Of a stretch of 64,000 bases of DNA, positions 1 to 64,000 are shown piece by piece. The notes below the pieces were generated by a model. It was given only the letters and a program-made list of their open reading frames with translations. It made no database searches and was not told the origin of the DNA. The translations under genes and the position numbers were made by a program. The stretch's first letter is position 1; the number at the start of each line of letters is the position of its first letter. The stretch is from positions 62,001-126,000 of the forward strand of contig NZ_CP045644.1 in assembly GCF_009498455.1 (NCBI RefSeq), read 5' to 3'. The stretch is from Variovorax paradoxus (GTDB lineage Bacteria > Pseudomonadota > Gammaproteobacteria > Burkholderiales > Burkholderiaceae_C).

Positions 1-342
1 GCGCACGTCGTCGGTCAGCACGCGGTGCGCGTCCTGCGCGCCGGCGTACTCCTCGACGATGCGGTAGATGAAGCGGCGCAGCCGCTCCTCGTCGGTGTGG
101 GGGTTGGCCTCTTCCTCGGCCACCAGCGCCGCCAGCTTCGAGACATGCGTCTCGGCGATGCTGATGAGCAGGCTGCTCTTGTCCTTGTAGTAGTGGTAGA
201 GCGTGGCCTTCGAGAGGTTGCAGGCCTCGGCGACCTGGTTCATCGAGGTCGCGGGGTAGCCACGGCGGGCGAACAGCTGGGCGGCCTGCGCAAGGATCAG
301 TTCGCGCTGGTCGTCGTAGGTGGCGGATCTTCCACGCGGCAT
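1..342 (-). CDS. paaR: TetR-family transcriptional regulator, PaaR-like (C-terminus cut by window edge)
   Basis: Only the N-terminal 114 residues are in the window; the frame runs off position 1. The start MPRGRSATYDDQRELIL is followed by a TetR-type helix-turn-helix (residues about 27-52, ending in LSKATLYHYYKDK). It lies 71 bases downstream of paaY on the same strand, so the two probably form one transcript divergent from the paa operon. In Burkholderiales a TetR regulator next to paa genes (PaaR) represses them until phenylacetyl-CoA binds. That role is inferred here from context and from the palindrome at 1101-1114; the ligand-binding half cannot be seen. Confidence 0.85.
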   Translation of the reverse strand, partial: MPRGRSATYDDQRELILAQAAQLFARRGYPATSMNQVAEACNLSKATLYHYYKDKSSLLISIAETHVSKLAALVAEEEANPHTDEERLRRFIYRIVEEYAGAQDAHRVLTDDVR

Positions 343-413
343 CGGGTCTTCTTCCTGGGTTGTCTGTCGGTTGCTGGCGTGCAGCAGGCTCGATCTTGCA
401 TGAAGCCGCAGGG

Positions 414-1016
414 CTACCCGCGGCGGGTGGCGATCAACGATTTCACGTCGGTGGCGGGCAGGCGCGGCCGGTCTTTTTCCACCTCGGCGAGCGGCGCCAC
501 CTCGTGCAGGCTGGCCAGGCTGCGCACCGTCAGCGCCTGGTAGGTGTGCGTACCTTCGAGCTTCCAGGCGATCTCTTCGTCGCTGAGTTCGCGCCGCACC
601 TTGGCCGGAATGCCCGCCGCGAGCGAGCGCGCGGGCACCTTCATGCCGGCGGGCACGAAGGCGCAGGCCGCAACGATGGCCTGCTCGCCCACCTCGGCCT
701 CGTCCATCACCACCGCGTTCATGCCGACCAGCGCATCGCGCCGCACGATGCAGCTGTGCAGGATCGCGCCGTGGCCGATGTGGCCGTTGACCTCCACCAC
801 CGTGTCGTTGTCGGGAAAGCCGTGGATGCAGCAGTGGTCCTGCACGTTGGAGCCCTCCTGCAACACGATGCGGCCGAAGTCGCCGCGCAGGCTGGCGCAA
901 GGGCCCACATAACAGTGCGGTCCGACGATCACGTCGCCGATCAGCACGGCCGTGGGATGCACGTAGGCGCTCGGGTCGACGACGGGGATCACACCGTCGA
1001 TGGAATAGCTGGGCAT
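414..1016 (-). CDS. paaY: PaaY, hexapeptide-repeat thioesterase/carbonic-anhydrase-like protein
   Basis: A 200-residue left-handed beta-helix protein with repeated hexapeptide turns (for example [14 protein letters not shown] near the N-terminus) and His residues in HGFPD and IGHGA of the kind that bind metal in gamma-carbonic-anhydrase-like proteins. The length and the tail [13 protein letters not shown] match the PaaY family, proposed as a thioesterase relieving the pathway of dead-end CoA thioesters. An AAGGAG ribosome site precedes the ATG by a normal distance. A hairpin at 1042-1057 lies in the leader. It is first in the minus-strand paaY-paaR operon. Confidence 0.9.
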
Positions 1017-1041
1017 TCGGTCTCCTTGTTTTTTGCGAGTC

Positions 1042-1057
1042 TCAGGGTTTGCCCTGA
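1042..1057 (-). promoter_or_regulatory. Perfect hairpin in the paaY leader
   Basis: TCAGGG and CCCTGA form a 6-bp perfect stem around a 4-base loop, 25 bases upstream of the paaY start codon and upstream of its AAGGAG site. It could affect mRNA stability or mark a protein-binding site. The position is seen directly; the function is unknown. Confidence 0.4.
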
Positions 1058-1092
1058 AGGCACCCCGCTTGTGCCGGAATCGAGGTCGATCC

Positions 1093-1098
1093 TAAAAT
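1093..1098 (+). promoter_or_regulatory. Candidate -10 box of the paaG operon promoter
   Basis: TAAAAT matches the sigma-70 -10 consensus at five of six positions. A weak -35 candidate TTGTGC lies 18 bases upstream (1069-1074). The PaaR-type palindrome begins two bases after the -10 box, where a bound repressor would block initiation. Confidence 0.5.
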
Positions 1099-1100
1099 CA

Positions 1101-1114
1101 ACCGAACGGTCGGT
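1101..1114 (+). promoter_or_regulatory. Candidate PaaR operator
   Basis: ACCGAACGGTCGGT is an inverted repeat with perfect 5-bp arms (ACCGA/TCGGT) and a CG centre. Burkholderiales PaaR sites as I recall them have the same ACCGA..TCGGT shape. It sits between divergent paaY and paaG, directly after the -10 box, so repression of the plus-strand operon and possibly of paaYR is the natural reading. Confidence 0.65.
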
Positions 1115-1165
1115 CAATAGTGTTTGCCTGCCGATCCGGCCCCACAAAGGATGAAAGAGACACGC

Positions 1166-1969
1166 ATGACTGAGCCTTTGGTACTCATCAGCGACAGCGG
1201 CGCCGTCCGTACGCTGAGCCTGAACCGCCCCGCGGCACTCAACAGCTTCACGACCGGGTTGCACGCCGAACTGCTGGCCGCGCTCGAAGCCGCTGCCGCC
1301 GACAGCAACGTGCGCTGCGTGGTGCTCACCGGCGCCGGCCGCGCCTTCTGCGCCGGGCAGGACCTGGCCGACCCGTCGGTCGCGCCCGACCCCACGCCGG
1401 GCGCCGCGCCCAAGGACCTGGGCCACGTCATCTCCACCTACTACGGCCCGCTGGTCGCGCGCCTGCGCTCGATGCCGGTACCGGTCGTCGCCGCCGTGAA
1501 CGGCGTGGCGGCCGGCGCGGGCGCCAACCTCGCGCTGTGCTGCGACCTCGTCGTGGCCGGCCGCTCGGCCAGCTTCATCCAGGCCTTCACCAAGATCGGC
1601 CTCGTGCCCGACACCGGCGGCACCTGGCTGCTGCCGCGCCTCGTGGGCCCGGCGCGCGCGCTGGGCATCGCGATGCTGGGCGACAAGCTCCCCGCCGAAG
1701 AAGCCGCGCGCATCGGCCTGATCTGGCAGTGCGTGGACGACGCGGCCCTGGCCGACACCGCCGCCGCGCTGGCCTCGCGCCTGGCCGGCATGCCGACACG
1801 CGCCTTGGTCGCCACCCGCGAGGCCATGGCCGCCGCGCAGAACCTCGACCTCGGCGCGGCACTTGCCGAAGAAGCGCGCATCCAACGTGAGATGGGCCAT
1901 GCCGACGACTACCGCGAAGGTGTCGAGGCTTTCCGCGCCAAGCGCGCCCCGGTGTTCAAGGACCGCTGA
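1166..1969 (+). CDS. paaG: PaaG, 1,2-epoxyphenylacetyl-CoA isomerase (crotonase family)
   Basis: A 267-residue enoyl-CoA hydratase/isomerase-fold protein. It shows the substrate motif GAGRAFCAGQDL and the oxyanion-hole segment NGVAAGAGANLALCCD. The acidic residue in LVPDTGGTW (about D149) sits where PaaG has its catalytic Asp. PaaG opens the ring-1,2-epoxide of phenylacetyl-CoA to oxepin-CoA and also isomerises a later double bond. ATG at 1166 is chosen because AAAGAGA lies at proper spacing; ATGs at 1124 and 1151 lack spaced ribosome sites. It is the first gene of the plus-strand paa operon, with paaI starting one base after its stop. Confidence 0.93.
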   Translation: MTEPLVLISDSGAVRTLSLNRPAALNSFTTGLHAELLAALEAAAADSNVRCVVLTGAGRAFCAGQDLADPSVAPDPTPGAAPKDLGHVISTYYGPLVARLRSMPVPVVAAVNGVAAGAGANLALCCDLVVAGRSASFIQAFTKIGLVPDTGGTWLLPRLVGPARALGIAMLGDKLPAEEAARIGLIWQCVDDAALADTAAALASRLAGMPTRALVATREAMAAAQNLDLGAALAEEARIQREMGHADDYREGVEAFRAKRAPVFKDR

Positions 1970-1970
1970 G

Positions 1971-2420
1971 ATGACCGACGCTTCCTCCCGCACCCCGCAA
2001 CAGACCGCCGAGTACGTGCGCGACGGCATGTTCGCGAACGACAACGCCAGCAAGGGCCTGGGCATGCGCATCGTCGAGGTCGGCCCCGGCCAGGCCACGC
2101 TCGAAATGCGCGTGCGCCCCGACATGCTCAACGGCCACGCCATCTGCCACGGCGGCTTCATGGCCACGCTGGCCGACTCCACCTTCGCCTTCGCCTGCAA
2201 CTCGTACAACGAGCTGACCGTGGCCTCGGGCTTCGCCATCGACTTCCTCGCGCCGGCGCGCGAGGACGACGTGCTCACCGCGCGCTGCTTCGAAGTGTCG
2301 AAGGCGGGCCGCACCGGCGTGTACGACACCGAAATCACCAACCAGCGCGGCGAGCGCATCGCGATGTTCCGCGGCCGCTCCTACACGGCCAAGGGCCGGC
2401 CCGCCGTACCCGCCGCCTGA
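1971..2420 (+). CDS. paaI: PaaI, hydroxyphenylacetyl-CoA thioesterase (hot-dog fold)
   Basis: A 149-residue hot-dog thioesterase with the family motif NGHAICHGGFMATLADS, whose Asp (about D69) corresponds to the catalytic acid of PaaI. It hydrolyses ring-hydroxylated phenylacetyl-CoA side products so that CoA is not trapped. The start is the ATG one base after the paaG stop, with an AGGA site inside the end of paaG. The same frame is open further upstream, but that part is out of frame with paaG and is a shadow. Confidence 0.92.
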   Translation: MTDASSRTPQQTAEYVRDGMFANDNASKGLGMRIVEVGPGQATLEMRVRPDMLNGHAICHGGFMATLADSTFAFACNSYNELTVASGFAIDFLAPAREDDVLTARCFEVSKAGRTGVYDTEITNQRGERIAMFRGRSYTAKGRPAVPAA

Positions 2421-2433
2421 GGAGACACACACC

Positions 2434-3744
2434 ATGACCGTCAAACGCCCCGCCCCCGGCGACCTCGACCCGATCGAAACCGCCAGCCGCGACGAGATTG
2501 CCGCGCTGCAGCTCACGCGCCTGCGCGCCACGCTGCGCAACGCCTATGACAACGTGCCGCACTACCGCAAGGCCTTCGATGCGAAGGGCGTGCATCCCGA
2601 CGACCTGAAGTCGCTGGCCGACCTGTCGAAGTTCCCGTTCACGGTGAAGACCGACCTGCGCGACAACTACCCCTTCGGCATGTTCGCCGTGCCGCGCACG
2701 CAGGTGGCGCGCATCCACGCGTCGTCGGGCACCACCGGCAAGCCGACCGTGGTGGGCTACACCAAGAACGACATCGACACCTGGGCCGACCTCGTGGCGC
2801 GCTCGATCCGCGCAGCGGGCGGACGGCCGGGCGACATGATCCACGTGGCTTACGGCTACGGCCTCTTCACCGGCGGCCTGGGCGCGCACTACGGCGCCGA
2901 GCGCGCGGGCTGCACGGTCATCCCGATGTCGGGCGGCCAGACCGAGAAGCAGGTGCAGCTCATCCAGGACTTCAAGCCCGACATCATCATGGTCACGCCC
3001 AGCTACATGCAGGTGATCATCGAGCAGTTCGAGCGCCAGGGCCTCGACGCCAAAGACAGCTCGCTCAAGATCGGCATCTTCGGCGCCGAGCCGTGGACCG
3101 AGGCCATGCGCCGCGACATCGAGACGCGCGCCGGTATCGACGCCGTCGACATCTACGGCCTCTCCGAAGTGATGGGCCCGGGCGTGGCCAGCGAATGCGT
3201 CGAGAGCAAGGACGGCCCCGTCATCTGGGAAGACCACTTCTACCCCGAGATCATCGACCCCGAAACGGGCGAACTGAAGGCCGACGGCGAAGAAGGCGAA
3301 CTCGTCTTCACCTCGCTGAGCAAGGAGGCCATGCCCATCGTGCGCTACCGCACGCGCGACCTCACGCGCCTGCTGCCGCCCACTTCGCGGTCGTTCCGCC
3401 GCATGGGCAAGATCGTCGGGCGCAGCGACGACATGATGATCATCCGCGGCGTGAACGTCTTTCCCACGCAGGTGGAAGAGATCGTGCTCGCGCACAGCGC
3501 GCTCACCGGCCTGTACCAGGTGCGCGTGAGCCGCGAAGGCCTGCTCGACCAGGTCGAGGTGCACTGCGAACTCACACCGCACGAGGCCCCCGCGGCCGAC
3601 CGCACCGCCATCTCCGACTGGGTGCAGCACCGCGTGAAGACGCTCATCGGCATCTCCACCCGCGTGGTCGTGCACGGCCCCGACGAAATGGAACGCACGC
3701 AGACCGGCAAGGCCCGCCGCGTGATCGACACGCGCCCGCGCTGA
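2434..3744 (+). CDS. paaK: PaaK, phenylacetate-CoA ligase
   Basis: A 436-residue adenylate-forming ligase of the expected length. The nucleotide loop HASSGTTGKPTVVGY lies near residue 95, YGLSEVMGPG near 240, and the hinge and C-terminal motif RTRDLTRLLPP then GKIVGRSDDMMIIRGVNVFP near 300-345. It activates phenylacetate to phenylacetyl-CoA with ATP, which commits the substrate and makes the inducer. A GGAGA site precedes the ATG. It is co-transcribed with paaI, with a 13-base gap. Confidence 0.95.
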   Translation: MTVKRPAPGDLDPIETASRDEIAALQLTRLRATLRNAYDNVPHYRKAFDAKGVHPDDLKSLADLSKFPFTVKTDLRDNYPFGMFAVPRTQVARIHASSGTTGKPTVVGYTKNDIDTWADLVARSIRAAGGRPGDMIHVAYGYGLFTGGLGAHYGAERAGCTVIPMSGGQTEKQVQLIQDFKPDIIMVTPSYMQVIIEQFERQGLDAKDSSLKIGIFGAEPWTEAMRRDIETRAGIDAVDIYGLSEVMGPGVASECVESKDGPVIWEDHFYPEIIDPETGELKADGEEGELVFTSLSKEAMPIVRYRTRDLTRLLPPTSRSFRRMGKIVGRSDDMMIIRGVNVFPTQVEEIVLAHSALTGLYQVRVSREGLLDQVEVHCELTPHEAPAADRTAISDWVQHRVKTLIGISTRVVVHGPDEMERTQTGKARRVIDTRPR

Positions 3745-3786
3745 GCCGCCCGCGCGCCCCACACACCGCACCGAAAGGACACGCAC

Positions 3787-4797
3787 ATGTACACCCAGGC
3801 CATGGACACGATGGGCAAGGACGCAGGCGACGGCAAGCAGAAGGCCGTGCGCTCCGCCGACGAGCTGCGTCTCGAGGAACGCTTCGACGCCCGCATCGAC
3901 GCCGGCGATTTCATCGAGGCGAAAGACTGGATGCCCGAGCACTACCGCAAGACGCTGGTGCGCCAGATCAGCCAGCACGCGCACTCCGAAATCGTCGGCA
4001 TGCTGCCCGAGGGCAACTGGATCAGCCGCGCGCCCACGCTCAAGCGCAAGGCGATCCTGCTGGCCAAGGTGCAGGACGAAGGCGGCCACGGCCTCTACCT
4101 GTACGCCGCCGCCGAAACGCTGGGCACCTCGCGCGACCAGATGTTCGACGCGCTGCACACGGGCAAGGCCAAGTACAGCTCGATCTTCAACTACCCCACG
4201 CTCAGCTGGGCCGACATGGGCACCATCGGCTGGCTGGTCGACGGCGCGGCCATCATGAACCAGGTGCCGATCTGCCGCTGCTCGTACGCACCGTATGCGC
4301 GCGCCATGATCCGCATCTGCCGCGAAGAAAGCTTTCACCAGCGCCAGGGCTACGAAGCCCTGCTGACGATGATGAAGCAGGGCACCGACGCGCAGAAGGC
4401 GATGGTGCAGGACGCGGTCAACCGCTGGTGGTGGCCCTCGATCATGATGTTCGGCCCGCCCGACGACCAGTCGCCCAACTCGGCGCAGTCGATGCGCTGG
4501 GGCATCAAGCGCTTCAGCAACGACGAGCTGCGCCAGAAGTTCATCGACGCCACCGTCGAACAGGCCGCGATCCTCGGCGTGACCCTGCCCGACCCTGATC
4601 TCAAGTGGAACGAAGAACGCCAGTCGCACGACTTCGGCGTCATCGACTGGAGCGAATTCTGGCGCGTGATCGCCGGCGACGGCCCCTGCAACCGCGAACG
4701 CCTGCAGGCCCGCGTCGATGCATGGGACGACGGCGCCTGGGTGCGCGAAGCCGCCCTCGCCCACGCCAACAAACAACCGATGAAGGAAGCAGCATGA
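3787..4797 (+). CDS. paaA: PaaA, catalytic subunit of phenylacetyl-CoA 1,2-epoxidase
   Basis: 336 residues, the usual PaaA length. The four-helix diiron core is visible in [11 protein letters not shown] and [11 protein letters not shown], two ExxH-type ligand sets. With PaaB, PaaC and reductase PaaE it forms the soluble multicomponent monooxygenase that epoxidises the phenylacetyl-CoA ring. GAAAGGA precedes the ATG. Its stop overlaps the paaB start as ATGA, suggesting coupled translation. Confidence 0.96.
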
Positions 4798-5090
4798 GCA
4801 CCGAAGTGAAGCAAGAGTGGCCCCTGTGGGAAGTGTTCGTGCGCAGCAAGGCCGGCCTCGATCACAAGCACTGCGGCAGCCTGCACGCGGTCGATCCGAA
4901 GATGGCGATCCAGATGGCGCGCGACGTCTACACGCGCCGCCAGGAAGGCAGCAGCATCTGGGTCGTGCGCTCCGACCAGATCGTGGCCAGCGACCCGGGC
5001 GACAAGGACATGTTCTTCGACCCGGCCGAAGACAAGGTCTACCGCCACCCCACCTTCTACGCACTGCCCAAGTCCGTGGACCACATGTGA
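4794..5090 (+). CDS. paaB: PaaB, epoxidase small subunit
   Basis: 98 residues starting [15 protein letters not shown], with the typical PaaB segments [17 protein letters not shown] and [11 protein letters not shown]. PaaB bridges PaaAC heterodimers and is needed for assembly and electron input. The start is fixed by the ATGA overlap with paaA and a GAAGGA site inside paaA. Confidence 0.95.
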
Positions 5091-5106
5091 GCCAGGACGG
5101 CACGCC

Positions 5107-5886
5107 ATGCAAGCCTCGATCGAACTGAACCGCACGCCCGCCGTGCACTACCTGCTGCGCATCGGCGACACCTGCCTCGTGCTCGCGCAGCGCCTGGGCG
5201 AATGGTGCGGCCACGCACCGGTGCTCGAAGAAGACATCGCGATGGCCAACATCGCGCTCGACCTCGTCGGCCAGGCCCGCGCGGTGCTCACGCACGCCGG
5301 CAAGCTCGAAGGCGCTGACCGCGCGCACGACGAAGACCAGCTCGCCTACCTGCGCGACGAGCGCGACTACTTCAACCTCACGCTGGTCGAGCTGCCGCGC
5401 GGCGACTTCGCCTTTGCCGTGCTGCGCAACACCATGGTCGCCACGCTGCTCAAGCTGCTGTGGCAGCGCCTCTCTGCATCGAGCGACGCCGAGGTGGCCG
5501 CCATCGCCGGCAAGGCGCTGAAGGAAGCGCGCTACCACCAGCAGCACTCGGCCGACTGGGTCGTGCGCCTGGGCGACGGCACCGACGAATCGCGCCGCCG
5601 CACCGAGAAGGCGCTCAAGCAGCTGTGGCTCTACGTGCCCGAGCTGTTCGAAAGCGACGACGTCGATGCGCAAGCCAGCGCCAGCGGCCTCGGCCCGGCC
5701 TGGAGCGAACTGCGCGAGCCCTGGCTCGCCGACATGCAACAGGTGCTCGACGCGGCCGGCCTCGCCATGCCGAAGGAAGCCGCTTTCCGCAGCACCGGCA
5801 AGCATGGCGTGCACAGCGAGCACATGGGCTACATCCTGGCCGAGATGCAGCACCTGCAGCGCAGCTTCCCTGGAGGCGTGTGGTGA
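5107..5886 (+). CDS. paaC: PaaC, structural subunit of phenylacetyl-CoA epoxidase
   Basis: 259 residues of ferritin-like helical fold. Recognisable segments are LAQRLGEWCGHAPVLEEDIA and KALKEARYHQQHSADWVVRLGDG. PaaC pairs with PaaA in the monooxygenase core and has a structural role. It lies 16 bases after paaB. Its TGA overlaps the GTG start of paaD. Confidence 0.95.
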   Translation: MQASIELNRTPAVHYLLRIGDTCLVLAQRLGEWCGHAPVLEEDIAMANIALDLVGQARAVLTHAGKLEGADRAHDEDQLAYLRDERDYFNLTLVELPRGDFAFAVLRNTMVATLLKLLWQRLSASSDAEVAAIAGKALKEARYHQQHSADWVVRLGDGTDESRRRTEKALKQLWLYVPELFESDDVDAQASASGLGPAWSELREPWLADMQQVLDAAGLAMPKEAAFRSTGKHGVHSEHMGYILAEMQHLQRSFPGGVW

Positions 5887-6413
5887 CCACGAACGTGTTG
5901 GCATCGCGTGTCGATGCGGCATGGGCCGTACTGCACACCGTGCCCGACCCCGAGGTGCCGGCCGTGTCGGTCTGCGACCTGGGCATCGTGCGCGAGGTGA
6001 TCGAGCACGACGACGGCCTCGAGATCGTGCTCACGCCGACCTACTCCGGCTGCCCCGCGACGGAAGCCATCGAGCACGACGTGCTGGCCGCGATCCAGAA
6101 CGCCGGCTTGGGCCGCGCCCGCGCCACGCTGCGCCGCGCCCCCGCCTGGACCAGCGACTGGATCAGCGACGAAGGCCGCGACAAGCTCAGGGCCTACGGC
6201 ATCGCGCCGCCCGCCCACCTCACGCCCGAGCAGGCCGCCAACACCGCCGTGCCGATCAAGCTCTTCGGCCGCATGGCCGGCGAGCGCATCGCCTGCCCAC
6301 GCTGCGCCAGCGAGCGCACCGAGCGGCTCTCGGCCTTCGGCTCGACCGCCTGCAAGGCGCTCTACCGCTGCATGGCCTGCCGCGAACCCTTCGAACATTT
6401 CAAGCCTATCTGA
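5883..6413 (+). CDS. paaD: PaaD, Fe-S/zinc maturation factor for the epoxidase
   Basis: 176 residues: an N-terminal MIP18/DUF59-type domain (PDPEVPAVSVCDLGIVREV, then TPTYSGCPATEAIEHDV) and a C-terminal zinc ribbon (CPRCASERTER ... CKALYRCMACREPF). PaaD helps mature the iron-sulfur cluster of PaaE. The start is GTG at 5883, in a GTGA overlap with the paaC stop; the frame's only upstream ATGs lie deep inside paaC, so translational coupling is the best reading. Confidence 0.92.
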   Translation: MTTNVLASRVDAAWAVLHTVPDPEVPAVSVCDLGIVREVIEHDDGLEIVLTPTYSGCPATEAIEHDVLAAIQNAGLGRARATLRRAPAWTSDWISDEGRDKLRAYGIAPPAHLTPEQAANTAVPIKLFGRMAGERIACPRCASERTERLSAFGSTACKALYRCMACREPFEHFKPI

Positions 6414-6425
6414 GGCACGCCCACG

Positions 6426-7520
6426 ATGAGCACCCTCTTCCACCCCCTGCGCGTGAAGGCCATCGAGCCCGACACGCACGAGGCCGTCATCGTCTCGTTC
6501 GAGGTGCCGGCCGACCTGCAGCAAGTTTTCGGCTTCACGCAGGGCCAGTACCTCACGCTGCGCCATGACATCGACGGCCAGGACCTGCGCCGCTCCTATT
6601 CGATCTGCGCCGGCATCGACGACGGCGAGCTGCGCGTCGGCGTGCGCAAGGTGCGCGGCGGCGTGTTCTCCAACTGGATCAACGCGCACCTGCAACCCGG
6701 CGACAGCCTGCAGGTGATGGCGCCGCAAGGCCGCTTCTTCGTGCCCATCGAACCCGAGGCCGCGCGGCACCATGTGGGCATTGCGGGCGGCAGCGGCATC
6801 ACGCCGATCCTGTCGATCATGAAGACCGTGCTGGCGCGCGAGCCGATGAGCCGCTTCACGCTGATCTACGGCAACCGCCAGCTGCAGTCCACGATGTTCA
6901 AGGAAGAGATCGAGGACCTGAAGAACCGCTACATGACGCGCCTCGTGCTTCAGCACGTGTTCTCCGACGAGCACACCGATTCGCCGCTGGGCTTCGGCGT
7001 GATGAACCGCGAGAAGATCGGCGAGTTCCTGGCCTCGGTGGTGCCCGCCGCGCAGATCGACCAGGTGTACGTGTGCGGCCCGTTCCAGATGAACGACGAG
7101 GCCGAGGCCGCGCTGCTCGCCGCGGGCGTGCCCGAAGACCGCATCCACATCGAGCGCTTCGGCGTCGCGCTGCCGTCGGCCACGTCCGCCAACCAGGTCG
7201 GCGCGGTGGTGCACGAGGCGCAGCCGGGCGACGCCAAGCAGGCGCGCGTGACCATCGTGCGCGACGGCCTGCAGCGCGAGATCACCTACACCGAGGGCCA
7301 GCCCAGCATCCTGGATGCGGCGTCGGCGGCCGGGCTCGAGGTGCCGTTCTCGTGCACCTCGGGCGTGTGCGGCACCTGCCGCGCGAAGTGTGTGGACGGG
7401 GAAGTCCGCATGGAAAGAAACTTTGCGCTCGACAAGAATGAAGTGGCCGCGGGATTCGTGCTGACCTGCCAAGCCCACCCCCTGACCGAGCGCGTCACGC
7501 TGTCTTTCGACGAGCGCTGA
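6426..7520 (+). CDS. paaE: PaaE, NADPH-dependent reductase of the epoxidase
   Basis: 364 residues. An FAD domain (RRSYSICAG, about 57-65) is followed by an NADP-binding domain (GIAGGSGITPILSI) and a C-terminal plant-type [2Fe-2S] ferredoxin domain. The cluster ligands are visible as C310, C315 and C318 in CTSGVCGTC and C348 in LTCQAHP. It passes electrons from NADPH to the PaaA diiron site. It closes the epoxidase block; a hairpin over its stop precedes the transporter genes. Confidence 0.95.
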   Translation: MSTLFHPLRVKAIEPDTHEAVIVSFEVPADLQQVFGFTQGQYLTLRHDIDGQDLRRSYSICAGIDDGELRVGVRKVRGGVFSNWINAHLQPGDSLQVMAPQGRFFVPIEPEAARHHVGIAGGSGITPILSIMKTVLAREPMSRFTLIYGNRQLQSTMFKEEIEDLKNRYMTRLVLQHVFSDEHTDSPLGFGVMNREKIGEFLASVVPAAQIDQVYVCGPFQMNDEAEAALLAAGVPEDRIHIERFGVALPSATSANQVGAVVHEAQPGDAKQARVTIVRDGLQREITYTEGQPSILDAASAAGLEVPFSCTSGVCGTCRAKCVDGEVRMERNFALDKNEVAAGFVLTCQAHPLTERVTLSFDER

Positions 7521-7527
7521 ACGCTCG
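7511..7527 (+). terminator. Hairpin spanning the paaE stop codon
   Basis: CGAGCG and CGCTCG pair in a 6-bp stem around CTGAA, overlapping the TGA of paaE. No T-run follows, only CGTTTCCC, so it is at best a weak terminator or 3'-end stabiliser between the enzymes and the transporter genes. Confidence 0.3.
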
Positions 7528-7572
7528 CGTTTCCCTCGGCCTTTCCCATACCAACCCGGAGACAAACCAACC

Positions 7573-8718
7573 ATGACATTCTTCAAGCCCCTGCTGATCG
7601 CCGCCCTGTGCGCCACGGCCCTCTCGGCCTGGGCCGACGTCAACGTCGGCGTGACCATCTCGGCCACCGGGCCGGCGGCGTCGCTCGGCATCCCCGAGAA
7701 GAACACCATCTCGCTGATGCCCAAGACCATCGGCGGGCAGAAGATCAACTACATCGTGCTGGACGATGCCTCCGACACCACGGCCGCGGTAAACAACACG
7801 CGCAAGCTGATCGCCGAGAACAAGGTCGACGTGATCCTGGGCTCGACCACCACGCCGGCCTCGCTCGCGATGATCGACGTGGCCAGCGAAGCGCAGACGC
7901 CGATGATCTCGGTGGCCGCCTCGGCCCGCATCATCGAGCCGATGGACGCCAAGAAGAAGTGGGTCTTCAAGACGCCGCAGAACGACATCATGATGTCGCT
8001 GGCCATCGCCGAGCACATGGCCGCCAACGGCGTGAAGACGGTCGGCTTCATCGGTTTCTCCGACGCGTACGGCGAAGGCTGGTCGCAGGAATTCGCGAAG
8101 GCCGCCGAGCTGAAGAAGATCAAGATCGTGGCCAACGAACGCTATGCGCGCTCCGACACCTCGGTCACCGGCCAGGCGCTGAAGCTCATGTCGGCCAAGC
8201 CCGACGCGGTGCTCGTCGCAGGTTCCGGCACGCCGGCCGCGCTGCCGCAGAAGACGCTCAAGGAGCGCGGCTACACCGGCAAGATGTACCAGACGCACGG
8301 CGTGGCCAATGCCGACTTCCTGCGCGTGGGCGGCAAGGACGTCGACGGCACCTTCCTGCCGGCCGGCCCGGTGCTCGTGGCCGACCAGTTGCCCGCCAGC
8401 AACCCGGTGAAGAAGTCTGCGCTCGCCTACGTCGCCGCCTATGAAGCCGCCTACGGCAAGGGCACGGTCTCGACCTTCGGCGCACACGCCTGGGACGCGG
8501 GCCTCTTGATGAGCTCGGCCGTGCCGGTCGCGCTGAAGAAGGCCCAGCCGGGCACGCCCGAGTTCCGCGCCGCCCTGCGCGATGCGCTCGAGCAGACCAA
8601 GGACGTGTCGGGCGCGCATGGCGTGTTCAACATGACGGCAGCCGACCACCTGGGCCTGGACCAGCGCGCGCGCGTGATGGTGAAGATCGAAAACGGCGCC
8701 TGGAAGTACCAGCCCTGA
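7573..8718 (+). CDS. Branched-chain-type (HAAT) ABC transporter periplasmic binding protein
   Basis: 381 residues. A signal peptide (MTFFKPLLIAALCATALSAWA) is followed by a LivJ/LivK-type binding fold (VNVGVTISATGPAASLGIPEKN, then VDVILGSTTTPASLAM). HAAT binding proteins capture amino acids but also aromatic acids, benzoates and other carboxylates. Position between paaE and paaZ, followed by its permeases and ATPases, suggests phenylacetate or a related aromatic acid as ligand; that is inference from context. A CGGAGAC site precedes the ATG. Confidence 0.88.
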   Translation: MTFFKPLLIAALCATALSAWADVNVGVTISATGPAASLGIPEKNTISLMPKTIGGQKINYIVLDDASDTTAAVNNTRKLIAENKVDVILGSTTTPASLAMIDVASEAQTPMISVAASARIIEPMDAKKKWVFKTPQNDIMMSLAIAEHMAANGVKTVGFIGFSDAYGEGWSQEFAKAAELKKIKIVANERYARSDTSVTGQALKLMSAKPDAVLVAGSGTPAALPQKTLKERGYTGKMYQTHGVANADFLRVGGKDVDGTFLPAGPVLVADQLPASNPVKKSALAYVAAYEAAYGKGTVSTFGAHAWDAGLLMSSAVPVALKKAQPGTPEFRAALRDALEQTKDVSGAHGVFNMTAADHLGLDQRARVMVKIENGAWKYQP

Positions 8719-8733
8719 GCGTTCTCTGACTTG

Positions 8734-8845
8734 CTCCCTCCCCGCTGGGGGAGGGCCGGGGTGGGGGCACGACGGCTTTGAATGCCGCGCAGCCTTGAAC
8801 GCAGTGGCTGCCCCCATCCCAACCTTCCCCCAGAGGGGGAAGGAG
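8734..8845. repeat. REPIN-like triple-hairpin repeat, copy 1
   Basis: Three nested dyads: hairpin one CCCTCCCC-GCTG-GGGGAGGG (8736-8755), long-arm pairing of GGGGTGGGGGC (8758-8768) with GCCCCCATCCC (8810-8820), and hairpin three CCTTCCCCC-AGA-GGGGGAAGG (8823-8843). The two ends are inverted copies of one REP-like unit. It lies between the binding-protein gene and livH. Two more copies are at 12612-12725 and 31055-31162. Confidence 0.85.
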
Positions 8846-8943
8846 CAATGCAACGCAGACGCAGACAGAAAACAGCGCGCGCGACCAACGGCGCTGGCAA
8901 CAGACACTGACTCGACACACGGGCCCCGCCCGAAGGTTTTCAT

Positions 8944-9972
8944 ATGGACTTGCAGATTGCCCTGTTGCTCGGGCAGGACGGCATCGTGAACGGCGCGGTC
9001 TACGGACTGATGGCGCTCGCGCTGGTGCTGGTGTTTTCGGTCACGCGCGTGATCTTCATTCCGCAGGGCGAGTTCGTCGCCTTCGGTGCGCTCTCGATGG
9101 CCGCGCTGCAGGGCGGGCGCACGCCGGCCACGCTGTGGCTGCTGGTGGCGCTGGGCGCCATGGCGCTCGTCGTGGAGGTGTGGCGCTGGAAGCGCGGCGC
9201 AACGATCGACTGGCGCTCGGCCTTCACGTGGTGCGTGGCCTTCCCGGCCGTTGCCGCGGTGCTGGTGCTGGGCGTCAAGCCCACGTCGATGACGATGCAG
9301 GCCATCACCACGCTGGTGCTGATCGCGCCGCTGGGGCCATTGCTCTATCGCCTGGCGTACCGTCCGCTGGCCGACGCCACGGTGCTGATGCTGCTGATCG
9401 TCTCGGTCGCGCTGCACGGCGTGCTGGTCGGCCTGGGCCTGTTCTTCTTCGGCGCTGAAGGTTCGCGCACCACGCCGTTCTCCGATGTGCGCTTCGACAT
9501 CGGCGGCATCCCCGTGAGCGGCCAGTCGATCGTGGTGGTCGGCGTCACGCTGCTGCTGGTGATTGCCATGTTCTGGTTCTTTGGCCGCTCCATGGTCGGC
9601 AAGGCGCTGCGCGCCACTGCCATCAACCGCGTGGGCGCACGGCTCTCGGGCATTCCCACCGAGCTGTCGGGCGACCTGAGCTTTGCGCTCGCGGCGCTCA
9701 TCGGCGCGGTGTCGGGCCTGCTGATCGCACCGATCACCACGGTCTACTACGACACCGGCTTTCTCATCGGCCTGAAGGGCTTCGTGGCCGCCATCGTCGG
9801 CGGGCTCGCGAGCTACCCGCTGGCGCTCGCGGGCGCGCTGCTGGTCGGCCTGCTGGAAGCTTTCTCTTCGTTCTGGGCCAGCGCCTACAAGGAGGTGCTG
9901 GTGTTCACGTTGATCATTCCGGTGCTGTGGTGGCGTTCGCTGCGCAGCCACCACGTGGAGGACGAGGAATGA
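8944..9972 (+). CDS. livH: HAAT ABC transporter inner-membrane permease (LivH-type)
   Basis: 342 residues, strongly hydrophobic with about eight to nine membrane segments. It begins ALLLGQDGIVNGAVYGLMALALVLVFSV, the LivH signature, and carries the EAA-like loop RATAINRVGARLSGI near residue 225. It forms half of the translocation pore with the LivM domain of the next protein. The stop overlaps the next start as ATGA. The slightly long N-terminal half includes an inserted soluble stretch (VEVWRWKRGATIDWRS, near residue 78). Confidence 0.9.
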   Translation: MDLQIALLLGQDGIVNGAVYGLMALALVLVFSVTRVIFIPQGEFVAFGALSMAALQGGRTPATLWLLVALGAMALVVEVWRWKRGATIDWRSAFTWCVAFPAVAAVLVLGVKPTSMTMQAITTLVLIAPLGPLLYRLAYRPLADATVLMLLIVSVALHGVLVGLGLFFFGAEGSRTTPFSDVRFDIGGIPVSGQSIVVVGVTLLLVIAMFWFFGRSMVGKALRATAINRVGARLSGIPTELSGDLSFALAALIGAVSGLLIAPITTVYYDTGFLIGLKGFVAAIVGGLASYPLALAGALLVGLLEAFSSFWASAYKEVLVFTLIIPVLWWRSLRSHHVEDEE

Positions 9973-11863
9973 GCGCGTCGCCCACCACCTCCTCCACCAC
10001 GGCCCACGCGGGCCGTCCGCTGATCACGCCGCGCACGCTCACGCTGGTCTGCATCGTCGCGCTCGCGCTGGCCTGGGGCTGGCTGCCCGACTTCACGGTC
10101 GCGGTGCTCAGCAACATCGGCCTGTATGCGCTGGTGGCCGCCGGCCTGGTCATGCTGACCGGCGTGGGCGGCATGACCTCCTTCGGCCAGGCCGCGTTCG
10201 TCGGCATGGGCGCGTATGCGACCGCGTGGATCTGCACCTCGCCCACCGCCGCGGGCTGGCTCGGCGGCATCGCCGGTTCGGCGCTGGTGCCATGGCTCGG
10301 CCTGCTGCTCGGGCTGGTGCTGACTTTCGCGCTGGCCTGGGCGCTCGGCGCGGTCACGCTCAAGCTGTCGGGCCACTACCTGCCGCTGTGCACCATCGCC
10401 TGGGGCCTGAGCCTGTACTTCCTGCTCGGCAACATGGAGTTCCTGGGCGGCCAGACCGGCATCACGGGTGTGCCGCCGCTGGTGGTCGCGGGCATCTCGC
10501 TGGCCTCGCCGCGCGCACTCGGCGTGGTGATCTGGGCCGTGCTGCTGCTGGCGCTGTGGGCGCTGCACAACCTGCTCGACTCGCGCGAAGGCCGCGCCAT
10601 CCGCGCGCTCAAGGGCGGCCGGCTCATGGCCGAGTCGATGGGCGTCGACACGGCGCGTCACCGCATCAAGCTGTTCGTGCTGGCCGCACTGCTGGCGGCC
10701 GTGTCGGGCTGGCTCTACGCGCACATGCAGCGCTTCGTGAACCCCACGCCCTTCAACCTCAACATCGGCATCGAGATGCTGTTCATGGCGGTGGTCGGCG
10801 GCGCAGGCCACCTGTGGGGCGCGGTGCTCGGCGCCACGCTGATCACGCTGCTCAAAGAGAAGCTGCAGGACATCCTGCCCGCGCTGCTGGGCACCAGCGG
10901 CAACTTCGAGGTGGTGGTGTTCGGCCTGCTGATGCTGTTCGTGCTGCAGCGCTTTGCCGACGGCCTGTGGCCCACGCTGGCGCGGCTGGTGAGCCGATGG
11001 GTGCGGCCGGTGGCCAAGGCCCCCGCGGCCGGTTCGTCAACGGCCCCGGCGGCGCAGCTCGCGCAGCGCGTGCTGCCTGCGGCGGGCACGATGCTGCTGC
11101 AGGCCGACGCGGTCAGCAAGCGCTTCGGCGGCCTCATCGCCAACAACGACATCTCGATGACGCTGAAGGCCGGCGAGATCCACGCGCTGATCGGCCCGAA
11201 CGGCGCGGGCAAGAGCACCTTCTTCAACATGATCTCGGGCGTGGACGACCCCAGCGCGGGCCAGGTTCGGCTCGAAGGTGATGCCATGTCGGGCCGCCCC
11301 TCGCGCGCCTTCGCGGCGCGCGGCCTGGGCCGCACCTTCCAGCACGTGCGCCTGCTGGGCCAGCGCAGCGTGGTCGAAAACGTGGCACTCGGTGCGCACC
11401 TGCGCGCCAAGCGCGGCTGGCTCGCGGCGATGCTGCGGCTGGACCGCGCCGAAGAAGCCGCGCTGATGGCCGAAGCCCGCAAGCAGATCGAGCGCTGCGG
11501 CCTCGGCGCGCATGCCGACACGCCGGCCGCGTCGCTCTCGCTGGGGCAGCAGCGCGTCGTCGAGATCGCACGCGCGCTCGCCGGCCAGCCCTCGGTGCTG
11601 CTGCTCGACGAACCCGCCGCCGGCCTGCGCCATCTTGAAAAGCGTGCGCTCTCCGAACTGCTGGGCCAGCTGCGCGCCGAAGGCCTGGGCATCCTCGTGG
11701 TGGAGCACGACATGGAGTTCGTGATGAACCTCGCCGACCGCATCACCGTGCTGGAGTTCGGCACCGTGATCGCCACCGGCACGCCGGCCGAAGTGCAGGC
11801 CAACCCACGCGTGCTCGAGGCCTACCTGGGCGGCGCCGACGACGAATTGCTGGAGGACGCCCG

Positions 11864-11867
<4 letters not shown>
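9969..11867 (+). CDS. livM-livG: Fused LivM permease-LivG ATPase of the HAAT transporter
   Basis: 632 residues in one open frame. Residues about 1-350 are a LivM-type permease (VMLTGVGGMTSFGQAAFVGMGAY; RAIRALKGGRLMAESMGVD). A proline/alanine linker follows, then residues about 375-632 form a LivG-type ATPase with Walker A GPNGAGKS (409-416), signature LSLGQQRVVEIARAL and Walker B VLLLDEPAAGL. No frameshift is needed and codon use is even across the junction, so the fusion looks genuine. Such fusions occur in Burkholderiales HAAT systems. ATGA overlaps at both ends tie it to livH and livF. Confidence 0.93.
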
Positions 11868-12595
<728 letters not shown>

Positions 12596-12611
12596 CGCTG
12601 CCCCCGTTTTC

Positions 12612-12725
12612 CTCCCTCCCCTTCCGGGGGAGGGTCGGGGTGGGGGCAAGCGGCGTTTGATAGCGCACTGCGCCGAACGAAAGCCGCTTGCCCCCATCCC
12701 AACCTTCCCCCAGCGGGGGAAGGAG
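12612..12725. repeat. REPIN-like triple-hairpin repeat, copy 2
   Basis: Same architecture as copy 1, with a longer central stem: GGGGGCAAGCGGC pairs with GCCGCTTGCCCCC almost without mismatch. It lies between livF and paaZ and ends in AAGGAG, 23 bases before the paaZ ATG. Its centre shares GCACTGCGCCGAACGA with copy 3, so those two are the closest pair. Confidence 0.87.
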
Positions 12726-12748
12726 CAACACCTCGAAAGGACATCCTC

Positions 12749-14800
12749 ATGACCACCCTTCAAAGCTACATCGCCGGCCGCTGGATCGGCCAGGAAGCCG
12801 CGCAATCGCTGCGCAGCGCCGTCAATGGCCAGGCCGTCGCGAGCACGCACGCCGAGGCCATCGACTTCGCCGAGGCGCTGGCGCACGCGCGCCGCGTCGG
12901 CATTCCCGCGCTCATGAAGCTCGACTTCCAGCAGCGCGCCGAGCGCCTCAAGGCACTGGCCAAGTACCTCGCCGCGAACAAGGAAGCGCTGTATGCCGTG
13001 TCGGCCCACACCGGCGCCACGCGCGCCGACGGCTGGATCGACATCGAGGGCGGCGCCGGCACGCTGAGCGCCTACGCCAGTATCGGCACCAACGAGCTGC
13101 CCTCGGGCAACCTCGTGCACGAAGGCCCGGCCTTCCCGCTCGGCAAGAAGGGCGGTTTCGCGGGCACCCACATCCTGGTGCCGCGCGGCGGCGTGGCGGT
13201 GCACATCAACGCCTTCAATTTCCCGGTGTGGGGCCTGCTCGAAAAGTTCGCGCCCAGCTTCCTCGCGGGCATGCCCTGCATCGGCAAGCCGGCCACGGCC
13301 ACCAGCTACCTCACCGAAGCGCTGATGAAGCTCATCGTGCAGTCGGGCATCCTGCCCGAGGGCAGCCTGCAACTGGTGATCGGCAGCACGGGCGATCTGC
13401 TCGACCGCCTCGAAGGCCCCGACGTGGTCACCTTCACCGGCTCGGCCGACACCGCCGCCAAGCTGCGCGTGAACGCGAACCTGGTGCGCCAGTCGATCCC
13501 GTTCAACGCCGAAGCCGACTCGCTCAACTGCGCGATCCTCGCGCCCGACGTGACGCCCGACGACGAGGAGTTCGATCTCTTCGTGAAGGAAGTGGCGCGC
13601 GAGATGACCATCAAGGCCGGCCAGAAGTGCACGGCCATCCGCCGCGCGATCGTGCCGCGCCAGCACCTCGATGCGGTGGCCGAGAAGCTGCGCGCACGCC
13701 TGGCCAAGACCGTCATCGGCGACCCGTCGCGCGAAGACGTGCGCATGGGCGCCCTCGCCTCGCGCGACCAGCAGGCCGACGTGGCCGAGCGCGTCGCCAC
13801 GCTGCTGCAGGGCGCGGAGCTGGTGTACGGAGAACGCGACGGCTTCTCGCCCGTGGGCGACGGCGTGAGCGAAGGCGCGTTCTTCGCGCCCACGCTGCTC
13901 CTGAGCCGCAAGCCGCTCGAACACGATGCCGCGCACGACATCGAGGCCTTCGGCCCCGTCAGCACGCTCATGCCGTACGACGGCATCGACGAAGCGCTGG
14001 CGCTGGCCGCACGCGGCAAGGGCAGCCTCGTGGGCACGCTCGTCACGCGCGACCCGGCCATCGCGGCCAAGGCCATTCCGGTCGCTGCCGCCTGGCACGG
14101 CCGCCTGCTGGTGCTCGACCGCGAGGCCGCCGCCGAGTCGACCGGCCACGGCTCGCCGCTGCCGGTGCTGAAGCACGGCGGCCCGGGCCGCGCGGGCGGC
14201 GGCGAAGAGCTCGGCGGCCTGCGCGCCGTGAAGCACTACCTGCAGCGCGCCGCGCTGCAGGGCTCGCCCACCATGCTCGCAGCCGTGACCGGCGAGCACG
14301 TGCGCGGCGCCGCGCTGCGCGAGAGCGAGGTGCATCCCTTCCGCCGCTACTTCGAAGAACTGCGCATCGGCGACTCGCTGCTCACGCACCGCCGCACCGT
14401 GGGCGAGGCCGACATCGTCGCCTTCGGCGGCATCTCGGGCGACTACTTCTACATGCACTTCGACGAAGAGGCGGCCAAGGCCTCGCCCTTCGGCAAGCGC
14501 ATCGCGCACGGCTACTTCGTGCTGTCGGCGGCCGCGGGCCTGTTCGTCTCGCCCTCGCCCGGCCCGGTGCTGGCCAACTACGGCCTGGACACGCTGCGCT
14601 TCGTCAAGCCCGTGGGCATCGGCGACACCATCCAGGCGCGCCTGACCTGCAAGCGCAAGATCGACCGCAACAAGAAGGACGCGAGCGGCCAGGGCCAGGG
14701 CGTGGTGGCCTGGGACGTGGAGGTGACCAACCAGCTCGGCGAACTGGTCGCGAGCTACGATATCCTGACGCTCGTCTCCAAGAAACCAGAAACCCACTGA
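12749..14800 (+). CDS. paaZ: PaaZ, bifunctional oxepin-CoA hydrolase / 3-oxo-5,6-dehydrosuberyl-CoA semialdehyde dehydrogenase
   Basis: 683 residues, full length. The N-terminal aldehyde dehydrogenase domain (about 1-520) has its catalytic Cys294 in AGQKCTAIRR. The C-terminal MaoC-type hydratase domain (about 540-683) has the Asp/His pair D565 and H570 in GDYFYMHFD, matching the known D561/H566 of the E. coli enzyme. It opens the oxepin ring hydrolytically and oxidises the reactive aldehyde. CGAAAGGA precedes the ATG. Its TGA overlaps the next start by one base. Confidence 0.95.
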   Translation: MTTLQSYIAGRWIGQEAAQSLRSAVNGQAVASTHAEAIDFAEALAHARRVGIPALMKLDFQQRAERLKALAKYLAANKEALYAVSAHTGATRADGWIDIEGGAGTLSAYASIGTNELPSGNLVHEGPAFPLGKKGGFAGTHILVPRGGVAVHINAFNFPVWGLLEKFAPSFLAGMPCIGKPATATSYLTEALMKLIVQSGILPEGSLQLVIGSTGDLLDRLEGPDVVTFTGSADTAAKLRVNANLVRQSIPFNAEADSLNCAILAPDVTPDDEEFDLFVKEVAREMTIKAGQKCTAIRRAIVPRQHLDAVAEKLRARLAKTVIGDPSREDVRMGALASRDQQADVAERVATLLQGAELVYGERDGFSPVGDGVSEGAFFAPTLLLSRKPLEHDAAHDIEAFGPVSTLMPYDGIDEALALAARGKGSLVGTLVTRDPAIAAKAIPVAAAWHGRLLVLDREAAAESTGHGSPLPVLKHGGPGRAGGGEELGGLRAVKHYLQRAALQGSPTMLAAVTGEHVRGAALRESEVHPFRRYFEELRIGDSLLTHRRTVGEADIVAFGGISGDYFYMHFDEEAAKASPFGKRIAHGYFVLSAAAGLFVSPSPGPVLANYGLDTLRFVKPVGIGDTIQARLTCKRKIDRNKKDASGQGQGVVAWDVEVTNQLGELVASYDILTLVSKKPETH

Positions 14801-15558
14801 TGTTCGATCTCACAGGAAAAGTCGCGCTCGTCACCGGCGGCAACGGCGGCATCGGCCTCGGCATGGCACAGGGCCTCGCCAAGGCCGGCGCCCGCGTCAT
14901 CGTGGCGGCGCGCAATGCACAGAAGTCGGCCGCCGCGGTCGAATCGCTGAAGGCATTGGGCAGCGACAGCTTCGCGCTCGCACTCGACGTGACCGACGAA
15001 GCCTCGGTGCAGAAGGCCTTCGACGAGGTCGTGGCGCGCTGCGGCCGGCTCGACATCCTCGTCAACAACGCCGGCACCACGGTGCGCAAGCCCGTCGACC
15101 AGCTCGCGCTGGCCGAGTGGCACCAGGTGATGGACACCAACCTCACCAGCGCCTTCCTGTGCAGCCGCGCCGCGCACCCGCACCTGAAGGCCGCGGGCGG
15201 CGGCAAGATCATCAACATCGGCTCGATGATGTCGATCTTCGGCGCGCCCTACGCCCCGGCCTATGCCGCAAGCAAGGCCGGCATCGTGCAGCTCACCAAG
15301 TCGACCGCGCTCTCGTGGGCGGCCGACCAGATCCAGGTCAACGCCATCCTTCCGGGCTGGTTCGAGACCGAGCTCACCGACGGTGCGCGCACCCAGATTC
15401 CGGGCCTGTACGAACGCGTGAAGACGCGCGCCGCCGCCGGCCGCTGGGGCCAGCCCTCGGACATCGCAGGCACCGCCGTGTTCCTGGCGAGCGCCGCGTC
15501 CGACTACGTGACCGGCACCGCCATTCCCGTCGACGGCGGGTTTTCGATCTCCGGCTGA
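14800..15558 (+). CDS. Short-chain dehydrogenase/reductase at the end of the paa operon
   Basis: 252 residues of classical SDR: TGGNGGIG cofactor loop near residue 12, NNAG near 88, Ser in INIGSMMS and YAPAYAASKAG (Tyr/Lys pair). It most resembles 2-deoxygluconate or glucose 3-dehydrogenase-like SDRs. The one-base TGATG overlap with paaZ implies co-translation. An oxidoreductase role on a beta-oxidation intermediate is possible (no PaaH is present in the window), but the sequence does not show this. Confidence 0.85.
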   Translation: MFDLTGKVALVTGGNGGIGLGMAQGLAKAGARVIVAARNAQKSAAAVESLKALGSDSFALALDVTDEASVQKAFDEVVARCGRLDILVNNAGTTVRKPVDQLALAEWHQVMDTNLTSAFLCSRAAHPHLKAAGGGKIINIGSMMSIFGAPYAPAYAASKAGIVQLTKSTALSWAADQIQVNAILPGWFETELTDGARTQIPGLYERVKTRAAAGRWGQPSDIAGTAVFLASAASDYVTGTAIPVDGGFSISG

Positions 15559-15587
15559 GCCCTGCGGGCCGTGTAAATTCGGCCGCC

Positions 15588-16148
15588 ATGCTCCTCTGGT
15601 TTCAGCTCTTTCTTCTTGTCGCCGGCACGGCCGCGCTGCTGTACGTGTCGCGCGGCCCGCTCAGCCAGCCCGGTTCGCACGGCTTCTACCGCTTCTTCGC
15701 GTGGGAATGCATGCTGGTGCTGATCGTGCTGAACCTGCCCGTGTGGCATGTCGATCCGCTCTCGGCCACGCAACTGATCTCGTGCGTGTTGCTGGCGCTG
15801 TCGATCTGGCTGCCCATCCACGCGGTGCGGATGCTCAAGGCGCACGGCAAGCCGAGCGAGGCGCGCAGCGACGACCCGGCGCTGTACGGTTTTGAAAAGA
15901 CCTCGGCGCTGGTGACCACCGGCGCCTTCCGCTACATCCGTCACCCGATGTACACGGCGCTGATGCTGCTGGCCTGGGGCGCCTTTCTCAAGCAGTTCAC
16001 CTGGCTCACGCTGGCGCTGGTGCTGGCGGCCACGCTGTTCCTGTTCCTGACGGCGCTGCGCGACGAAAAAGAATGCCTCGCGCATTTCGGCGACGCCTAC
16101 CGCGACTACATGCGCGGCACGCGGCGCTTCATTCCTTTCGTGGTGTGA
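15588..16148 (+). CDS. Isoprenylcysteine-methyltransferase-like membrane protein
   Basis: 186 residues with four or five membrane helices and the ICMT/phospholipid-methyltransferase core TTGAFRYIRHPMYTALMLLAWG followed by DEKECLAHFGDAYRDYMRGTRRFIP. These SAM-dependent integral-membrane enzymes methylate unknown substrates in bacteria. It lies 29 bases after the SDR on the same strand and overlaps the convergent flavin-reductase gene by 20 bases. Confidence 0.8.
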   Translation: MLLWFQLFLLVAGTAALLYVSRGPLSQPGSHGFYRFFAWECMLVLIVLNLPVWHVDPLSATQLISCVLLALSIWLPIHAVRMLKAHGKPSEARSDDPALYGFEKTSALVTTGAFRYIRHPMYTALMLLAWGAFLKQFTWLTLALVLAATLFLFLTALRDEKECLAHFGDAYRDYMRGTRRFIPFVV

Positions 16149-16746
16149 CCGGCGACAGCGCCTTCGCATCGACGGCCTCGCCATCGACGATGAAGTGCCC
16201 GCCCGCCACGTGGTGCAGCGTGCGCAACTCGTCATGCCCCTCGAAATGCCAGCGCCCCTCGGAGAACACGCGCGCGTCGGCCTGCGCCGCGATCACCTCG
16301 CCCAGGAACAGGTCGTAGCGTTGCTGGATCGGCGGCTCGGGCAGCAGCCGGCATTCGAGCCAGGCCGCGCAGCCTTCGAGCAGCGGCGCGCCGGTGGCTT
16401 CGCCCGCAAAGGTCGAGAGGCCGTAGGCGGCGAACTTGTCGCTGCCGTCGCGCTCGGCGATCTCACGGCCCGAGCTGTTGCCCAGTGCGTCGGTCAGGTC
16501 GAGCTGCGCGCGCGTGGGCACCTGCAGCGCGAAGGTGCCCGCGCCTTCGAGCAGCACGCGCGTCCAGGTGGTCTTGTCGAGCACGACCGCCACCTTGGGC
16601 GGATCGAAATCCAGCGGCATTGCCCAGGCCGCGGCCATGATGTTGCGACGCCCGTCGTGCGCGGCGCTCACGAGCACGGTGGGCCCGTGGTTCAGAAGTC
16701 GGTAGGCCTTGTTCAGCGGAACCGGCCGGCGGTGAGAAGCGTTCAT
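16129..16746 (-). CDS. Flavin reductase-like FMN-binding protein
   Basis: 205 residues of the flavin-reductase-domain family: PTVLVSAAHDGRRNIMAAAWAMPLDFDPPKVAVVL is the FMN-binding barrel start, and TLHHVAGGHFIVDG the end. Members are flavin reductases or FMN-binding oxygen-sensitive proteins; the substrate is unknown. It is convergent with the ICMT-like gene. Confidence 0.8.
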   Translation of the reverse strand: MNASHRRPVPLNKAYRLLNHGPTVLVSAAHDGRRNIMAAAWAMPLDFDPPKVAVVLDKTTWTRVLLEGAGTFALQVPTRAQLDLTDALGNSSGREIAERDGSDKFAAYGLSTFAGEATGAPLLEGCAAWLECRLLPEPPIQQRYDLFLGEVIAAQADARVFSEGRWHFEGHDELRTLHHVAGGHFIVDGEAVDAKALSPVTPRKE

Positions 16747-16850
16747 GCGCGTGGGGCCCGCGAAGGCGAGCCCGGAGGATGGAGGCCCGCCAGCCTACCA
16801 GCAGGTGCCGCGCCCTGCCCTGCGGAGGGGCTCAGGCGCGGCGTGGCTCG

Positions 16851-17327
16851 TCACGCCGCGTAGGCGTCGCACAGGGCGAGGTACTCGTCGCCCGAAATTT
16901 CCAGTGCCGTCGCACGGCGCAGCACGCGGGCCTTCGGCTTGGGCAGGTCGGTCTTGATCTGGATCTGCTTGCCGATGGGAATGCCCATGTAGTCCTGGTT
17001 GACCCAGGTGTTCTCGACGATGTTGCCCCACGGCAGCAGCAGGCCGTTCTCGAAGGTCAGGCCCTGGCGACCGATGACGAAGGCGGGCGTGGCGATGTTG
17101 GCCAGCGTGCGAATGCACTTCACGGCCAGCCATGCGGCCAGCAGGCCGAAGCCCGCCGCGATGAGGATGCCGATGTTCTTGTCCTGCGCGCGGATGCACA
17201 GCACGGCCAGCACGACCGTCACCACCACCCAGAGCGTGGCGCCGGCGATCAGCCGCGTGCGCGAGTAGAAGACGGGGCGGTCCTGGCGGGTTTTTTCCTG
17301 TTGGCTGGCGGAGCTGTAGATTTCCAT
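16851..17327 (-). CDS. Small membrane protein with two helices and a PH-like C-terminal half
   Basis: 158 residues. Two adjacent membrane helices (LIAGATLWVVVTVVLAVLCI and IGILIAAGFGLLAAWLAV) are followed by a soluble beta-rich part (FVIGRQGLTFENGLLLPWGN, then GIPIGKQIQIKTDLPK) resembling bacterial PH-like/STM3941-type domains. I do not recognise a function. It lies 47 bases downstream of the related gene at 17375-18100 and probably shares its transcript. Confidence 0.65.
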   Translation of the reverse strand: MEIYSSASQQEKTRQDRPVFYSRTRLIAGATLWVVVTVVLAVLCIRAQDKNIGILIAAGFGLLAAWLAVKCIRTLANIATPAFVIGRQGLTFENGLLLPWGNIVENTWVNQDYMGIPIGKQIQIKTDLPKPKARVLRRATALEISGDEYLALCDAYAA

Positions 17328-17374
17328 TTGTGAGTCCCTGTACTTTGGAGATGAAGAAAAATTTGAGAGAAGGC

Positions 17375-18100
17375 TCAGGCCGACGGCAGGCGCTGCATGA
17401 GGCAGCCCATCAGCACCGGCTCGTTGTCGATCTTCGAGCGATCGATCTTGCGGGTCTTGCCGTTGGCCACGATCACCAGGTGCTCGTCGACATCCATCGC
17501 TTCAGCATCGGACTGCGTGCGGATGGTGTCGATGCTCGACCACGCGATGAGCTGGCCCTTGTGCACCAGCCCTTCCGCATTCAGCGCCAGTGCGCCAAAG
17601 GGCACCGTGTCGCCCGCATGCAGTCGCCGCTCCACGTCGTGCCGCAGCACTTCGCCCACGGCCTCTTCGAGTTCAGCGACGAGCGCGTGCGCGTCGTCCC
17701 ACAGGTCGAGCCGCAGCCGCAGCGTCTGGCCATCGCGGGTGGTGATCAGCAGGTGGTTGCGGTTGTGGCGATGGCGCAGCCGCGTCACGTCGGCGAAGGC
17801 GACGGTCTGCGTGCCGAGCTGCAGGCCCTGCGCGTTCAGCGTCAGTTCCTGCGGCGTGCGCAGCCACGCGAAGAAGTCGCTGCCCTTCCAGCAGATCAGG
17901 TAGATCGCGGCCGGAACCGCCAGCACGAGCACGAAGAACGCGCCCTTGTAGCGCACGAAGTCCGGCGTGATGAGGTAGGGAAGGATGTAGATCTTTGCCG
18001 GCACCAGCACCATGGCGCAGAACACATAGATCGCGGCCAGGCCGGCCAGCACACAGTAGAACGCGTAGCGCGGAAAGATGCGGTCGTGACGAAGGGGCAT
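17375..18100 (-). CDS. Membrane protein with two PH-like segments, function unknown
   Basis: 241 residues from the ATG at 18100. Two membrane helices (YAFYCVLAGLAAIYVFCAMVL and FFVLVLAVPAAIYLICW) are followed by two similar beta-rich segments (LTLNAQGLQLGTQTVAFADV and LALNAEGLVHKGQLIAWSSI), consistent with tandem PH-like domains. The frame is open to 18229, but the upstream stretch is low-quality Arg/Cys-rich sequence. It sits with the smaller PH-like gene downstream. No known role. Confidence 0.6.
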   Translation of the reverse strand: MPLRHDRIFPRYAFYCVLAGLAAIYVFCAMVLVPAKIYILPYLITPDFVRYKGAFFVLVLAVPAAIYLICWKGSDFFAWLRTPQELTLNAQGLQLGTQTVAFADVTRLRHRHNRNHLLITTRDGQTLRLRLDLWDDAHALVAELEEAVGEVLRHDVERRLHAGDTVPFGALALNAEGLVHKGQLIAWSSIDTIRTQSDAEAMDVDEHLVIVANGKTRKIDRSKIDNEPVLMGCLMQRLPSA

Positions 18101-18307
18101 GTGAAGCAAGCACCCAATGCGTCGACAACGGGCGTGGTGGCGTGAAGCTGAATTGCGCGCACGAAGATACCAGCGAGAAGCCTCACTCTCGAGGCGCGAC
18201 AAGCGTTCACGCATCTTTTTTTTGAGCAAGCAACGCGTGATGCGAAGCCGGTTAACCGAGAAGATTTAAGTTTGATGCGTGGTTCGGCACAACCGCTGCT
18301 TAAGCAT

Positions 18308-19294
18308 TCATGGCAACTCGGCAAGCAGCGCGCGGTGTGCGGCCAGCGCGCGCCCGCGCATCGGGGCCTGCGCGTCGCGCCCCGTGAGCGGACCGAAGCG
18401 CACATCTTTCGACACGGCTTCCACCGCATCGCGAAGACAGCGGTGCGCCGGGTCCACCTCGTCGCGCGGATGCCAGGCCTGCAGCACCTGCTCAGGCGGC
18501 ACGGCCACCGGCAGCTTGAACATCGCCAGGCCGAGGCTCGCGGCCACGGTGCGCGCCAGCGGCTCGGGCACGCAGGCCACCAGCGACGAGCGCGCGGCCG
18601 CCATCAGCGCGCCATAGGCGCTGGGCACGGTCAATGCGATCTGCCGCGCACAACCTTGTGCCGCGAGCAGGCTGTCGAGGGGCTCGACCGACCTGGCGCG
18701 CCGCGTGACCGCCACATGCTGCTGGGCCGCCAGGCGCTTGGGCGTGACGCGCGCCTTGAGCAGTTCGTGCCCCGCCCCGACCACGCCGACGATGCGCTGC
18801 TCGTACAGCAGCGCGGTCTGTGTCTCCGGCCCTCGGTCGGGCAGCGTGCCCACGTCGAGGTCGATGCGCCCTTCGCGCAAGGCCAGCGCATCGCTGTCGC
18901 TTTCGGGCACGAAGCGCAGGCGGGCCAGCGGCATGTCGCGCCGCAACGCAGCCAGCAAGGTGGCGCCGTAGACGATGCCCATGCCTTCGGGTGCGCGCAC
19001 CGTGAACTCGCGCGTCACACGCGCCAGCGGCACGCCGCCGTCGGGCTGCATCAGCAGGCGCGCGTCGGCGATCAGGCGGCGCACCGGATCGCGCAACGCC
19101 ACCGCCCGCGGCGTCGGCACCAGCTTGCGGCCGGCCCGCACGAGGATCGGATCGCCCAGCGCCTCGCGGATGCGCGCGAGCGTGTGGCTCATGGCCGGCG
19201 CGCTCAGATGCATGCGCTCGGCCGCCGCGCTCACGCTGCCGGTGCTCAGCAGAGCGTCGAGTGCGGCCAGCAGGTTCAAGTCCATGGAGTTCAT
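18308..19294 (-). CDS. LysR-family transcriptional regulator
   Basis: 328 residues from the ATG at 19294. The winged HTH is at 1-60 (DLNLLAALDALLSTGSVSAAAERMHLSAPAMSH), with the Asn/Leu-rich start typical of NodD/LeuO-like LysR proteins, and an effector domain follows. The frame is open to 19612, but that part overlaps the divergent methyltransferase gene. A 17-bp palindrome with T-N11-A spacing lies 12 bases upstream (19306-19322), suggesting autoregulation and control of the methyltransferase. Confidence 0.87.
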   Translation of the reverse strand: MNSMDLNLLAALDALLSTGSVSAAAERMHLSAPAMSHTLARIREALGDPILVRAGRKLVPTPRAVALRDPVRRLIADARLLMQPDGGVPLARVTREFTVRAPEGMGIVYGATLLAALRRDMPLARLRFVPESDSDALALREGRIDLDVGTLPDRGPETQTALLYEQRIVGVVGAGHELLKARVTPKRLAAQQHVAVTRRARSVEPLDSLLAAQGCARQIALTVPSAYGALMAAARSSLVACVPEPLARTVAASLGLAMFKLPVAVPPEQVLQAWHPRDEVDPAHRCLRDAVEAVSKDVRFGPLTGRDAQAPMRGRALAAHRALLAELP

Positions 19295-19305
19295 TTGGTG
19301 CAGGT

Positions 19306-19322
19306 CATTGCTTTGAACAATG
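19306..19322. promoter_or_regulatory. LysR-type T-N11-A palindrome between lysR and methyltransferase genes
   Basis: CATTG and CAATG flank CTTTGAA. T19308 and A19320 are separated by 11 bases, the LysR-box arrangement. It lies in the divergent promoter region just upstream of the LysR start and about 70 bases upstream of the chosen methyltransferase start. Confidence 0.5.
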
Positions 19323-19391
19323 CACTGTACAGACGCGTCGCGCGGGCAGAAACTTCGCGCCCTTGCCCCCTCGCACCATCGGAGCCCGTCC

Positions 19392-20312
19392 TTGAATCCT
19401 TCTTCGCAAGCCAGCCGCACCGCCCTCGCCACCGCGCTCATGCGGTCCATCCATTCGCGCAGCGCACCCGCGCCGCTGCTGGACGACACCTGGGGCGAGC
19501 GCCTCGTGCCGGACGCCGTGCGCACCGCCTTCCGTGAACGCGCGCTGGTGCGGCGTGATGCATCCGCGACGGGCACACTCGAGGCAGCACTCGACGACGC
19601 GATGCGCGCCAACGCCGCCTACCCCGATGTGATCCTGCGCTCGCGCTACACGGAAGACGCGCTGCAGGATGCGGTCGCACGCGGCATCACGCAGTACGTG
19701 CTGATCGGCGCGGGCTTCGACAGCTTCGTGTGCCGCGTCCCCGACTGGGCGCAGGGCCTGGACATCTACGAGGTCGACCACCCGGCCACGCAGCCGCTGA
19801 AGCGGCAGCGCCTCGCGGCCTGCGGCGTGCCACCTTCCGCATCGGTGCATTTCGTCGAAGCGGACCTGTCGGCCGAAAGCCTCGGCGCGGCGCTCGCGCG
19901 CTCGCCGTTCAACACCACGCAACCGGCCTTCTTCTCATGGCTCGGCGTGACCGTGTACCTGACGCGCGAGGCCAACCTTGCCGCGCTGCGCGACATCGCC
20001 ACGTGCGCGGCGCACGGGAGCGAACTCGTCTTCACCTACATCGACGAGGCCGCGCTGCACGCCGGCCCCGAAGCATTCCAGAAGCTGCGCAGCGACGTGG
20101 CCGCGGTCGGCGAGGAGTTCCTGTCGGGCTTCGATCCGAAGACGCTGGGGCCGCTGCTGCGCGGCACCGGGCTCGAGTTGCTCGAAGACATCGACGGCCA
20201 CGCGGCACTGGCGCGCTACGACCCGGCCGGACGCAACGGCCTGCAGCCGGCCGGTGCGGCGCACATTGCGCACGCGCGCGTGCTCAGCGCGGCACCATCG
20301 CCTGCCGCCTGA
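19392..20312 (+). CDS. Class I SAM-dependent methyltransferase (LCMT/TIGR00027 type)
   Basis: 306 residues from TTG. The motif QYVLIGAGFDSFVCRVPDWAQ followed by DIYEVDHPATQPLKRQRL is the SAM site of the leucine-carboxyl-methyltransferase-like family, whose bacterial members modify small molecules. TTG at 19392 is chosen because GGAG lies seven bases upstream; the ATG at 19320 falls inside the LysR palindrome and the next ATG is 19440. The 3' end overlaps an AraC-type remnant on the other strand. Confidence 0.82.
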   Translation: MNPSSQASRTALATALMRSIHSRSAPAPLLDDTWGERLVPDAVRTAFRERALVRRDASATGTLEAALDDAMRANAAYPDVILRSRYTEDALQDAVARGITQYVLIGAGFDSFVCRVPDWAQGLDIYEVDHPATQPLKRQRLAACGVPPSASVHFVEADLSAESLGAALARSPFNTTQPAFFSWLGVTVYLTREANLAALRDIATCAAHGSELVFTYIDEAALHAGPEAFQKLRSDVAAVGEEFLSGFDPKTLGPLLRGTGLELLEDIDGHAALARYDPAGRNGLQPAGAAHIAHARVLSAAPSPAA

Positions 20313-20466
20313 ACTCGCTCGGGCTGCCGCCCGTGTGCGCGCGGAACACGCGACTGAAGTGCGAGAGGTTGCTGAAGCCCGCGCCCAGCACGATGTCGGT
20401 GATCGAGCGCGCGGCGTTCGCGGGGTCGATGAGGTCGCGGATGCGGGCTGCCAGCCGCTGGTGCAC
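20284..20466 (-). pseudogene. Truncated AraC-family regulator, C-terminal HTH remnant
   Basis: Only about 60 residues remain: SITDIVLGAGFSNLSHFSRVFRAHTGGSPSEFRR is the second helix-turn-helix of an AraC/XylS regulator, ending in a stop at 20284. Everything upstream of about RLAARIRD is missing, because the sequence changes abruptly at about 20466 into the 3' end of an aldehyde dehydrogenase on the other strand. There is no plausible ligand domain or start, so it is a remnant. Confidence 0.8.
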
Positions 20467-20580
20467 GGCGGCGTCAAGTCATCGGGCTACGGGCGCTTCG
20501 GCGGCCGGGCCGGTGTGGAGGCATTCACCGAGCTGCGCTGGATCACGGTGCAGACGACGCCGCGGCACTACCCGTTCTGA
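20467..20580 (+). pseudogene. Aldehyde dehydrogenase C-terminal remnant
   Basis: 37 residues and a stop, GGVKSSGYGRFGGRAGVEAF then TELRWITVQTTPRHYPF, are the terminal segment of the NAD-dependent aldehyde dehydrogenase superfamily. The preceding sequence in this frame is antisense to the AraC remnant and bears no ALDH resemblance. The catalytic domain is absent, so it cannot be functional. Confidence 0.8.
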
Positions 20581-20933
20581 TCAATCGCGTCGGGCTGCGA
20601 CGGCCGGCCGGATTGTCCCGGTGCGGTCGTCGCAGGTATCCACATCACCAGCGGACGGAGCCAGCGCGGGCGCCAGCTGAGCGTGAACGTCACGACCAGT
20701 GCCGCGCCGGCGAGCGTCATGAACCAGACCAGCGAGGCCATCGAGACATGGTCCGAGGCAAGGCACAGCACGAGCGATGCGAACAGGCACACAGCCCCGA
20801 GGGTGCGCAGGAGCCGGACCATCCGCGGGGAGCACTGCGGATCGGTGCGCACCTGCTCCCAGTGCACATCCATCGACAGCGCGAGAAGGCCGGCGCCGGC
20901 AACGCTTGCGACCATGGCGATGAACAGGAGCAT
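20568..20933 (-). CDS. DUF3325 membrane protein
   Basis: 121 residues with three membrane segments (MLLFIAMVASVAGAGLLAL, LLRTLGAVCLFASLVLCLA and LVWFMTLAGAALVVTFTLSW) and a conserved HW in VHWEQV, as in DUF3325 proteins, which accompany PepSY and siderophore-receptor genes. ATG at 20933 follows the PepSY stop by four bases; the upstream Pro/Arg-rich extension is antisense-like and rejected. The 3' end overlaps the ALDH remnant by 13 bases. Confidence 0.78.
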   Translation of the reverse strand: MLLFIAMVASVAGAGLLALSMDVHWEQVRTDPQCSPRMVRLLRTLGAVCLFASLVLCLASDHVSMASLVWFMTLAGAALVVTFTLSWRPRWLRPLVMWIPATTAPGQSGRPSQPDAIDQNG

Positions 20934-20937
20934 GGCG

Positions 20938-22617
20938 TCAGGCACGGGCGGCCGAGGTGGGGGTGTCGGGCGCGAAACGCGCGGAGGCGGCCGTCGCCGC
21001 ATCGGCACGGCGCTTGAGCATGCGTGCGGCCACCACGGCCAGCGCCGCGCTCGCGAGCATGGAAAGATCCACGCCCGCCACCGGCCAGTAGCCGCTGCCG
21101 ACGGTGCGCAGCAGATGGTCGCCCGTGGTGACCCAGTTGAGCAGCACCGCGGCCACGGCCATCACGGCCACGGCCCAGCATTGCTCGGCCCAGGCGGGCG
21201 ACAGGCGCCCTTCGGCGGTGGGCGCGGTGCGCCAGATGCCGTGCGCGAAAGCCAGCAGCCAGGCGCCCAGGAAGATGCCCTTCTCCCAGCTGCCGCGCAG
21301 CGGCAGGTCGTCGGGCAGCAGGCGGTTGCCGATGAGCATGGCGAAGGTCGCGACCAGCAGGCCGGTCACCGTGGCGACCGCGCAGGCGTCGACCCAGCGC
21401 GCGCCGCCCACGCCCTGCTTGGCGTGCTGGCGCTTGCGCTTTTCCACGAAGAAGATGAAGCCGGTGGCAATGCAGATGCAGCCCGCGAGCCCGCCGAGCA
21501 CATACAGCCAGCGCAGGAGCCAGTGCTCGAAATGCTGCAGGTGCAGGCCGGTCAGGAAGTCCACGATGCCGGCCACGACCGTCGGCGGCGGGTCTTCACG
21601 GATCACCTCGCCCGTGGCCCCCTTGAAATGGATGCCTTCGCCGGTGAGGGTGACGCGGTCGCTGCCCGCGCGGTACACGCTGACATAGGCGTTGGCATCG
21701 TTCACATGGCGCACCACGAGCAGGCCCACCTCGCCCGCCACGTCGCGCGCGGCCCAGCGCCGCTTGGCCTCGGCCACCATCGCGTCCACCGACGCCAGCG
21801 TGCCGGGAACACCCGCGCGGTCGTGCGGGAGGCCGGTCTTCTGGGCGTCCAGCTTCTCGTGCAGTTCGTGCAGCGGCTCCAGCTGCGTGTGCGTGACCGG
21901 AAAGTAGACGCCCGCGAACACCACCAGGCCCGACAGCGCGAAAATGAAGTGGAACGGCAACGCCACCACGCCCGTCAGGTTATGCAGGTCGAGCGCGCTG
22001 CGCTGCGTGTGCTTGGCGGGGCGGAAGGTGAAGAGTTCGCGGAAGATCTTGCGGTGCATCACCACGCCGCTCACCAGCGCGGCCAGCATCACGAGCGCCG
22101 CGAGGCCGACGATCCAGGTGCCCAGGTTCAGCCAGTCCAGGTGCAGGCTGTAGTGCAGCGGATAGAAGAACTGGCTGCCGATCTTGAGCCGGTCGTCCGG
22201 CAACGCCTTGCCCACGCGCGGGTCGATGGTCCGGTTGCCGAACACGCCGTCTTCCGGGTCCTTGGCATTGGGCAGCGTGTAGCTCGTGAACAGGCTCAGC
22301 ACCGGATCGCGGTGCGTGGTGTAGGCGGCCCACTGCTTCGGACTGAAGGTCTCGGCCATCGGCCCGTTCACCCGGCTGCGCGCCTGCTCGATGCTTTCGG
22401 CGGTGGGCTTGATGTCCTGGAAGATGGGCAGCAGCATGCGGTCGAACGACGGCATCGGTTGCGGCTCGAAGCGCGTTTCGGGAATCGCCCAGCGGTCGAT
22501 CTCGCGGTCGAACACCGACAGCGAGCCGAAGAAGAAGACGACCATCAGAACGAAACCGAGCGTCAGGCCGAACCAGGTGTGCAGCCAGGCCATGGAGAGC
22601 CGGAAGTTCTGATTCAC
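20938..22617 (-). CDS. PepSY-associated transmembrane protein (iron-uptake associated)
   Basis: 559 residues. An N-terminal membrane helix (LHTWFGLTLGFVLMVVFFFG) is followed by a large periplasmic region, then further helices (ALVMLAALVSGVVMHRKIF; a cluster near 375-520) typical of PepSY_TM proteins. Bacterial members next to TonB receptors are implicated in reductive release of iron from siderophores at the inner membrane. It lies in a DUF3649-PepSY-DUF3325 operon preceded by a Fur-like box. No TonB-dependent receptor is adjacent. Confidence 0.85.
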   Translation of the reverse strand: MNQNFRLSMAWLHTWFGLTLGFVLMVVFFFGSLSVFDREIDRWAIPETRFEPQPMPSFDRMLLPIFQDIKPTAESIEQARSRVNGPMAETFSPKQWAAYTTHRDPVLSLFTSYTLPNAKDPEDGVFGNRTIDPRVGKALPDDRLKIGSQFFYPLHYSLHLDWLNLGTWIVGLAALVMLAALVSGVVMHRKIFRELFTFRPAKHTQRSALDLHNLTGVVALPFHFIFALSGLVVFAGVYFPVTHTQLEPLHELHEKLDAQKTGLPHDRAGVPGTLASVDAMVAEAKRRWAARDVAGEVGLLVVRHVNDANAYVSVYRAGSDRVTLTGEGIHFKGATGEVIREDPPPTVVAGIVDFLTGLHLQHFEHWLLRWLYVLGGLAGCICIATGFIFFVEKRKRQHAKQGVGGARWVDACAVATVTGLLVATFAMLIGNRLLPDDLPLRGSWEKGIFLGAWLLAFAHGIWRTAPTAEGRLSPAWAEQCWAVAVMAVAAVLLNWVTTGDHLLRTVGSGYWPVAGVDLSMLASAALAVVAARMLKRRADAATAASARFAPDTPTSAARA

Positions 22618-22642
22618 GGGAAGACTCCTGGAGAGATAAAGG

Positions 22643-22939
22643 TCAGAGCAGCGCCCACTGCACCAGTGAGGCGGCCCCCGTCATCGCGAGCCCTCCTCCC
22701 AGCAGCACGGACCACACGCGCGCCAGGCTGCCGGCCGCAAAGGCCCACAGGAACGCGACGAGGAACACGAGAAAGGCCAGCATGCTGCTGAGCGACTCGG
22801 CATCGTGGAAAGGCATGCCGGCGCTGAACAGCAGGCCGACGCCCAGGGCGATGAAACCCCAGCAGAAAACGTAGCTGCCCAGCACGCCGGCAGCGATGCG
22901 GGAGATGACGTGGACAGCGGACGCAGCGCTACGGGCCAT
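22643..22939 (-). CDS. DUF3649 small membrane protein
   Basis: 98 residues with three hydrophobic segments (VLGSYVFCWGFIALGVGLLF, LAFLVFLVAFLWAFA and LLGGGLAMTGAASLVQWALL). DUF3649 proteins occur with DUF3325 and PepSY proteins in iron-uptake operons. It is the first gene of the three-gene operon, 31 bases downstream of a candidate Fur box. Confidence 0.75.
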   Translation of the reverse strand: MARSAASAVHVISRIAAGVLGSYVFCWGFIALGVGLLFSAGMPFHDAESLSSMLAFLVFLVAFLWAFAAGSLARVWSVLLGGGLAMTGAASLVQWALL

Positions 22940-22969
22940 GGCTTGGACGGGGACGGAGGGGACCGATTC

Positions 22970-22993
22970 AAATGAGAACGGCTCGCATTATCA
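22970..22993 (-). promoter_or_regulatory. Candidate Fur box
   Basis: Read on the minus strand, GATAATGCGAG and then CCGTTCTCATTT give ATGCGAG-CCG-TTCTCAT, an imperfect dyad close to Burkholderiales Fur sites (AATGnGAA..TTCTCATT). It lies directly upstream of the DUF3649-PepSY-DUF3325 operon. The assignment rests on pattern and context. Confidence 0.55.
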
Positions 22994-23049
22994 TCGATGC
23001 CCCGGCGCCCCGTTCGATCAACCCTACGGTGCGGACTTGATCCCGCGCG

Positions 23050-24351
23050 TCACAAGGCCGTCGCGATCTCCTGCGTGACCTTGAGGAAGCGCTCCATCTC
23101 GCCCACCGTGTGGCAGTGCAGCGGCGACACCCGCACCGTGCCTTCGAGCCCGAAGGATTCGAGCATCCGCTTCGAATAGATGCTGCTGGCCACGCGCTCG
23201 TACACGGTCACGCCGCGCTTGCCGTACTCGACCACGGCCTGCGTGCAGTCGAGGCCATCGAAGCCGATGCCCAGGATCAGGTCGCGCTGCGTCAGGTCTT
23301 CGTGGTCGAGAAACACCTGCACGCCGTCGAGCGCGCGCAGGCCCGATGTCTGCGCGGTGCCGTCGAGCAACGTCGCCAGCAGCGCGCGCTCGTGCAGCTC
23401 GATGCGCTCGATGCCCGCCACGAAGCGCGCGCGGCGGTCGGTGGCGTCGGTCGCATCGTTGAAATGGCCGCCGATCCAGCCCACGTAGTCGACGATTTCG
23501 GTGAGCACCGCGAACTGCCAGGGCGCCGAACTGCCCAGCTCCCAGTGGCCGGGCTTCTTGCCGGCCAGCTTGTGGTGCGGCAACGCGGCCGCACGCTCCG
23601 ACATCCACGCGAAGCCCGAGCCGCGGCAGCCGAAGAACTTGTAGGGCGCGAGGTTGATGCCGTCCACCGGCGTCTGCTGCAGGTCGATGACGCCGTGCGG
23701 CGCATGCTGCACGGCATCGACGAGGATGTACAGGTCGGGCTTGATCTCGCGCGCACGCCGCACGATGGCCGCCATGTCGAGCTTGGCGCCCGAGATGTTC
23801 GACGCATGGATCACGTTGAGCACGCAGGTGTTCTCGTCGATCAGCCCGACGATGGCGTCCACGTCGACACCGCCGGTGACGGGGTTGCTCTTGGCCACGC
23901 GCAGCTCGCGCCCGAGGCGTTCGGCATACAGGCGCATGGCGTCGAAGGCCGACGGGTGCTCGAGCGCGGTCGTGACCATGTTCGTGCCCGGCACGTTCTC
24001 GGCCACCGCGCGCACCATGTCGAACATGGCGCCCGAGGCGGTGAGCGACGGGTACACGCTGCCGCCGGTGGCGTTGAGGATGGTGCGCAGGTCGTCGGCG
24101 CCGCGCGCCTGCATCGCCTGCAGCTCGACGGCCGTTTCGTGGATGCGCTCGGCGTTGTCGGGAATGGCGTCGACCTGCGCGAAGCGCTCGACCGCGGCCT
24201 TCAGTCGGAACGAACCGCCCGCGTTGTCGAAGTACAGGCGCTCGCGGCCATGGTGGTCGCGCTCGATGCCCAGGAAGCGCTCGCGCACCTCGCGCATCAA
24301 CGCTTCGGAAAAGAGCTCGCCCCGGGGCAGGTCGGCACGTGTGGCTGCCAT
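23050..24351 (-). CDS. Class V aminotransferase / cysteine-desulfurase-like PLP enzyme
   Basis: 433 residues. It has the class V fold with YFDNAGGSFRLKAAVERF at the start, TNMVTTALEHPSAFD (substrate/PLP), LYILVDAVQHAPHGVIDLQ (Asp/Gln for PLP) and the Schiff-base Lys in LAPYKFFGCRGSG. Isolated class V enzymes of this length act on amino acids (lyase, desulfurase or epimerase chemistry); the substrate is not evident. It follows an amino-acid binding protein by four bases, so the pair probably imports and degrades one amino-acid-like compound under the divergent LysR regulator. Confidence 0.82.
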   Translation of the reverse strand: MAATRADLPRGELFSEALMREVRERFLGIERDHHGRERLYFDNAGGSFRLKAAVERFAQVDAIPDNAERIHETAVELQAMQARGADDLRTILNATGGSVYPSLTASGAMFDMVRAVAENVPGTNMVTTALEHPSAFDAMRLYAERLGRELRVAKSNPVTGGVDVDAIVGLIDENTCVLNVIHASNISGAKLDMAAIVRRAREIKPDLYILVDAVQHAPHGVIDLQQTPVDGINLAPYKFFGCRGSGFAWMSERAAALPHHKLAGKKPGHWELGSSAPWQFAVLTEIVDYVGWIGGHFNDATDATDRRARFVAGIERIELHERALLATLLDGTAQTSGLRALDGVQVFLDHEDLTQRDLILGIGFDGLDCTQAVVEYGKRGVTVYERVASSIYSKRMLESFGLEGTVRVSPLHCHTVGEMERFLKVTQEIATAL

Positions 24352-24355
24352 GGTG

Positions 24356-25258
24356 TCAGACGCCCTTGTTGTTGGGGTTCTTGTAGATCTCGCGCACCGC
24401 GTCCGTCATCGGGAAGTTGAGGTTGCCGTTGCGCGGCGGGATCGGCGAGAGGAACCACTTGCTGTACAGCTGCTCGATGGCGCCCGACTTCATGAGCCCG
24501 TTGACGGTCTCGTCGACCAGCGCCTTGAACTCGGGGTCGTCCTTGCGCAGCATGATGCCGTAGGGCTCCTGGCGCAGCGACTCTTTGAGGATCTTGTAGT
24601 CGCCCGGGTTCGGTGCGCTGGCGATCATGCCGGCCAGCTGCACGTCGTCGAGCACGTAGGCATCGGCGCGGCCCGTGGACAGCAGCAGGAAGCCGTCGGA
24701 CGTGTCCTTGCCCGCGATCTCGTTCACCTCGATGGTGCCGCTCTTGCGTGCGCCGCGCAGCAGCTGGATCGAGGTGCTGCCCGAGACGGTGGCCACGTTC
24801 TTGCCGTTGAGGTCGGGCAGCGCGTTGATGCCCGAGCTCTTCTTCACGGCCGCGGTGATGTTCGTGACGAAGTGGCTCGGCGCGAAGTCGACCTGCGCCT
24901 GGCGCTGCGTGGTGTTGGTGGTGGTCGCGCAGTCGAGGTCCACGGTGCCGTTCTGCAGCAGCGGAATGCGGTTGGTCGAGTTGAGCATGGTGTAGCGCAC
25001 CTCGATCTTCGGCAGGCCCAGCTTGGCCTTCACCGCGTCGACGATCTTCAGGCAGATGTCGTTGGTGAAGCCGATGGGCGCGCTGTCGGCGCTGAGCTTG
25101 TACGAGAACGGGATCTGGCTGTCGCGCGCGCCGATCTGGATCGTGCCGCTCTCCTTGATCTTGCGCAGCGTGCCGGCGTCCTGGGCGCTGGCGGCGCCGC
25201 AGGCGAAGACAAGGGCGAGTGCTGACGCGAGAGGTGCAAGAGGCAGTTTGAAGTCCAT
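24356..25258 (-). CDS. Polar amino-acid ABC transporter binding protein (GltI-like)
   Basis: 300 residues. The signal peptide MDFKLPLAPLASALALVFACGAASA is followed by a family 3 solute-binding fold: GTIQIGARDSQIPFSYKLSA, VDLDCATTTNTTQRQAQVDF and ADAYVLDDVQLAGMI resemble the Glu/Asp-binding GltI. No permease or ATPase is adjacent, so it must use a transporter encoded elsewhere. ATG at 25258 follows GGAACAC; the frame is open to 25300 without a better start. Confidence 0.88.
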   Translation of the reverse strand: MDFKLPLAPLASALALVFACGAASAQDAGTLRKIKESGTIQIGARDSQIPFSYKLSADSAPIGFTNDICLKIVDAVKAKLGLPKIEVRYTMLNSTNRIPLLQNGTVDLDCATTTNTTQRQAQVDFAPSHFVTNITAAVKKSSGINALPDLNGKNVATVSGSTSIQLLRGARKSGTIEVNEIAGKDTSDGFLLLSTGRADAYVLDDVQLAGMIASAPNPGDYKILKESLRQEPYGIMLRKDDPEFKALVDETVNGLMKSGAIEQLYSKWFLSPIPPRNGNLNFPMTDAVREIYKNPNNKGV

Positions 25259-25327
25259 GGTGTGTTCCTTGGGTTGCAATGGCGGGGGCCTGGCGCGCAT
25301 CTTGTGCGTCTCGACGAATTTCTAAAA

Positions 25328-25350
25328 GCGATTTTTTGTGATCGAATCGC
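25328..25350. promoter_or_regulatory. LysR box GCGATT-N11-AATCGC
   Basis: Perfect 6-bp arms GCGATT and AATCGC are separated by 11 bases, exactly the T-N11-A LysR consensus (T25333 ... A25345). It is 35 bases upstream of the lysR start and 70 bases upstream of the divergent binding-protein gene, the expected position for control of both. Confidence 0.65.
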
Positions 25351-25384
25351 ATGAAGAAAAGCGTTCTTTCAGGAGCCGACCGCC

Positions 25385-26308
25385 GTGATGACCTTCAAGC
25401 AACTCGAAGCCCTGTACTGGATCGCCCGGCTGGGCGGCTTCGCGCAGGCGGCCAACCAGCTGCACACCTCGCAGTCGGCCATTTCCAAGCGCGTGCACGA
25501 GCTGGAGCAGCTGTTCGACACCGAGCTGTTCGACCGCAGCCAGCGCACCGCGCGGCTCACCGACAAGGGCGAAGAGATGTTCGTGCTCGCCAAGAAGCTG
25601 CTCGACCAGCGCGACGCTGCGGTCGAACAGTTCGGCAAGCCCGGCGTGGTCGAGCGGCGCATCCGCATCGGCGTGACCGAGCTCACCGCCATGACGTGGC
25701 TGCCGCGCCTGGTCGGCCTGATCCAGCAGCACTACCCCAAGGTGATTCTCGAGCCCGACGTGGACGACAGCCTGCAGCTGCGCGACAAGCTGCTGGCCGA
25801 CGAGCTCGACGTGGTCATCGTGCCCCACACCTTCGCCGACGCGCGCATGCAGAGCAAGGTCATCGGCCGCGTGAAGAGCGCATGGATGTGCAAGCCCGGT
25901 GTGGTGCAGTCCACCGGCACCGTGCGCCTGCACGACCTTGCGCGCCACCGCATGCTGGTGCAGGGCAACAACTCGGGCACCGGCCGCGCCTACGACGCGT
26001 GGATGAAGGACCAGGGCGTGCAACCCGCCCACGCGATCGTGGTGAGCAACCTCGTCGCGCTCACGGGGCTGGCCGTTTCGGGCCTCGGCGTGAGCTACCT
26101 GCCGCGCGAATGCCTCGCGCCGCTGGTCGACGCCGGCATGCTCGAGGTGATCGACGTGACGCCCGCGCTGCCCGTGGTGCGCTATGTGGCCATGCACAAG
26201 GGCGAACACCGCAGCGCGCTCACGTCGTCGATCGTGATGCTGGCGCAGGAATGCTGCGACTTCACGCGGATGTTCCAGGCGCAGGCGGAGGACGAACAGG
26301 CTTCGTAG
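25385..26308 (+). CDS. LysR-family transcriptional regulator
   Basis: 307 residues. The HTH at 1-60 is TFKQLEALYWIARLGGFAQA then HTSQSAISKRVHELE, and the effector domain includes VTELTAMTWLPRLVGLIQ and GLAVSGLGVSYLP. The start is GTG at 25385, nine bases after AGGAG; ATG at 25388 is the alternative. It diverges from the binding-protein/aminotransferase pair, with a perfect LysR box between, so it is the likely activator of that pair. Confidence 0.88.
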   Translation: MMTFKQLEALYWIARLGGFAQAANQLHTSQSAISKRVHELEQLFDTELFDRSQRTARLTDKGEEMFVLAKKLLDQRDAAVEQFGKPGVVERRIRIGVTELTAMTWLPRLVGLIQQHYPKVILEPDVDDSLQLRDKLLADELDVVIVPHTFADARMQSKVIGRVKSAWMCKPGVVQSTGTVRLHDLARHRMLVQGNNSGTGRAYDAWMKDQGVQPAHAIVVSNLVALTGLAVSGLGVSYLPRECLAPLVDAGMLEVIDVTPALPVVRYVAMHKGEHRSALTSSIVMLAQECCDFTRMFQAQAEDEQAS

Positions 26309-26309
26309 G

Positions 26310-26323
26310 GCGCACTGGTGCGC
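26310..26323. terminator. Palindrome between convergent genes
   Basis: GCGCAC-TG-GTGCGC, usable as a 5-bp stem with a CTGG loop, lies in the 37-base gap between the convergent lysR and deacylase genes. There is no T-run; it may end transcripts from both sides only weakly. Confidence 0.35.
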
Positions 26324-26345
26324 GCTGGAGGCCTCTTCCCCGTCG

Positions 26346-27815
26346 CTAGCTTCCTCGCGTGAGCATCCGCCCCGCGCGCGCCAGCACTTTCGCTTCGCCC
26401 TCGCCGCCGCGGTAGGCCAGCACGCCGTTCACGAACACGCGCTCGACGCCTTCGCTCACCCCGTGCGGCTGGTCGTAAGTCGCCGTGTCGGTGATGGTCT
26501 CGGGGTCGAACACCACCACGTCGGCCATCGTGCCGACGCGCAGAAGGCCGCGGTCCGCGATGCGCAGGTTGCGCGCGGTCATGCCCGTCATCTTGTGCAC
26601 GGCCTGCTCCAGCGTGAAGAGCTTGCGCTGACGCCAGTAACGCGCGAATACGCGCGGGAACGCGCCCCACAGCCGCGGATGCGGGTGCCGGTCGTGCGGC
26701 AGGCCGTCGCTGCCGATCATGGTGAGCGGGTGCGCAATGACGCGCTCCACGTCTTCTTCCTGCATCTGGAAGTAGCAGGCGCCGCCGGGCTTCAGGCGCA
26801 GGCAGGCTTGCTGCTCGGTGGTGCCCCACTCGCGCGCGATGTCGGAGAGGAGGCGGCCGGTCATCTCAGGGTGCGGGTCGGACCAGGTCAGCAGCACATC
26901 GATGACACCGTCGACGAGGTCTTCGCGCAGCACGGTGGAGCCGGCCACGTAGGGGTAGACGTCCATCGCGATCTGCTGGCGCTGCGACAACGCCTCGATC
27001 AGCGGCATCGTTTCCTTGGTGCGGCCCCAGTTCGCGGGGCCGGCGCACTTGTGGTGCGAGATGACCAGCGGCACGCCCGCGCTGAAGGCCGTGTCGCCAG
27101 CCTCGTGCAGCGCTTCGATGATCTGCTGCATCTCGCTGCGCAGGTGCGTGGCGTAGACGCCGCCGTGGCGCGCGACGACGCGTGCGAGCGCGGTGACTTC
27201 CTCGGCCGGTGCGGCAAAGGCTTCTTCGTAGAACAGCCCGGAAGACATGCCATGCGCGCCCGCGGCCATGCAGTCGTCGAGCAGCGCTTCCATGCGCGCC
27301 AGTTCGTCGGCGTTCGCGGGGCGGTCGAGCGCCTGCATCGCCGCGAAGCGCAGCGTGGTGTGGCCGACCAGCGCAGCCACGTTGAGCGTGGGCTGCACCG
27401 CATCGACCGCAGCGCGGTACTCGGCCATGGTCGCGTGCTTGAACGAGTCAGCACCCAGCAGCGTGAGCGGCGGCTTCGACTGCGGCGTGCGGTAGGGCGC
27501 CAACGAGATGCCGCAGTTGCCCGTGACCACGGTCGTGATGCCCTGCGACACCTTGGGCAGGCACAGCGGGTCGCGCAGCACGATCGCGTCGTCGTGCGTG
27601 TGCGCGTCGATGAAGCCGGGCGCGATCACCTTGCCGCGGCAATCGACCACGTCGACGTCTGCGATGCTCAGCCCTTCGGGCAGCCGCGTGCGCAGGCCTT
27701 CGCCGAGCGCGAGGATGCGATCGCCCTGCAGCAGCACGTCGCCGGGCCACGAAGGGCCGCCCGAGCCATCGACCACGAGGCCGGCTTCGAGCAGAACGGC
27801 TGGGGTGTCGCTCAT
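26346..27815 (-). CDS. N-acyl-D-amino-acid deacylase (D-aminoacylase, amidohydrolase superfamily)
   Basis: 489 residues of usual D-aminoacylase length. The metal site begins GFIDAHTHDDAIVL (about 65-78). GITTVVTGNCGISLAP, THLRSEMQQIIEAL and MIGSDGLPHDRHPHPRLWG (catalytic Asp) are family hallmarks, and the beta-sandwich returns at VGTMADVVVFDPETI. It hydrolyses N-acyl-D-amino acids to free D-amino acids in the cytoplasm. ATG at 27815 overlaps the rpiR stop (ATGA). It is the last gene of the nine-gene operon and feeds the deaminase encoded two genes upstream. Confidence 0.9.
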   Translation of the reverse strand: MSDTPAVLLEAGLVVDGSGGPSWPGDVLLQGDRILALGEGLRTRLPEGLSIADVDVVDCRGKVIAPGFIDAHTHDDAIVLRDPLCLPKVSQGITTVVTGNCGISLAPYRTPQSKPPLTLLGADSFKHATMAEYRAAVDAVQPTLNVAALVGHTTLRFAAMQALDRPANADELARMEALLDDCMAAGAHGMSSGLFYEEAFAAPAEEVTALARVVARHGGVYATHLRSEMQQIIEALHEAGDTAFSAGVPLVISHHKCAGPANWGRTKETMPLIEALSQRQQIAMDVYPYVAGSTVLREDLVDGVIDVLLTWSDPHPEMTGRLLSDIAREWGTTEQQACLRLKPGGACYFQMQEEDVERVIAHPLTMIGSDGLPHDRHPHPRLWGAFPRVFARYWRQRKLFTLEQAVHKMTGMTARNLRIADRGLLRVGTMADVVVFDPETITDTATYDQPHGVSEGVERVFVNGVLAYRGGEGEAKVLARAGRMLTRGS

Positions 27816-28729
27816 GGTTCGCCGCCTCCCTTTTTCGCATTGATGCCGCCACCGTCCCAACTCTGCAGCGGGTGCGTGGTGGCGTCGATGCCGTGCCGCT
27901 GAAAGGCCTCGCGCGCGCGCTGCAGGCGCAGCACGGCGGGTTCGCCGCGGCGCTGCGCCACCAGCACAGTGAGGATCTCGATGACGGTGAGGTGCGTGAG
28001 GTAGGCGTCGATGCCCACGTGCATCACGGCGTCGTCGGGCACCGACAGGCCGATGAGGAAGTCGGCCTTGGCTGCGAGGGCAGTGCCCGGCCGCGTGATC
28101 GCGACCACCTGGGCGCCTTGCCCGCGTGCGATGTCGACCGCATCGAGCAGCGACGGCATGCCGCCCACGTGCGAGATGGCGATGACCACGCCGCCCGGGC
28201 GTTGTGCTGCACCGGCCACCTGCTGCAGGTGGTAGTCGGCCCAGGCGTTGGCCGAGAGGCCGAGGCGGAACAGCCGCGCCTGCAGGTCGTTCGCCATGAA
28301 CCACGAGGTGGCGCCCGCGCCGTACAGGTCGACGTGCGGTGCGGACGCGATGGCGCGCACGGCGCCATCGAGCACCTGCATGTCGAGCTGGCCGCGCACG
28401 CCCGAGACCGAAGCCGCGGCGCTGCGTGCGATCTTGCTGACCACTTCGTCGGCGGCGTCTTCGATGTTGACGCGGCGGTGCAGCGGCGAACCGCCGAGTG
28501 CCAGTTCCTGCGCAAGCGCGAGCTTGAACTCGCGCAGCCCGGCAAAGCCGAGGTCGCGGCAGGTGCGCATGATGGTGGGCACCGAGCTGCGCGAGCGCTC
28601 GGCCAGCTGCTCGAAGCTTTCTTCGAGCGCGCGGTCGGGGTCTTCGAGGATCAGGTCGAGAATCGCGCGCCGCGTGGCCGGCGCGTCGCCACGCGCCTCG
28701 GCGATTCTCTTGAGCAATGAGGGCGTCAT
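27812..28729 (-). CDS. MurR/RpiR-family transcriptional regulator
   Basis: 305 residues. The N-terminal RpiR HTH domain (about 1-77) includes EQLAERSRSSVPTIMRTCRDLGFAGLREFK, and a SIS domain (about 125-255) includes VDLYGAGATSWFMANDLQ and GVVIAISHVGGMPSL. SIS domains usually bind phosphosugars, but RpiR regulators also control amino-acid and D-amino-acid catabolism. It sits between deaminase and deacylase in the same operon and probably acts at the dyads at 36925-36941 and 37007-37023. Confidence 0.9.
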   Translation of the reverse strand: MTPSLLKRIAEARGDAPATRRAILDLILEDPDRALEESFEQLAERSRSSVPTIMRTCRDLGFAGLREFKLALAQELALGGSPLHRRVNIEDAADEVVSKIARSAAASVSGVRGQLDMQVLDGAVRAIASAPHVDLYGAGATSWFMANDLQARLFRLGLSANAWADYHLQQVAGAAQRPGGVVIAISHVGGMPSLLDAVDIARGQGAQVVAITRPGTALAAKADFLIGLSVPDDAVMHVGIDAYLTHLTVIEILTVLVAQRRGEPAVLRLQRAREAFQRHGIDATTHPLQSWDGGGINAKKGGGEP

Positions 28730-28741
28730 CGGTGCGTTTTT

Positions 28742-30049
28742 TTAGAAGTGCATGGCGACGGCGTCGCTCACGCGGTAGTCGTTCTCGACCACGGGCATCC
28801 AGTGCCATTTGTCGAAGGTGGTGCAAGGGTGCGAGATGCCCAGGCCCACGCGGTCACCGACCTTGGGGGCATCTGCTTCTTCGCTTGCGTCCCAGCGCAG
28901 GTAGGCGTGCTGGTCGTTCAATGCGGTGATCTTCCAGCCGGCGGGAACGCCCTGCGGCTGCAACGCGCCGCGCGCCGCACGCGCAATCGGCACGGGCAGC
29001 GAGAGGTCGAAGGAGATGTCGCGCTTGCCGACCGACAGGATCGCCAAGCCCGGTTCGGGGCGCGACTGCACGTTGGCCCAAACCTCCATCGCCGGTGTCA
29101 GGCCTTCGCCGCACTCGCAACCCAGGCGCTGGTCGACCACGCTCACCATGCGCTTGTAGAAGCCGTGGTCGTGCGTGACGTAGCAGCCCGAGCGCAGCAG
29201 GCCGCGCACCGGTGAGCCCAGCGCAGGCTTGAGCCGCCCGGCCACGAGATCGAAGATGGCCGAACCGCCGGCAGAGACCAGCACTTCGTCGGTCTCGAAC
29301 AGCTTGTGCGTGTCGCAGTGACGCGCGACGGCTTCGACGCGGTCCATCAGCGTGGTGGCGTAGGCCGTGTCGGGCTCGCTCTCGCCCGTGGCGCCCTGCC
29401 CTTCATACGTCTCGATGCCCACGAGTTTGGCCGCGTCGCTCGCGCGCACCCGCGTGGCGAGCGCGATGGCTTCGTCGTGCGTGCGGCAGCCCGTGCGTGC
29501 GCCTTGCACGCCGATCTCGAGCATCACTTCAAAAGGCACGCTCGCAGGGTTGCGCCGGGCCCAGTCTTCGATCAGCGCCAGCTGCGCGATCGAATCAACG
29601 AGGAACACGACACGCAGGTCCGCATGGTCCGCCAGCAACAGCTGGATGCCCGCCAGGTCTTCGTCGCTCACCACCTGGTTGGCGATGAGTGTGCGGCGCG
29701 CACCGGCCGCCACGCCGACGGCCAGTTGCGTGACAGTGGCGAAGGTCAACCCCCAGGCGCCGGCGTCGAGCTGGCGCTGGAACAGCTGCGGCGACATGGT
29801 GGTCTTGCCGTGCGGCGCGAGGTCGATGCCCCACTCGCGCACGCGCGACTGCATCCATTGGAGGTTGTGCTCCAGCGCCTCGCGCTTGAGCACGGCCAGC
29901 GGCAGCGGCAGGTCGCCGGCCAGCACGTTCCAGCCGGCAGCGCCGACTTCGCTGCGCCGGCGCGGTGCCTGGGTGCGCGGGTAGCCCTTGAAGTTGCTGC
30001 CCAGCAGCGGGTCGATGAAGTCTTGGGTAGCAGAAGCGGTATCGGTCAT
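28742..30049 (-). CDS. D-serine dehydratase-like amino acid deaminase (fold-type III PLP enzyme)
   Basis: 435 residues. An alanine-racemase-type barrel carries the PLP Lys82 in LAPHGKTTMSP. A C-terminal DSD domain has the metal-ligand pair in GISHPCTTFDKW. Family members (DSD1-like, D-threonine aldolase-like, amino acid deaminases) convert D-serine-like substrates to the keto acid plus ammonia through an enamine. Its start overlaps the dppF stop (ATGA). Enamine release explains the divergent RidA gene. Confidence 0.88.
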   Translation of the reverse strand: MTDTASATQDFIDPLLGSNFKGYPRTQAPRRRSEVGAAGWNVLAGDLPLPLAVLKREALEHNLQWMQSRVREWGIDLAPHGKTTMSPQLFQRQLDAGAWGLTFATVTQLAVGVAAGARRTLIANQVVSDEDLAGIQLLLADHADLRVVFLVDSIAQLALIEDWARRNPASVPFEVMLEIGVQGARTGCRTHDEAIALATRVRASDAAKLVGIETYEGQGATGESEPDTAYATTLMDRVEAVARHCDTHKLFETDEVLVSAGGSAIFDLVAGRLKPALGSPVRGLLRSGCYVTHDHGFYKRMVSVVDQRLGCECGEGLTPAMEVWANVQSRPEPGLAILSVGKRDISFDLSLPVPIARAARGALQPQGVPAGWKITALNDQHAYLRWDASEEADAPKVGDRVGLGISHPCTTFDKWHWMPVVENDYRVSDAVAMHF

Positions 30050-31035
30050 GGTCGTGCAACGGCGATGTGGGAGAGCAGTTCTTTGCGGATGCAGGCGCTG
30101 TAGTGTCCCGTGGAAATCTCATCCAGGCTGGGCACCGTCTGCGCACAGGCCTCGATGGCATGCGGGCAGCGCGTGCGGAACACGCAGCCCGAGGGCGGCG
30201 AGATCGGGCTGGGAATGTCGCCCTTCAGGGCAATGCGTTCGGTGGCGAGCGTGGGGTCGGGCCTCGGGCTCGCGGCCAGCAGCGCCTGCGTGTAGGGGTG
30301 CAAAGGCCGCGCGAACAGCTCGTCGGTGGTCGCCACTTCCATCACCTTGCCCAGATAGAGCACCACCACGCGGTCGCACAGGTACTCGACCACGTCCAGG
30401 TCGTGCGAGATGAAGAGCATGGTGAGACCGAGGCGCTCGCGCAGGTCGGCCAGCAGGTTGATGACCTGCGACTGGATGGACACATCGAGCGCCGACAGCG
30501 GCTCGTCGGCCACAATGAACTCGGGCTCCACGGCCAGTGCACGCGCCACGCCGATGCGCTGGCGCTGGCCGCCAGAGAACTCGTGCGGGAAGCGGCTGGC
30601 ATGCTCGGGGCGCAGGCCCACCGTTTCGAGCAGCTCGGCGATGCGCTTGTCGCGTGCCGCCGCGCCCTTGTGCAGCCCGTGCGTGGACAGCGCCTCGCCG
30701 AGGATCGCGCTGATGCGCATCTTCGGGTTCAGGCTCGCGTACGGGTCCTGGAAGATGATCTGCAGCTTGCTGCGCAGCTTGCGCATGCGTTCGCCCGAGA
30801 GGCCGCCGATGTCGTCGCCGCGGTACAGCACCTGGCCCTCGGTGCGCTCGACGAGGCGCAGCACGGTGCGGCCGATGGTGCTCTTGCCCGAGCCCGATTC
30901 GCCGACGAGGCCGAGGGTCTCGCCGGGGTGGATGGCGAAGGACACGTCGTCCACCGCGCGCACGGGGCGGTCGCTGCTGCCGAAGTATTTTTTAAGTCCG
31001 CGGACTTCGATGAGGGGGACGGCGGTGGTCATCAT
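30046..31035 (-). CDS. dppF: Peptide-type ABC transporter ATPase (DppF/OppF-like)
   Basis: 329 residues. Walker A GESGSGKST near residue 45, signature FSGGQRQRIGVARAL and Walker B FIVADEPLSALD are followed by the oligopeptide-transporter C-terminal Cys region (SGCVFRTRCPHAIEAC) that in this family can hold an Fe-S cluster. It pairs with the DppD-like ATPase. It is separated from dppD by REPIN copy 3, inside the operon. Confidence 0.93.
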   Translation of the reverse strand: MMTTAVPLIEVRGLKKYFGSSDRPVRAVDDVSFAIHPGETLGLVGESGSGKSTIGRTVLRLVERTEGQVLYRGDDIGGLSGERMRKLRSKLQIIFQDPYASLNPKMRISAILGEALSTHGLHKGAAARDKRIAELLETVGLRPEHASRFPHEFSGGQRQRIGVARALAVEPEFIVADEPLSALDVSIQSQVINLLADLRERLGLTMLFISHDLDVVEYLCDRVVVLYLGKVMEVATTDELFARPLHPYTQALLAASPRPDPTLATERIALKGDIPSPISPPSGCVFRTRCPHAIEACAQTVPSLDEISTGHYSACIRKELLSHIAVARP

Positions 31036-31054
31036 CGTGGGCTTCTTGTATTAG

Positions 31055-31162
31055 CTCCCTCCTTCCGGGGAGGGTTGGGGTGGGGCACGACGGCACGGAT
31101 GAAGCACTGCGCCGAACGAACGCCGCTTGCCCCATCCCAGCCTTCCCCGGAAGGGGAAGGAG
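31055..31162. repeat. REPIN-like triple-hairpin repeat, copy 3
   Basis: Same design as the copies at 8734 and 12612, slightly shorter: CTCCCTCCTTCCGGGGAGGG forms the first hairpin, GGGGTGGGGC pairs with GCCCCATCCC, and CCTTCCCC-GGAA-GGGGAAGG is the last hairpin. The centre shares GCACTGCGCCGAACGA with copy 2. It separates dppD and dppF. Confidence 0.85.
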
Positions 31163-31185
31163 CAACACGCCAGGCGGTGCGCTTG

Positions 31186-32222
<1,037 letters not shown>

Positions 32223-32226
<4 letters not shown>

Positions 32227-33062
32227 GAGGTCTTCTTGAGCTTCGGATCGAGCAGGTCGCGCACGCCATCACCGAGCAATTGCAGCGACAGCGCCGTGAA
32301 GATGATCGCCAGCCCCGGGAACAGCACGACCCAGAAGGCCTGGTGCGCGTACTGCTGGCTGCCCGCGACCATGGTGCCCCAGGTCGGGATCTCGGGCGGC
32401 ACGCCGACGCCGAGGAACGACAAACCCGCTTCGGCCAGGATCGCGTAGGCAAAGATGAACGACACCTGCACGAGGATCGGCGACATCAGGTTCGGCAGGA
32501 TGTGGCGCCACAGGATGCGCGAGGTGCGCACGCCCAGGGCGCGCACGGCTTCGACGAACAGCAGCTCGCGCACCACCAGGGTCGAGGCCCGCACCACGCG
32601 TGCGACACGCGGCGTGTAGACCAGCACCAGCGCAAGAACGGTGTTCATCAGCGAGGGCCCCAGGATCGCCACCAGCGCGATGGCCAGCAGGATGTCGGGA
32701 AAAGACATCATGGCGTCGACCACGCGCATCAGGGGTGCGTCGAGCCGGCGGAAGAAGCCCGCCATCAAGCCCAGCACCGTGCCGGCGATGACCGAGCCCA
32801 GGGCGGTGAGCGCGGCAATGGCCAGCGAGTAACGGGCACCGTGCACGATGCGCGCGTACATGTCGCGGCCCAGTTCGTCGGTGCCGAGCAGGTGTTCGGC
32901 ACTCGGCGCCTTCAGGCGCTGCAGCACTGCCGTGTCGTTGGGGTCGGCCGAAGCAAACAGCGGCGCACCCACAGCGAGCACGGCGATCACCAGCAGCACC
33001 AGGGCGGAGACCATCACGATGCGGCGGTGCATCAGCTGGCGGAGCATTCGAGGCATGCGCAT
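32223..33062 (-). CDS. dppC: Peptide-type ABC transporter permease (DppC-like)
   Basis: 279 residues. An N-terminal helix (VMVSALVLLVIAVLAVGAPLF) is followed by the family segment EHLLGTDELGRDMYARIVHGARYSL and five further helices, with the EAA loop RALGVRTSRILWRHILPNL near 175. The spacing to dppB is three bases. It forms the pore with DppB. Confidence 0.92.
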
Positions 33063-33065
33063 CGT

Positions 33066-34022
33066 TCAGACCTTCACGCGCGGATCGACGACGGCATACA
33101 GCAGGTCGATCGAGAAATTGATGAGCACATAGATCGCGGCGATCACGAGCAGCGCGCCTTGAATGACGGGGTAGTCGCGCCGCAGCACGGCGTTGACCAC
33201 CAAGTTGCCCACGCCCGGCAGGCCGAACACCGTCTCGGTGATGACGGCGCCGCCGATCATGAGTGCGACCGTCAGGCCGATCACGGTGACGATGGGCACC
33301 AGCGCGTTGCGCAGCGCGTGCTTCAAGACGACGGTGCTCTCGCTCAGGCCCTTGGAGCGCGCGGTGCGCACGTAGTCTTCACCGAGCACGTCGAGCATCG
33401 AGGCGCGCGTGAAGCGGATGATGAGCGCGGAGTTCAGCAGGCCCAGCACGGTGGCCGGCAGCACCAGCGCATGCAGCCGCTCGGCAAACGGCGCATCGGG
33501 CGCGCCGTAGCCCGACACCGGGAACCATCCGAAGGACACCGCGAAGATCTGGATCAGCACGATGCCCATCCAGAAGCTCGGAATGCTCGCGCCCAGCATC
33601 GCGATGCCGGTGAAGAACTGGTCGACCACACGCCCGCGAAACACCGCAGAGACGATGCCGCAGGGCACGCCGATGAGCGCGGCGATGGCCACGGCCATCA
33701 GGGCCAGCAAGGTGGTGGGTTCGGCGCGCTCCCACAGCGCCTGCGTGACCGGGCGCTGCAGGAAGATCGAGGTGCCCAGGTTGCCCTGCAGCACTTCGCG
33801 CAGCCAGTAGCCGAACTGCACGGGCAGGGGTTTATCGAGGCCGTACTCCTTCTGCACGCGGGCGATGTCGGCGGCGGTGGCCTGGTCGCCCAGCAGCACG
33901 GAGATGGGGTCGCCCGAGGCGGCGCGGGTGAGCACGAAGACCAGCACGGCGACGAGGGCCAGCACGGTGAGCATGCCGCCCGCGCGCGAGGCGATGTAGC
34001 GAAGCGATCCGCTCCTGGTCAT
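33066..34022 (-). CDS. dppB: Peptide-type ABC transporter permease (DppB-like)
   Basis: 318 residues with six membrane helices. The N-terminus RYIASRAGGMLTVLALVAVLVFVLTR and the EAA loop YVRTARSKGLSESTVVLKHA are DppB hallmarks. ATG at 34022 overlaps the preceding lactonase-like stop as ATGA; the frame is open further upstream only as antisense-like, Arg-rich sequence. Confidence 0.92.
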   Translation of the reverse strand: MTRSGSLRYIASRAGGMLTVLALVAVLVFVLTRAASGDPISVLLGDQATAADIARVQKEYGLDKPLPVQFGYWLREVLQGNLGTSIFLQRPVTQALWERAEPTTLLALMAVAIAALIGVPCGIVSAVFRGRVVDQFFTGIAMLGASIPSFWMGIVLIQIFAVSFGWFPVSGYGAPDAPFAERLHALVLPATVLGLLNSALIIRFTRASMLDVLGEDYVRTARSKGLSESTVVLKHALRNALVPIVTVIGLTVALMIGGAVITETVFGLPGVGNLVVNAVLRRDYPVIQGALLVIAAIYVLINFSIDLLYAVVDPRVKV

Positions 34023-35290
34023 GACGAGAACTCGATGGCGGCGGCGCTGCCGACGGCCACGTACTGGCCGGTGAACTGCACGTCGCCGTTCTTCTTCACG
34101 CGGAAGATGGTCACGTTGTCGCCCTGCTTGTTGTGGCACACGTAGAGAAAGCGCCCGCTCGGCTCGAGCGTGCAGCTGCGCGGGTAGTTGCCGCGCGTCC
34201 ACTCTTCGCGCACGAGCGTGGGCGCGCCGGTGCGCGCATCGACCTTGAAGATCGAGATCGAATCGTGCAGCCGGTTGAGCGACACGAAGTGCGTGCCGCC
34301 CGGCAGCATGCGGATGCCCGAGGCGTAGCTGGTGCCCTTGAAGCCGGCGGGCAGCGCCGAGGTTTCGCTCACGAGCGTGAGCACGCCGGTGGCGCCGTCG
34401 TAGCGCAGGAAGGCGATGGTCGAGGCTTCCTCGTTGACGAGGTAGACCCAGTGGCCATTCGGGTGGAAGGCGAAGTGGCGCGCGCCCGAGCTCTCGGACA
34501 CGGCCACCGTGCTCGGCTGGCTCAGCGCGCCGGTGGCGCGGTCGAAGCGGTACGAGATGACGCGGTCGAGCCCCAGGTCGGCCACGAGCACGAAGTTGCC
34601 GGCCGGGTCGGCCTGCACCATGTGCGCGTGCGGGCCGTCGTGGTCGCTGGTGGCGAAGCCTTCGTGCACGCGCGCGATGAGCGGCACGACGTCGGCGCCG
34701 GGCTTGCAGGGCGTGGCGGCACCGCATGCGGCCACGTCCTTGTAGACGACGGCGGCGCGGTCGGTGTCGAAGGTGCCGTCAGTGCGCAGCGCGATCACGC
34801 TGACATCGCCGCTGGCGTAGTTGGCGGTGAACACGAAACGGCCGTCGGGGTGCACGCTCAGGTGCGCGGGGTCCTTGCCGCCGCAGGGCATCTCGGCCAC
34901 GAACGACAACGCGCCGTTCGCGCCAATGCGAAAGGCCGAGACCGAGCCGGCCTCGAACTCGTTGGCCGCATAGAGCATCGGCAGGCTCGGGTGGCGTGCG
35001 AGCGAAGCGGGGTTGCGCAGCTTGGCATCGCTGCCTGCGCTGGCCACGGCGGGCGGTGCGCCCGGAATCGGCTTGAGCGCCCCGGTCGCGCCGTCCACCA
35101 CGAACTGGTGCACGCCGAGCCCGCGCCCGCCGCGCCACGGCTTGCCGCCGTCGCTGTAGGTGCCGACATAGGCATACACGGGACCCGACGTGGCGGCTTG
35201 AGCGGTGGTGGCCATGGATGAATTGAGTCCGAGGGCGCCGAGGCCGGAGGCCACAGCGCTGACTTGCAGGAGTTGACGACGCGACGGCAT
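34019..35290 (-). CDS. Exported beta-propeller lactonase-family protein
   Basis: 423 residues. The N-terminus MPSRRQLLQVSAVASGLGAL resembles a twin-arginine signal. The rest is a seven-bladed propeller of the YbhE/6-phosphogluconolactonase-like family (VYAYVGTYSDGG; HLSVHPDGRFVFTANYASGD; RHFAFHPNGHWVYLVNE; CTLEPSGRFLYVCHN). Periplasmic members may open lactones or act as cycloisomerases; the substrate is unknown. Its place between binding protein and permease suggests it processes the compound before import. Confidence 0.82.
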   Translation of the reverse strand: MPSRRQLLQVSAVASGLGALGLNSSMATTAQAATSGPVYAYVGTYSDGGKPWRGGRGLGVHQFVVDGATGALKPIPGAPPAVASAGSDAKLRNPASLARHPSLPMLYAANEFEAGSVSAFRIGANGALSFVAEMPCGGKDPAHLSVHPDGRFVFTANYASGDVSVIALRTDGTFDTDRAAVVYKDVAACGAATPCKPGADVVPLIARVHEGFATSDHDGPHAHMVQADPAGNFVLVADLGLDRVISYRFDRATGALSQPSTVAVSESSGARHFAFHPNGHWVYLVNEEASTIAFLRYDGATGVLTLVSETSALPAGFKGTSYASGIRMLPGGTHFVSLNRLHDSISIFKVDARTGAPTLVREEWTRGNYPRSCTLEPSGRFLYVCHNKQGDNVTIFRVKKNGDVQFTGQYVAVGSAAAIEFSS

Positions 35291-35314
35291 GGCGGTGCTT
35301 GCTTGCTTGCGGCC

Positions 35315-36892
35315 TTACTTGATCTTCGCGTTCCAGAAGAACGGCCAGGTCGCGGGCTGGTAGTTGTCCAGCGCCGGGCTCTTGGCCGAGAGGCCGTTGA
35401 ACTTGCCGACGTTGATGTACGGCACCTCGTCGTACACCACCTGCTGCACCTTGGCCCACAGCGCGCCGCGCTTGGCCGGGTCGCTCTCGGTGTTGAACGC
35501 GCTGAGCGCGGCCTTCTTGGCGGGCGAATCCCACCAACCGGGTGCGCCGTCGCCCAGTTGCGGCGGCGAGAGCATGGGCTCGGGGAACTGGCCCGAATGG
35601 GTCACGTAGATGTCCCACAGCTTCGGGTCGTTGCGGCGTTGCACGAGCGTGGCCCAGTCGACCACGTTGAGGTCGACCTTGAAGCCGGCGCGCTTGAGCT
35701 GCTCGGCCATCAAGAGCGACATGTTGTAGTGAAAGTCGTACTGGCGGCTGGTGAGCACGCGGATCGGCTCGCCCTTGTAGCCAGCCTTGCTCGCGGCATC
35801 CTTCGCCTTGGTGGCGTTGCGCTGGTTGTACTGGTCGGCACCGGCGGTCGAGTAGAACGGCGAGCCCTTGGGGAAGTGGTTGGCCTCGGCCACGAAGAAG
35901 CGCGTGTCGCCGAAGCCGGCCGCGAGCATCTCGCCCTGGCCCAGCGCGGTCTGCACGGCCTGGCGCACCGGCTGGCTCGCGGCCACGCCTTCCTTGGTGT
36001 TGAGCACGAGGTACGGGAAGCCGAACGACGGCGTCATGATCGGCAGCGTCTTGCCGCCGGCCTTCTCCAGGCGCGGCAGGGCTTCCACCGGCAGCAGGTC
36101 GGCAAAGTCGTACTGGCCGGCCAGCGCACCTTCGACGCGCGTGCTGGCGTTGGGCACGGGCACGAAGCGCAGCTCTTCGATGGCCGCTTCGCGTTTGCCG
36201 CCGTAGCCGCTCGCGGGTTCCTTGCGTGCGCTGTACTTGTCGAAGCGCGAGAGCAGCACGAACTGGTCGGGGCGGCGTTCCTTGAACTTGTAGGGGCCGG
36301 TGCCGACGAAGTCTTTCAGCGGCGAAGCGATCGAGTCCTTGGCCATGATGGCCGCCATGCCGCTGGGCAGCGCGAGCTGCGACAGCAGCGGTGCGTACGG
36401 CGCCTTCAGCACGATCTCCACGCCCAGCGGGCCCTTGGCCTTGAGGCTTTCGATTTCCTTGCCCACGGCCTTGCCGCGCGGCGACTGGTCCATCCAGCGC
36501 TGCAGGCTGGCCACCACGTCGTCGGCCGTGAGCTCGCGGCCGTTGTGCAGCGCCACGCCCTTGCGCAGCGTGATCGCGTAGGTCTTGCCGTCGACCGAGA
36601 TCTTGGGCATGGTCTCGGCCAGCATCGGCACCACGTTCCACTTGGCATCGAAGGTGTAGAGCGTCTCGTACACGTGCTGCATGATGGTTCCGACCAGGTC
36701 GGCGGTCGATGCCATCGGGTCGAGCGTCTGCGGCTCGGCCACCATCGCCAGCGTGGCGAAGTTGCGCGGGCCCTGCGCCTGTGCGCTCGGGTGCGGCAGT
36801 GCGGTGCACAGCATCGCGAGCAGGGAAGCGCCCAGCAGGCTGCGCTTGGACAGGCGGGGCAGGCGCTGGACAACAAGACCGGCGTGGGACAT
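35315..36892 (-). CDS. dppA: Peptide-type ABC transporter binding protein (family 5, DppA-like)
   Basis: 525 residues, with a signal peptide ending near LPHPSAQAQ and a family 5 binding fold (TLDPMASTADLVGTIMQHVYETLYTFDA; TYAITLRKGVALHNGRELTADDVVASLQRW; FVGTGPYKFKERRPDQFVL). It captures peptides or related amides in the periplasm. As the first gene of the nine-gene operon it is preceded by the GAAAGAAA dyad. Confidence 0.92.
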   Translation of the reverse strand: MSHAGLVVQRLPRLSKRSLLGASLLAMLCTALPHPSAQAQGPRNFATLAMVAEPQTLDPMASTADLVGTIMQHVYETLYTFDAKWNVVPMLAETMPKISVDGKTYAITLRKGVALHNGRELTADDVVASLQRWMDQSPRGKAVGKEIESLKAKGPLGVEIVLKAPYAPLLSQLALPSGMAAIMAKDSIASPLKDFVGTGPYKFKERRPDQFVLLSRFDKYSARKEPASGYGGKREAAIEELRFVPVPNASTRVEGALAGQYDFADLLPVEALPRLEKAGGKTLPIMTPSFGFPYLVLNTKEGVAASQPVRQAVQTALGQGEMLAAGFGDTRFFVAEANHFPKGSPFYSTAGADQYNQRNATKAKDAASKAGYKGEPIRVLTSRQYDFHYNMSLLMAEQLKRAGFKVDLNVVDWATLVQRRNDPKLWDIYVTHSGQFPEPMLSPPQLGDGAPGWWDSPAKKAALSAFNTESDPAKRGALWAKVQQVVYDEVPYINVGKFNGLSAKSPALDNYQPATWPFFWNAKIK

Positions 36893-36924
36893 GGAGAACT
36901 CCTTCGTGGGTCGGACTGATTTAT

Positions 36925-36941
36925 GAAAGAAATTTTCTTTC
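36925..36941. promoter_or_regulatory. Perfect 17-bp palindrome upstream of dppA (candidate RpiR operator)
   Basis: GAAAGAAA-T-TTTCTTTC is perfectly symmetric and ends 33 bases upstream of the dppA start. GAAA..TTTC arms are common in MurR/RpiR operators. A similar but shorter dyad is at 37007-37023. Confidence 0.55.
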
Positions 36942-36984
36942 TAGGCCCAACTCTGAAGCAGACTTCGTGCCAAATCATCCGTGT

Positions 36985-37004
36985 TAACCCTTGTTGAGGG
37001 GTTA
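36985..37004. promoter_or_regulatory. TAACCC/GGGTTA dyad in the divergent promoter region
   Basis: A 6-bp perfect stem with an 8-base spacer (TTGTTGAG) lies between the two GAAA/TTTC dyads. It could be a leader hairpin of the ridA transcript or another protein site. The function is unknown. Confidence 0.3.
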
Positions 37005-37006
37005 TT

Positions 37007-37023
37007 CTGAAAAAGTCTTTCAG
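37007..37023. promoter_or_regulatory. Second GAAA/TTTC dyad, upstream of ridA
   Basis: CTGAAA-AAGTC-TTTCAG has perfect 6-bp arms. It lies 60 bases before the ridA start and 114 bases before dppA, so together with 36925-36941 it brackets the divergent promoters. Confidence 0.5.
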
Positions 37024-37083
37024 ATCAGACGGATACTGCGGCCCTCACCCGTCCTCACTCAACCCACCTTCACAGGAGTTTCC

Positions 37084-37473
37084 ATGCCCCTCGAATACCT
37101 CGGCGCCCCACCCGTCGCCTCCGACCGCCAGGCACGCCCCTTCTCCCCCGCCGTGCGCGCGGGCGACTTCGTCTATGTGTCGGGCCAGGTGCCCGCCAAT
37201 GCGCAGGGCGAGATCGTGGCGGGCGGCATCGAGGTGCAGACGCGCCAGGTGATGGAGAACCTCAAGACCGTGCTCGCGCTGGCCGGCGCCACGCTCGACG
37301 ACGTGTGCAAGAGCACCGTCTGGCTGCACGACGCGCGCGACTTTGGTGCCTTCAACCGCGTCTACATGAGCTACTTCGGTGAGAACAAGCCGGCACGCTC
37401 GACCACCGAGGCGCGCCTCATGGTCGATGCGAAGGTCGAGATCGACGTCGTCGCGTACAAGCCCAAGGCCTGA
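37084..37473 (+). CDS. ridA: RidA-family imine/enamine deaminase
   Basis: 129 residues of the YjgF/YER057c/UK114 family: FVYVSGQVPANAQGEIVAGG, VMENLKTVLALAGATLDDV (ending in the usual VCKSTVWL) and the active-site Arg/Glu region NKPARSTTEARL. RidA proteins hydrolyse reactive enamines and imines such as 2-aminoacrylate released by PLP dehydratases. ATG at 37084 follows CAGGAG. It diverges from the operon encoding the D-serine-dehydratase-like deaminase, whose product it would detoxify. Confidence 0.88.
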   Translation: MPLEYLGAPPVASDRQARPFSPAVRAGDFVYVSGQVPANAQGEIVAGGIEVQTRQVMENLKTVLALAGATLDDVCKSTVWLHDARDFGAFNRVYMSYFGENKPARSTTEARLMVDAKVEIDVVAYKPKA

Positions 37474-37480
37474 TCAGGCC
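37467..37480. terminator. Perfect palindrome over the ridA stop codon
   Basis: GGCCTGATCAGGCC is a 14-bp perfect palindrome containing the TGA of ridA, 12 bases before the end of the convergent clpP-like gene. It has no T-run and may end ridA transcripts weakly. Confidence 0.35.
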
Positions 37481-37491
37481 AATCAGGCTCT

Positions 37492-38112
37492 TCAGGCGTT
37501 ACGCAGTTCGGTCTTGCGCTGCACGATGCGCGAGACCAGCCCGTACTCCACGGCCTCCGTGGCCGACAGCCAGCGGTCGCGCTCGATGTCGGCCAGCACC
37601 ACCTCGAGGGGCTTGCCGGTTTCGCGCGCAATCTCGTGCGCGATGCGCTGGCGGGCCTTGAGGATTTCCTGCGCCTGAATCGCGATGTCGGTCGCCTGCC
37701 CGCCCGCGCCGCCGCTGGGCTGGTGGATCAGAAAGCGCGTGTTCGGCAGGCACACGCGGCGCTCGCGCGGCGCCGCCAGGAACAGGTGCGTGGCCGCGCT
37801 GCCGACCCAGCCGGTGCCGATCATGTGCACCGGCGCGCTGATGAAGCGCACCACGTCATGAATGGCGTCGCCCGACTCCAGGTGCCCGCCCGGCGAGCTC
37901 ACGAGGATGTCGATGGGCTTGTCGCTGCTGTCGGCATCGAGCGCGATGAGCCGGCGCGTGACATCGGCCGCCACGCTGTCGGTGATGCTGCCGAAGATCA
38001 GCAGCGTGCGCGACTTGAACGCTTTCTCCTCGAGGTAGGAATTGCGCGGCTCGGCGGTGGCCGCGGGCGGCGTGTCGTCGTCGGTTTCCAGCGTTGAAAA
38101 CATGGGCTGCAT
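37492..38112 (-). CDS. ClpP-family serine protease paralogue
   Basis: 206 residues. The ClpP core is conserved: SSPGGHLESGDAI, catalytic S105 in GTGWVGSAATHLFLAA, H130 in FLIHQPSGGAGGQATDI and D179 in IERDRWLSATEAVEYGLV. The usual N-terminal ClpP gate (ERAYDIYSRLLKERVIF type) is replaced by a divergent DDDTPPAATAEPRNSYLEE, so ATPase docking may differ. No clpX or trigger factor gene is adjacent, so this is a secondary ClpP. ATG at 38112 follows AGGAG by eight bases. It is 76 bases downstream of the sigma-factor gene on the same strand. Confidence 0.87.
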   Translation of the reverse strand: MQPMFSTLETDDDTPPAATAEPRNSYLEEKAFKSRTLLIFGSITDSVAADVTRRLIALDADSSDKPIDILVSSPGGHLESGDAIHDVVRFISAPVHMIGTGWVGSAATHLFLAAPRERRVCLPNTRFLIHQPSGGAGGQATDIAIQAQEILKARQRIAHEIARETGKPLEVVLADIERDRWLSATEAVEYGLVSRIVQRKTELRNA

Positions 38113-38188
38113 GAAGAAAGCTCCTGTGGTTGATCGGTCCTGGCGAACAAGCCCACAGTTTCGTGACATTGCGCGTGCCGTGGCAAGC

Positions 38189-38821
38189 TCAGGCGGCCAT
38201 CCGGGGCGACACCACGGCCCGTCGGGGCGTACCGACGCCGGCCAGCACCGCGCGCCCCGTCATCGCGCCGCAATGGTCCAGCGCCTGGCGCAGGACGGTG
38301 TCCACGTTGCGCAGCGACAGGCCGTAGTGCGAGGCCACCTCCTGGCGTGTCTTCTCCTCGATGCGCAAGGCCTCGAGCACGGCCCGGTGACGCCGCGGCA
38401 GGCCCTGCATCGCGCGATCGACCGAGCCGACTTCGGCGCGCACTTCGGCCATGTCCTCGGGCCCGGGCGCGTGGTCGATGGCCGCCTCGACGGCGGTGTG
38501 CGGGTCGTCCACATAGCGCCATGCCCCCTCGCTGCGCAACCGGTCCATGGCCACGTTGCAGGCCACGCGATAGACATAGGCGCTGGGGTTCTCCACGGGC
38601 GCGCACACCCGCAGGTGACCCAGCCGCAGCCAGGCGTCGTGCAGACATTCGCTGGCCATCTCGGCGCACCCGAGATGGCGGGTCAGCTTGCGCCGCAGCC
38701 CTTCGTAGTTGGCGCAGAGAAAAACCTGCAGCGCCAGGCGACGCTGCGCTTCGTCCCGCAGTTCGCCGGCCGCGTCGTCGCGCGCCGGCGCTGGCTGTTC
38801 ACAAAGGACACTGGGTGCCAT
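38189..38821 (-). CDS. ECF sigma factor downstream of the exoprotein gene
   Basis: 210 residues. Region 2 is seen as HLGCAEMASECLHDAWLRLG then PSAYVYRVACNVAMDRLR, and region 4 as LPRRHRAVLEALRIEEKTRQ then VASHYGLSLRNVDTVLRQAL. It is FecI-like in style. It starts 20 bases after the stop of the giant exoprotein gene, so read-through would co-express it. No anti-sigma gene lies next to it; it may use the FecR at 50243-51262, act independently, or feed back on the exoprotein promoter. Confidence 0.85.
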   Translation of the reverse strand: MAPSVLCEQPAPARDDAAGELRDEAQRRLALQVFLCANYEGLRRKLTRHLGCAEMASECLHDAWLRLGHLRVCAPVENPSAYVYRVACNVAMDRLRSEGAWRYVDDPHTAVEAAIDHAPGPEDMAEVRAEVGSVDRAMQGLPRRHRAVLEALRIEEKTRQEVASHYGLSLRNVDTVLRQALDHCGAMTGRAVLAGVGTPRRAVVSPRMAA

Positions 38822-38841
38822 GACATGCCGCCCCTGCCCGC

Positions 38842-41800
38842 CTAGCGGTCCTGCTGCAGGCGACGACGCTCGTCGCTGCTCAGGCCGGCCCAGTGCTTCG
38901 GGTCGATCTTGCGGCCCATGCCCACCACCTGCACGGGGTTCTGCGGGTCGTAGTCGACCTGCGCCCCGGATTGCAGCCCCGACCGCGGCGGCGGCGCGTC
39001 GCGCCCTTCTTGTGCAGGCTCGTTGCCGAAGCCGAGCACACGCACCGTGAAGACCGACGCCAGCGCCTGCCGCGCGGCCGTGCGCTCGCGCTGCACCGCG
39101 TCCTGCGCCGCGGCCGTCGCCTGCGCAGCGGCGGCGCTCGCGTTGGTGAGCGCGCCGATGTTCACTGCCGCGATCACCGGCAGGCCCTTGGTCTCGCCCT
39201 TGACCTGGATGTTGTCCGCGTTGAGCACCTGCAGCGCTGCAATGTTCAGGTTGCCCGCCACGCGCAGGCCCGCGTCGCCGGCGTTCACGGTGCCGCGCGG
39301 CGCCACCAGGTCGACGTCGCCGTCGCCCACGGTGCCGATGCCGCTGCCGCTCATGTCCGACTTCTCGCGGATCACCGTCACGCCGTCCAGGTCGGTGACC
39401 ACCTCGGGTGCCGACGGCACGCGCAGCGTCTTGGAGCCGCGGCCCGCATCGATGTCGCCGTCGGTGGCCCAGATGATCTGGTCGCTGCCCTGCTGGGTGA
39501 CCTCGGGCACGAAGGACAGGATGCGCGACTGGTTCACCGTCACGTCGTCCTTCGCGAAGATGCCGATGTGCCCCGAGGCCAGCGTCACCAGGCCATAGCC
39601 GGCCGGCACCGTGGCCCCCAGCGCCGCCACCTGCAGGCCCCCGCCGGGCGTGAGCACGCCGATGTCGCCGCCGGCCATCGTGCGCAGCATGAGCTTGTTG
39701 GCCGCGACGTCGCCCTTCCAGCCGTCGCCCGGGAACAGCGTCTTGATGGCCACATAGCCGCGGTTGTAACCGCCGTTGCGCGGCAGCCCGCCGGTGCCCG
39801 GTTCGTTCTGGTCGCGCCCCGCTTCGCGCAGTTCGATCAGGTAGATCTGCCGCAGGAACTGCTGCTGCGCGAGCGCAGGCAGCTGCTGGAAGCGCGCCCA
39901 CGCGTCCAGCGGTGCCAGCGTCTCGCCGGTCATGTCCTTCATGTACGACACAAGGCCCCGGCGCACGGTTTTTTCCTGTCCGCCCGGGCGGGTCTCGACC
40001 CGATCGGTCAGGTAGGCCGGAAGCACGCTGCCGTCCGCGCCGGCGCTTTGAAGGTACGAAGGCATGGAGGCCACCCTCGACGGGTCGAGGTAGGCGCTGG
40101 CGAACGCGCCGTAGCCCACCGCGCCGTTCATGCCCGCCATCACCGTGATCGAGGCACCCTGTTCGGGCAGGCCCTTGATCTGCGTCCCGTCCATGGGTCG
40201 GTTGTTCAGGTCATATTGCTGGTTGCCCAGGGTCTGGACCTTCAGGTTGTCTGCATAGACGTCACGCCCGGCGGACAGCACCAGGGTGCCGGGCCCTTGT
40301 ATCGCAATGCTGCCCGTGTCCTCGATAACGTTCATGGTCGCGGCACGCACGTTCGCCATCGCCAGGATGTCGTTGCCGGCTTCCAGCAAGGTCACGTCGC
40401 TGGCCCGCACATTTCGCGCATTGACACGCATGCCGCGGATATCCGTTCCGGCCCGCACCCAGGTCTGCTCATTGGTCGTCAGGTCGAGCCCCAGGATGGA
40501 ACCCTGTCCGGCATAAAGGCGGCTCGGTTCAAAGTCGCTTGCCAAGGGCAACACATCCGGATTGTTGACTGAGGTAGCGATGACATGGGACCCCATCTGG
40601 TTGGCAAGCAACCTTTCCATCGCCTCAGAACCCGTAGCTCCAGCGCTGGGCAAGAACGCGGAAGGCAACATGCCGGGTGTGGCACGGGGCATGGCCAGCT
40701 GAGCTTCCAGATCTCCGCGACTGCCCAACTGAAAAAGAGCTTCGCGATTCTGTGTCGCAAAGCGTATGTCACCTTGCGCAATGAATTGCACATCGTTCGT
40801 CGCGGCTGGCATGACCCACAAAGGCCCTTGTATTTCAAGGCTGCCGTTCATGGCAAAAGCAGCTGTGTGCGCCGGGAAACGGTTGCCACCCGCGCCGATC
40901 AGGTTGTTCTGGCCCGTGTCGCCGAAGCGCAGGGACAGGTCGTGGAATATGAATTCGGGCTGATTGACAAACGTGATATTTCCGCCGGTGGACACCAGCT
41001 TGAGTGCCGTGCGATCCGTGTAGCCGCTCATGTAAGCGCCGTAATCCAGTTTCGGCAAGGCACCTGCACCGCTCCCGTCGTCACCATAGCGGACAAGGAG
41101 AGGGTCCACCACCGTCTGCACGCGCAAGTCGCCCGCCGTGCGCACCTTCAGGGTGGCATCGCCCAAAGCCAATACCGGTGCCACAGAAAAGGTGTAGGTA
41201 CTGCTATCAACGGCCCCTTCGTTCCATATGACCGATACCGTGTTGCCGACCGCTGTTTCACCGGCCTTGATGTCACCCGCACCGCGTGCCACGTAGTACT
41301 GACCACCGCGTATCGCGCCGCCGGCCTCGACCGTCAGGGTGCCGCCGTTGCGCACCTCCATCGCCATCGCTTCGGTGGCCGAGCGGCCGCCGCGCATGCG
41401 CATGGTCGTGGGCAACACCACCACCAGGTTGCCCAGGTCGCCGCCGGCGTTGACCGTCACGTTGCCGCCACCCAACGCGCCCACACCCTGCTTGAACGCG
41501 CCATGGTTGATCCACCAACTCGATTGCTCGGGCGGCAGCGTCAGAGGGCCCCAGGAGCCGTCCGGCCGCGTACCGTACTCACCACTCTCGTATTCACCGA
41601 AGTAGCCCTGTGAGTTGAGGGCGCCCTGCCGGTTCAACCACTCCGTGAATCGCTGGCCGGCCGGCTGCGCCACGACGCTGCCCTGCGCACTGATGTCCAG
41701 GTTGCCGCCGTCAGTGCCGTAGATCGCGGCCGCATGGGCCGTCGTGAAGTCGCTCCAGGCCGTCATGTCCTTGCGTCCAGCCGTGTAGATCACCGACTCC

Positions 41801-44800
41801 TTGTGCGCCAGCGTCAGGTCTCTGCCCGCACGCACCTCGAGGTCACCGGTACCGGTGCGAACCAGCTTGCCTGCACCGTTGTCGATGGCGGTGTCTGGAT
41901 CCGTGTCGGCCGTGCCGATGGTGAGGGTGCCGCCACCGGCTGCTTGTGCTGCCAGCGGCTTGACCGCCAGCGTGTGGGCCGAGTCCAGGTCGGCGCCTGC
42001 AACCAGGCGCAGGTTCCACGAAGCGCCTTCCTGCAGCTTGCCTGCGCGGTCGGCGGTGTCAAAGCCGTCACTCAGGTGACCATTGACGACCAGGTTGCCA
42101 CCAGCCCTGAGCGTGAGCGTGCCTTCCCTTGCGTTGGCAAAGTCGCTGCGCAGGTTCCAGTCGCTGTTCATGGCCAGGTCGCCGGCGCTTTCGATCGTGA
42201 TGCCGGGCATGACGGCCAGGCTGGTGCCCAGGCGTGCCGCCACAGCGGGCGCCGCTGCGCTGAACTGGTTGGCATCGGCAATTGCAGCGGCTTTGACGGA
42301 GTCGACCGTGCTGCTGTTGTAGGTGGCAACACCCTCGAGCACCGCCGAGCGCGCACCGGCGATGCTGACGTTGACGGCGGTGGCGTGGAGGTCGTTGTGA
42401 GCCGCATTTTGCTGCGCACGCAGCCTGACCTTGCCGCCTTCGTTGCCGGCCACGTCGATGGCGCCGCCCCGCAGGTCCAGTTGCCCGCCCGCCGCTTCAA
42501 GGGTGACGCGGCCGCTGCCCAGCTCACCGGTGGCGCCGGCCAGCAGCTGCGCGCCGGCATTCATCGTCACCCCATTGCCGCCGGTGATGCGGATGGCGCC
42601 GCCGTAAGCGGCCCTTGCATCGACGGTGCCTGCAATCGTGATCCTGCCCTGGTCGGTGGTCAGGCCGAAGTCTTCCACCGTGGTGGTGCCGTCCAGCGTG
42701 ATATCGCCCTGGCGGATGCGGAACTGCCGTGAGCGGTTGAAGCCCGCAGCGTTCAGACGCTGACTGAAGCTGGCAAAGCCGGCCAGCTCGGCAATATCGA
42801 GCGAGAAGGCGCCGGCTTTGCCGCCCGTGCCCGCTCGTGCATTGATCGTGCCGTCCAGCACGACGGTGCCGCCGTCGGCGGCCGCGACGTTCAAGGCGCC
42901 GGCGTTGCCGCCGTCCTTGTGGGCCGCGAGGTTGAGATGGCTGCCGCTGCTCAGCCGCACGTCGCCGCCCACAGCCGAGAGCTTGATGCTTCCCGCATCG
43001 GCATACGCGGCCACGTCGAAGAACTGTTTGGCAAAGCCGCCGACGTCGATCTGCGCGCCATCGCCCAAGGTCAGGCTGCCGGCAGTCGCCGTCATGTCGA
43101 CGCTGCCGCCAAGCGCCACAGCGCGGCCGCCGAACACAATGCTGGCGCCGGACAGGCTCAGGCGTGAACCGAGGCTGTCCTGCAGATCTTGTGGGGCTGA
43201 ATCACCCCCTGCTGTTGCCAGGACTTGCAATGCACCGGTGGTGGTGATGCTTTGTGCGGCACCGCCACGGCCTGTGAGCAGCGGGGTGTTCAAGGTCAGC
43301 GCGATGGCGCCGGTGTCGATGCCGCCTTTGCCAGTACCGACGATGCGATCACGGCCACCCAAGGCAATGCGATGGAAGCCGGCGAAGTTCTTCTGGCCCG
43401 CCCCCAGGACCAGGGTCGTGGCGTCCAGCGTGAAGCTGCCGGTGCCGTTGCCTGTTGCGGCCAGGTTGGCGCCGCTGTTCTCCAGTGCAATCGTGTCGCC
43501 CTTGATGACGATGTCGCCGCCATGACCGGTGAAGGCAGCGCCGTCGAAGGTCAACGAAGCCAGGCCCGCCGCACCGAGGTCGACGGGTTGGTGGAAGTCG
43601 AAGCTCGAGTAGCTGCGCAGGGTCAGGTGTTTTGAATTGGCCAACTGGGCCAGACCGGCGCTGTCCAGCACCATGCCGCTGCCACCGCCGAAGCCGATGC
43701 GACCGGCGGCCACCGAGAGGTCAACGCCCGATATCTGCGCCGACGCTGCAAGCTCCGTGGTGCGCGTGGCGTCGATCAGCAGGGAGTCGCCACCGTTCAG
43801 GACTGCACCGGCACCGAGGGTGACCACACCGCCTTGCGTGGTGTCCACGTTCTGGCGCACAACCTTGATCGCATCGCCATTGGCCACGCGAATCAACGCA
43901 CCCCAGTCTTTGGCCGGCGTCACCAGGACATCGTCGGCGGTGTCGGGTGTGCCTTTGCTGTCGTAGACCGCAGCCTGCTGCGGCTTCATGATCAGGTTGC
44001 CGCTGCTGCTGGCGCCCGTGCCCTTGGCGCTGACGAGGCTGCCGGCGTCCACGGCGACCTTGTCGGTGGCGGCCAGGATGATCTCCGGCGCAAACAATTC
44101 GGAGCCGGTGCCGTTCCTCACGACGATGTCGGTGGCCGTCACGTCGAGTTGCGTGCCCAACAGGTCTCCCTTGCGCGTGCCGCCCACCAGCAGGCTGCCG
44201 GCACCGAAATTCGAGAGGCTGGCGGCATCGATCGTGAGGTAGCCGTCTGCCTGCAGCGTGCCTGCGTCCCGGCCGGCACCGACGATGGCGATCTTCTTGC
44301 CGGCGATGTCGACCAGGCCGCCGCGGCCGCCCTTGTCGGCCTGCGACAGCAGCGTGCCGTCCAGCGTCAGGCGCGTGGTTGCGTCGAACACGACAGCGCC
44401 GCCGTCGCGCGACAGGCGCGGGGTCACCACGTCCTGCCCTGTCAGGCGGTATTGCGTGAGCTTGAAGGCGTCCGATGAGAAGAAGTCGTTGGCGAAGGCT
44501 TCGTTGTATTCGCTGTATTTGCGCAGGGTGCTGCCGGACATGACGCGCCAGACAGAGGCGTGCGCCTCTTCGCTGTGGCCGTAGGCGTTGCTGTTCCTGC
44601 CTTGCATGATGATGCTGCCGTCGCGCGTGGCGAAGCCGGGCGCGGCCTCGCCCGCCCAGGCTTTGCCGGTGGCCTGCACGGCAAAGGCGCCGGGCAGCAG
44701 GGCGTAGCGCGCAGGCAGCAAGGTGTACCAGCCGGCCGCCAGGCCGGGGCCACCGGCCAGCCAGATTCGGCTGCCAGCCTCCACACCGCTGACGGGCGCA

Positions 44801-47800
44801 GTGGCCTGCTGGCCCGGCATGACGGCATACATGCCGGGCCGCGTCAGCACATCGTTCGAGCCGCCCGGGCCGGGAACAAATTCCCAGGCGTACAGATCGC
44901 CGCCGCCGGCGATGTCGATGACCGCGCCTTTGGCGAGGTCGACATTCGGCGACTTCATCGTGATCCGCTTCTCGGGCGGCGACGTCAACGAACCGCTCGA
45001 GGGATTGGCGCCATCGCTCGCCTTCGTCGGGTCGTTCCAGTGCTCGTTGTTCGACAGCGTCCCGTAGGGCACCGTCAGGCCCGCGCCCGAGACCGACGTG
45101 ATGCTGCCAGCGCCCAGCGTCAAACGATCACCGGCCACCAGTTCGATCTGCCCGAACGGGGCCCGCAGCACGCCGTTCTGTTCGATCACCGGCGCCTCCA
45201 ACCGCAGCGTCCCTCCTGCCGACAAAGGCAGCACGGAAGAATTTCCGGAACGCCCCACGGTGATGGATTCACCGGACAGGATTTTTGCGTTCACGGCGAC
45301 GGACGGGTACACTAGGCCGGCGGTGATGGCCAATGCACCGTCCACATCCAGTGTTGCCGTGGCGGCATCCGCAGCCATGCCTGGATCCACTGCGGCGTTC
45401 TTCGCGCTGAAGCGCAGTTCCGACGCATTCAACGACGTTTTCGCAAAGCTGCGAATGCTCGCGGGCCCGAAGGTGGACCCCGGTCCATTGACGCCGCCCA
45501 CGACATCGATCACGTCCGCGTTCACGGTCAAACTTCCCGTGCGATGGGCCGTGGCAGCCGGCGCAATGAGGGAAGCCGTTTGCTTGAGCCCGATATAGGC
45601 CGCCGCCAGGCTTGCGTGTCCGGATTCCCCGACGGCATGGCGCAGCGTGCCATCGACCGTGATGCTCCGGTTCGCGGAAAGCCGCACATCACCCAGCTCG
45701 ATCGCCCCCCCCTGGGAGGCCAGAGCGAGATTGGCAAAACCACCCTCGGCAAAAGATGTGGGACGCGCCACCAGCAATGAACTCGACGGGGTCAGGGCAC
45801 GCAGGTCGATGGAGAGTTCGTTCTTGAACAAGTCCACGACTTCGTCGCTCATTCCAAGCGCAGCGTAGTCAATTCCGGGCCCACCCTGCCCTGCGCCGGA
45901 AGACGCCGTGTTGGAGACGACCAACGAATTCCTGGAGGCCGAGCCCAGATGGTCAAGCACCGCCTGGGTGATGACCATGGGTGCTTTTTCGCCGGGGCCG
46001 TATCCCAGCAGCAGCGCGAAATCGACGCCGACGACGCTTTCCGGCGTACAGAAGGACGAATCGATCTGGCAAAAGGACTGCAGGAGCTGGTCGGCCAGGT
46101 TGGTGCTCGCACCGGCGGCCACTTGCTGGATCGACACGGAGCCGCCTTGCGCGCCCTTCCCCCCGGCCTTTCCGACCAGCGTGGAAGCAATCAGTCCTTC
46201 GCCACGAATGTTGATTGCACCGCCGTCACTGGCCAGCCCCCGCTTTTTGTAGCTGATCCGCCCGAATGCACCACCTGCCTGCGCCTGTTCAATCTCCCCG
46301 CTCGCGCCCGACACGTCGATCAGCGAACCCGCCGCCAGCTGCACATCCGCGGCATGAATATCGACGACACCACCCGACAACACATTGCCTTGAAGGTGCC
46401 CGGTCTTGTCCAGGTCAATCGCAGGGAGGCCGCGTGCCAGCAACTGCGCCTCCGACTCCAGCCTGACGGTCTTGCCGCTCAGGTCGATCCGTCCCGCAGG
46501 CGCTTCCAGGCGGCCCCGTACCGTCAGCGCACCGACGCCACCCGCAGCCAGTGTCAACTTGCCGCCGGTATCGGTCACGATGGATGCACCCGACCCGACA
46601 TGGATGTCGCCGGCTTCCGTGCCCAGGGTCAGTCCGCCCGGTCTGCGCTCGAGACGCTCCTGCGGGCTCAGCACGGCAATCGGCGCTACCGCGGCAAGGC
46701 GCGTGCCGGTCGCCACGTCCTGGTAGGCAAAGGAAGAATTCAAATCGATACCGACCGCCTGCTGCGTCACGGTCGCACCGTCAGGCACCACGATGCCGCC
46801 GTTGCCGCGGACCGCGACCGACACGGTGCCAAAACCGCGGTCGCCAAACAGGTTGGCGGGCAAGACCACGACCGCGGGATCGGTGCTTGCACCGCCCACT
46901 TGCACGGACGAAGGCGTTTCAAGGAACAGGCTGCCGGCTGAACCCGCTGCATACGCACGCAGGTTCAATGAGCCCAGATCCATGTCCGGCGTGACGCCCG
47001 TCAAGCGGAGGGAGCCGGCGTTGCCAACACGCAATGCAGGCAGGCCCTTCTTGCCGATATCGATGCGGCCGCCACCGGAAACATCCAACACGGCGTTCTT
47101 GTCGGCAAGGATTTTCCCGGCATTGAGGGTGATGGCACCGCCATCCATGGCCCAAGGCCCGGAGGACCTCCCGTCACGCCAGGCATTGATCCATTGGCCG
47201 GAAACATCCAGGCTGCCCTGCGCGCCCATCTCCAGTTGTCCGTAGAGCGAATCAAGGGAGATGGAACCGCCTGCCGACCGGACCCTGCCGTTGACACGGA
47301 TGGTGCCGGTCGAATTTTCACCACCGGTCACAACCAACGAGGTGGCGGGCGAGAACTCGAGTTTGGCGCCCGTGGCCAGCTCGACGTCGCCGTTGATGAT
47401 GAAGAAATTGACCTGGCCCATGCCCGAACTGCCCAGCATGTCGTCGGACAGAAAAGTCAATTTCTTTGACCTTGGCGTGGCGGGGTCCAGGGGAACGTAG
47501 AAGTCCTCGCCCAGCGCGGTACCGGCGTTGAATGCACTGCCCAGGCGTTGGGGATCATGGCTGACGATGAGGGTGCCTGGCGACCAGGCTTTGTCCTCCA
47601 CCCTGCCGCCACCCAACACCAACTGGCCCCCTTTGTTGCTGGCCGGTTTATTTTGTTGGCGATCCCCCGTGATGACACCGCCCCACATGTCGCCTTCGAG
47701 CACCATGGCGTCACCGGCGAATATCTGGACCGCGCCCGCCTTGCGGCCTTCGGTGTACCCGGCTTCCTTGAAGTCGCCGCCGATCAACGCGCTGCGCCAG

Positions 47801-50142
47801 GTCGTGTTCACGCCCCAACGCGCATGCGTTTGCGCAAACCGGCCGGCAAGCCCCGTGTATTCCATGTCGGGCATGGCGCTGCTCATCGTGTAGATGCCGC
47901 CATTGGCGCCCGCGAGTTTTGTGGCGGTGTTCATGCCGTCCGAATAGCGCACCGAACCGCCGGAGATGTCGAGCAGCGAGCCGGCACGCGTGATGACGGC
48001 GCCGCCAGCACGCAGCATGATGCTGCCGGCGTCGGCCGACAGCTCCCGCAGGTCGGTCTTGCCCACGCCGATCCAGCCGGTCACATCCGCCAGGGGGGTG
48101 CCTGCCCACTCGCCTGGCATGTAGACCATCTGGCCGTTGCCGTCCGTCCTCTGGACCCACTTCACGCCCGCCATCGGTCCGTTGCCGAACACGCCGTTTT
48201 CCCGGCGGTCGACGATCACTTTCTGGCCGCGCAACCAGGAGTTCAGCAGCAGCGGTGAATCGCGCAACTCGTTGATGCGCAACTCCGCCTCGACGAAGTT
48301 GCGCGACATCGGCACCCGCATGTCGCGCAGACCCGCCACGCTGAGAAAGGCATCGCTGTCGAGGTAGATCCGGCTGTCGTCTCCCGCACTCCGCAGCACG
48401 CCCCCGAACAACGGGTTGGCCGCCGTTTCGATGTTGATCTTGCCTGCGGGTGCCAGCACGCCGGCTTTCGACTGGATGTCGATCAGCTTGCCGTACATGC
48501 CGATCCAGCCCGGCTGGTAGCGGGTGCCCAGCGCGGACGCTTCGATCTCGCTGGTGTCGGTGGCGTCCGGCATGATTTGCGTCACGCTGCCACTGCCCAG
48601 CGTCAAGGTGCCTGCCGACCAGTTGTAGAACCGGTCAATGTCGCTGCCGTACTCGCGTGTCCCCAAACCCCAGGCACGCAACTGGATGGAACCATTGCGG
48701 TTGTTCAAAGCGGTGGTCGACAGCAACACGCCGTTCTGGCGAACGTCCTGTGCCTGCAGGGTGATGTTGCCCCGGTCGGACTGCACGACGCCGTGATTGA
48801 CCACTTCGTAACCCACCGCCTTCGCGCGCGCGGCCATTTCCGGCATCACGACATCGCGCACGCCGTTGGCGTAGGGATAGGGGACCTGCGACAAGCCAAG
48901 CGCGGCATTCAAAAACGAACTATTCAATGCCCAGCCCGGCACTGCCGACACGGCAACGTCCAGCCCGCGCACCGGATTCGGGTCCTGCGCCGAGGGGGTT
49001 TTGAGGTAGACGTTTTCGCCGGCCGCCAGGATGACCTGGCCGTCCGGCGCAGAGAGGCGCCCGGCATTGCTCACCTTGGGCGCGAAGAGCATGATCTTGC
49101 CGCCGCTGCTCACACTCAGCCCTGCGCCTGCCGCGACCGTGACGGCACCGGGCGGCAAGCCGGGGTCGAATCGATCGACCTCACCGAGGCGGTCCGGCAC
49201 CACACCGTGGCCCGGAACATAGCCGCCGTCCTGGCTGTAAACCCAAGGCTTGTGCGCGGTGAATTCCCCGAATTGCGGAATGGGGTACTCAGCGCTCTGG
49301 TGCTCCATCAGCTGCGCGTTGTTGATGCCCAGCTTGAATTGCTGGTCGGTCAGGCGCAGCGAGCTGGCGACCAGGCTGCGCGTGTTCACCTGGCTCGATC
49401 CATGGAAGACGATGCCGTTGCGGTTGATCAGGTACACCGACCCGTCGGCCTGGATCTGCCCGGCGATCTGGCTGGGCCTGCCGCTCGGGTCGTTGATGCG
49501 GTTCAGCGCGATCCAGCTGTTGGTGCCGTCCTTCACGTTGCGCCCCTTCGACTGGTCGAACTTCACCGTGGTGTTCTTGCCCACGTTGAAGCTCTCCCAG
49601 TTCAGGATCGCCTTCTCGTCGGTCTGCTCGATACCCACCACCGTGCGCCCGCCCGCGGCCGTCTGCACCGGCGCCTTGGCGTTGAGCCAGCCGGCCGTCA
49701 GGCTGTGGGTGTCGACCTTCAGGCCGCCGTCGGCCAGGCCGTCGGGCACGTCCGAGGCGCCGGCCAGCGCGGCATTGCGCGCCGCCTCCTGCGTGGCCTG
49801 CTGTGCGGCGATGCCGCGAGCGGCCAGGTTCAGGTTGTCGATGGAGCGCTGCAGCTGGGCGTTGTCACGCTGTTGCACGGCCAGCGGGTTGGTCAGCATC
49901 GATGCCGGCATGCCGTTGGGCAGGCGGCCCGTCGCCGAGGCGGTGCTCTGCATGGCACTCTTGTTGGCGAACCAGGCGCCGCTGAAGGCCTGTTGGGCCT
50001 GGGCATCGAGCACCATTGCGCCGTTGGCCGCCAGCGTCATGGCAATGGCGCGCGCGATCGGCGCCATGCGAAAGCGCCGCGCCTGCCGCCGGGTGCGCGC
50101 CTTCGTTGCGTGGATCGGTGTGATTGGCCCGCGTGTGCTCAT
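38842..50142 (-). CDS. Giant filamentous-haemagglutinin-family secreted exoprotein (TpsA-like)
   Basis: 3766 residues. A long basic N-region and hydrophobic stretch (signal cut near AQAQ, residue 50) lead to a TPS secretion domain at about 160-270 (ILNWESFNVGKNTTVKFDQ; NSWIALNRIND; INRNGIVFHGSSQVNTRSL, where NRNGI takes the NPNGI place). A huge repetitive beta-helix body follows, and the C-terminus (about 3590-3690) looks like DUF3739. The frame is unbroken over 11.3 kb. The likely role is adhesion, biofilm or contact-dependent interaction. It follows fecR by 100 bases with its own promoter-like motif. No TpsB transporter gene is in the window. Confidence 0.93.
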   Translation of the reverse strand: MSTRGPITPIHATKARTRRQARRFRMAPIARAIAMTLAANGAMVLDAQAQQAFSGAWFANKSAMQSTASATGRLPNGMPASMLTNPLAVQQRDNAQLQRSIDNLNLAARGIAAQQATQEAARNAALAGASDVPDGLADGGLKVDTHSLTAGWLNAKAPVQTAAGGRTVVGIEQTDEKAILNWESFNVGKNTTVKFDQSKGRNVKDGTNSWIALNRINDPSGRPSQIAGQIQADGSVYLINRNGIVFHGSSQVNTRSLVASSLRLTDQQFKLGINNAQLMEHQSAEYPIPQFGEFTAHKPWVYSQDGGYVPGHGVVPDRLGEVDRFDPGLPPGAVTVAAGAGLSVSSGGKIMLFAPKVSNAGRLSAPDGQVILAAGENVYLKTPSAQDPNPVRGLDVAVSAVPGWALNSSFLNAALGLSQVPYPYANGVRDVVMPEMAARAKAVGYEVVNHGVVQSDRGNITLQAQDVRQNGVLLSTTALNNRNGSIQLRAWGLGTREYGSDIDRFYNWSAGTLTLGSGSVTQIMPDATDTSEIEASALGTRYQPGWIGMYGKLIDIQSKAGVLAPAGKINIETAANPLFGGVLRSAGDDSRIYLDSDAFLSVAGLRDMRVPMSRNFVEAELRINELRDSPLLLNSWLRGQKVIVDRRENGVFGNGPMAGVKWVQRTDGNGQMVYMPGEWAGTPLADVTGWIGVGKTDLRELSADAGSIMLRAGGAVITRAGSLLDISGGSVRYSDGMNTATKLAGANGGIYTMSSAMPDMEYTGLAGRFAQTHARWGVNTTWRSALIGGDFKEAGYTEGRKAGAVQIFAGDAMVLEGDMWGGVITGDRQQNKPASNKGGQLVLGGGRVEDKAWSPGTLIVSHDPQRLGSAFNAGTALGEDFYVPLDPATPRSKKLTFLSDDMLGSSGMGQVNFFIINGDVELATGAKLEFSPATSLVVTGGENSTGTIRVNGRVRSAGGSISLDSLYGQLEMGAQGSLDVSGQWINAWRDGRSSGPWAMDGGAITLNAGKILADKNAVLDVSGGGRIDIGKKGLPALRVGNAGSLRLTGVTPDMDLGSLNLRAYAAGSAGSLFLETPSSVQVGGASTDPAVVVLPANLFGDRGFGTVSVAVRGNGGIVVPDGATVTQQAVGIDLNSSFAYQDVATGTRLAAVAPIAVLSPQERLERRPGGLTLGTEAGDIHVGSGASIVTDTGGKLTLAAGGVGALTVRGRLEAPAGRIDLSGKTVRLESEAQLLARGLPAIDLDKTGHLQGNVLSGGVVDIHAADVQLAAGSLIDVSGASGEIEQAQAGGAFGRISYKKRGLASDGGAINIRGEGLIASTLVGKAGGKGAQGGSVSIQQVAAGASTNLADQLLQSFCQIDSSFCTPESVVGVDFALLLGYGPGEKAPMVITQAVLDHLGSASRNSLVVSNTASSGAGQGGPGIDYAALGMSDEVVDLFKNELSIDLRALTPSSSLLVARPTSFAEGGFANLALASQGGAIELGDVRLSANRSITVDGTLRHAVGESGHASLAAAYIGLKQTASLIAPAATAHRTGSLTVNADVIDVVGGVNGPGSTFGPASIRSFAKTSLNASELRFSAKNAAVDPGMAADAATATLDVDGALAITAGLVYPSVAVNAKILSGESITVGRSGNSSVLPLSAGGTLRLEAPVIEQNGVLRAPFGQIELVAGDRLTLGAGSITSVSGAGLTVPYGTLSNNEHWNDPTKASDGANPSSGSLTSPPEKRITMKSPNVDLAKGAVIDIAGGGDLYAWEFVPGPGGSNDVLTRPGMYAVMPGQQATAPVSGVEAGSRIWLAGGPGLAAGWYTLLPARYALLPGAFAVQATGKAWAGEAAPGFATRDGSIIMQGRNSNAYGHSEEAHASVWRVMSGSTLRKYSEYNEAFANDFFSSDAFKLTQYRLTGQDVVTPRLSRDGGAVVFDATTRLTLDGTLLSQADKGGRGGLVDIAGKKIAIVGAGRDAGTLQADGYLTIDAASLSNFGAGSLLVGGTRKGDLLGTQLDVTATDIVVRNGTGSELFAPEIILAATDKVAVDAGSLVSAKGTGASSSGNLIMKPQQAAVYDSKGTPDTADDVLVTPAKDWGALIRVANGDAIKVVRQNVDTTQGGVVTLGAGAVLNGGDSLLIDATRTTELAASAQISGVDLSVAAGRIGFGGGSGMVLDSAGLAQLANSKHLTLRSYSSFDFHQPVDLGAAGLASLTFDGAAFTGHGGDIVIKGDTIALENSGANLAATGNGTGSFTLDATTLVLGAGQKNFAGFHRIALGGRDRIVGTGKGGIDTGAIALTLNTPLLTGRGGAAQSITTTGALQVLATAGGDSAPQDLQDSLGSRLSLSGASIVFGGRAVALGGSVDMTATAGSLTLGDGAQIDVGGFAKQFFDVAAYADAGSIKLSAVGGDVRLSSGSHLNLAAHKDGGNAGALNVAAADGGTVVLDGTINARAGTGGKAGAFSLDIAELAGFASFSQRLNAAGFNRSRQFRIRQGDITLDGTTTVEDFGLTTDQGRITIAGTVDARAAYGGAIRITGGNGVTMNAGAQLLAGATGELGSGRVTLEAAGGQLDLRGGAIDVAGNEGGKVRLRAQQNAAHNDLHATAVNVSIAGARSAVLEGVATYNSSTVDSVKAAAIADANQFSAAAPAVAARLGTSLAVMPGITIESAGDLAMNSDWNLRSDFANAREGTLTLRAGGNLVVNGHLSDGFDTADRAGKLQEGASWNLRLVAGADLDSAHTLAVKPLAAQAAGGGTLTIGTADTDPDTAIDNGAGKLVRTGTGDLEVRAGRDLTLAHKESVIYTAGRKDMTAWSDFTTAHAAAIYGTDGGNLDISAQGSVVAQPAGQRFTEWLNRQGALNSQGYFGEYESGEYGTRPDGSWGPLTLPPEQSSWWINHGAFKQGVGALGGGNVTVNAGGDLGNLVVVLPTTMRMRGGRSATEAMAMEVRNGGTLTVEAGGAIRGGQYYVARGAGDIKAGETAVGNTVSVIWNEGAVDSSTYTFSVAPVLALGDATLKVRTAGDLRVQTVVDPLLVRYGDDGSGAGALPKLDYGAYMSGYTDRTALKLVSTGGNITFVNQPEFIFHDLSLRFGDTGQNNLIGAGGNRFPAHTAAFAMNGSLEIQGPLWVMPAATNDVQFIAQGDIRFATQNREALFQLGSRGDLEAQLAMPRATPGMLPSAFLPSAGATGSEAMERLLANQMGSHVIATSVNNPDVLPLASDFEPSRLYAGQGSILGLDLTTNEQTWVRAGTDIRGMRVNARNVRASDVTLLEAGNDILAMANVRAATMNVIEDTGSIAIQGPGTLVLSAGRDVYADNLKVQTLGNQQYDLNNRPMDGTQIKGLPEQGASITVMAGMNGAVGYGAFASAYLDPSRVASMPSYLQSAGADGSVLPAYLTDRVETRPGGQEKTVRRGLVSYMKDMTGETLAPLDAWARFQQLPALAQQQFLRQIYLIELREAGRDQNEPGTGGLPRNGGYNRGYVAIKTLFPGDGWKGDVAANKLMLRTMAGGDIGVLTPGGGLQVAALGATVPAGYGLVTLASGHIGIFAKDDVTVNQSRILSFVPEVTQQGSDQIIWATDGDIDAGRGSKTLRVPSAPEVVTDLDGVTVIREKSDMSGSGIGTVGDGDVDLVAPRGTVNAGDAGLRVAGNLNIAALQVLNADNIQVKGETKGLPVIAAVNIGALTNASAAAAQATAAAQDAVQRERTAARQALASVFTVRVLGFGNEPAQEGRDAPPPRSGLQSGAQVDYDPQNPVQVVGMGRKIDPKHWAGLSSDERRRLQQDR

Positions 50143-50176
50143 GAGTCGTGTCCGCCGGAAAGTTGAGTCGATGCAC

Positions 50177-50216
50177 TACGACGAACGGGCGCCCCATGAC
50201 CCCGCAACTTATTTTT
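50177..50216 (-). promoter_or_regulatory. Candidate ECF-sigma promoter of the exoprotein gene
   Basis: Read on the minus strand, AAAAATAAGTTGCGGG (upstream block) and GCCCGTTCGTCGTA (downstream block) are separated by 10 bases. The CGTC-type downstream block ends 34 bases before the start codon, giving a short leader. The same two blocks, one base closer, precede the fecR-like gene at 51332-51370. Conservation of both blocks in noncoding DNA is the evidence; which sigma reads them is inferred. Confidence 0.65.
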
Positions 50217-50242
50217 CAGGCCGCGCACCACGGCCACTCGAT

Positions 50243-51262
50243 TCAGCTGAGAACGGTCAACCCGCCCGGCAACGAACGGGCGTCGAGATCGAAGGCATGC
50301 TGCAGCTGCGCCAACGCCAGGTCGAGCGAGGCGATGTAGAAGCTGCCCGTGACCAGGCGGCTGCGCGCGGCCGTGTTCATCAGCACCACGCGGCCGCGCC
50401 GGTAGCGGTTGATCTCGTCGAGCACGTCGGACAAGCGGGCCTGCGTGAACACCAGCTCGCCCTTGCGCCAGGCCGACAGGTTCGCGGCGCCGACCAGCGC
50501 CACGCTGCTCACCGACGTGCCGTCGTACACCGTCTGCTGGCGCGCGCGCAGCTCACGCGCGCCCGCGGGGTGCTCCACGCGCACCGCGCCTTCGATGCAG
50601 GTCACGCACACCTTGGCGTCCAGGTAGCGGACCTCGAAACGCCCCGACTCGGCCAGGCTGCGGCCGGCCCCGGCCACCACGCCGAAGGGCCGCGCGCCGC
50701 TGCCGGACGACAGATCGAAGGCGGCCTCGCCCTCGAGCAGGTCGACGCCGGTGGTCCGGCCGTCCACCGTGCGGCGCCGGATGCGGGTCTGCGTGTTCAG
50801 CGTGACCTGCACCCGCTCGGTGAGGCCCACTTCCAACTGCTCGCCGGTGGCGGTGCGGTAGTCGGCGCCCCATGCCGCCGGCGCGGGCCACAAGCCCGCG
50901 GGCGGATGGAACACCGCCACGCCCGCGACGCCGGCCATGGCCGCCGCGCCCGCCGCCGCACCGAGGAAGCCGCGGCGCGCGAGCACCGGCCGGGTCCGGT
51001 GACGCGCATGAAACGCCGCCGCCTCGGCATTGGTGCGAAGCACGGCGGCAGAGGCCGGGCCGAGCACGGCCCATTGCGCCTTCGCTTCCCTGAAGACCGC
51101 CGCGTGCGCCGGGCTGCGCGCCAGCCAGTGCTTGAAGCGCTGGGCGTCCTGCGGCTTGACGGCACCCGAATGAAACAGGCGCAGCCACTCCCAGGCCTCG
51201 TGCCGCGTCGTGTCGGGCCCGAGGGCGGGATCGTCGGCGGTTGCCATCAGGGGGTCGTGCAT
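50243..51262 (-). CDS. FecR-family anti-sigma/regulator
   Basis: 339 residues. The cytoplasmic DUF4880 domain (about 20-62; HEAWEWLRLFHSGAVKPQDAQRFKHWLA) is followed by a membrane helix (about 98-118) preceded by twin arginines at 96-97 (LARRGFLGAAAG) and a periplasmic FecR domain (about 134-228; TATGEQLEVGLTERVQVTLN). FecR proteins hold or activate their ECF sigma in response to a periplasmic signalling domain. The ATG at 51262 has a better upstream site than 51247. It lies between the sigma gene and the exoprotein gene. Confidence 0.9.
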   Translation of the reverse strand: MHDPLMATADDPALGPDTTRHEAWEWLRLFHSGAVKPQDAQRFKHWLARSPAHAAVFREAKAQWAVLGPASAAVLRTNAEAAAFHARHRTRPVLARRGFLGAAAGAAAMAGVAGVAVFHPPAGLWPAPAAWGADYRTATGEQLEVGLTERVQVTLNTQTRIRRRTVDGRTTGVDLLEGEAAFDLSSGSGARPFGVVAGAGRSLAESGRFEVRYLDAKVCVTCIEGAVRVEHPAGARELRARQQTVYDGTSVSSVALVGAANLSAWRKGELVFTQARLSDVLDEINRYRRGRVVLMNTAARSRLVTGSFYIASLDLALAQLQHAFDLDARSLPGGLTVLS

Positions 51263-51331
51263 CACGGCCGCGGCCCTTCTTCGGGGCCTCGGCCCGCTGC
51301 GAGCGCCAGGGAGATTCGAGTCTTCACTCCG

Positions 51332-51370
51332 TACGACGAACGGGCCGCGCCGATCCCGCAACTAATTTTT
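51332..51370 (-). promoter_or_regulatory. Candidate ECF-sigma promoter of the fecR-like gene
   Basis: On the minus strand AAAAATTAGTTGCGGG and GCCCGTTCGTCGTA are separated by nine bases, matching the motif upstream of the exoprotein gene. The upstream block overlaps the last codons of the sigma gene, and the downstream block ends 69 bases before the fecR start. Confidence 0.65.
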
Positions 51371-51880
51371 GTCATGGGCCATCCGGGCACTCAGGTAGTC
51401 GTGCGCATGCTTGAGTTCGTACTCGACGGTGCGCAGGGAAATGTCCAGGCGCCGGGCCACCTCGGGCTGCGTCAGCCCCTCCATGTGCACGAGCACGACG
51501 ACCTCGCGCCGCCGCGCCGGCATGCGGTCCAGCAGCTTGACCACGGCGTCCAGCTGCGAACGCGCCTCGGCGATCCGCGCCGGACCGGGCGCCGTGTCGG
51601 CCAACTCCATCAGCGCGTCGATCTCGTCGAACGGCAGGTTGCGGCTCTGGCGACGCTGGATGTCCAGCGCGATGTTGAAGGCCATGCGCACGAGATAGCC
51701 GCCCGGCCGCTGGATCGGCCCCGCGTCGCTTGCGCCCTGGTCGTTCACGCGCAGCCAGGTGTCGTGCAGCGCGTCCTCGGCCAGGTCTGCATTGCGCAAC
51801 GCGCGGCCCAGCTGGCGCTTGAGGGCGTCGTAGTGCCTGGACAGGTAGTCCATGAGCACGGGGCGGACGTCTTCGGCCAT
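51362..51880 (-). CDS. ECF sigma factor (FecI/VreI-like)
   Basis: 172 residues, the FecI length. Region 2 is LRNADLAEDALHDTWLRV then RPGGYLVRMAFNIALDIQRR, and region 4 is MPARRREVVVLVHMEGLTQP then EVARRLDISLRTVEYELKHA. ATG at 51880 lies seven bases after the STN-TonB gene stop. With that gene and fecR it makes a three-gene signalling cassette. The likely targets are the twin promoters at 51332-51370 and 50177-50216. Confidence 0.9.
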   Translation of the reverse strand: MAEDVRPVLMDYLSRHYDALKRQLGRALRNADLAEDALHDTWLRVNDQGASDAGPIQRPGGYLVRMAFNIALDIQRRQSRNLPFDEIDALMELADTAPGPARIAEARSQLDAVVKLLDRMPARRREVVVLVHMEGLTQPEVARRLDISLRTVEYELKHAHDYLSARMAHDKN

Positions 51881-51887
51881 GGACGGG

Positions 51888-52646
51888 TCAGGACGGCGCG
51901 CGGCCGACCGCGTCGCGGCAGCGCGTTCCGCCGCGCGCATCGGTGGGCAGGATGAGCAGCGTCAGGGGCTGCGGCATGTCTGGCGGCGGCGCATGCGCGA
52001 GGCGCACGCTGCGCAGGACCTCCAGCATCTCGGCGTCCCGGGCCGCGTCGCCGGTCAGGCCAAGCAGGCGCGGCCGGCGCAGCTGGCCCGCCTCGTCCAC
52101 CTCGAAGCGCAGCAAGGACCGGTACGTTCCCGGCCGTGTGCGCGCGTTGCCGCACAACGCGTCCCAGACGCGCGCCTGCAGCAGGCTGGGGTAGCCCGCG
52201 AGGCTTCCAAGGCTGGCCGCGCGCGGGACCTCCGCCCGGGCCTGCGCCGGCTTCAGCGCGAGCGTGATGGCCGAACCCGTGCGGACCTTTTCGGCCACCA
52301 GGCCGGTGCCCTCCAGCAACAGTTCAAGTGCGACGTCGGGGGCGTAAAGCCCGCGCACCGCCGAGGACGTCAGCTCGGCCAGGATTTCGCTGCGAAAGAG
52401 TGCCGGCTGCCGCGTGACGGCGGCATAGCGCTTGAGCGCATCGGCCAAGGGAAGCGAGGGAATGTCGAACGCCAATGCGGCGTCATCCGTGCCGGGCACG
52501 GCACCGGCGGGGACCTCGCCCTCACGCAGCGGGGATGCAAGCCCGTCGCTGGCCCAGGCCGTGCCGGCCAGCCAGGACAGCGCGAGCGCGCAGAGTGCGA
52601 CGCTGCGGCCTGCCGAGCCCGCGAACCCAGGGTGCACCTCGCTCAC
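51888..52646 (-). CDS. Periplasmic STN-TonB_C signalling protein (VreA-like)
   Basis: 252 residues. A signal peptide (about 1-32) is followed by an STN domain at about 60-131 (FDIPSLPLADALKRYAAVTR, then VRGLYAPDVALELLLEGTGL) and a TonB C-terminal-like domain at about 151-233 (GYPSLLQARVWDALCGNAR; YRSLLRFEVDEAGQLRRPRL). There is no plug or beta-barrel, unlike FecA-type receptors. VreA of P. aeruginosa PUMA3 is a comparable barrel-less signal protein. It is the first gene of the cassette and would present the STN domain to FecR. Confidence 0.85.
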   Translation of the reverse strand: MSEVHPGFAGSAGRSVALCALALSWLAGTAWASDGLASPLREGEVPAGAVPGTDDAALAFDIPSLPLADALKRYAAVTRQPALFRSEILAELTSSAVRGLYAPDVALELLLEGTGLVAEKVRTGSAITLALKPAQARAEVPRAASLGSLAGYPSLLQARVWDALCGNARTRPGTYRSLLRFEVDEAGQLRRPRLLGLTGDAARDAEMLEVLRSVRLAHAPPPDMPQPLTLLILPTDARGGTRCRDAVGRAPS

Positions 52647-52878
52647 CCCCGAGGCGCAACGATGCCGCGCGCATCGTCACTCGCGCCGTGAGGATGCGAA
52701 AGCCATGGCAGGGGAAAGAGTCGAGTCGGCAAGGAACGCACGCCAGTCGGGAAACTTGCATGCTGTCACCGGTGTGTGACGGTCTCGTTGCAACGTCAGA
52801 CTTTCGTACGACTCGGCGTGGCGGGCATCCCGTGCGCCGCGGGAAGCCCGGGGCTCCCCTTGGGTGGCTGACTGCCCC
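52647..52878. other. Intergenic region upstream of the signalling cassette
   Basis: This 232-base gap separates lolD from the STN-TonB gene, both on the minus strand. A weak partial match to the twin promoter motif is seen at about 52801-52832 (GTACGAC on the plus strand, then CCCG at similar spacing), without the A/T-rich block. Otherwise I see only short GC-rich dyads and no gene. Confidence 0.4.
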
Positions 52879-53556
52879 TCAGCCCGCCAGCCGCCCCGCC
52901 ACCAGCTGCAGCACGCGATCGCAGCGCTTGGCCAGGTCCTGGTCGTGCGTGACCATCACGAAGGCCGTGCCGTGCCGGTGCGCAAGGTCGAGCATCAGCG
53001 CGAACACGGCGTCGGCGGTGCTGCGGTCGAGGTTGCCGGTGGGCTCGTCGGCCAGCACGCAGGCGGGCTGCGTGACCAGCGCGCGCGCAATCGCCACGCG
53101 CTGGCGCTCGCCGCCCGACAGCTCGGCCGGCCGGTGGTGCAGGCGCTCGCCCAGGCCTACGCTGGCCAGGGTCTTCGCGGCGGCCTGCGACGCCTCGCCG
53201 GTCTCGACGCGGCGGATCTTCAGCGGCATCGCGACGTTGTCGAGCGCGCTGAACTCGGGCAGCAGGTGATGGAACTGGTAGACGAAGCCCAGGTGATGGT
53301 TGCGCAAGCGGCCCTGCTCGGCGGCGTCGGCGTGCGCGATGTCCTTGCCGAGCAGTTCGACCTTGCCCGCGGTGGGCGCGTCGAGCCCGCCCATCAGGTG
53401 CAGCAGCGTGCTCTTGCCGGAGCCCGACGCGCCGACGATGGCCAGCGTTTCGCCGGCGTGCACGTCGAGGTCGACACCGTGCAGCACGGTGAGATCGATG
53501 CGGCCTTCATGGAAGCGCTTGGTAAGGCCGCGGGCCTTGAGAACGACATCACTCAT
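52879..53556 (-). CDS. lolD: LolD, lipoprotein-releasing ABC ATPase
   Basis: 225 residues. Walker [10 protein letters not shown] near residue 42, the LolD motif [20 protein letters not shown], signature [15 protein letters not shown] and Walker [13 protein letters not shown] place it in the LolD/MacB group. It powers extraction of outer-membrane lipoproteins from the inner membrane with LolC/E. Its start overlaps the lolC/E stop by eight bases. Confidence 0.93.
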
Positions 53557-54805
53557 AGCGCAGGGCCTCGGCAGGATTGACGCGGCTGGCGCGCCAGCTC
53601 GGATACAGCGTGGCCAGGAAGGCCAGGATGAGGGAAATGATCGCGATCGGCATGATGTCGCTTTGCTGCGGATCGCTCGGCATCTTGCTGATCAGGTAGA
53701 TGTCCTTGGGCAGGAAGCTGGCGTGAAAGAGCTGCTCCAGGAAGGGCACGATCACGTCGATGTTGTAGGCAATGCCCAGCCCCAGCAGCAGGCCGCCCAC
53801 GGTGCCGATCACGCCCACCATGGCGCCCTGCACCACGAAGATGGCCATGATGCTGCGCGGCGAGCTGCCCAGCGTGCGCAGGATGGCGATGTCGGCGCGC
53901 TTGTCGGTCACGGTCATCACCAGCGTGGAGACGAGGTTGAAGGCCGCCACCGCGACGATCAGCGTGAGGATGATGAACATCATGCGTTTCTCGACCTGCA
54001 CGGCCGCGAACCAGGTCTTGTTCTGGCGCGTCCAGTCGCGGATGAGGAACTGCCCCGGCAGCGTGGCGGCGAGCTGGTCGGCCACGTCGCGCGCCTCGTG
54101 CAGGTCTTCCAGCTTGAGGCGGATGCCGGTCGGGCCTTCGAGGCGGAACACCTTGGCCGCATCTTTCTCGTGCACCATCGCCAGCGCCGAGTCGTACTCG
54201 TAGTGGCCCGAGTCGAACACGCCGACCACGGTGAACTGCTTCAGGCGCGGCACCACGCCGGCCGGCGTGACCTGCCCGCCCGGTGCCACCAGCGTGACCT
54301 GGTCGCCGGGCTGCACGAACATCGAGCGCGCCAGCTCGACACCCAGCACGATGCCGAACTCGCCGGGCACCAGCTTGTCGAAGGTGCCGCCCTTGGCGAT
54401 GCTGCCGGTGTCGGTGACTTCGGGCTCGAGCGCGGGGTCGATGCCGCGCACGATCGCGCCCTTCATGTCTTCGCCGCGCGCAATCAGCGCCTGCGTGTTG
54501 ATGAAAGGCGCGGCGCCGATCACCGCGGGGTTCTTGCGGGCGTCGGCCATGATGGCGTCGATGTCCTGCAGGGCCTGGCCGTCGCGCGAGAAGATCTCGA
54601 TATGCGACACCACGCTGAGCATGCGGTCGCGCACTTCCTTCTGGAAGCCGTTCATCACGCTGAGCACGATGATCAGCGCCGCCACGCCCAGCGCGATGCC
54701 CAGCATCGACACGCCGGAGATGAACGAGATGAAGCCGTTGCGTCGCGTGGCACGGCCTGCGCGCGTGTAGCGCCAGCCGAGCTGCAGTTCATAAGGGAAT
54801 CGCAT
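53549..54805 (-). CDS. lolC: LolC/LolE-family lipoprotein-releasing permease
   Basis: 418 residues. One N-terminal helix ([23 protein letters not shown]), a large periplasmic domain and three C-terminal helices ([63 protein letters not shown]) form the LolC/E/FtsX architecture, ending [14 protein letters not shown]. Only one permease gene is present, so it may serve as a LolF-like homodimer or pair with a distant partner. Confidence 0.92.
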
Positions 54806-54928
54806 CAGAAGCCCCGCCCCGTGGCCTCAAGGGGCATGGGCGCACCCGCAGGGGGCGGCAAATACACGGGGTGAGGAGCGAGGGGGTAGGTCATACGGTG
54901 GAATTGTGGCATCCCGGACAATAGGGAA

Positions 54929-55897
54929 ATGGCCGAACCTCTCCCACGTCATCTGTTGATTCCCTTTGCCGGCCGCGGTTCCCCGGCTTGCCGTGCGGCG
55001 CTCGCGACCCTGCGGCTGCCGAACCTCGAAACCCTGCTGCTCCGCCTGACGCTCGCCGACACCGACACGCAGGACGACAGCACCCGCTCCCCGCCGCACG
55101 AACGCGCGCTGGCCCGCGCGCTCGGACTGCCCGCCGCCGCCGATGGCTGCATTCCCTGGGCCGCGCTCGAAGCCCGCCAGAGCGGCCTGGCCGCGCCCGG
55201 CGACCGCGAGGCCTGGGGCCTGGTGACGCTGTGCAACTGGCAGGTCGGCATCGACGACGTGGCGCTGGGCGATCCGTCCGCCATCGAGATCGACGCCGAC
55301 GAATCGACGGCCCTGCTGGCCGTGGCACAGCCGTTCTTCGAGGAAGACGGCATCGCGCTGCACCCCTCCGGCACGCCGGGCCGCTGGCTCGCGCGCGCGC
55401 CCATCTTCGACGGGCTGGCCACGGCCTCGATCGACCGGGCCGTGGGCTACCCGATTTCGCAGTGGTCGCCATTGGGCGACGCGTCGCGGCCGCTGCGCCG
55501 GCTGCAGAACGAGATGCAGATGCTGCTCTACACGCAGCGCGTGAACGACGAGCGCACCGCGCGCGGCGTGCCGCCCATCAACTCGTTCTGGCTCAGCGGC
55601 ACCGGCGCGCTGACGCAGGACGTCGCGCCCGCCAGCCCCGCGCCCGAAGTCAGCGACGCCCTGCGCGTGGCCGCATTGCGCGACGACGGCGCCGGTTGGG
55701 CTGCGGCCTGGCAGGCCCTGGACGCCGGCGCCATCGCGAGCCTGCTGAGCGACTACACCCGCGGCGCCGACGTGGCGCTCACGCTGTGCGGCGACCTCGC
55801 CGCGCAGCGCTACACCGTGCAGCAGCGCGGCCTGGCCCGCTGGGCCAAGAGTTTGTTCGATCGCACACGCGCCGCCAGCGTGCTGGAGGCCCTGTGA
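54929..55897 (+). CDS. Conserved hypothetical protein upstream of recJ
   Basis: 322 residues, acidic and Ala/Leu-rich, without membrane segments. It starts MAEPLPRHLLIPFAGRGSPA and carries the conserved-looking stretch LQNEMQMLLYTQRVNDERTARGVPPINSFWLSG. Proteins of this type are often found beside recJ in Burkholderiales and are labelled phosphoglycerate-mutase-like, which the visible motifs do not confirm. Its TGA overlaps the recJ GTG, so the two are translationally coupled. Confidence 0.8.
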   Translation: MAEPLPRHLLIPFAGRGSPACRAALATLRLPNLETLLLRLTLADTDTQDDSTRSPPHERALARALGLPAAADGCIPWAALEARQSGLAAPGDREAWGLVTLCNWQVGIDDVALGDPSAIEIDADESTALLAVAQPFFEEDGIALHPSGTPGRWLARAPIFDGLATASIDRAVGYPISQWSPLGDASRPLRRLQNEMQMLLYTQRVNDERTARGVPPINSFWLSGTGALTQDVAPASPAPEVSDALRVAALRDDGAGWAAAWQALDAGAIASLLSDYTRGADVALTLCGDLAAQRYTVQQRGLARWAKSLFDRTRAASVLEAL

Positions 55898-57615
55898 AAA
55901 TCATCGCCCGAGACATCCCCCCGCGCACCGTCTGGGCGCTGGAACAAGCCGGCGTGCACCCGCTGCTGGCGCGCCTTTTTGCCGCACGCGGCGTGCGCGG
56001 CAAGGACGAGCTCGACGACGGGCTCGCGCGCCTGCTGCTGCCCGACACGCTGCGCGGCACGCGCGAAGCCGCCGTGCTGCTGGCCGATGCCATCGCGCAA
56101 GACAAGCGCCTGTGCATCGTGGCCGACTACGACTGCGACGGCGCCACCGCCTGCGCGGTCGGCGTGCGCGGCCTGCGCCTGCTGGGCGCGAAGAACGTGA
56201 GCTACCTCGTGCCCGACCGCGTGGTGGACGGCTACGGCCTGACGCCGCCGATTGCCGAGCGCGTGGCCAACGCCGGTGCCGACATGCTGATCACCGTCGA
56301 CAACGGCATCGCCAGCGTCGAGGGCGTGGCCGCCGCCAAGGCGCGCGGCCTGCAGGTGCTGGTGACCGACCACCATCTGCCCGGCCCCGAGCTGCCCCTG
56401 GCCGACGTGATGGTCAACCCCAACCAGCCCGGCTGCGAGTTCGAAAGCAAGAGCATCGCCGGCGTCGGCGTGATGTTCTACGTGCTGCTCGCGCTGCGCT
56501 CCGAGCTGCGCGCGCGCGGCGTGTTCGACACCGCCACACAACCCAAGCTCGATGCGCTGCTGCCGCTCGTGGCGCTCGGCACCGTGGCCGACGTGGTGAA
56601 GCTCGACGCCAACAACCGCCGGCTCGTGGCGCAGGGCCTGCGCCGCATCCGCGCGGGCGCGATGCCGGCCGGCGTGGCGGCGCTGTTCAAGGCCGCGGGG
56701 CGCACCGCCTCGGCCGCGACGACTTTCGACTTCGGCTTTGCACTCGGCCCGCGCATCAACGCGGCCGGCCGGCTGGCCGACATGACGCTGGGCATCGAAT
56801 GCCTGCTGACCGACGACGCCGGCCGCGCCGACGAACTCGCGCGCATGCTCGACGGCATCAACCGCGAGCGGCGCGACATCGAGGGCGGCATGCGCGACCA
56901 GGCGCTGCTGCTGGCCGAGTCGCTGTTCGCGGCCGACGGCGAAGGCGTCGACGCACCGCCGCCGGCCATCAGCGTGTTCGGTGCGGACTTCCACGAAGGC
57001 GTGGTGGGCATCGTCGCCTCGCGCATCAAGGACCGCTTCCATCGCCCGACCTTCGTGTTCGCAGCCAGCGCGGCGCCGGGCAAGGAGCAGGAGTTGAAGG
57101 GCTCGGGCCGATCGATTCCGGGCTTTCACCTGCGCGATGCGCTCGACCTCGTGGCCAAGCGCCACCCGGGCGTGCTGCTGCGCTTCGGCGGCCACGCGAT
57201 GGCCGCGGGCTGCACCGTGGCACGCGAGCACTTTCCCGTCTTCGAGCGCGCGCTGGCGCAGGTCGCCGGCGAATGGCTGGCCGAGGCCGCACTCACGCGC
57301 CAGATCGAGACCGACGGGCCCATCGCCCGCGAGTACATGCGCATCGACCTCGTCGACACGCTGCACCGCGAGGTCTGGGGCCAGGGCTTTGCGCCGCCGA
57401 CCTTCAGCGAAGAGGTCGAGGTGGTGTCACAGCGGCTGGTGGGCGAGAAGCACCTGGCGCTCAAGCTCAAGCACCAGGGCCAGCCGATCGACGCCATCTG
57501 GTTCAGCCACACCGAGCCGCTGCCGCCGCGCGTGAAGCTGGCCTTCCGGCTCGATGCCGACGAGTGGCAGGGCGTGCGCCGGCTGCGCTTCCTGGTCGAA
57601 GGCGCGGAGGTGTGA
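55894..57615 (+). CDS. recJ: RecJ, single-stranded-DNA-specific 5'-3' exonuclease
   Basis: 573 residues, full length. The DHH-family motifs are visible: I (VADYDCDGATA, Asp78/80/82), III (TDHHLPGPELP, D159-H160-H161) and a DHHA1-type motif (SGRSIPGFHLRDAL; RFGGHAMAAGCTV), then an OB-like C-terminus. RecJ degrades single strands in recombination and mismatch repair. The start is GTG at 55894, in a GTGA overlap with the preceding gene. Confidence 0.95.
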   Translation: MKIIARDIPPRTVWALEQAGVHPLLARLFAARGVRGKDELDDGLARLLLPDTLRGTREAAVLLADAIAQDKRLCIVADYDCDGATACAVGVRGLRLLGAKNVSYLVPDRVVDGYGLTPPIAERVANAGADMLITVDNGIASVEGVAAAKARGLQVLVTDHHLPGPELPLADVMVNPNQPGCEFESKSIAGVGVMFYVLLALRSELRARGVFDTATQPKLDALLPLVALGTVADVVKLDANNRRLVAQGLRRIRAGAMPAGVAALFKAAGRTASAATTFDFGFALGPRINAAGRLADMTLGIECLLTDDAGRADELARMLDGINRERRDIEGGMRDQALLLAESLFAADGEGVDAPPPAISVFGADFHEGVVGIVASRIKDRFHRPTFVFAASAAPGKEQELKGSGRSIPGFHLRDALDLVAKRHPGVLLRFGGHAMAAGCTVAREHFPVFERALAQVAGEWLAEAALTRQIETDGPIAREYMRIDLVDTLHREVWGQGFAPPTFSEEVEVVSQRLVGEKHLALKLKHQGQPIDAIWFSHTEPLPPRVKLAFRLDADEWQGVRRLRFLVEGAEV

Positions 57616-57664
57616 CGCAAGCGGCCTAGACTTGGGTTCCATCCTTCGATTGGGGCACGCTCGC

Positions 57665-58258
57665 ATGCAGCAAGAAGCCATCTCGGCCCACGACATCTTT
57701 CCGCACATCCGCGTCGTGATGGGCATGGTCATCGGCCTGGGCGTCACCCGGTTGCTGTCGGGCGTGGCGCGCATCGTGCAGCACCCGACGCAGTACCGGC
57801 TCTATGCCGTGCACCTGGCCTGGGTCGCTTCGGTGCTGCTGGCACTGGTGCATTTCTGGTGGTGGGAGTTCGGCCTGTACCAGATCGACAGCTGGACCTT
57901 CGGCACCTACGCCTTCATCATCAGCTACGCGATCCTGCTGTTCCTGCTGTGCGCGCTGCTCTTTCCCGACAGCATGCAGGACTACGCGAGCTACCGCGAC
58001 TACTTCTACGCCCGCCGCGCATGGTTCTTCGGCTTGCTGGCCGCCACTTATCTGCTCGACGTGGTCGACACGATGATCAAGGGCGAGGCGCACTTCGCCC
58101 GCTTTGCGACGGAGTACCTCATTCGCACGCCCATCCTGGTGGGCCTGTGCATCGCGGCGGCCCGCTCCGCCAACCCGCGCTTCCACACGGCCTTTGTTGT
58201 GGGCACGCTGGCGTACCAGCTGTCTTGGATCTTCCGGCTCTTCGACACCTTGAACTGA
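57665..58258 (+). CDS. Integral membrane protein, function unknown
   Basis: 197 residues from ATG 57665, with about six hydrophobic segments (VVMGMVIGLGVTRLLSG; HLAWVASVLLALVHFWWW; YAFIISYAILLFLLCALLF; FFGLLAATYLLDVV and two more). I recognise no catalytic motif. It stands alone between recJ and the SDR gene. Confidence 0.75.
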   Translation: MQQEAISAHDIFPHIRVVMGMVIGLGVTRLLSGVARIVQHPTQYRLYAVHLAWVASVLLALVHFWWWEFGLYQIDSWTFGTYAFIISYAILLFLLCALLFPDSMQDYASYRDYFYARRAWFFGLLAATYLLDVVDTMIKGEAHFARFATEYLIRTPILVGLCIAAARSANPRFHTAFVVGTLAYQLSWIFRLFDTLN

Positions 58259-58394
58259 TCGGCCGGGGCCGTGCGCGGCCTCGGACGCCACGCGCGTGGG
58301 GTCGGGACGCTTTCCTACGCAGGTGGCGGCGCAGCGTTCTACGGTGGCTTTTCGAACGCAACGTCGAACGAACGCCAGACCGCAGGAGCCGTCC

Positions 58395-59420
58395 ATGAAG
58401 TCCACCGCCGCCACCGCCACAGCCTCCGCGAAGAAAACCGGCAAGACCGCCGCCGTCACCGCGCGGCATCGCGCCGTTCAACGCAGCCAGGACGCCAAGG
58501 ACCGCGCGAAGCAACCCGAGGCCGAAAGCAAGAAGAAAGCGCCGGTGCAGGCAGGCCACCGGCCACTGCCTGCCAACCCCATGCCCGCGCAGCACCTGAC
58601 CAAGCCGGGCCTGGAGGCCGAGATGGCGCTGCGCCCGCGCTTCGAGGCGCCCGACTACGTCGGCAGCGGCAAGCTCGAGGGCATGAGCGCGCTGGTCACG
58701 GGCGGCGATTCAGGCATCGGCCGCGCGGTGGCCGTGCTCTACGCACGCGAAGGCGCCGACGTGGCCATCGTTCACCTCGACGACGAACAGGAGGACGCCG
58801 AAGAAACGCGGCGCCACGTCGAGGCCGAGGGCGCGCGCTGCCTCACGATCAGCGGCGATGTGCGCGACCCGGCCTTCTGCCGGCAGGCGGTCGACGCCAC
58901 CATCGCGGCCTTCGGCAAGCTCGACATCCTCGTCAACAACGCGGCGTTCCAGCTGCATGCGGCATCGATCGAGGACATCAGCGACGAGCGCCTCGACCTC
59001 ACGCTGCGCACCAACATCGCCGGCTACTTCCTCATGGCGCGCGCCGCCGTTCCGCACCTGGGACGCGGCAGTTCGATCATCAACACGGGCTCGGTGACGG
59101 GCCTCGAAGGCAGTGCGCAGTTGCTGGACTACTCGGCCACCAAGGGCGCCATCCACGCCTTCACCAAGTCGCTGGCCAGCAACCTGCTCGAACGCGGCAT
59201 CCGCGTGAACGCCGTGGCGCCGGGCCCGGTGTGGACGCCGCTGAATCCGGCGGACCGGTCCGCCGAAGAAGTGAAGGACTTCGGCAAGCAGACCGACATG
59301 AAGCGGCCCGCCCAGCCCGAGGAGCTGTCGCCTGCGTATGTGTTCCTTGCGGCACCGAGCTGCGCGAGCTACATCACCGGTGTGGTGCTGCCTGTGACGG
59401 GCAGCGTGGGCGCGGTGTAG
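58395..59420 (+). CDS. SDR-family oxidoreductase with a Lys/Ala-rich N-terminal extension
   Basis: 341 residues. Residues 1-60 are Lys/Ala/Thr-rich and probably unstructured. The SDR domain has TGGDSGIGRAVAVLYAREGA, NNAAFQLH, INTGSVTGLEG and YSATKGAIHAFTKSLA. Residues just before it (PANPMPAQHLTKPGLEAEM) match the YhdF/general-stress SDR family of NADPH aldehyde reductases or glucose dehydrogenases. AGGAG lies seven bases before ATG 58395. It is convergent with the erythromycin-esterase-like gene. Confidence 0.87.
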   Translation: MKSTAATATASAKKTGKTAAVTARHRAVQRSQDAKDRAKQPEAESKKKAPVQAGHRPLPANPMPAQHLTKPGLEAEMALRPRFEAPDYVGSGKLEGMSALVTGGDSGIGRAVAVLYAREGADVAIVHLDDEQEDAEETRRHVEAEGARCLTISGDVRDPAFCRQAVDATIAAFGKLDILVNNAAFQLHAASIEDISDERLDLTLRTNIAGYFLMARAAVPHLGRGSSIINTGSVTGLEGSAQLLDYSATKGAIHAFTKSLASNLLERGIRVNAVAPGPVWTPLNPADRSAEEVKDFGKQTDMKRPAQPEELSPAYVFLAAPSCASYITGVVLPVTGSVGAV

Positions 59421-59430
59421 CGCCGCTACA
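59416..59430. terminator. Palindrome containing both convergent stop codons
   Basis: TGTAGCG-C-CGCTACA holds the TAG of the SDR (plus strand) and the TAG of the esterase gene (minus strand). It is symmetric and may act as a compact bidirectional 3' end, though no T-run follows. Confidence 0.4.
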
Positions 59431-60772
59431 TGCCGAAGGGATAGGTCTCGGGCGCCTCGGCGTCCGTCCATCCGGCTTCGCGCTCGAGCGGTTCGACCGC
59501 ACGCGACTGGTCGAAATGCAGCACCGCATCGAATTGCGCCGGCAGCTCGGCAAAGAAGTAATGGCTCTGGCGTTCGGTGTCGGGGCGGTAGATGACGCCG
59601 ATCGCGCGTTCCAGCCGCGATTCGCGCAGCACCGCCACGTGGCCGCCTGTGCCGCGCATCGGCAGCATGAACCGGTCGATGCTGGTCGCATGCAAGAGAC
59701 CCTCGTAGCTGTCGGCGCGCGACGGCACAACCTGTTTGCGCTCGGCGGCCGCGCCCCAGTCGGACGCCGCCGTCACGGTGCCGGCGTGCGTGGTGAAGCC
59801 GATCAGCACCGCATCGCGGCCATGGCGTTCGCGCATCAGCTGGCCCACGTTGAGTTCGCCGCGTCGCCCGCCCATCTCGGTGGCGCGCGCATCGCCCAGA
59901 TGGGAGTTGTGGGCCCACACCACGATCCTCGGGCGCTCGCCGCCCCGCCCGAGGTGACGCTCGAGTTCGTCCAGGGTCTCCACCATGTGCCGGTCGCGCA
60001 GGTTCCATGACGACACGTCGCGCAGGTACATCGAGCGGTAGTACGCCTCGGCGTTCTTGACGAGGCGGGCGTTCTGCTCGGCGTTGAACGCGTCGTCCGT
60101 GTCGACGGCGCTGCCGCCGCTCGCAGCGGCAATGGCATGGTGGCGCATCTCCGTCAGCATGCGGATCACCTCCTGTTCGCAGGACGGCGAAGAACCGAGG
60201 CCGGTCATGAGCCCGTAGACCTGGCTGTCGTCGCCGAACCGGTCGAAGCAGGCATAGCGCTCGCGCGCACGCCGCGCCGCTTCGGCATCCGTGCGGTCGA
60301 AGTACCCCAGCACGGCTTCCATCGAAGCCATGAGGCTGTAGAGATCGAGGCCATAGAACCCCGTTCTCTCGTGCGGCGGCCTGGCGTCGTTGAAGGCGCG
60401 CTGCCAGTCGACGAAGTCGACCACGTCGGTGTTGCGCCACATCCAGGTCGGGAAGCGCTTGAAGCCGGCCAGCGCGTCGCGCGCCGATGCATCGTTGCCC
60501 GTGCCGCGCACAAACCGATTCACCCGGTAGGCATCGGGCCAGTCGCCTTCGATCGCCACCGCGTGAAAGCCTTTTTCCGCGATCAGGCGCCGGGTGATCG
60601 CCGCCCGCTCGCGGTAGAACTCGTGCGTGCCATGGGACGCCTCGCCGAGCAGCACGAAGTGCGCGTCGCCGATCAGTTCGAGCAGCGCGTCGTGGTCGCG
60701 CGCGGTGCCGTCCAGCCGGTGCGCGGCCGAGCGCAGCGTGTCGAGTTGCCTTGTGGTGGGAGTCGATGTCAT
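59426..60772 (-). CDS. Erythromycin-esterase-family protein
   Basis: 448 residues. The family's active-site motifs are present: FVLLGEASHGTHEFYRERA (Glu/His) near residue 30, AVAIEGDWPDAYRVNRFV and RIVVWAHNSHLGDARATEMG near 290. Some members (EreA/EreB) hydrolyse macrolides, but most environmental homologues of this length lie in stress clusters and have unknown substrates. ATG 60772 has AGAGG 12 bases upstream; 60784 is the alternative. The neighbouring phosphoribosyltransferase gene is 23 bases upstream on the same strand. Confidence 0.85.
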   Translation of the reverse strand: MTSTPTTRQLDTLRSAAHRLDGTARDHDALLELIGDAHFVLLGEASHGTHEFYRERAAITRRLIAEKGFHAVAIEGDWPDAYRVNRFVRGTGNDASARDALAGFKRFPTWMWRNTDVVDFVDWQRAFNDARPPHERTGFYGLDLYSLMASMEAVLGYFDRTDAEAARRARERYACFDRFGDDSQVYGLMTGLGSSPSCEQEVIRMLTEMRHHAIAAASGGSAVDTDDAFNAEQNARLVKNAEAYYRSMYLRDVSSWNLRDRHMVETLDELERHLGRGGERPRIVVWAHNSHLGDARATEMGGRRGELNVGQLMRERHGRDAVLIGFTTHAGTVTAASDWGAAAERKQVVPSRADSYEGLLHATSIDRFMLPMRGTGGHVAVLRESRLERAIGVIYRPDTERQSHYFFAELPAQFDAVLHFDQSRAVEPLEREAGWTDAEAPETYPFGM

Positions 60773-60795
60773 TCCGGTGCCCATCCTCTGGTGCG

Positions 60796-61461
60796 TCAGT
60801 TCGAGGACCCGGTCTGGCGCGCGCTTCGCTTCAGCAGCGCGACGACCTCCTCGTCGCTGGTCTGGGAAAAGTCCTGGTACCCGAGGCCGACGGCGCGAAA
60901 CGGCGCCGGCGTTCTGACGCAAAGCACGTTGTCGGCCTCACTGCGAAGCAACTCGCAGGCCTCGGCCGAGGCCACGGGAACCGCGACCACGATGCGTGCA
61001 GGCTGCAGCGCGCGAAGCGCCCGGACGGCCACACGCATGGTCGATCCGGTGGCCAGCCCGTCGTCGACGAGCACCGCGGTGCGGCCGCGCACGTCCGGTG
61101 GCGGCCGACCGTCGCGATACAGCCGCTCGCGCCGTTCCAGTTCGATGCCTTCGGCACGCGCCACCTCCTCGACAGCCGTCGAAGAGATGCCGAGTTCGCG
61201 CACGACGGCGTCGTTCAACACACACGTGCCGCCGCTGGCGATGGCGCCCATGGCGTACTCCGCGTGGCCGGGGATGCCGAGCTTGCGCACGACCATCACG
61301 TCGAGTGGCGCGTCGAATGCACGCGCCACTTCAAAGCCCACCGGCACACCACCGCGCGGCAGCGCCAACACGACCACGTCGCGTCCGGCGCAGGCCTGGA
61401 ACAGCCTCCTGCCGAGTTCTTGTCCGGCCTCTGTGCGGTCACGGAATACGTCGGGTGCCAT
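60796..61461 (-). CDS. Phosphoribosyltransferase-domain protein
   Basis: 221 residues from ATG 61461, chosen for its AGGA site and the family start DVFRDRTEAGQELGRRL; the frame is open upstream to 61713. The PRPP-binding loop is RTAVLVDDGLATGSTMRVAVRAL, and VLALPRGGVPVGFEVARAF is the N-terminal loop. These stand-alone PRTase-fold proteins often sit with erythromycin-esterase-like and alcohol dehydrogenase genes; their substrate is not established. Confidence 0.85.
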   Translation of the reverse strand: MAPDVFRDRTEAGQELGRRLFQACAGRDVVVLALPRGGVPVGFEVARAFDAPLDVMVVRKLGIPGHAEYAMGAIASGGTCVLNDAVVRELGISSTAVEEVARAEGIELERRERLYRDGRPPPDVRGRTAVLVDDGLATGSTMRVAVRALRALQPARIVVAVPVASAEACELLRSEADNVLCVRTPAPFRAVGLGYQDFSQTSDEEVVALLKRSARQTGSSN

Positions 61462-61598
61462 GTCGATGTCCTGGCGCGGTCGGGTCGCTGCGCGCATGAA
61501 AGACATCGTATTTTTTCGTCGTCGCAGCGGTGTAGGGCGATCCTCACATCGACGTAGGTGAAGCGACAGCCTGCAGGTGCGATGCCGCGCGCGAGCCC

Positions 61599-61618
61599 CA
61601 TGCCAACGCACTGGCATG
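61599..61618. promoter_or_regulatory. Perfect dyad in the divergent PRTase/DUF892 promoter region
   Basis: CATGCCA-ACGCAC-TGGCATG has 7-bp perfect arms. It lies in the 250-base gap between the divergently read phosphoribosyltransferase and ferritin-like genes, and could be an operator for either side. Apart from this and an AAGGAG before 61712 I see nothing else in the gap. Confidence 0.4.
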
Positions 61619-61711
61619 CCGCGTCGCCGCAGGCCTACATGAAGGCACCGCCGCCGCAGGCAATTTGCAGGTTTTCCAACCCCCACTTTTATTCTTGCGA
61701 AGGAGCGACCC

Positions 61712-62203
61712 ATGCCAGTGAAGTCCGCGATGGACCTTTTCGTTCACGAGATTTCGGACACCCACAACGCCGAGAAGCAGATGACGCGATCGCTGCCCAA
61801 GCTCGCACGCGCAGCCACGGACCCCGAGCTTTCGCAGGCGTTCGAAGACCACCTGGTCGAAACACGCACGCAGGTCGAGCGCCTCGAGCAGGTCGCCGAG
61901 GCATGCGGCTTCAAGATCAAGCGCGTCAAGTGCGACGGCATGGAAGGCCTGGTCGAAGAAACCATGTCGCTGGTCGACCTGATCGGCAAGGGCCCGGTGC
62001 TCGACGCAGCGCTCATCGGCGCCGCACAGAAGGCCGAGCACTATGAGATCGCGGGCTACACCTCGCTGTGCCTCATGGCCCAGAAGCTGGGCTTTGCCGA
62101 CGCCGTTCCCCTGCTCAAGGCCAGCCTGGCCGAAGAGCAGGCGACCGACCAGCGGCTGGGCCTGCTTGCCGAGGCCGCGCAGATCGAAGAAGCGGCCGCC
62201 TGA
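61712..62203 (+). CDS. DUF892 ferritin-like protein (YciE/YciF type)
   Basis: 163 residues of four-helix ferritin-like fold with MDLFVHEISDTHNAEKQMTR at the start and AEHYEIAGYTSLCLMAQKLG near 108, providing Glu/His metal ligands. YciF-like proteins are stress-induced and dimeric with a putative diiron site. GAAGGAG precedes the ATG. It is typical of the stress-type cluster here. Confidence 0.88.
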   Translation: MPVKSAMDLFVHEISDTHNAEKQMTRSLPKLARAATDPELSQAFEDHLVETRTQVERLEQVAEACGFKIKRVKCDGMEGLVEETMSLVDLIGKGPVLDAALIGAAQKAEHYEIAGYTSLCLMAQKLGFADAVPLLKASLAEEQATDQRLGLLAEAAQIEEAAA

Positions 62204-62225
62204 GGCGCGGCGATGCGGGGGCGAC

Positions 62226-62501
62226 GTGGACGACCGCTACGAAGGCGACGGGTACGAGTTCAGCATCCGGCTGCTCGACCACCGCCGCCTGTTCGTGCAC
62301 GTGACCCGCGCGGCGCTGGAGTTCCTGGCCGGTGATGAACCGGCCGACCAGCTCTCGACGCTCACGGCCTGCATGGGCCTGCTGCGCGAGCGCGCCCTGC
62401 TCGTGCATGCGAGCACGGGCGCCGAGCGCGTGGTGCTCGGGCCGGCTGACGTGGCGGGGCCCGCGGACCTGGGTACGCAGAGGACGCCGCTGCTGCACTG
62501 A
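62226..62501 (+). CDS. Small hypothetical protein
   Basis: 91 residues from GTG 62226, beginning VDDRYEGDGYEFSIRLLDHRRLFVHVTRAA. The amphipathic pattern and normal codon use suggest a real gene, 22 bases after the ferritin-like gene. A GGGGG stretch 7-10 bases upstream is the only ribosome-site candidate. No family recognised with certainty. Confidence 0.55.
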   Translation: MDDRYEGDGYEFSIRLLDHRRLFVHVTRAALEFLAGDEPADQLSTLTACMGLLRERALLVHASTGAERVVLGPADVAGPADLGTQRTPLLH

Positions 62502-62505
62502 GCGC

Positions 62506-62519
62506 GGCGGAGCTCCGCC
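62506..62519. terminator. Palindrome between convergent genes
   Basis: GGCGG-AGCT-CCGCC, a 5-bp GC stem with a 4-base loop, sits four bases after the stop of the small gene at 62226-62501 and 60 bases from the convergent gene end at 62580. Possible weak bidirectional terminator. Confidence 0.35.
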
Positions 62520-62579
62520 ACCGAGGGTCGGCTCGGGGGCGACGGGCATGCCGAGCCCTTGGTGCTGACGCTTTGCCCT

Positions 62580-63086
62580 TCAGCGCCGCCGCTTCAGCGC
62601 GACGGCGATCAGCGCCAGCGCCGCAATGCCGATCGCCGCCTTGCGCGCCGCGCCCATCGGGTTGTGCCTGAGTTCGGCACGGCCGCCCATCTCGGCATAG
62701 AGATTGGGCACATGGCCGCGCGAGAGGTCGTCGATGAGGCCTTCGCCCACATTCACCCGGTCGGCCAGCAGCAGCATCATCCAGTGGCGCAGGTCGTTCT
62801 CGGAATGCCTGAAGGCCTGGCGCCGCAGCCAGCCGCTCAGCCCCTTGGGCGGCAGCGTGGTGCCGTAGACCGGCGTGATGCGCGGGCGTTCGGAGGACAC
62901 CAGCACGTCGGCATGCGAATGCTGCTGTTCGGGCGGCGGCACCGCATGCGGCAGGCGCGGCGGCGTGCGCTCCATCGGATACGCCGGCCGGTGGGCGTGG
63001 TCGAGGTCGGCGCCCCAGCCGACGATGTGCGCATGGCGCTCGGCCTGGCTGCGCGGCGGGTTCTGTTGTGCGTCTGTGATGATCAT
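62580..63086 (-). CDS. Hypothetical protein with a C-terminal membrane anchor
   Basis: 168 residues. A polar, His/Pro-rich N-terminal half (MIITDAQQNPPRSQAERHAH) leads to a middle segment ENDLRHWMMLLLADRVNVGE and a C-terminal hydrophobic helix (AAIGIAALALIAVAL) ending KRRR, so it is probably tail-anchored. It is 42 bases downstream of the alcohol dehydrogenase gene and likely co-transcribed with it. No known function. Confidence 0.7.
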   Translation of the reverse strand: MIITDAQQNPPRSQAERHAHIVGWGADLDHAHRPAYPMERTPPRLPHAVPPPEQQHSHADVLVSSERPRITPVYGTTLPPKGLSGWLRRQAFRHSENDLRHWMMLLLADRVNVGEGLIDDLSRGHVPNLYAEMGGRAELRHNPMGAARKAAIGIAALALIAVALKRRR

Positions 63087-63128
63087 GCGGATCGCTCCAA
63101 GGGGAATGGCATTCCGGCAGACCGGCCG

Positions 63129-64000
63129 TCAGGCGGCCAGCGCCGAAGGCGGCACGAGCACCGTCTTGATGCAGTTGTCCAGCTTGCTGGAGAACAGGTG
63201 GTACGCATCGGCCACGTCGCGCAGGTCGATGCGGTGCGTGATGACGTCGCTCGGCCGGATGCGCCCCGCCTGGATGTGTTCGATGAGCCGCGGCAGGTGC
63301 CGCTTCACGCTTGCCTGGTTCATGCGCAACGTGAGGCCCTTGTTGATCGCGTTGCCGATCGGCACCGCATTGAAGGTCGGTCCGTACACGCCCACGATCG
63401 ACACACGCCCGCCCTTGCGGACCGCGTTGATGCACCAGTGCAGCACGATCGCCGCGCCGCCCTGCAGCTTGAGCTTCACGCCCAGCAGCGTGTGCGCAAA
63501 GCTGCCTGCGGCTTCGCAGCCTACGCAGTCGATGCACACGTCGGCCCCGAGGCCGTCGGTCATCTTCTTGATGTGGACCGCCATGTCGCCGACCTGCTTG
63601 AAGTCGACCACCTCGCACTGCGCGTAGCGGCGCACGAAGTCGAGCCGGTACTCGACGTGGTCGACCACGATCACGCGGCCCGCGCCCAGCAGCCACGCCG
63701 ACTTGGCGGCAAAGATGCCGATCGGGCCGGCGCCGAAGATCACGACGGTGTCGCCTTCTTCGATGTCGCCCATCTCCGCGGCCTGGTAGCCGGTGGGCAG
63801 CGCATCGGTGAGCAGCACGGCGTCGTCCACGTCCAGGTCGGGCGGGATCACGGTGGGGCCGATGTCGGCCATCGGCACGCGCACGTACTCGGCCTGCCCG
63901 CCGTCGTAGCCGCCCGTGGTGTGCGAGTAGCCGTAGATGCCGCCCACGGCGGTGGCCGAGGGGTTGGTGTCGTGGCAGTTGCTGTAGAGCTCCTTCTGGC
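63129..64000 (-). CDS. Zinc-dependent alcohol dehydrogenase (N-terminus beyond window)
   Basis: About 290 C-terminal residues are present and the frame continues off position 64000. It has CHDTNPSA and GYDGGQAEYVRVPMADIG (catalytic-domain part) and a Rossmann NAD(P) site DTVVIFGAGPIGIFAAKSAW, with DHVEYRLDFVRRY after it. It belongs to the MDR formaldehyde/threonine-dehydrogenase-like group. It is the first gene of a minus-strand pair with the hypothetical gene at 62580. Confidence 0.88.
   Translation of the reverse strand, partial: QKELYSNCHDTNPSATAVGGIYGYSHTTGGYDGGQAEYVRVPMADIGPTVIPPDLDVDDAVLLTDALPTGYQAAEMGDIEEGDTVVIFGAGPIGIFAAKSAWLLGAGRVIVVDHVEYRLDFVRRYAQCEVVDFKQVGDMAVHIKKMTDGLGADVCIDCVGCEAAGSFAHTLLGVKLKLQGGAAIVLHWCINAVRKGGRVSIVGVYGPTFNAVPIGNAINKGLTLRMNQASVKRHLPRLIEHIQAGRIRPSDVITHRIDLRDVADAYHLFSSKLDNCIKTVLVPPSALAA

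Follow-up and report, generated by a model that had tools for sequence, protein, structure and literature searches.

The closest known system to the locus described here is PUMA3 of the opportunistic pathogen Pseudomonas aeruginosa, in which vreA-vreI-vreR is accompanied by hxc, lapA, pdtA and the series phdA-pdtB-exbB2-exbD2-tonB4-PA0696 onwards. Published work on PUMA3 assigns no function to VreA and names no signal (PMC7035377). Deletion of vreA is reported to leave pdtA expression unchanged (PMC4971064; PMC7035377), so that the sensor may be a protein other than VreA, and overexpression of VreI raised another ECF sigma gene, PA0149 (PMC2729926). One account treats vreAIR as a single operon, in which vreR would need no promoter of its own (PMC4971064); in another, vreR is thought to be a separate unit (PMC2729926). 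For Janthinobacterium and Rhodopseudomonas palustris, a passage published in 2009 describes PUMA3 clusters repeated four times, three of them then followed by tpsA (PMC2729926).

In a window of 64,000 nucleotides from Variovorax paradoxus (the whole stretch of DNA that was analysed), we found a cassette that, on comparison of sequences, is related to PUMA3 (vreA-vreI-vreR) and immediately precedes the gene for a DUF3739 two-partner exoprotein. The initial annotation had already drawn the comparison with vreA-vreI-vreR, and gene order, fold and sigma phylogeny agree with it. It had also called the system little-described, which holds, but the system is not undescribed, since repeated PUMA3-tpsA clusters already appear in the passage cited above. 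The features of the locus, in the direction of transcription, are as follows:

52760..52793, minus strand: PhoB-type promoter-like site of the vreA-like gene (motif, own-genome background expectation)
51888..52646, minus strand: VreA-like protein gene (remote domain matches, AlphaFold2 model, homolog Pfam)
51362..51880, minus strand: VreI-like ECF sigma factor, 172 aa (Pfam, sigma tree)
51332..51371, minus strand: ECF-type promoter-like element before the anti-sigma gene (motif, within-locus matching)
50243..51262, minus strand: VreR-like FecR/DUF4880 anti-sigma factor, 339 aa (Pfam, start refinement)
50597..50608, minus strand: CVTC codons in the FecR domain of the anti-sigma factor (motif count)
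50176..50217, minus strand: ECF-type promoter-like element before the exoprotein gene (motif, within-locus matching)
38842..50142, minus strand: TpsA exoprotein, 3766 aa (Pfam)
49336..49683, minus strand: TPS secretion domain, exoprotein residues 154–269 (Pfam)
39175..39489, minus strand: DUF3739 domain, exoprotein residues 3552–3656 (Pfam)
38189..38821, minus strand: ECF2, second ECF sigma factor, 210 aa (Pfam, sigma tree)

All five genes were thus found on one strand in the order first proposed (VreA-like protein, VreI-like ECF sigma, FecR anti-sigma, exoprotein, second ECF sigma), and the coordinates of the first sigma gene were kept unchanged after start refinement. The FecR protein (PF04773 and DUF4880), both ECF sigmas and the TPS domain and DUF3739 of the exoprotein passed the Pfam cut-offs. 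On its flanks the cassette has Lol transporter genes and a ClpP-like gene, and no hxc type II secretion gene is among these immediate neighbours. We did not treat the missing hxc genes as excluding PUMA3, because the relevant part of an earlier paper counts clusters directly followed by tpsA as PUMA3 homologues (PMC2729926).

The VreA-like protein (252 aa) has a signal-peptide-like N-terminus, as judged by eye, an STN signalling domain and a TolA/TonB-like C-terminal domain. It had no match in Pfam at 1e-3; STN was seen only at E = 0.011, under the family cut-off, and the FecA N-terminus was matched at 5e-5. In an AlphaFold2 model (mean pLDDT 80.9, pTM 0.48), the signalling (STN) domain spans residues ≈54–137 and the TolA/TonB C-terminal fold residues ≈145–240. 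The precomputed Pfam annotation of several homologs has PF07660 (STN) together with PF13103, which we take to be TonB_2. Both the model and the homologs bear out the earlier assignment of the first gene as an STN-TonB_C protein. Two cysteines (C165 and C243 in the window copy) are invariant in the VreA-like proteins.

For the anti-sigma factor, ATG 51262 was preferred as the best start because TTG 51361 sits within a promoter-like element. The protein carries a Tat-like RRGFL motif; the corresponding RRxFL was found in 61 of 72 cassette FecRs, and a similar motif also occurs in three of eight other FecRs of the same genome. C-x-x-C-x-x-G (CVTC in the window) was present in 62 of the 72 cassette FecRs, L187 being one without CxxC, and in none of the eight other own FecRs examined, the ninth match (L126) lying outside this set.

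The genome has nine FecR matches besides the cassette copies, and the sigmas of eight were included in the sigma tree. The cassette sigma groups apart from these eight conventional FecI and with the VreI of two other Pseudomonas, which served as references in place of P. aeruginosa VreI. One sigma initially labelled VreI, L149_3039 from a separate ECF-FecR pair, falls among the conventional FecI. ECF2, whose start was refined to ATG 38821, 20 bases past the exoprotein stop, is a monophyletic offshoot of VreI. Of 24 genus copies with distinct C-termini (27 loci before merging three split pairs), 15 have ECF2 immediately behind the exoprotein gene; it is missing in own copies c3 and c4 and in 9 of the 24 (own copies included). 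No FecR was found beside ECF2 in the own copies.

The genome encodes five DUF3739 exoproteins, and directly upstream of every one (5/5), on the same strand, lie genes for a separate STN-TolA/TonB protein, an ECF sigma and a FecR. Among the best 80 of 402 relatives, chosen by exoprotein similarity, the cassette was present at 67 of 74 testable loci; outside the 74, L059, L070, L076, L084, L090 and L106 had too little upstream DNA. These two counts rule out a chance neighbourhood of cassette and exoprotein. In the seven cassette-less relatives among the best 80, this place is taken by type II secretion genes, PstS-like genes or both, a layout that PUMA3 shows too. Judged by eye, the DNA upstream of tpsA contains type II secretion genes together with a PstS/DING-like gene in L071, L074, L094, L103, L111 and L117, and only a PstS/DING-like gene in the seventh, L113; two L111 proteins of this region were checked by Pfam. 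A protein matching both domains of a VreA-like model was found in 8/8 cassette-less genomes (the seven and L106), the matches in three starting from model position 39–42. The position of VreA-VreI-VreR, checked in three, was ≈12–16 kb upstream of tpsA in L183 and L184 and directly downstream in L185. These neighbours and VreA-like proteins weaken the seven relatives as counter-examples.

Wider DUF3739 samples, in which only DNA next to the exoprotein was examined, gave a different picture: 2 of 29 testable loci had the cassette, 27 had none adjoining the exoprotein, and TpsB lay directly upstream of TpsA in 24. The samples comprised all 10 non-own matches of one search and 20 of 27 of another; of the remaining seven, one had already been examined as L175 and six stayed outside the sample, and the incomplete L193 was excluded. 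Homologous exoproteins usually lacking the cassette, which the initial annotation had named as evidence against its reading, are therefore found in the wide DUF3739 family, but not in the close clade.

Both features of two-partner secretion were found, an N-terminal TPS domain in the exoprotein and a predicted TpsB partner elsewhere. The likely exporter operon, TpsB-ExbBD-TonB-porin-PPIase, lies at C1:4.29 Mb with its TpsB gene at C1:4291219-4292862, TpsB being assigned as partner by synteny in relatives, and there is no TpsB, ExbBD or TonB in the cassette. The earlier description of the cassette as self-contained was wrong, because a likely common exporter is encoded elsewhere. The proposed equivalence of the exoprotein to PdtA rests on layout and published text; no mention of DUF3739 was found in the literature searched.

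Upstream of the vreA-like gene, the window has a candidate PhoB-type promoter consisting of a 7-4-7 repeat (TTGCAAC GAGA CCGTCAC) with a weak first half, a 10-base spacer and a −10-like CAGCAT. With weights derived from a pho box consensus, the own-genome background would give 0.010 equally good sites in 300 bases. In each of the other four own copies, the top-scoring site had this layout too, and the c2 box is not rare (0.064 expected per 300 bases). A PhoB-type promoter precedes the vreA-like gene in 39 of 46 homologs and in all five own copies, weaker in two of these. Windows drawn at random from the same loci, most of them coding, served as controls; a control matched in composition, by shuffling, was used for the gaps between anti-sigma and exoprotein genes. 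Phosphate shortage apparently switches on the cassette, with PhoB binding suggested by the motif. The envelope signal that had been proposed as input is incomplete, as the predicted promoter would add phosphate.

The element before the anti-sigma gene reads AAAAATTA GTTGCGGG N16 CGTCGTA, overlapping the sigma stop codon, and that before the exoprotein gene reads GAAAAATAA GTTGCGGG N17 CGTCGTAG. Gaps were sampled as 51 non-redundant of 75 by k-mer similarity; the pho-promoter count and one ECF-promoter analysis used 46 of these, own copies excluded. The two ECF-type promoters match within a locus across the set (0/2000 permutations; three control regions negative), which supports sigma-to-exoprotein control. 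The first promoter patterns matched 8, 16, 22 and 15 of the 51 gaps (0.4, 2.2, 3.9 and 1.3 in shuffles); later ECF patterns, and one further pattern, were written after sites had been seen. Promoter classes vary between loci, and in about half of the 51 the own pair was not ranked in the best tenth. Among the own copies, the pair stands out for c1 and c2 only, and narrowly (22 of 32 positions, the next best 21 and 20), and does not for c3–c5. An alignment of the window with nine homologs illustrates the promoters rather than testing them, because the homologs were picked for showing the motif.

We consider it likely that the cassette is one of five own PUMA3-type signalling units, each dedicated to its adjoining DUF3739 TpsA. 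The genes, folds, synteny, sigma phylogeny and promoter motifs with their within-locus matching were observed directly; PhoB binding, transcription, signal, export, TpsB sharing, the role of ECF2 and exoprotein activity are parts of a proposed working. At low phosphate, PhoB would bind the pho box, and transcription of the vreA-like gene and of the sigma gene would follow. The FecR-type anti-sigma would retain the sigma at the inner membrane; some envelope event, perhaps relayed by the VreA-like protein, would free it. Free sigma would then bring RNA polymerase to the promoter before the anti-sigma gene, giving negative feedback, and to the matching promoter before tpsA; read-through from tpsA would yield ECF2 as a possible relay. 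The exoprotein would be exported by the TpsB encoded elsewhere with ExbB, ExbD, TonB, porin and PPIase, presumably common to the five copies. The sigma-to-exoprotein wiring of the initial annotation is supported by comparison only (gene order, fold, sigma phylogeny, matched promoters).

An ordinary iron-type system, with a siderophore or haem response, Fur repression and the exoprotein as a bystander, would account for the FecI/FecR homology and has parallels in the nine other FecR matches. We dropped it as most improbable: the VreA-like protein has no beta-barrel, the cassette has no TonB-dependent receptor gene, the sigmas group apart from the own conventional FecI, and a PhoB-type promoter precedes the vreA-like gene. 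Only slightly less remote is direct control of the exoprotein by PhoB alone, with the sigma acting elsewhere. Pho-like repeats (score ≥12) were found in the anti-sigma to exoprotein gap at 19 of 51 loci against 3.0 expected, and plain TpsB-TpsA operons show a weak pho signal upstream of TpsB in 9 of 24 against 3.7 expected. However, the gap in the window is outside the 25 best pho-scoring gaps listed, and it contains an ECF-type element resembling that before the anti-sigma gene.

It is also improbable, though somewhat less so, that the exoprotein promoter is served mainly by ECF2, which would sustain a positive-feedback loop that the VreI-like sigma only starts. The position of ECF2 behind the exoprotein, its presence in 15 of 24 genus C-termini, its descent as a VreI offshoot, the lack of a FecR beside the own ECF2 copies and the response of PA0149 to VreI all fit such a loop; the ECF2-less copies, c3 and c4 among them, and the location of the anti-sigma promoter directly behind the first sigma gene argue against it.

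Within the preferred reading, in which the VreI-like sigma acts on the exoprotein promoter, a more elaborate joint reading is conceivable, if rather doubtful as a whole. The PUMA3 paralogues of one cell might work side by side behind a single phosphate gate, every VreI-like sigma being paired with the promoter variant that precedes its own anti-sigma and exoprotein genes, so that the exoproteins would be switched on separately by different envelope cues with one TpsB in common. ECF2, made only after full transcription of the giant gene, might report completion and amplify or hand on the response, and the anti-sigma CVTC might, together with the two VreA-like cysteines, form a thiol-disulphide sensing step.

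The PUMA3 experiments cited here concern one opportunistic pathogen. Dozens of relatives in other genera have the unit right next to its target, so that a one-strain claim becomes a comparative rule (locus-matched promoters, phosphate control). Soil strains that carry several copies provide a model that is not a pathogen, the additional sigma and the paired promoters allow the control link to be tested, and the conserved cysteines of both proteins are concrete residues for testing. The locus also cautions that not every FecI/FecR pair means iron uptake.

Plain DUF3739 operons (TpsB-TpsA-ExbB fusion) share homologous TpsA, TpsB and ExbB fusion with the cassette loci; they differ in having no cell-surface signalling cassette next to TpsA, TpsB lying directly upstream of TpsA in 24 of 29 loci. 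FecIRA-type signalling has the ECF sigma, FecR anti-sigma and STN domain in common with the cassette, which differs in lacking a TonB-dependent receptor barrel and in having an exoprotein as adjacent target and a PhoB-type promoter. The Janthinobacterium sp. and R. palustris homologues likewise have repeated clusters after which tpsA comes, and tpsB-exbBD adjoins another of the copies; the passage on them mentions no second sigma, paired promoters, cysteine motifs or pho boxes outside P. aeruginosa (PMC2729926). New here are the predicted PhoB-type promoter that most homologs have ahead of the vreA-like gene, the locus-matched ECF-type promoters before anti-sigma and exoprotein, the second sigma gene after the exoprotein, and the CVTC of the anti-sigmas with the two invariant VreA-like cysteines. 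P. aeruginosa PUMA3 was compared by its published description, and the sequences used were from other Pseudomonas loci. PUMA3 and the cassette share the one-strand vreA-vreI-vreR order, the barrel-less STN and TolA/TonB protein, the sigma relationship, the pho box motif before vreA, a TPS exoprotein as predicted target and a TpsB-ExbBD-TonB-porin-PPIase partner operon. Unlike PUMA3, the cassette touches tpsA with no hxc genes in between, occurs in five copies with one distant TpsB, and has a second sigma after tpsA and an ECF-type element before the anti-sigma gene.

The initial annotation had described five same-strand genes, and these were borne out, in the order claimed, on the minus strand of the window, so that transcription proceeds towards lower coordinates:

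52646-51888, minus strand, VreA-like gene (STN and TolA/TonB-like domains)
51880-51362, minus strand, VreI-like ECF sigma factor
51262-50243, minus strand, VreR-like, FecR-type anti-sigma factor, ATG start
50142-38842, minus strand, TpsA exoprotein, with a TPS domain and DUF3739 near the C-terminus
38821-38189, minus strand, second ECF sigma factor (ECF2)

The anti-sigma reading frame has an alternative opening at TTG 51361; since this codon sits inside a promoter-like element, the ATG at 51262 was preferred. One database relative, from Variovorax boronicumulans, shares 93% identity with the VreA-like protein along its whole length. A ClpP-like protease gene (37492-38169, same strand) starts 19 bases past ECF2, and LolD and LolC/E-type lipoprotein transporter genes (52879-54805, same strand) lie directly upstream of the cassette formed by the first three genes.

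The gap before the window exoprotein contains the element AAAAATAA-GTTGCGGG-N17-CGTC-TAG, a second copy of which is found at the sigma/anti-sigma junction. The gap element also occurs in nine homologs, which were chosen because they show it. A core promoter pattern, written after seeing the element, matched 12 of 51 non-redundant junctions (0.17 in shuffled sequences) and 13 of 51 exoprotein gaps (0.93 in shuffles), with both regions matching in nine loci. The element varies between loci, and the two regions within one locus are more alike than regions across loci: the observed within-locus matching was reached by 0 of 2000 permutations, likewise in 32 non-redundant loci, and in 24 of the 51 loci the own pair ranked among the top 10%. 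Three control regions lacked such matching, the observed value being reached by 374 (anti-sigma coding), 590 (sigma coding) and 285 (upstream of the VreA-like gene) of 2000 permutations. The simplest reading is that one locus-specific sigma factor would read both promoters, driving its target and its own inhibitor. The central link proposed earlier, from sigma factor to exoprotein, thus gains good comparative support from locus-matched promoters with negative controls. Within this genome, the pairing stands out, narrowly, for the window copy and one other copy (c2) only.

The genome encodes six proteins matching the TPS domain and five matching DUF3739. Each of the five DUF3739 exoprotein genes is immediately preceded, on its strand, by STN, ECF and FecR genes. 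The remaining TPS protein has a TpsB of its own and no FecR match nearby. Downstream of copy c4, a stand-alone protein is encoded at C1:4393406-4394347 (contig coordinates); its end has weak similarity to the TonB/TolA-like domain of the VreA-like protein (E 6e-4).

Named genomes were scanned with the exoprotein TPS domain, and the best 80 of 402 relatives were kept. The complete cassette, on the same strand and within 4.2 kb upstream, was present in 67 of the 74 loci with enough upstream DNA, in genera including Variovorax, Janthinobacterium, Herbaspirillum, Pigmentiphaga, Azoarcus, Cupriavidus, Bordetella, Steroidobacter and Pseudoxanthomonas. The seven loci without it belong to Achromobacter, Pollutimonas and Pseudomonas. 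Upstream of tpsA, six of these have type II secretion and PstS/DING-like genes (by eye; two proteins by Pfam) and the seventh, L113, a PstS/DING-like gene only (by eye). The genomes of all seven encode VreA-like proteins; three were checked, of which two have VreA-VreI-VreR some 12-16 kb farther upstream and one has it immediately behind tpsA. One Pseudomonas genome has TpsB, ExbB, ExbD and TonB downstream of tpsA.

In samples drawn by DUF3739 only, the cassette adjoined the exoprotein in 0 of 10 non-own loci class-wide and 2 of 19 testable loci order-wide, and TpsB was directly upstream in 7 of 10 and 17 of 19, respectively. The cassette is thus characteristic of a single branch within a larger DUF3739 family. 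The loci L173-L182, L189-L192 and L194-L206 encode such exoproteins without an adjacent cassette, mostly with TpsB directly upstream; an ExbB fusion is often downstream, and pho-like sites precede TpsB in some. In the genus sample, the exoprotein C-terminus was present in 8 of 41 genomes. Three genus relatives (L153, L162, L166) have an in-frame internal stop in the exoprotein gene and are possibly decaying copies, and on an Azoarcus contig (L059:146-1454, minus) sigma and FecR genes lie on the strand opposite the exoprotein match and may be arranged divergently.

The only further TpsB found in the genome (C1:4291219-4292862) is the first gene of an operon (L118:9219-18059 = C1:4291219-4300059) that continues with an ExbB fusion (DUF2341, laminin-G and MotA/ExbB), ExbD, a TonB-like protein lacking Pfam matches, Porin_5, an unassigned protein, a PPIase and YbjN. 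In eight relatives (L041, L048, L051, L052, L054, L055, L075, L102), members of this run immediately precede the cassette and share its strand, and because of this adjacency we paired this TpsB with the exoproteins. TpsB itself is seen in two of the eight (L075, L102), the other six ending at the locus edge, and the PPIase in six. This TpsB is likely to be the one exporter for all five exoprotein copies. In gene order, the operon corresponds to the P. aeruginosa series pdtB-exbB2-exbD2-tonB4-PA0696 (putative porin) to PA0699 (PPIase) (PMC2729926, PMC7035377). By eye, the sequence upstream of the operon resembles the c3 exoprotein promoter. Divergent from the operon is a gene (L118:8361-9131, minus) whose small product has conserved cysteines and looks secreted; a protein of this kind is encoded divergently beside the VreA-like gene, at about 6100-7110 minus, in 13 relatives (L063, L064, L066, L067, L072, L080, L091, L093, L105, L112, L114, L115, L116).

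ECF2 lies behind the exoprotein in copies c1 (window), c2 and c5. In the genus sample, counting the own copies, it accompanies 15 of 24 distinct exoprotein C-termini; it is absent from all six copies with open frames >4,400 aa. In a tree of 48 sigma sequences, 26 VreI and 13 ECF2 fell together, apart from eight conventional FecI of this genome (100/100). All 13 ECF2 formed one group (96/91), sister to one Achromobacter sigma factor (98/99). ECF2 may serve as a relay or in feed-forward.

With weights from a presumed consensus, 41 of 51 loci had a pho-box score of at least 12 upstream of the VreA-like gene, compared to 5.7 in shuffles; on the forward strand, this score was reached in 38 of 51, compared to 3.8% of 920 same-locus windows. 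When a -10 element was included, 39 of the 46 non-own loci scored at least 14 (2.8% of 920 windows). Among the 44 loci scoring ≥12, 41 had a spacing of precisely 10 bases. The layout fits all five own copies, for which the chance expectation per 300 bases is 0.010 (window), 0.064, 0.003, 0.002 and 0.001. A stringent pattern, drawn up once such sites had been seen and allowing up to one mismatch, matched this genome three times: at one own cassette and at the divergent pstS and Ppx/GppA-type promoters, which constitute an independent positive control.

Two cysteines are invariant in the VreA-like proteins (70/70) and one in the cassette anti-sigmas (72/72). The motif C-x-x-C-x-x-G occurs in 62 of 72 cassette anti-sigmas and in none of eight other FecRs examined from this genome; two Pseudomonas VreR have it and an order relative (L187) lacks it. 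A twin-arginine-like RRxFL is found in 61 of 72 anti-sigmas and is not specific.

In a literature search that was thin on subscription journals, we found no earlier report of the second sigma factor, the paired promoters, the cysteine motifs or a pho promoter outside P. aeruginosa. PMC4971064 describes P. aeruginosa vreAIR as PhoB-driven, in line with the pho-type sites recognized here by motif. The sequence features of the P. aeruginosa PUMA3 system that are testable here are present, with two exceptions: the type II secretion (hxc) genes do not adjoin the window cassette, and there is no clear pho box before the tpsA of the window copy. A 2009 paper (PMC2729926) had pointed out the compact, repeated arrangement in Janthinobacterium and Rhodopseudomonas.
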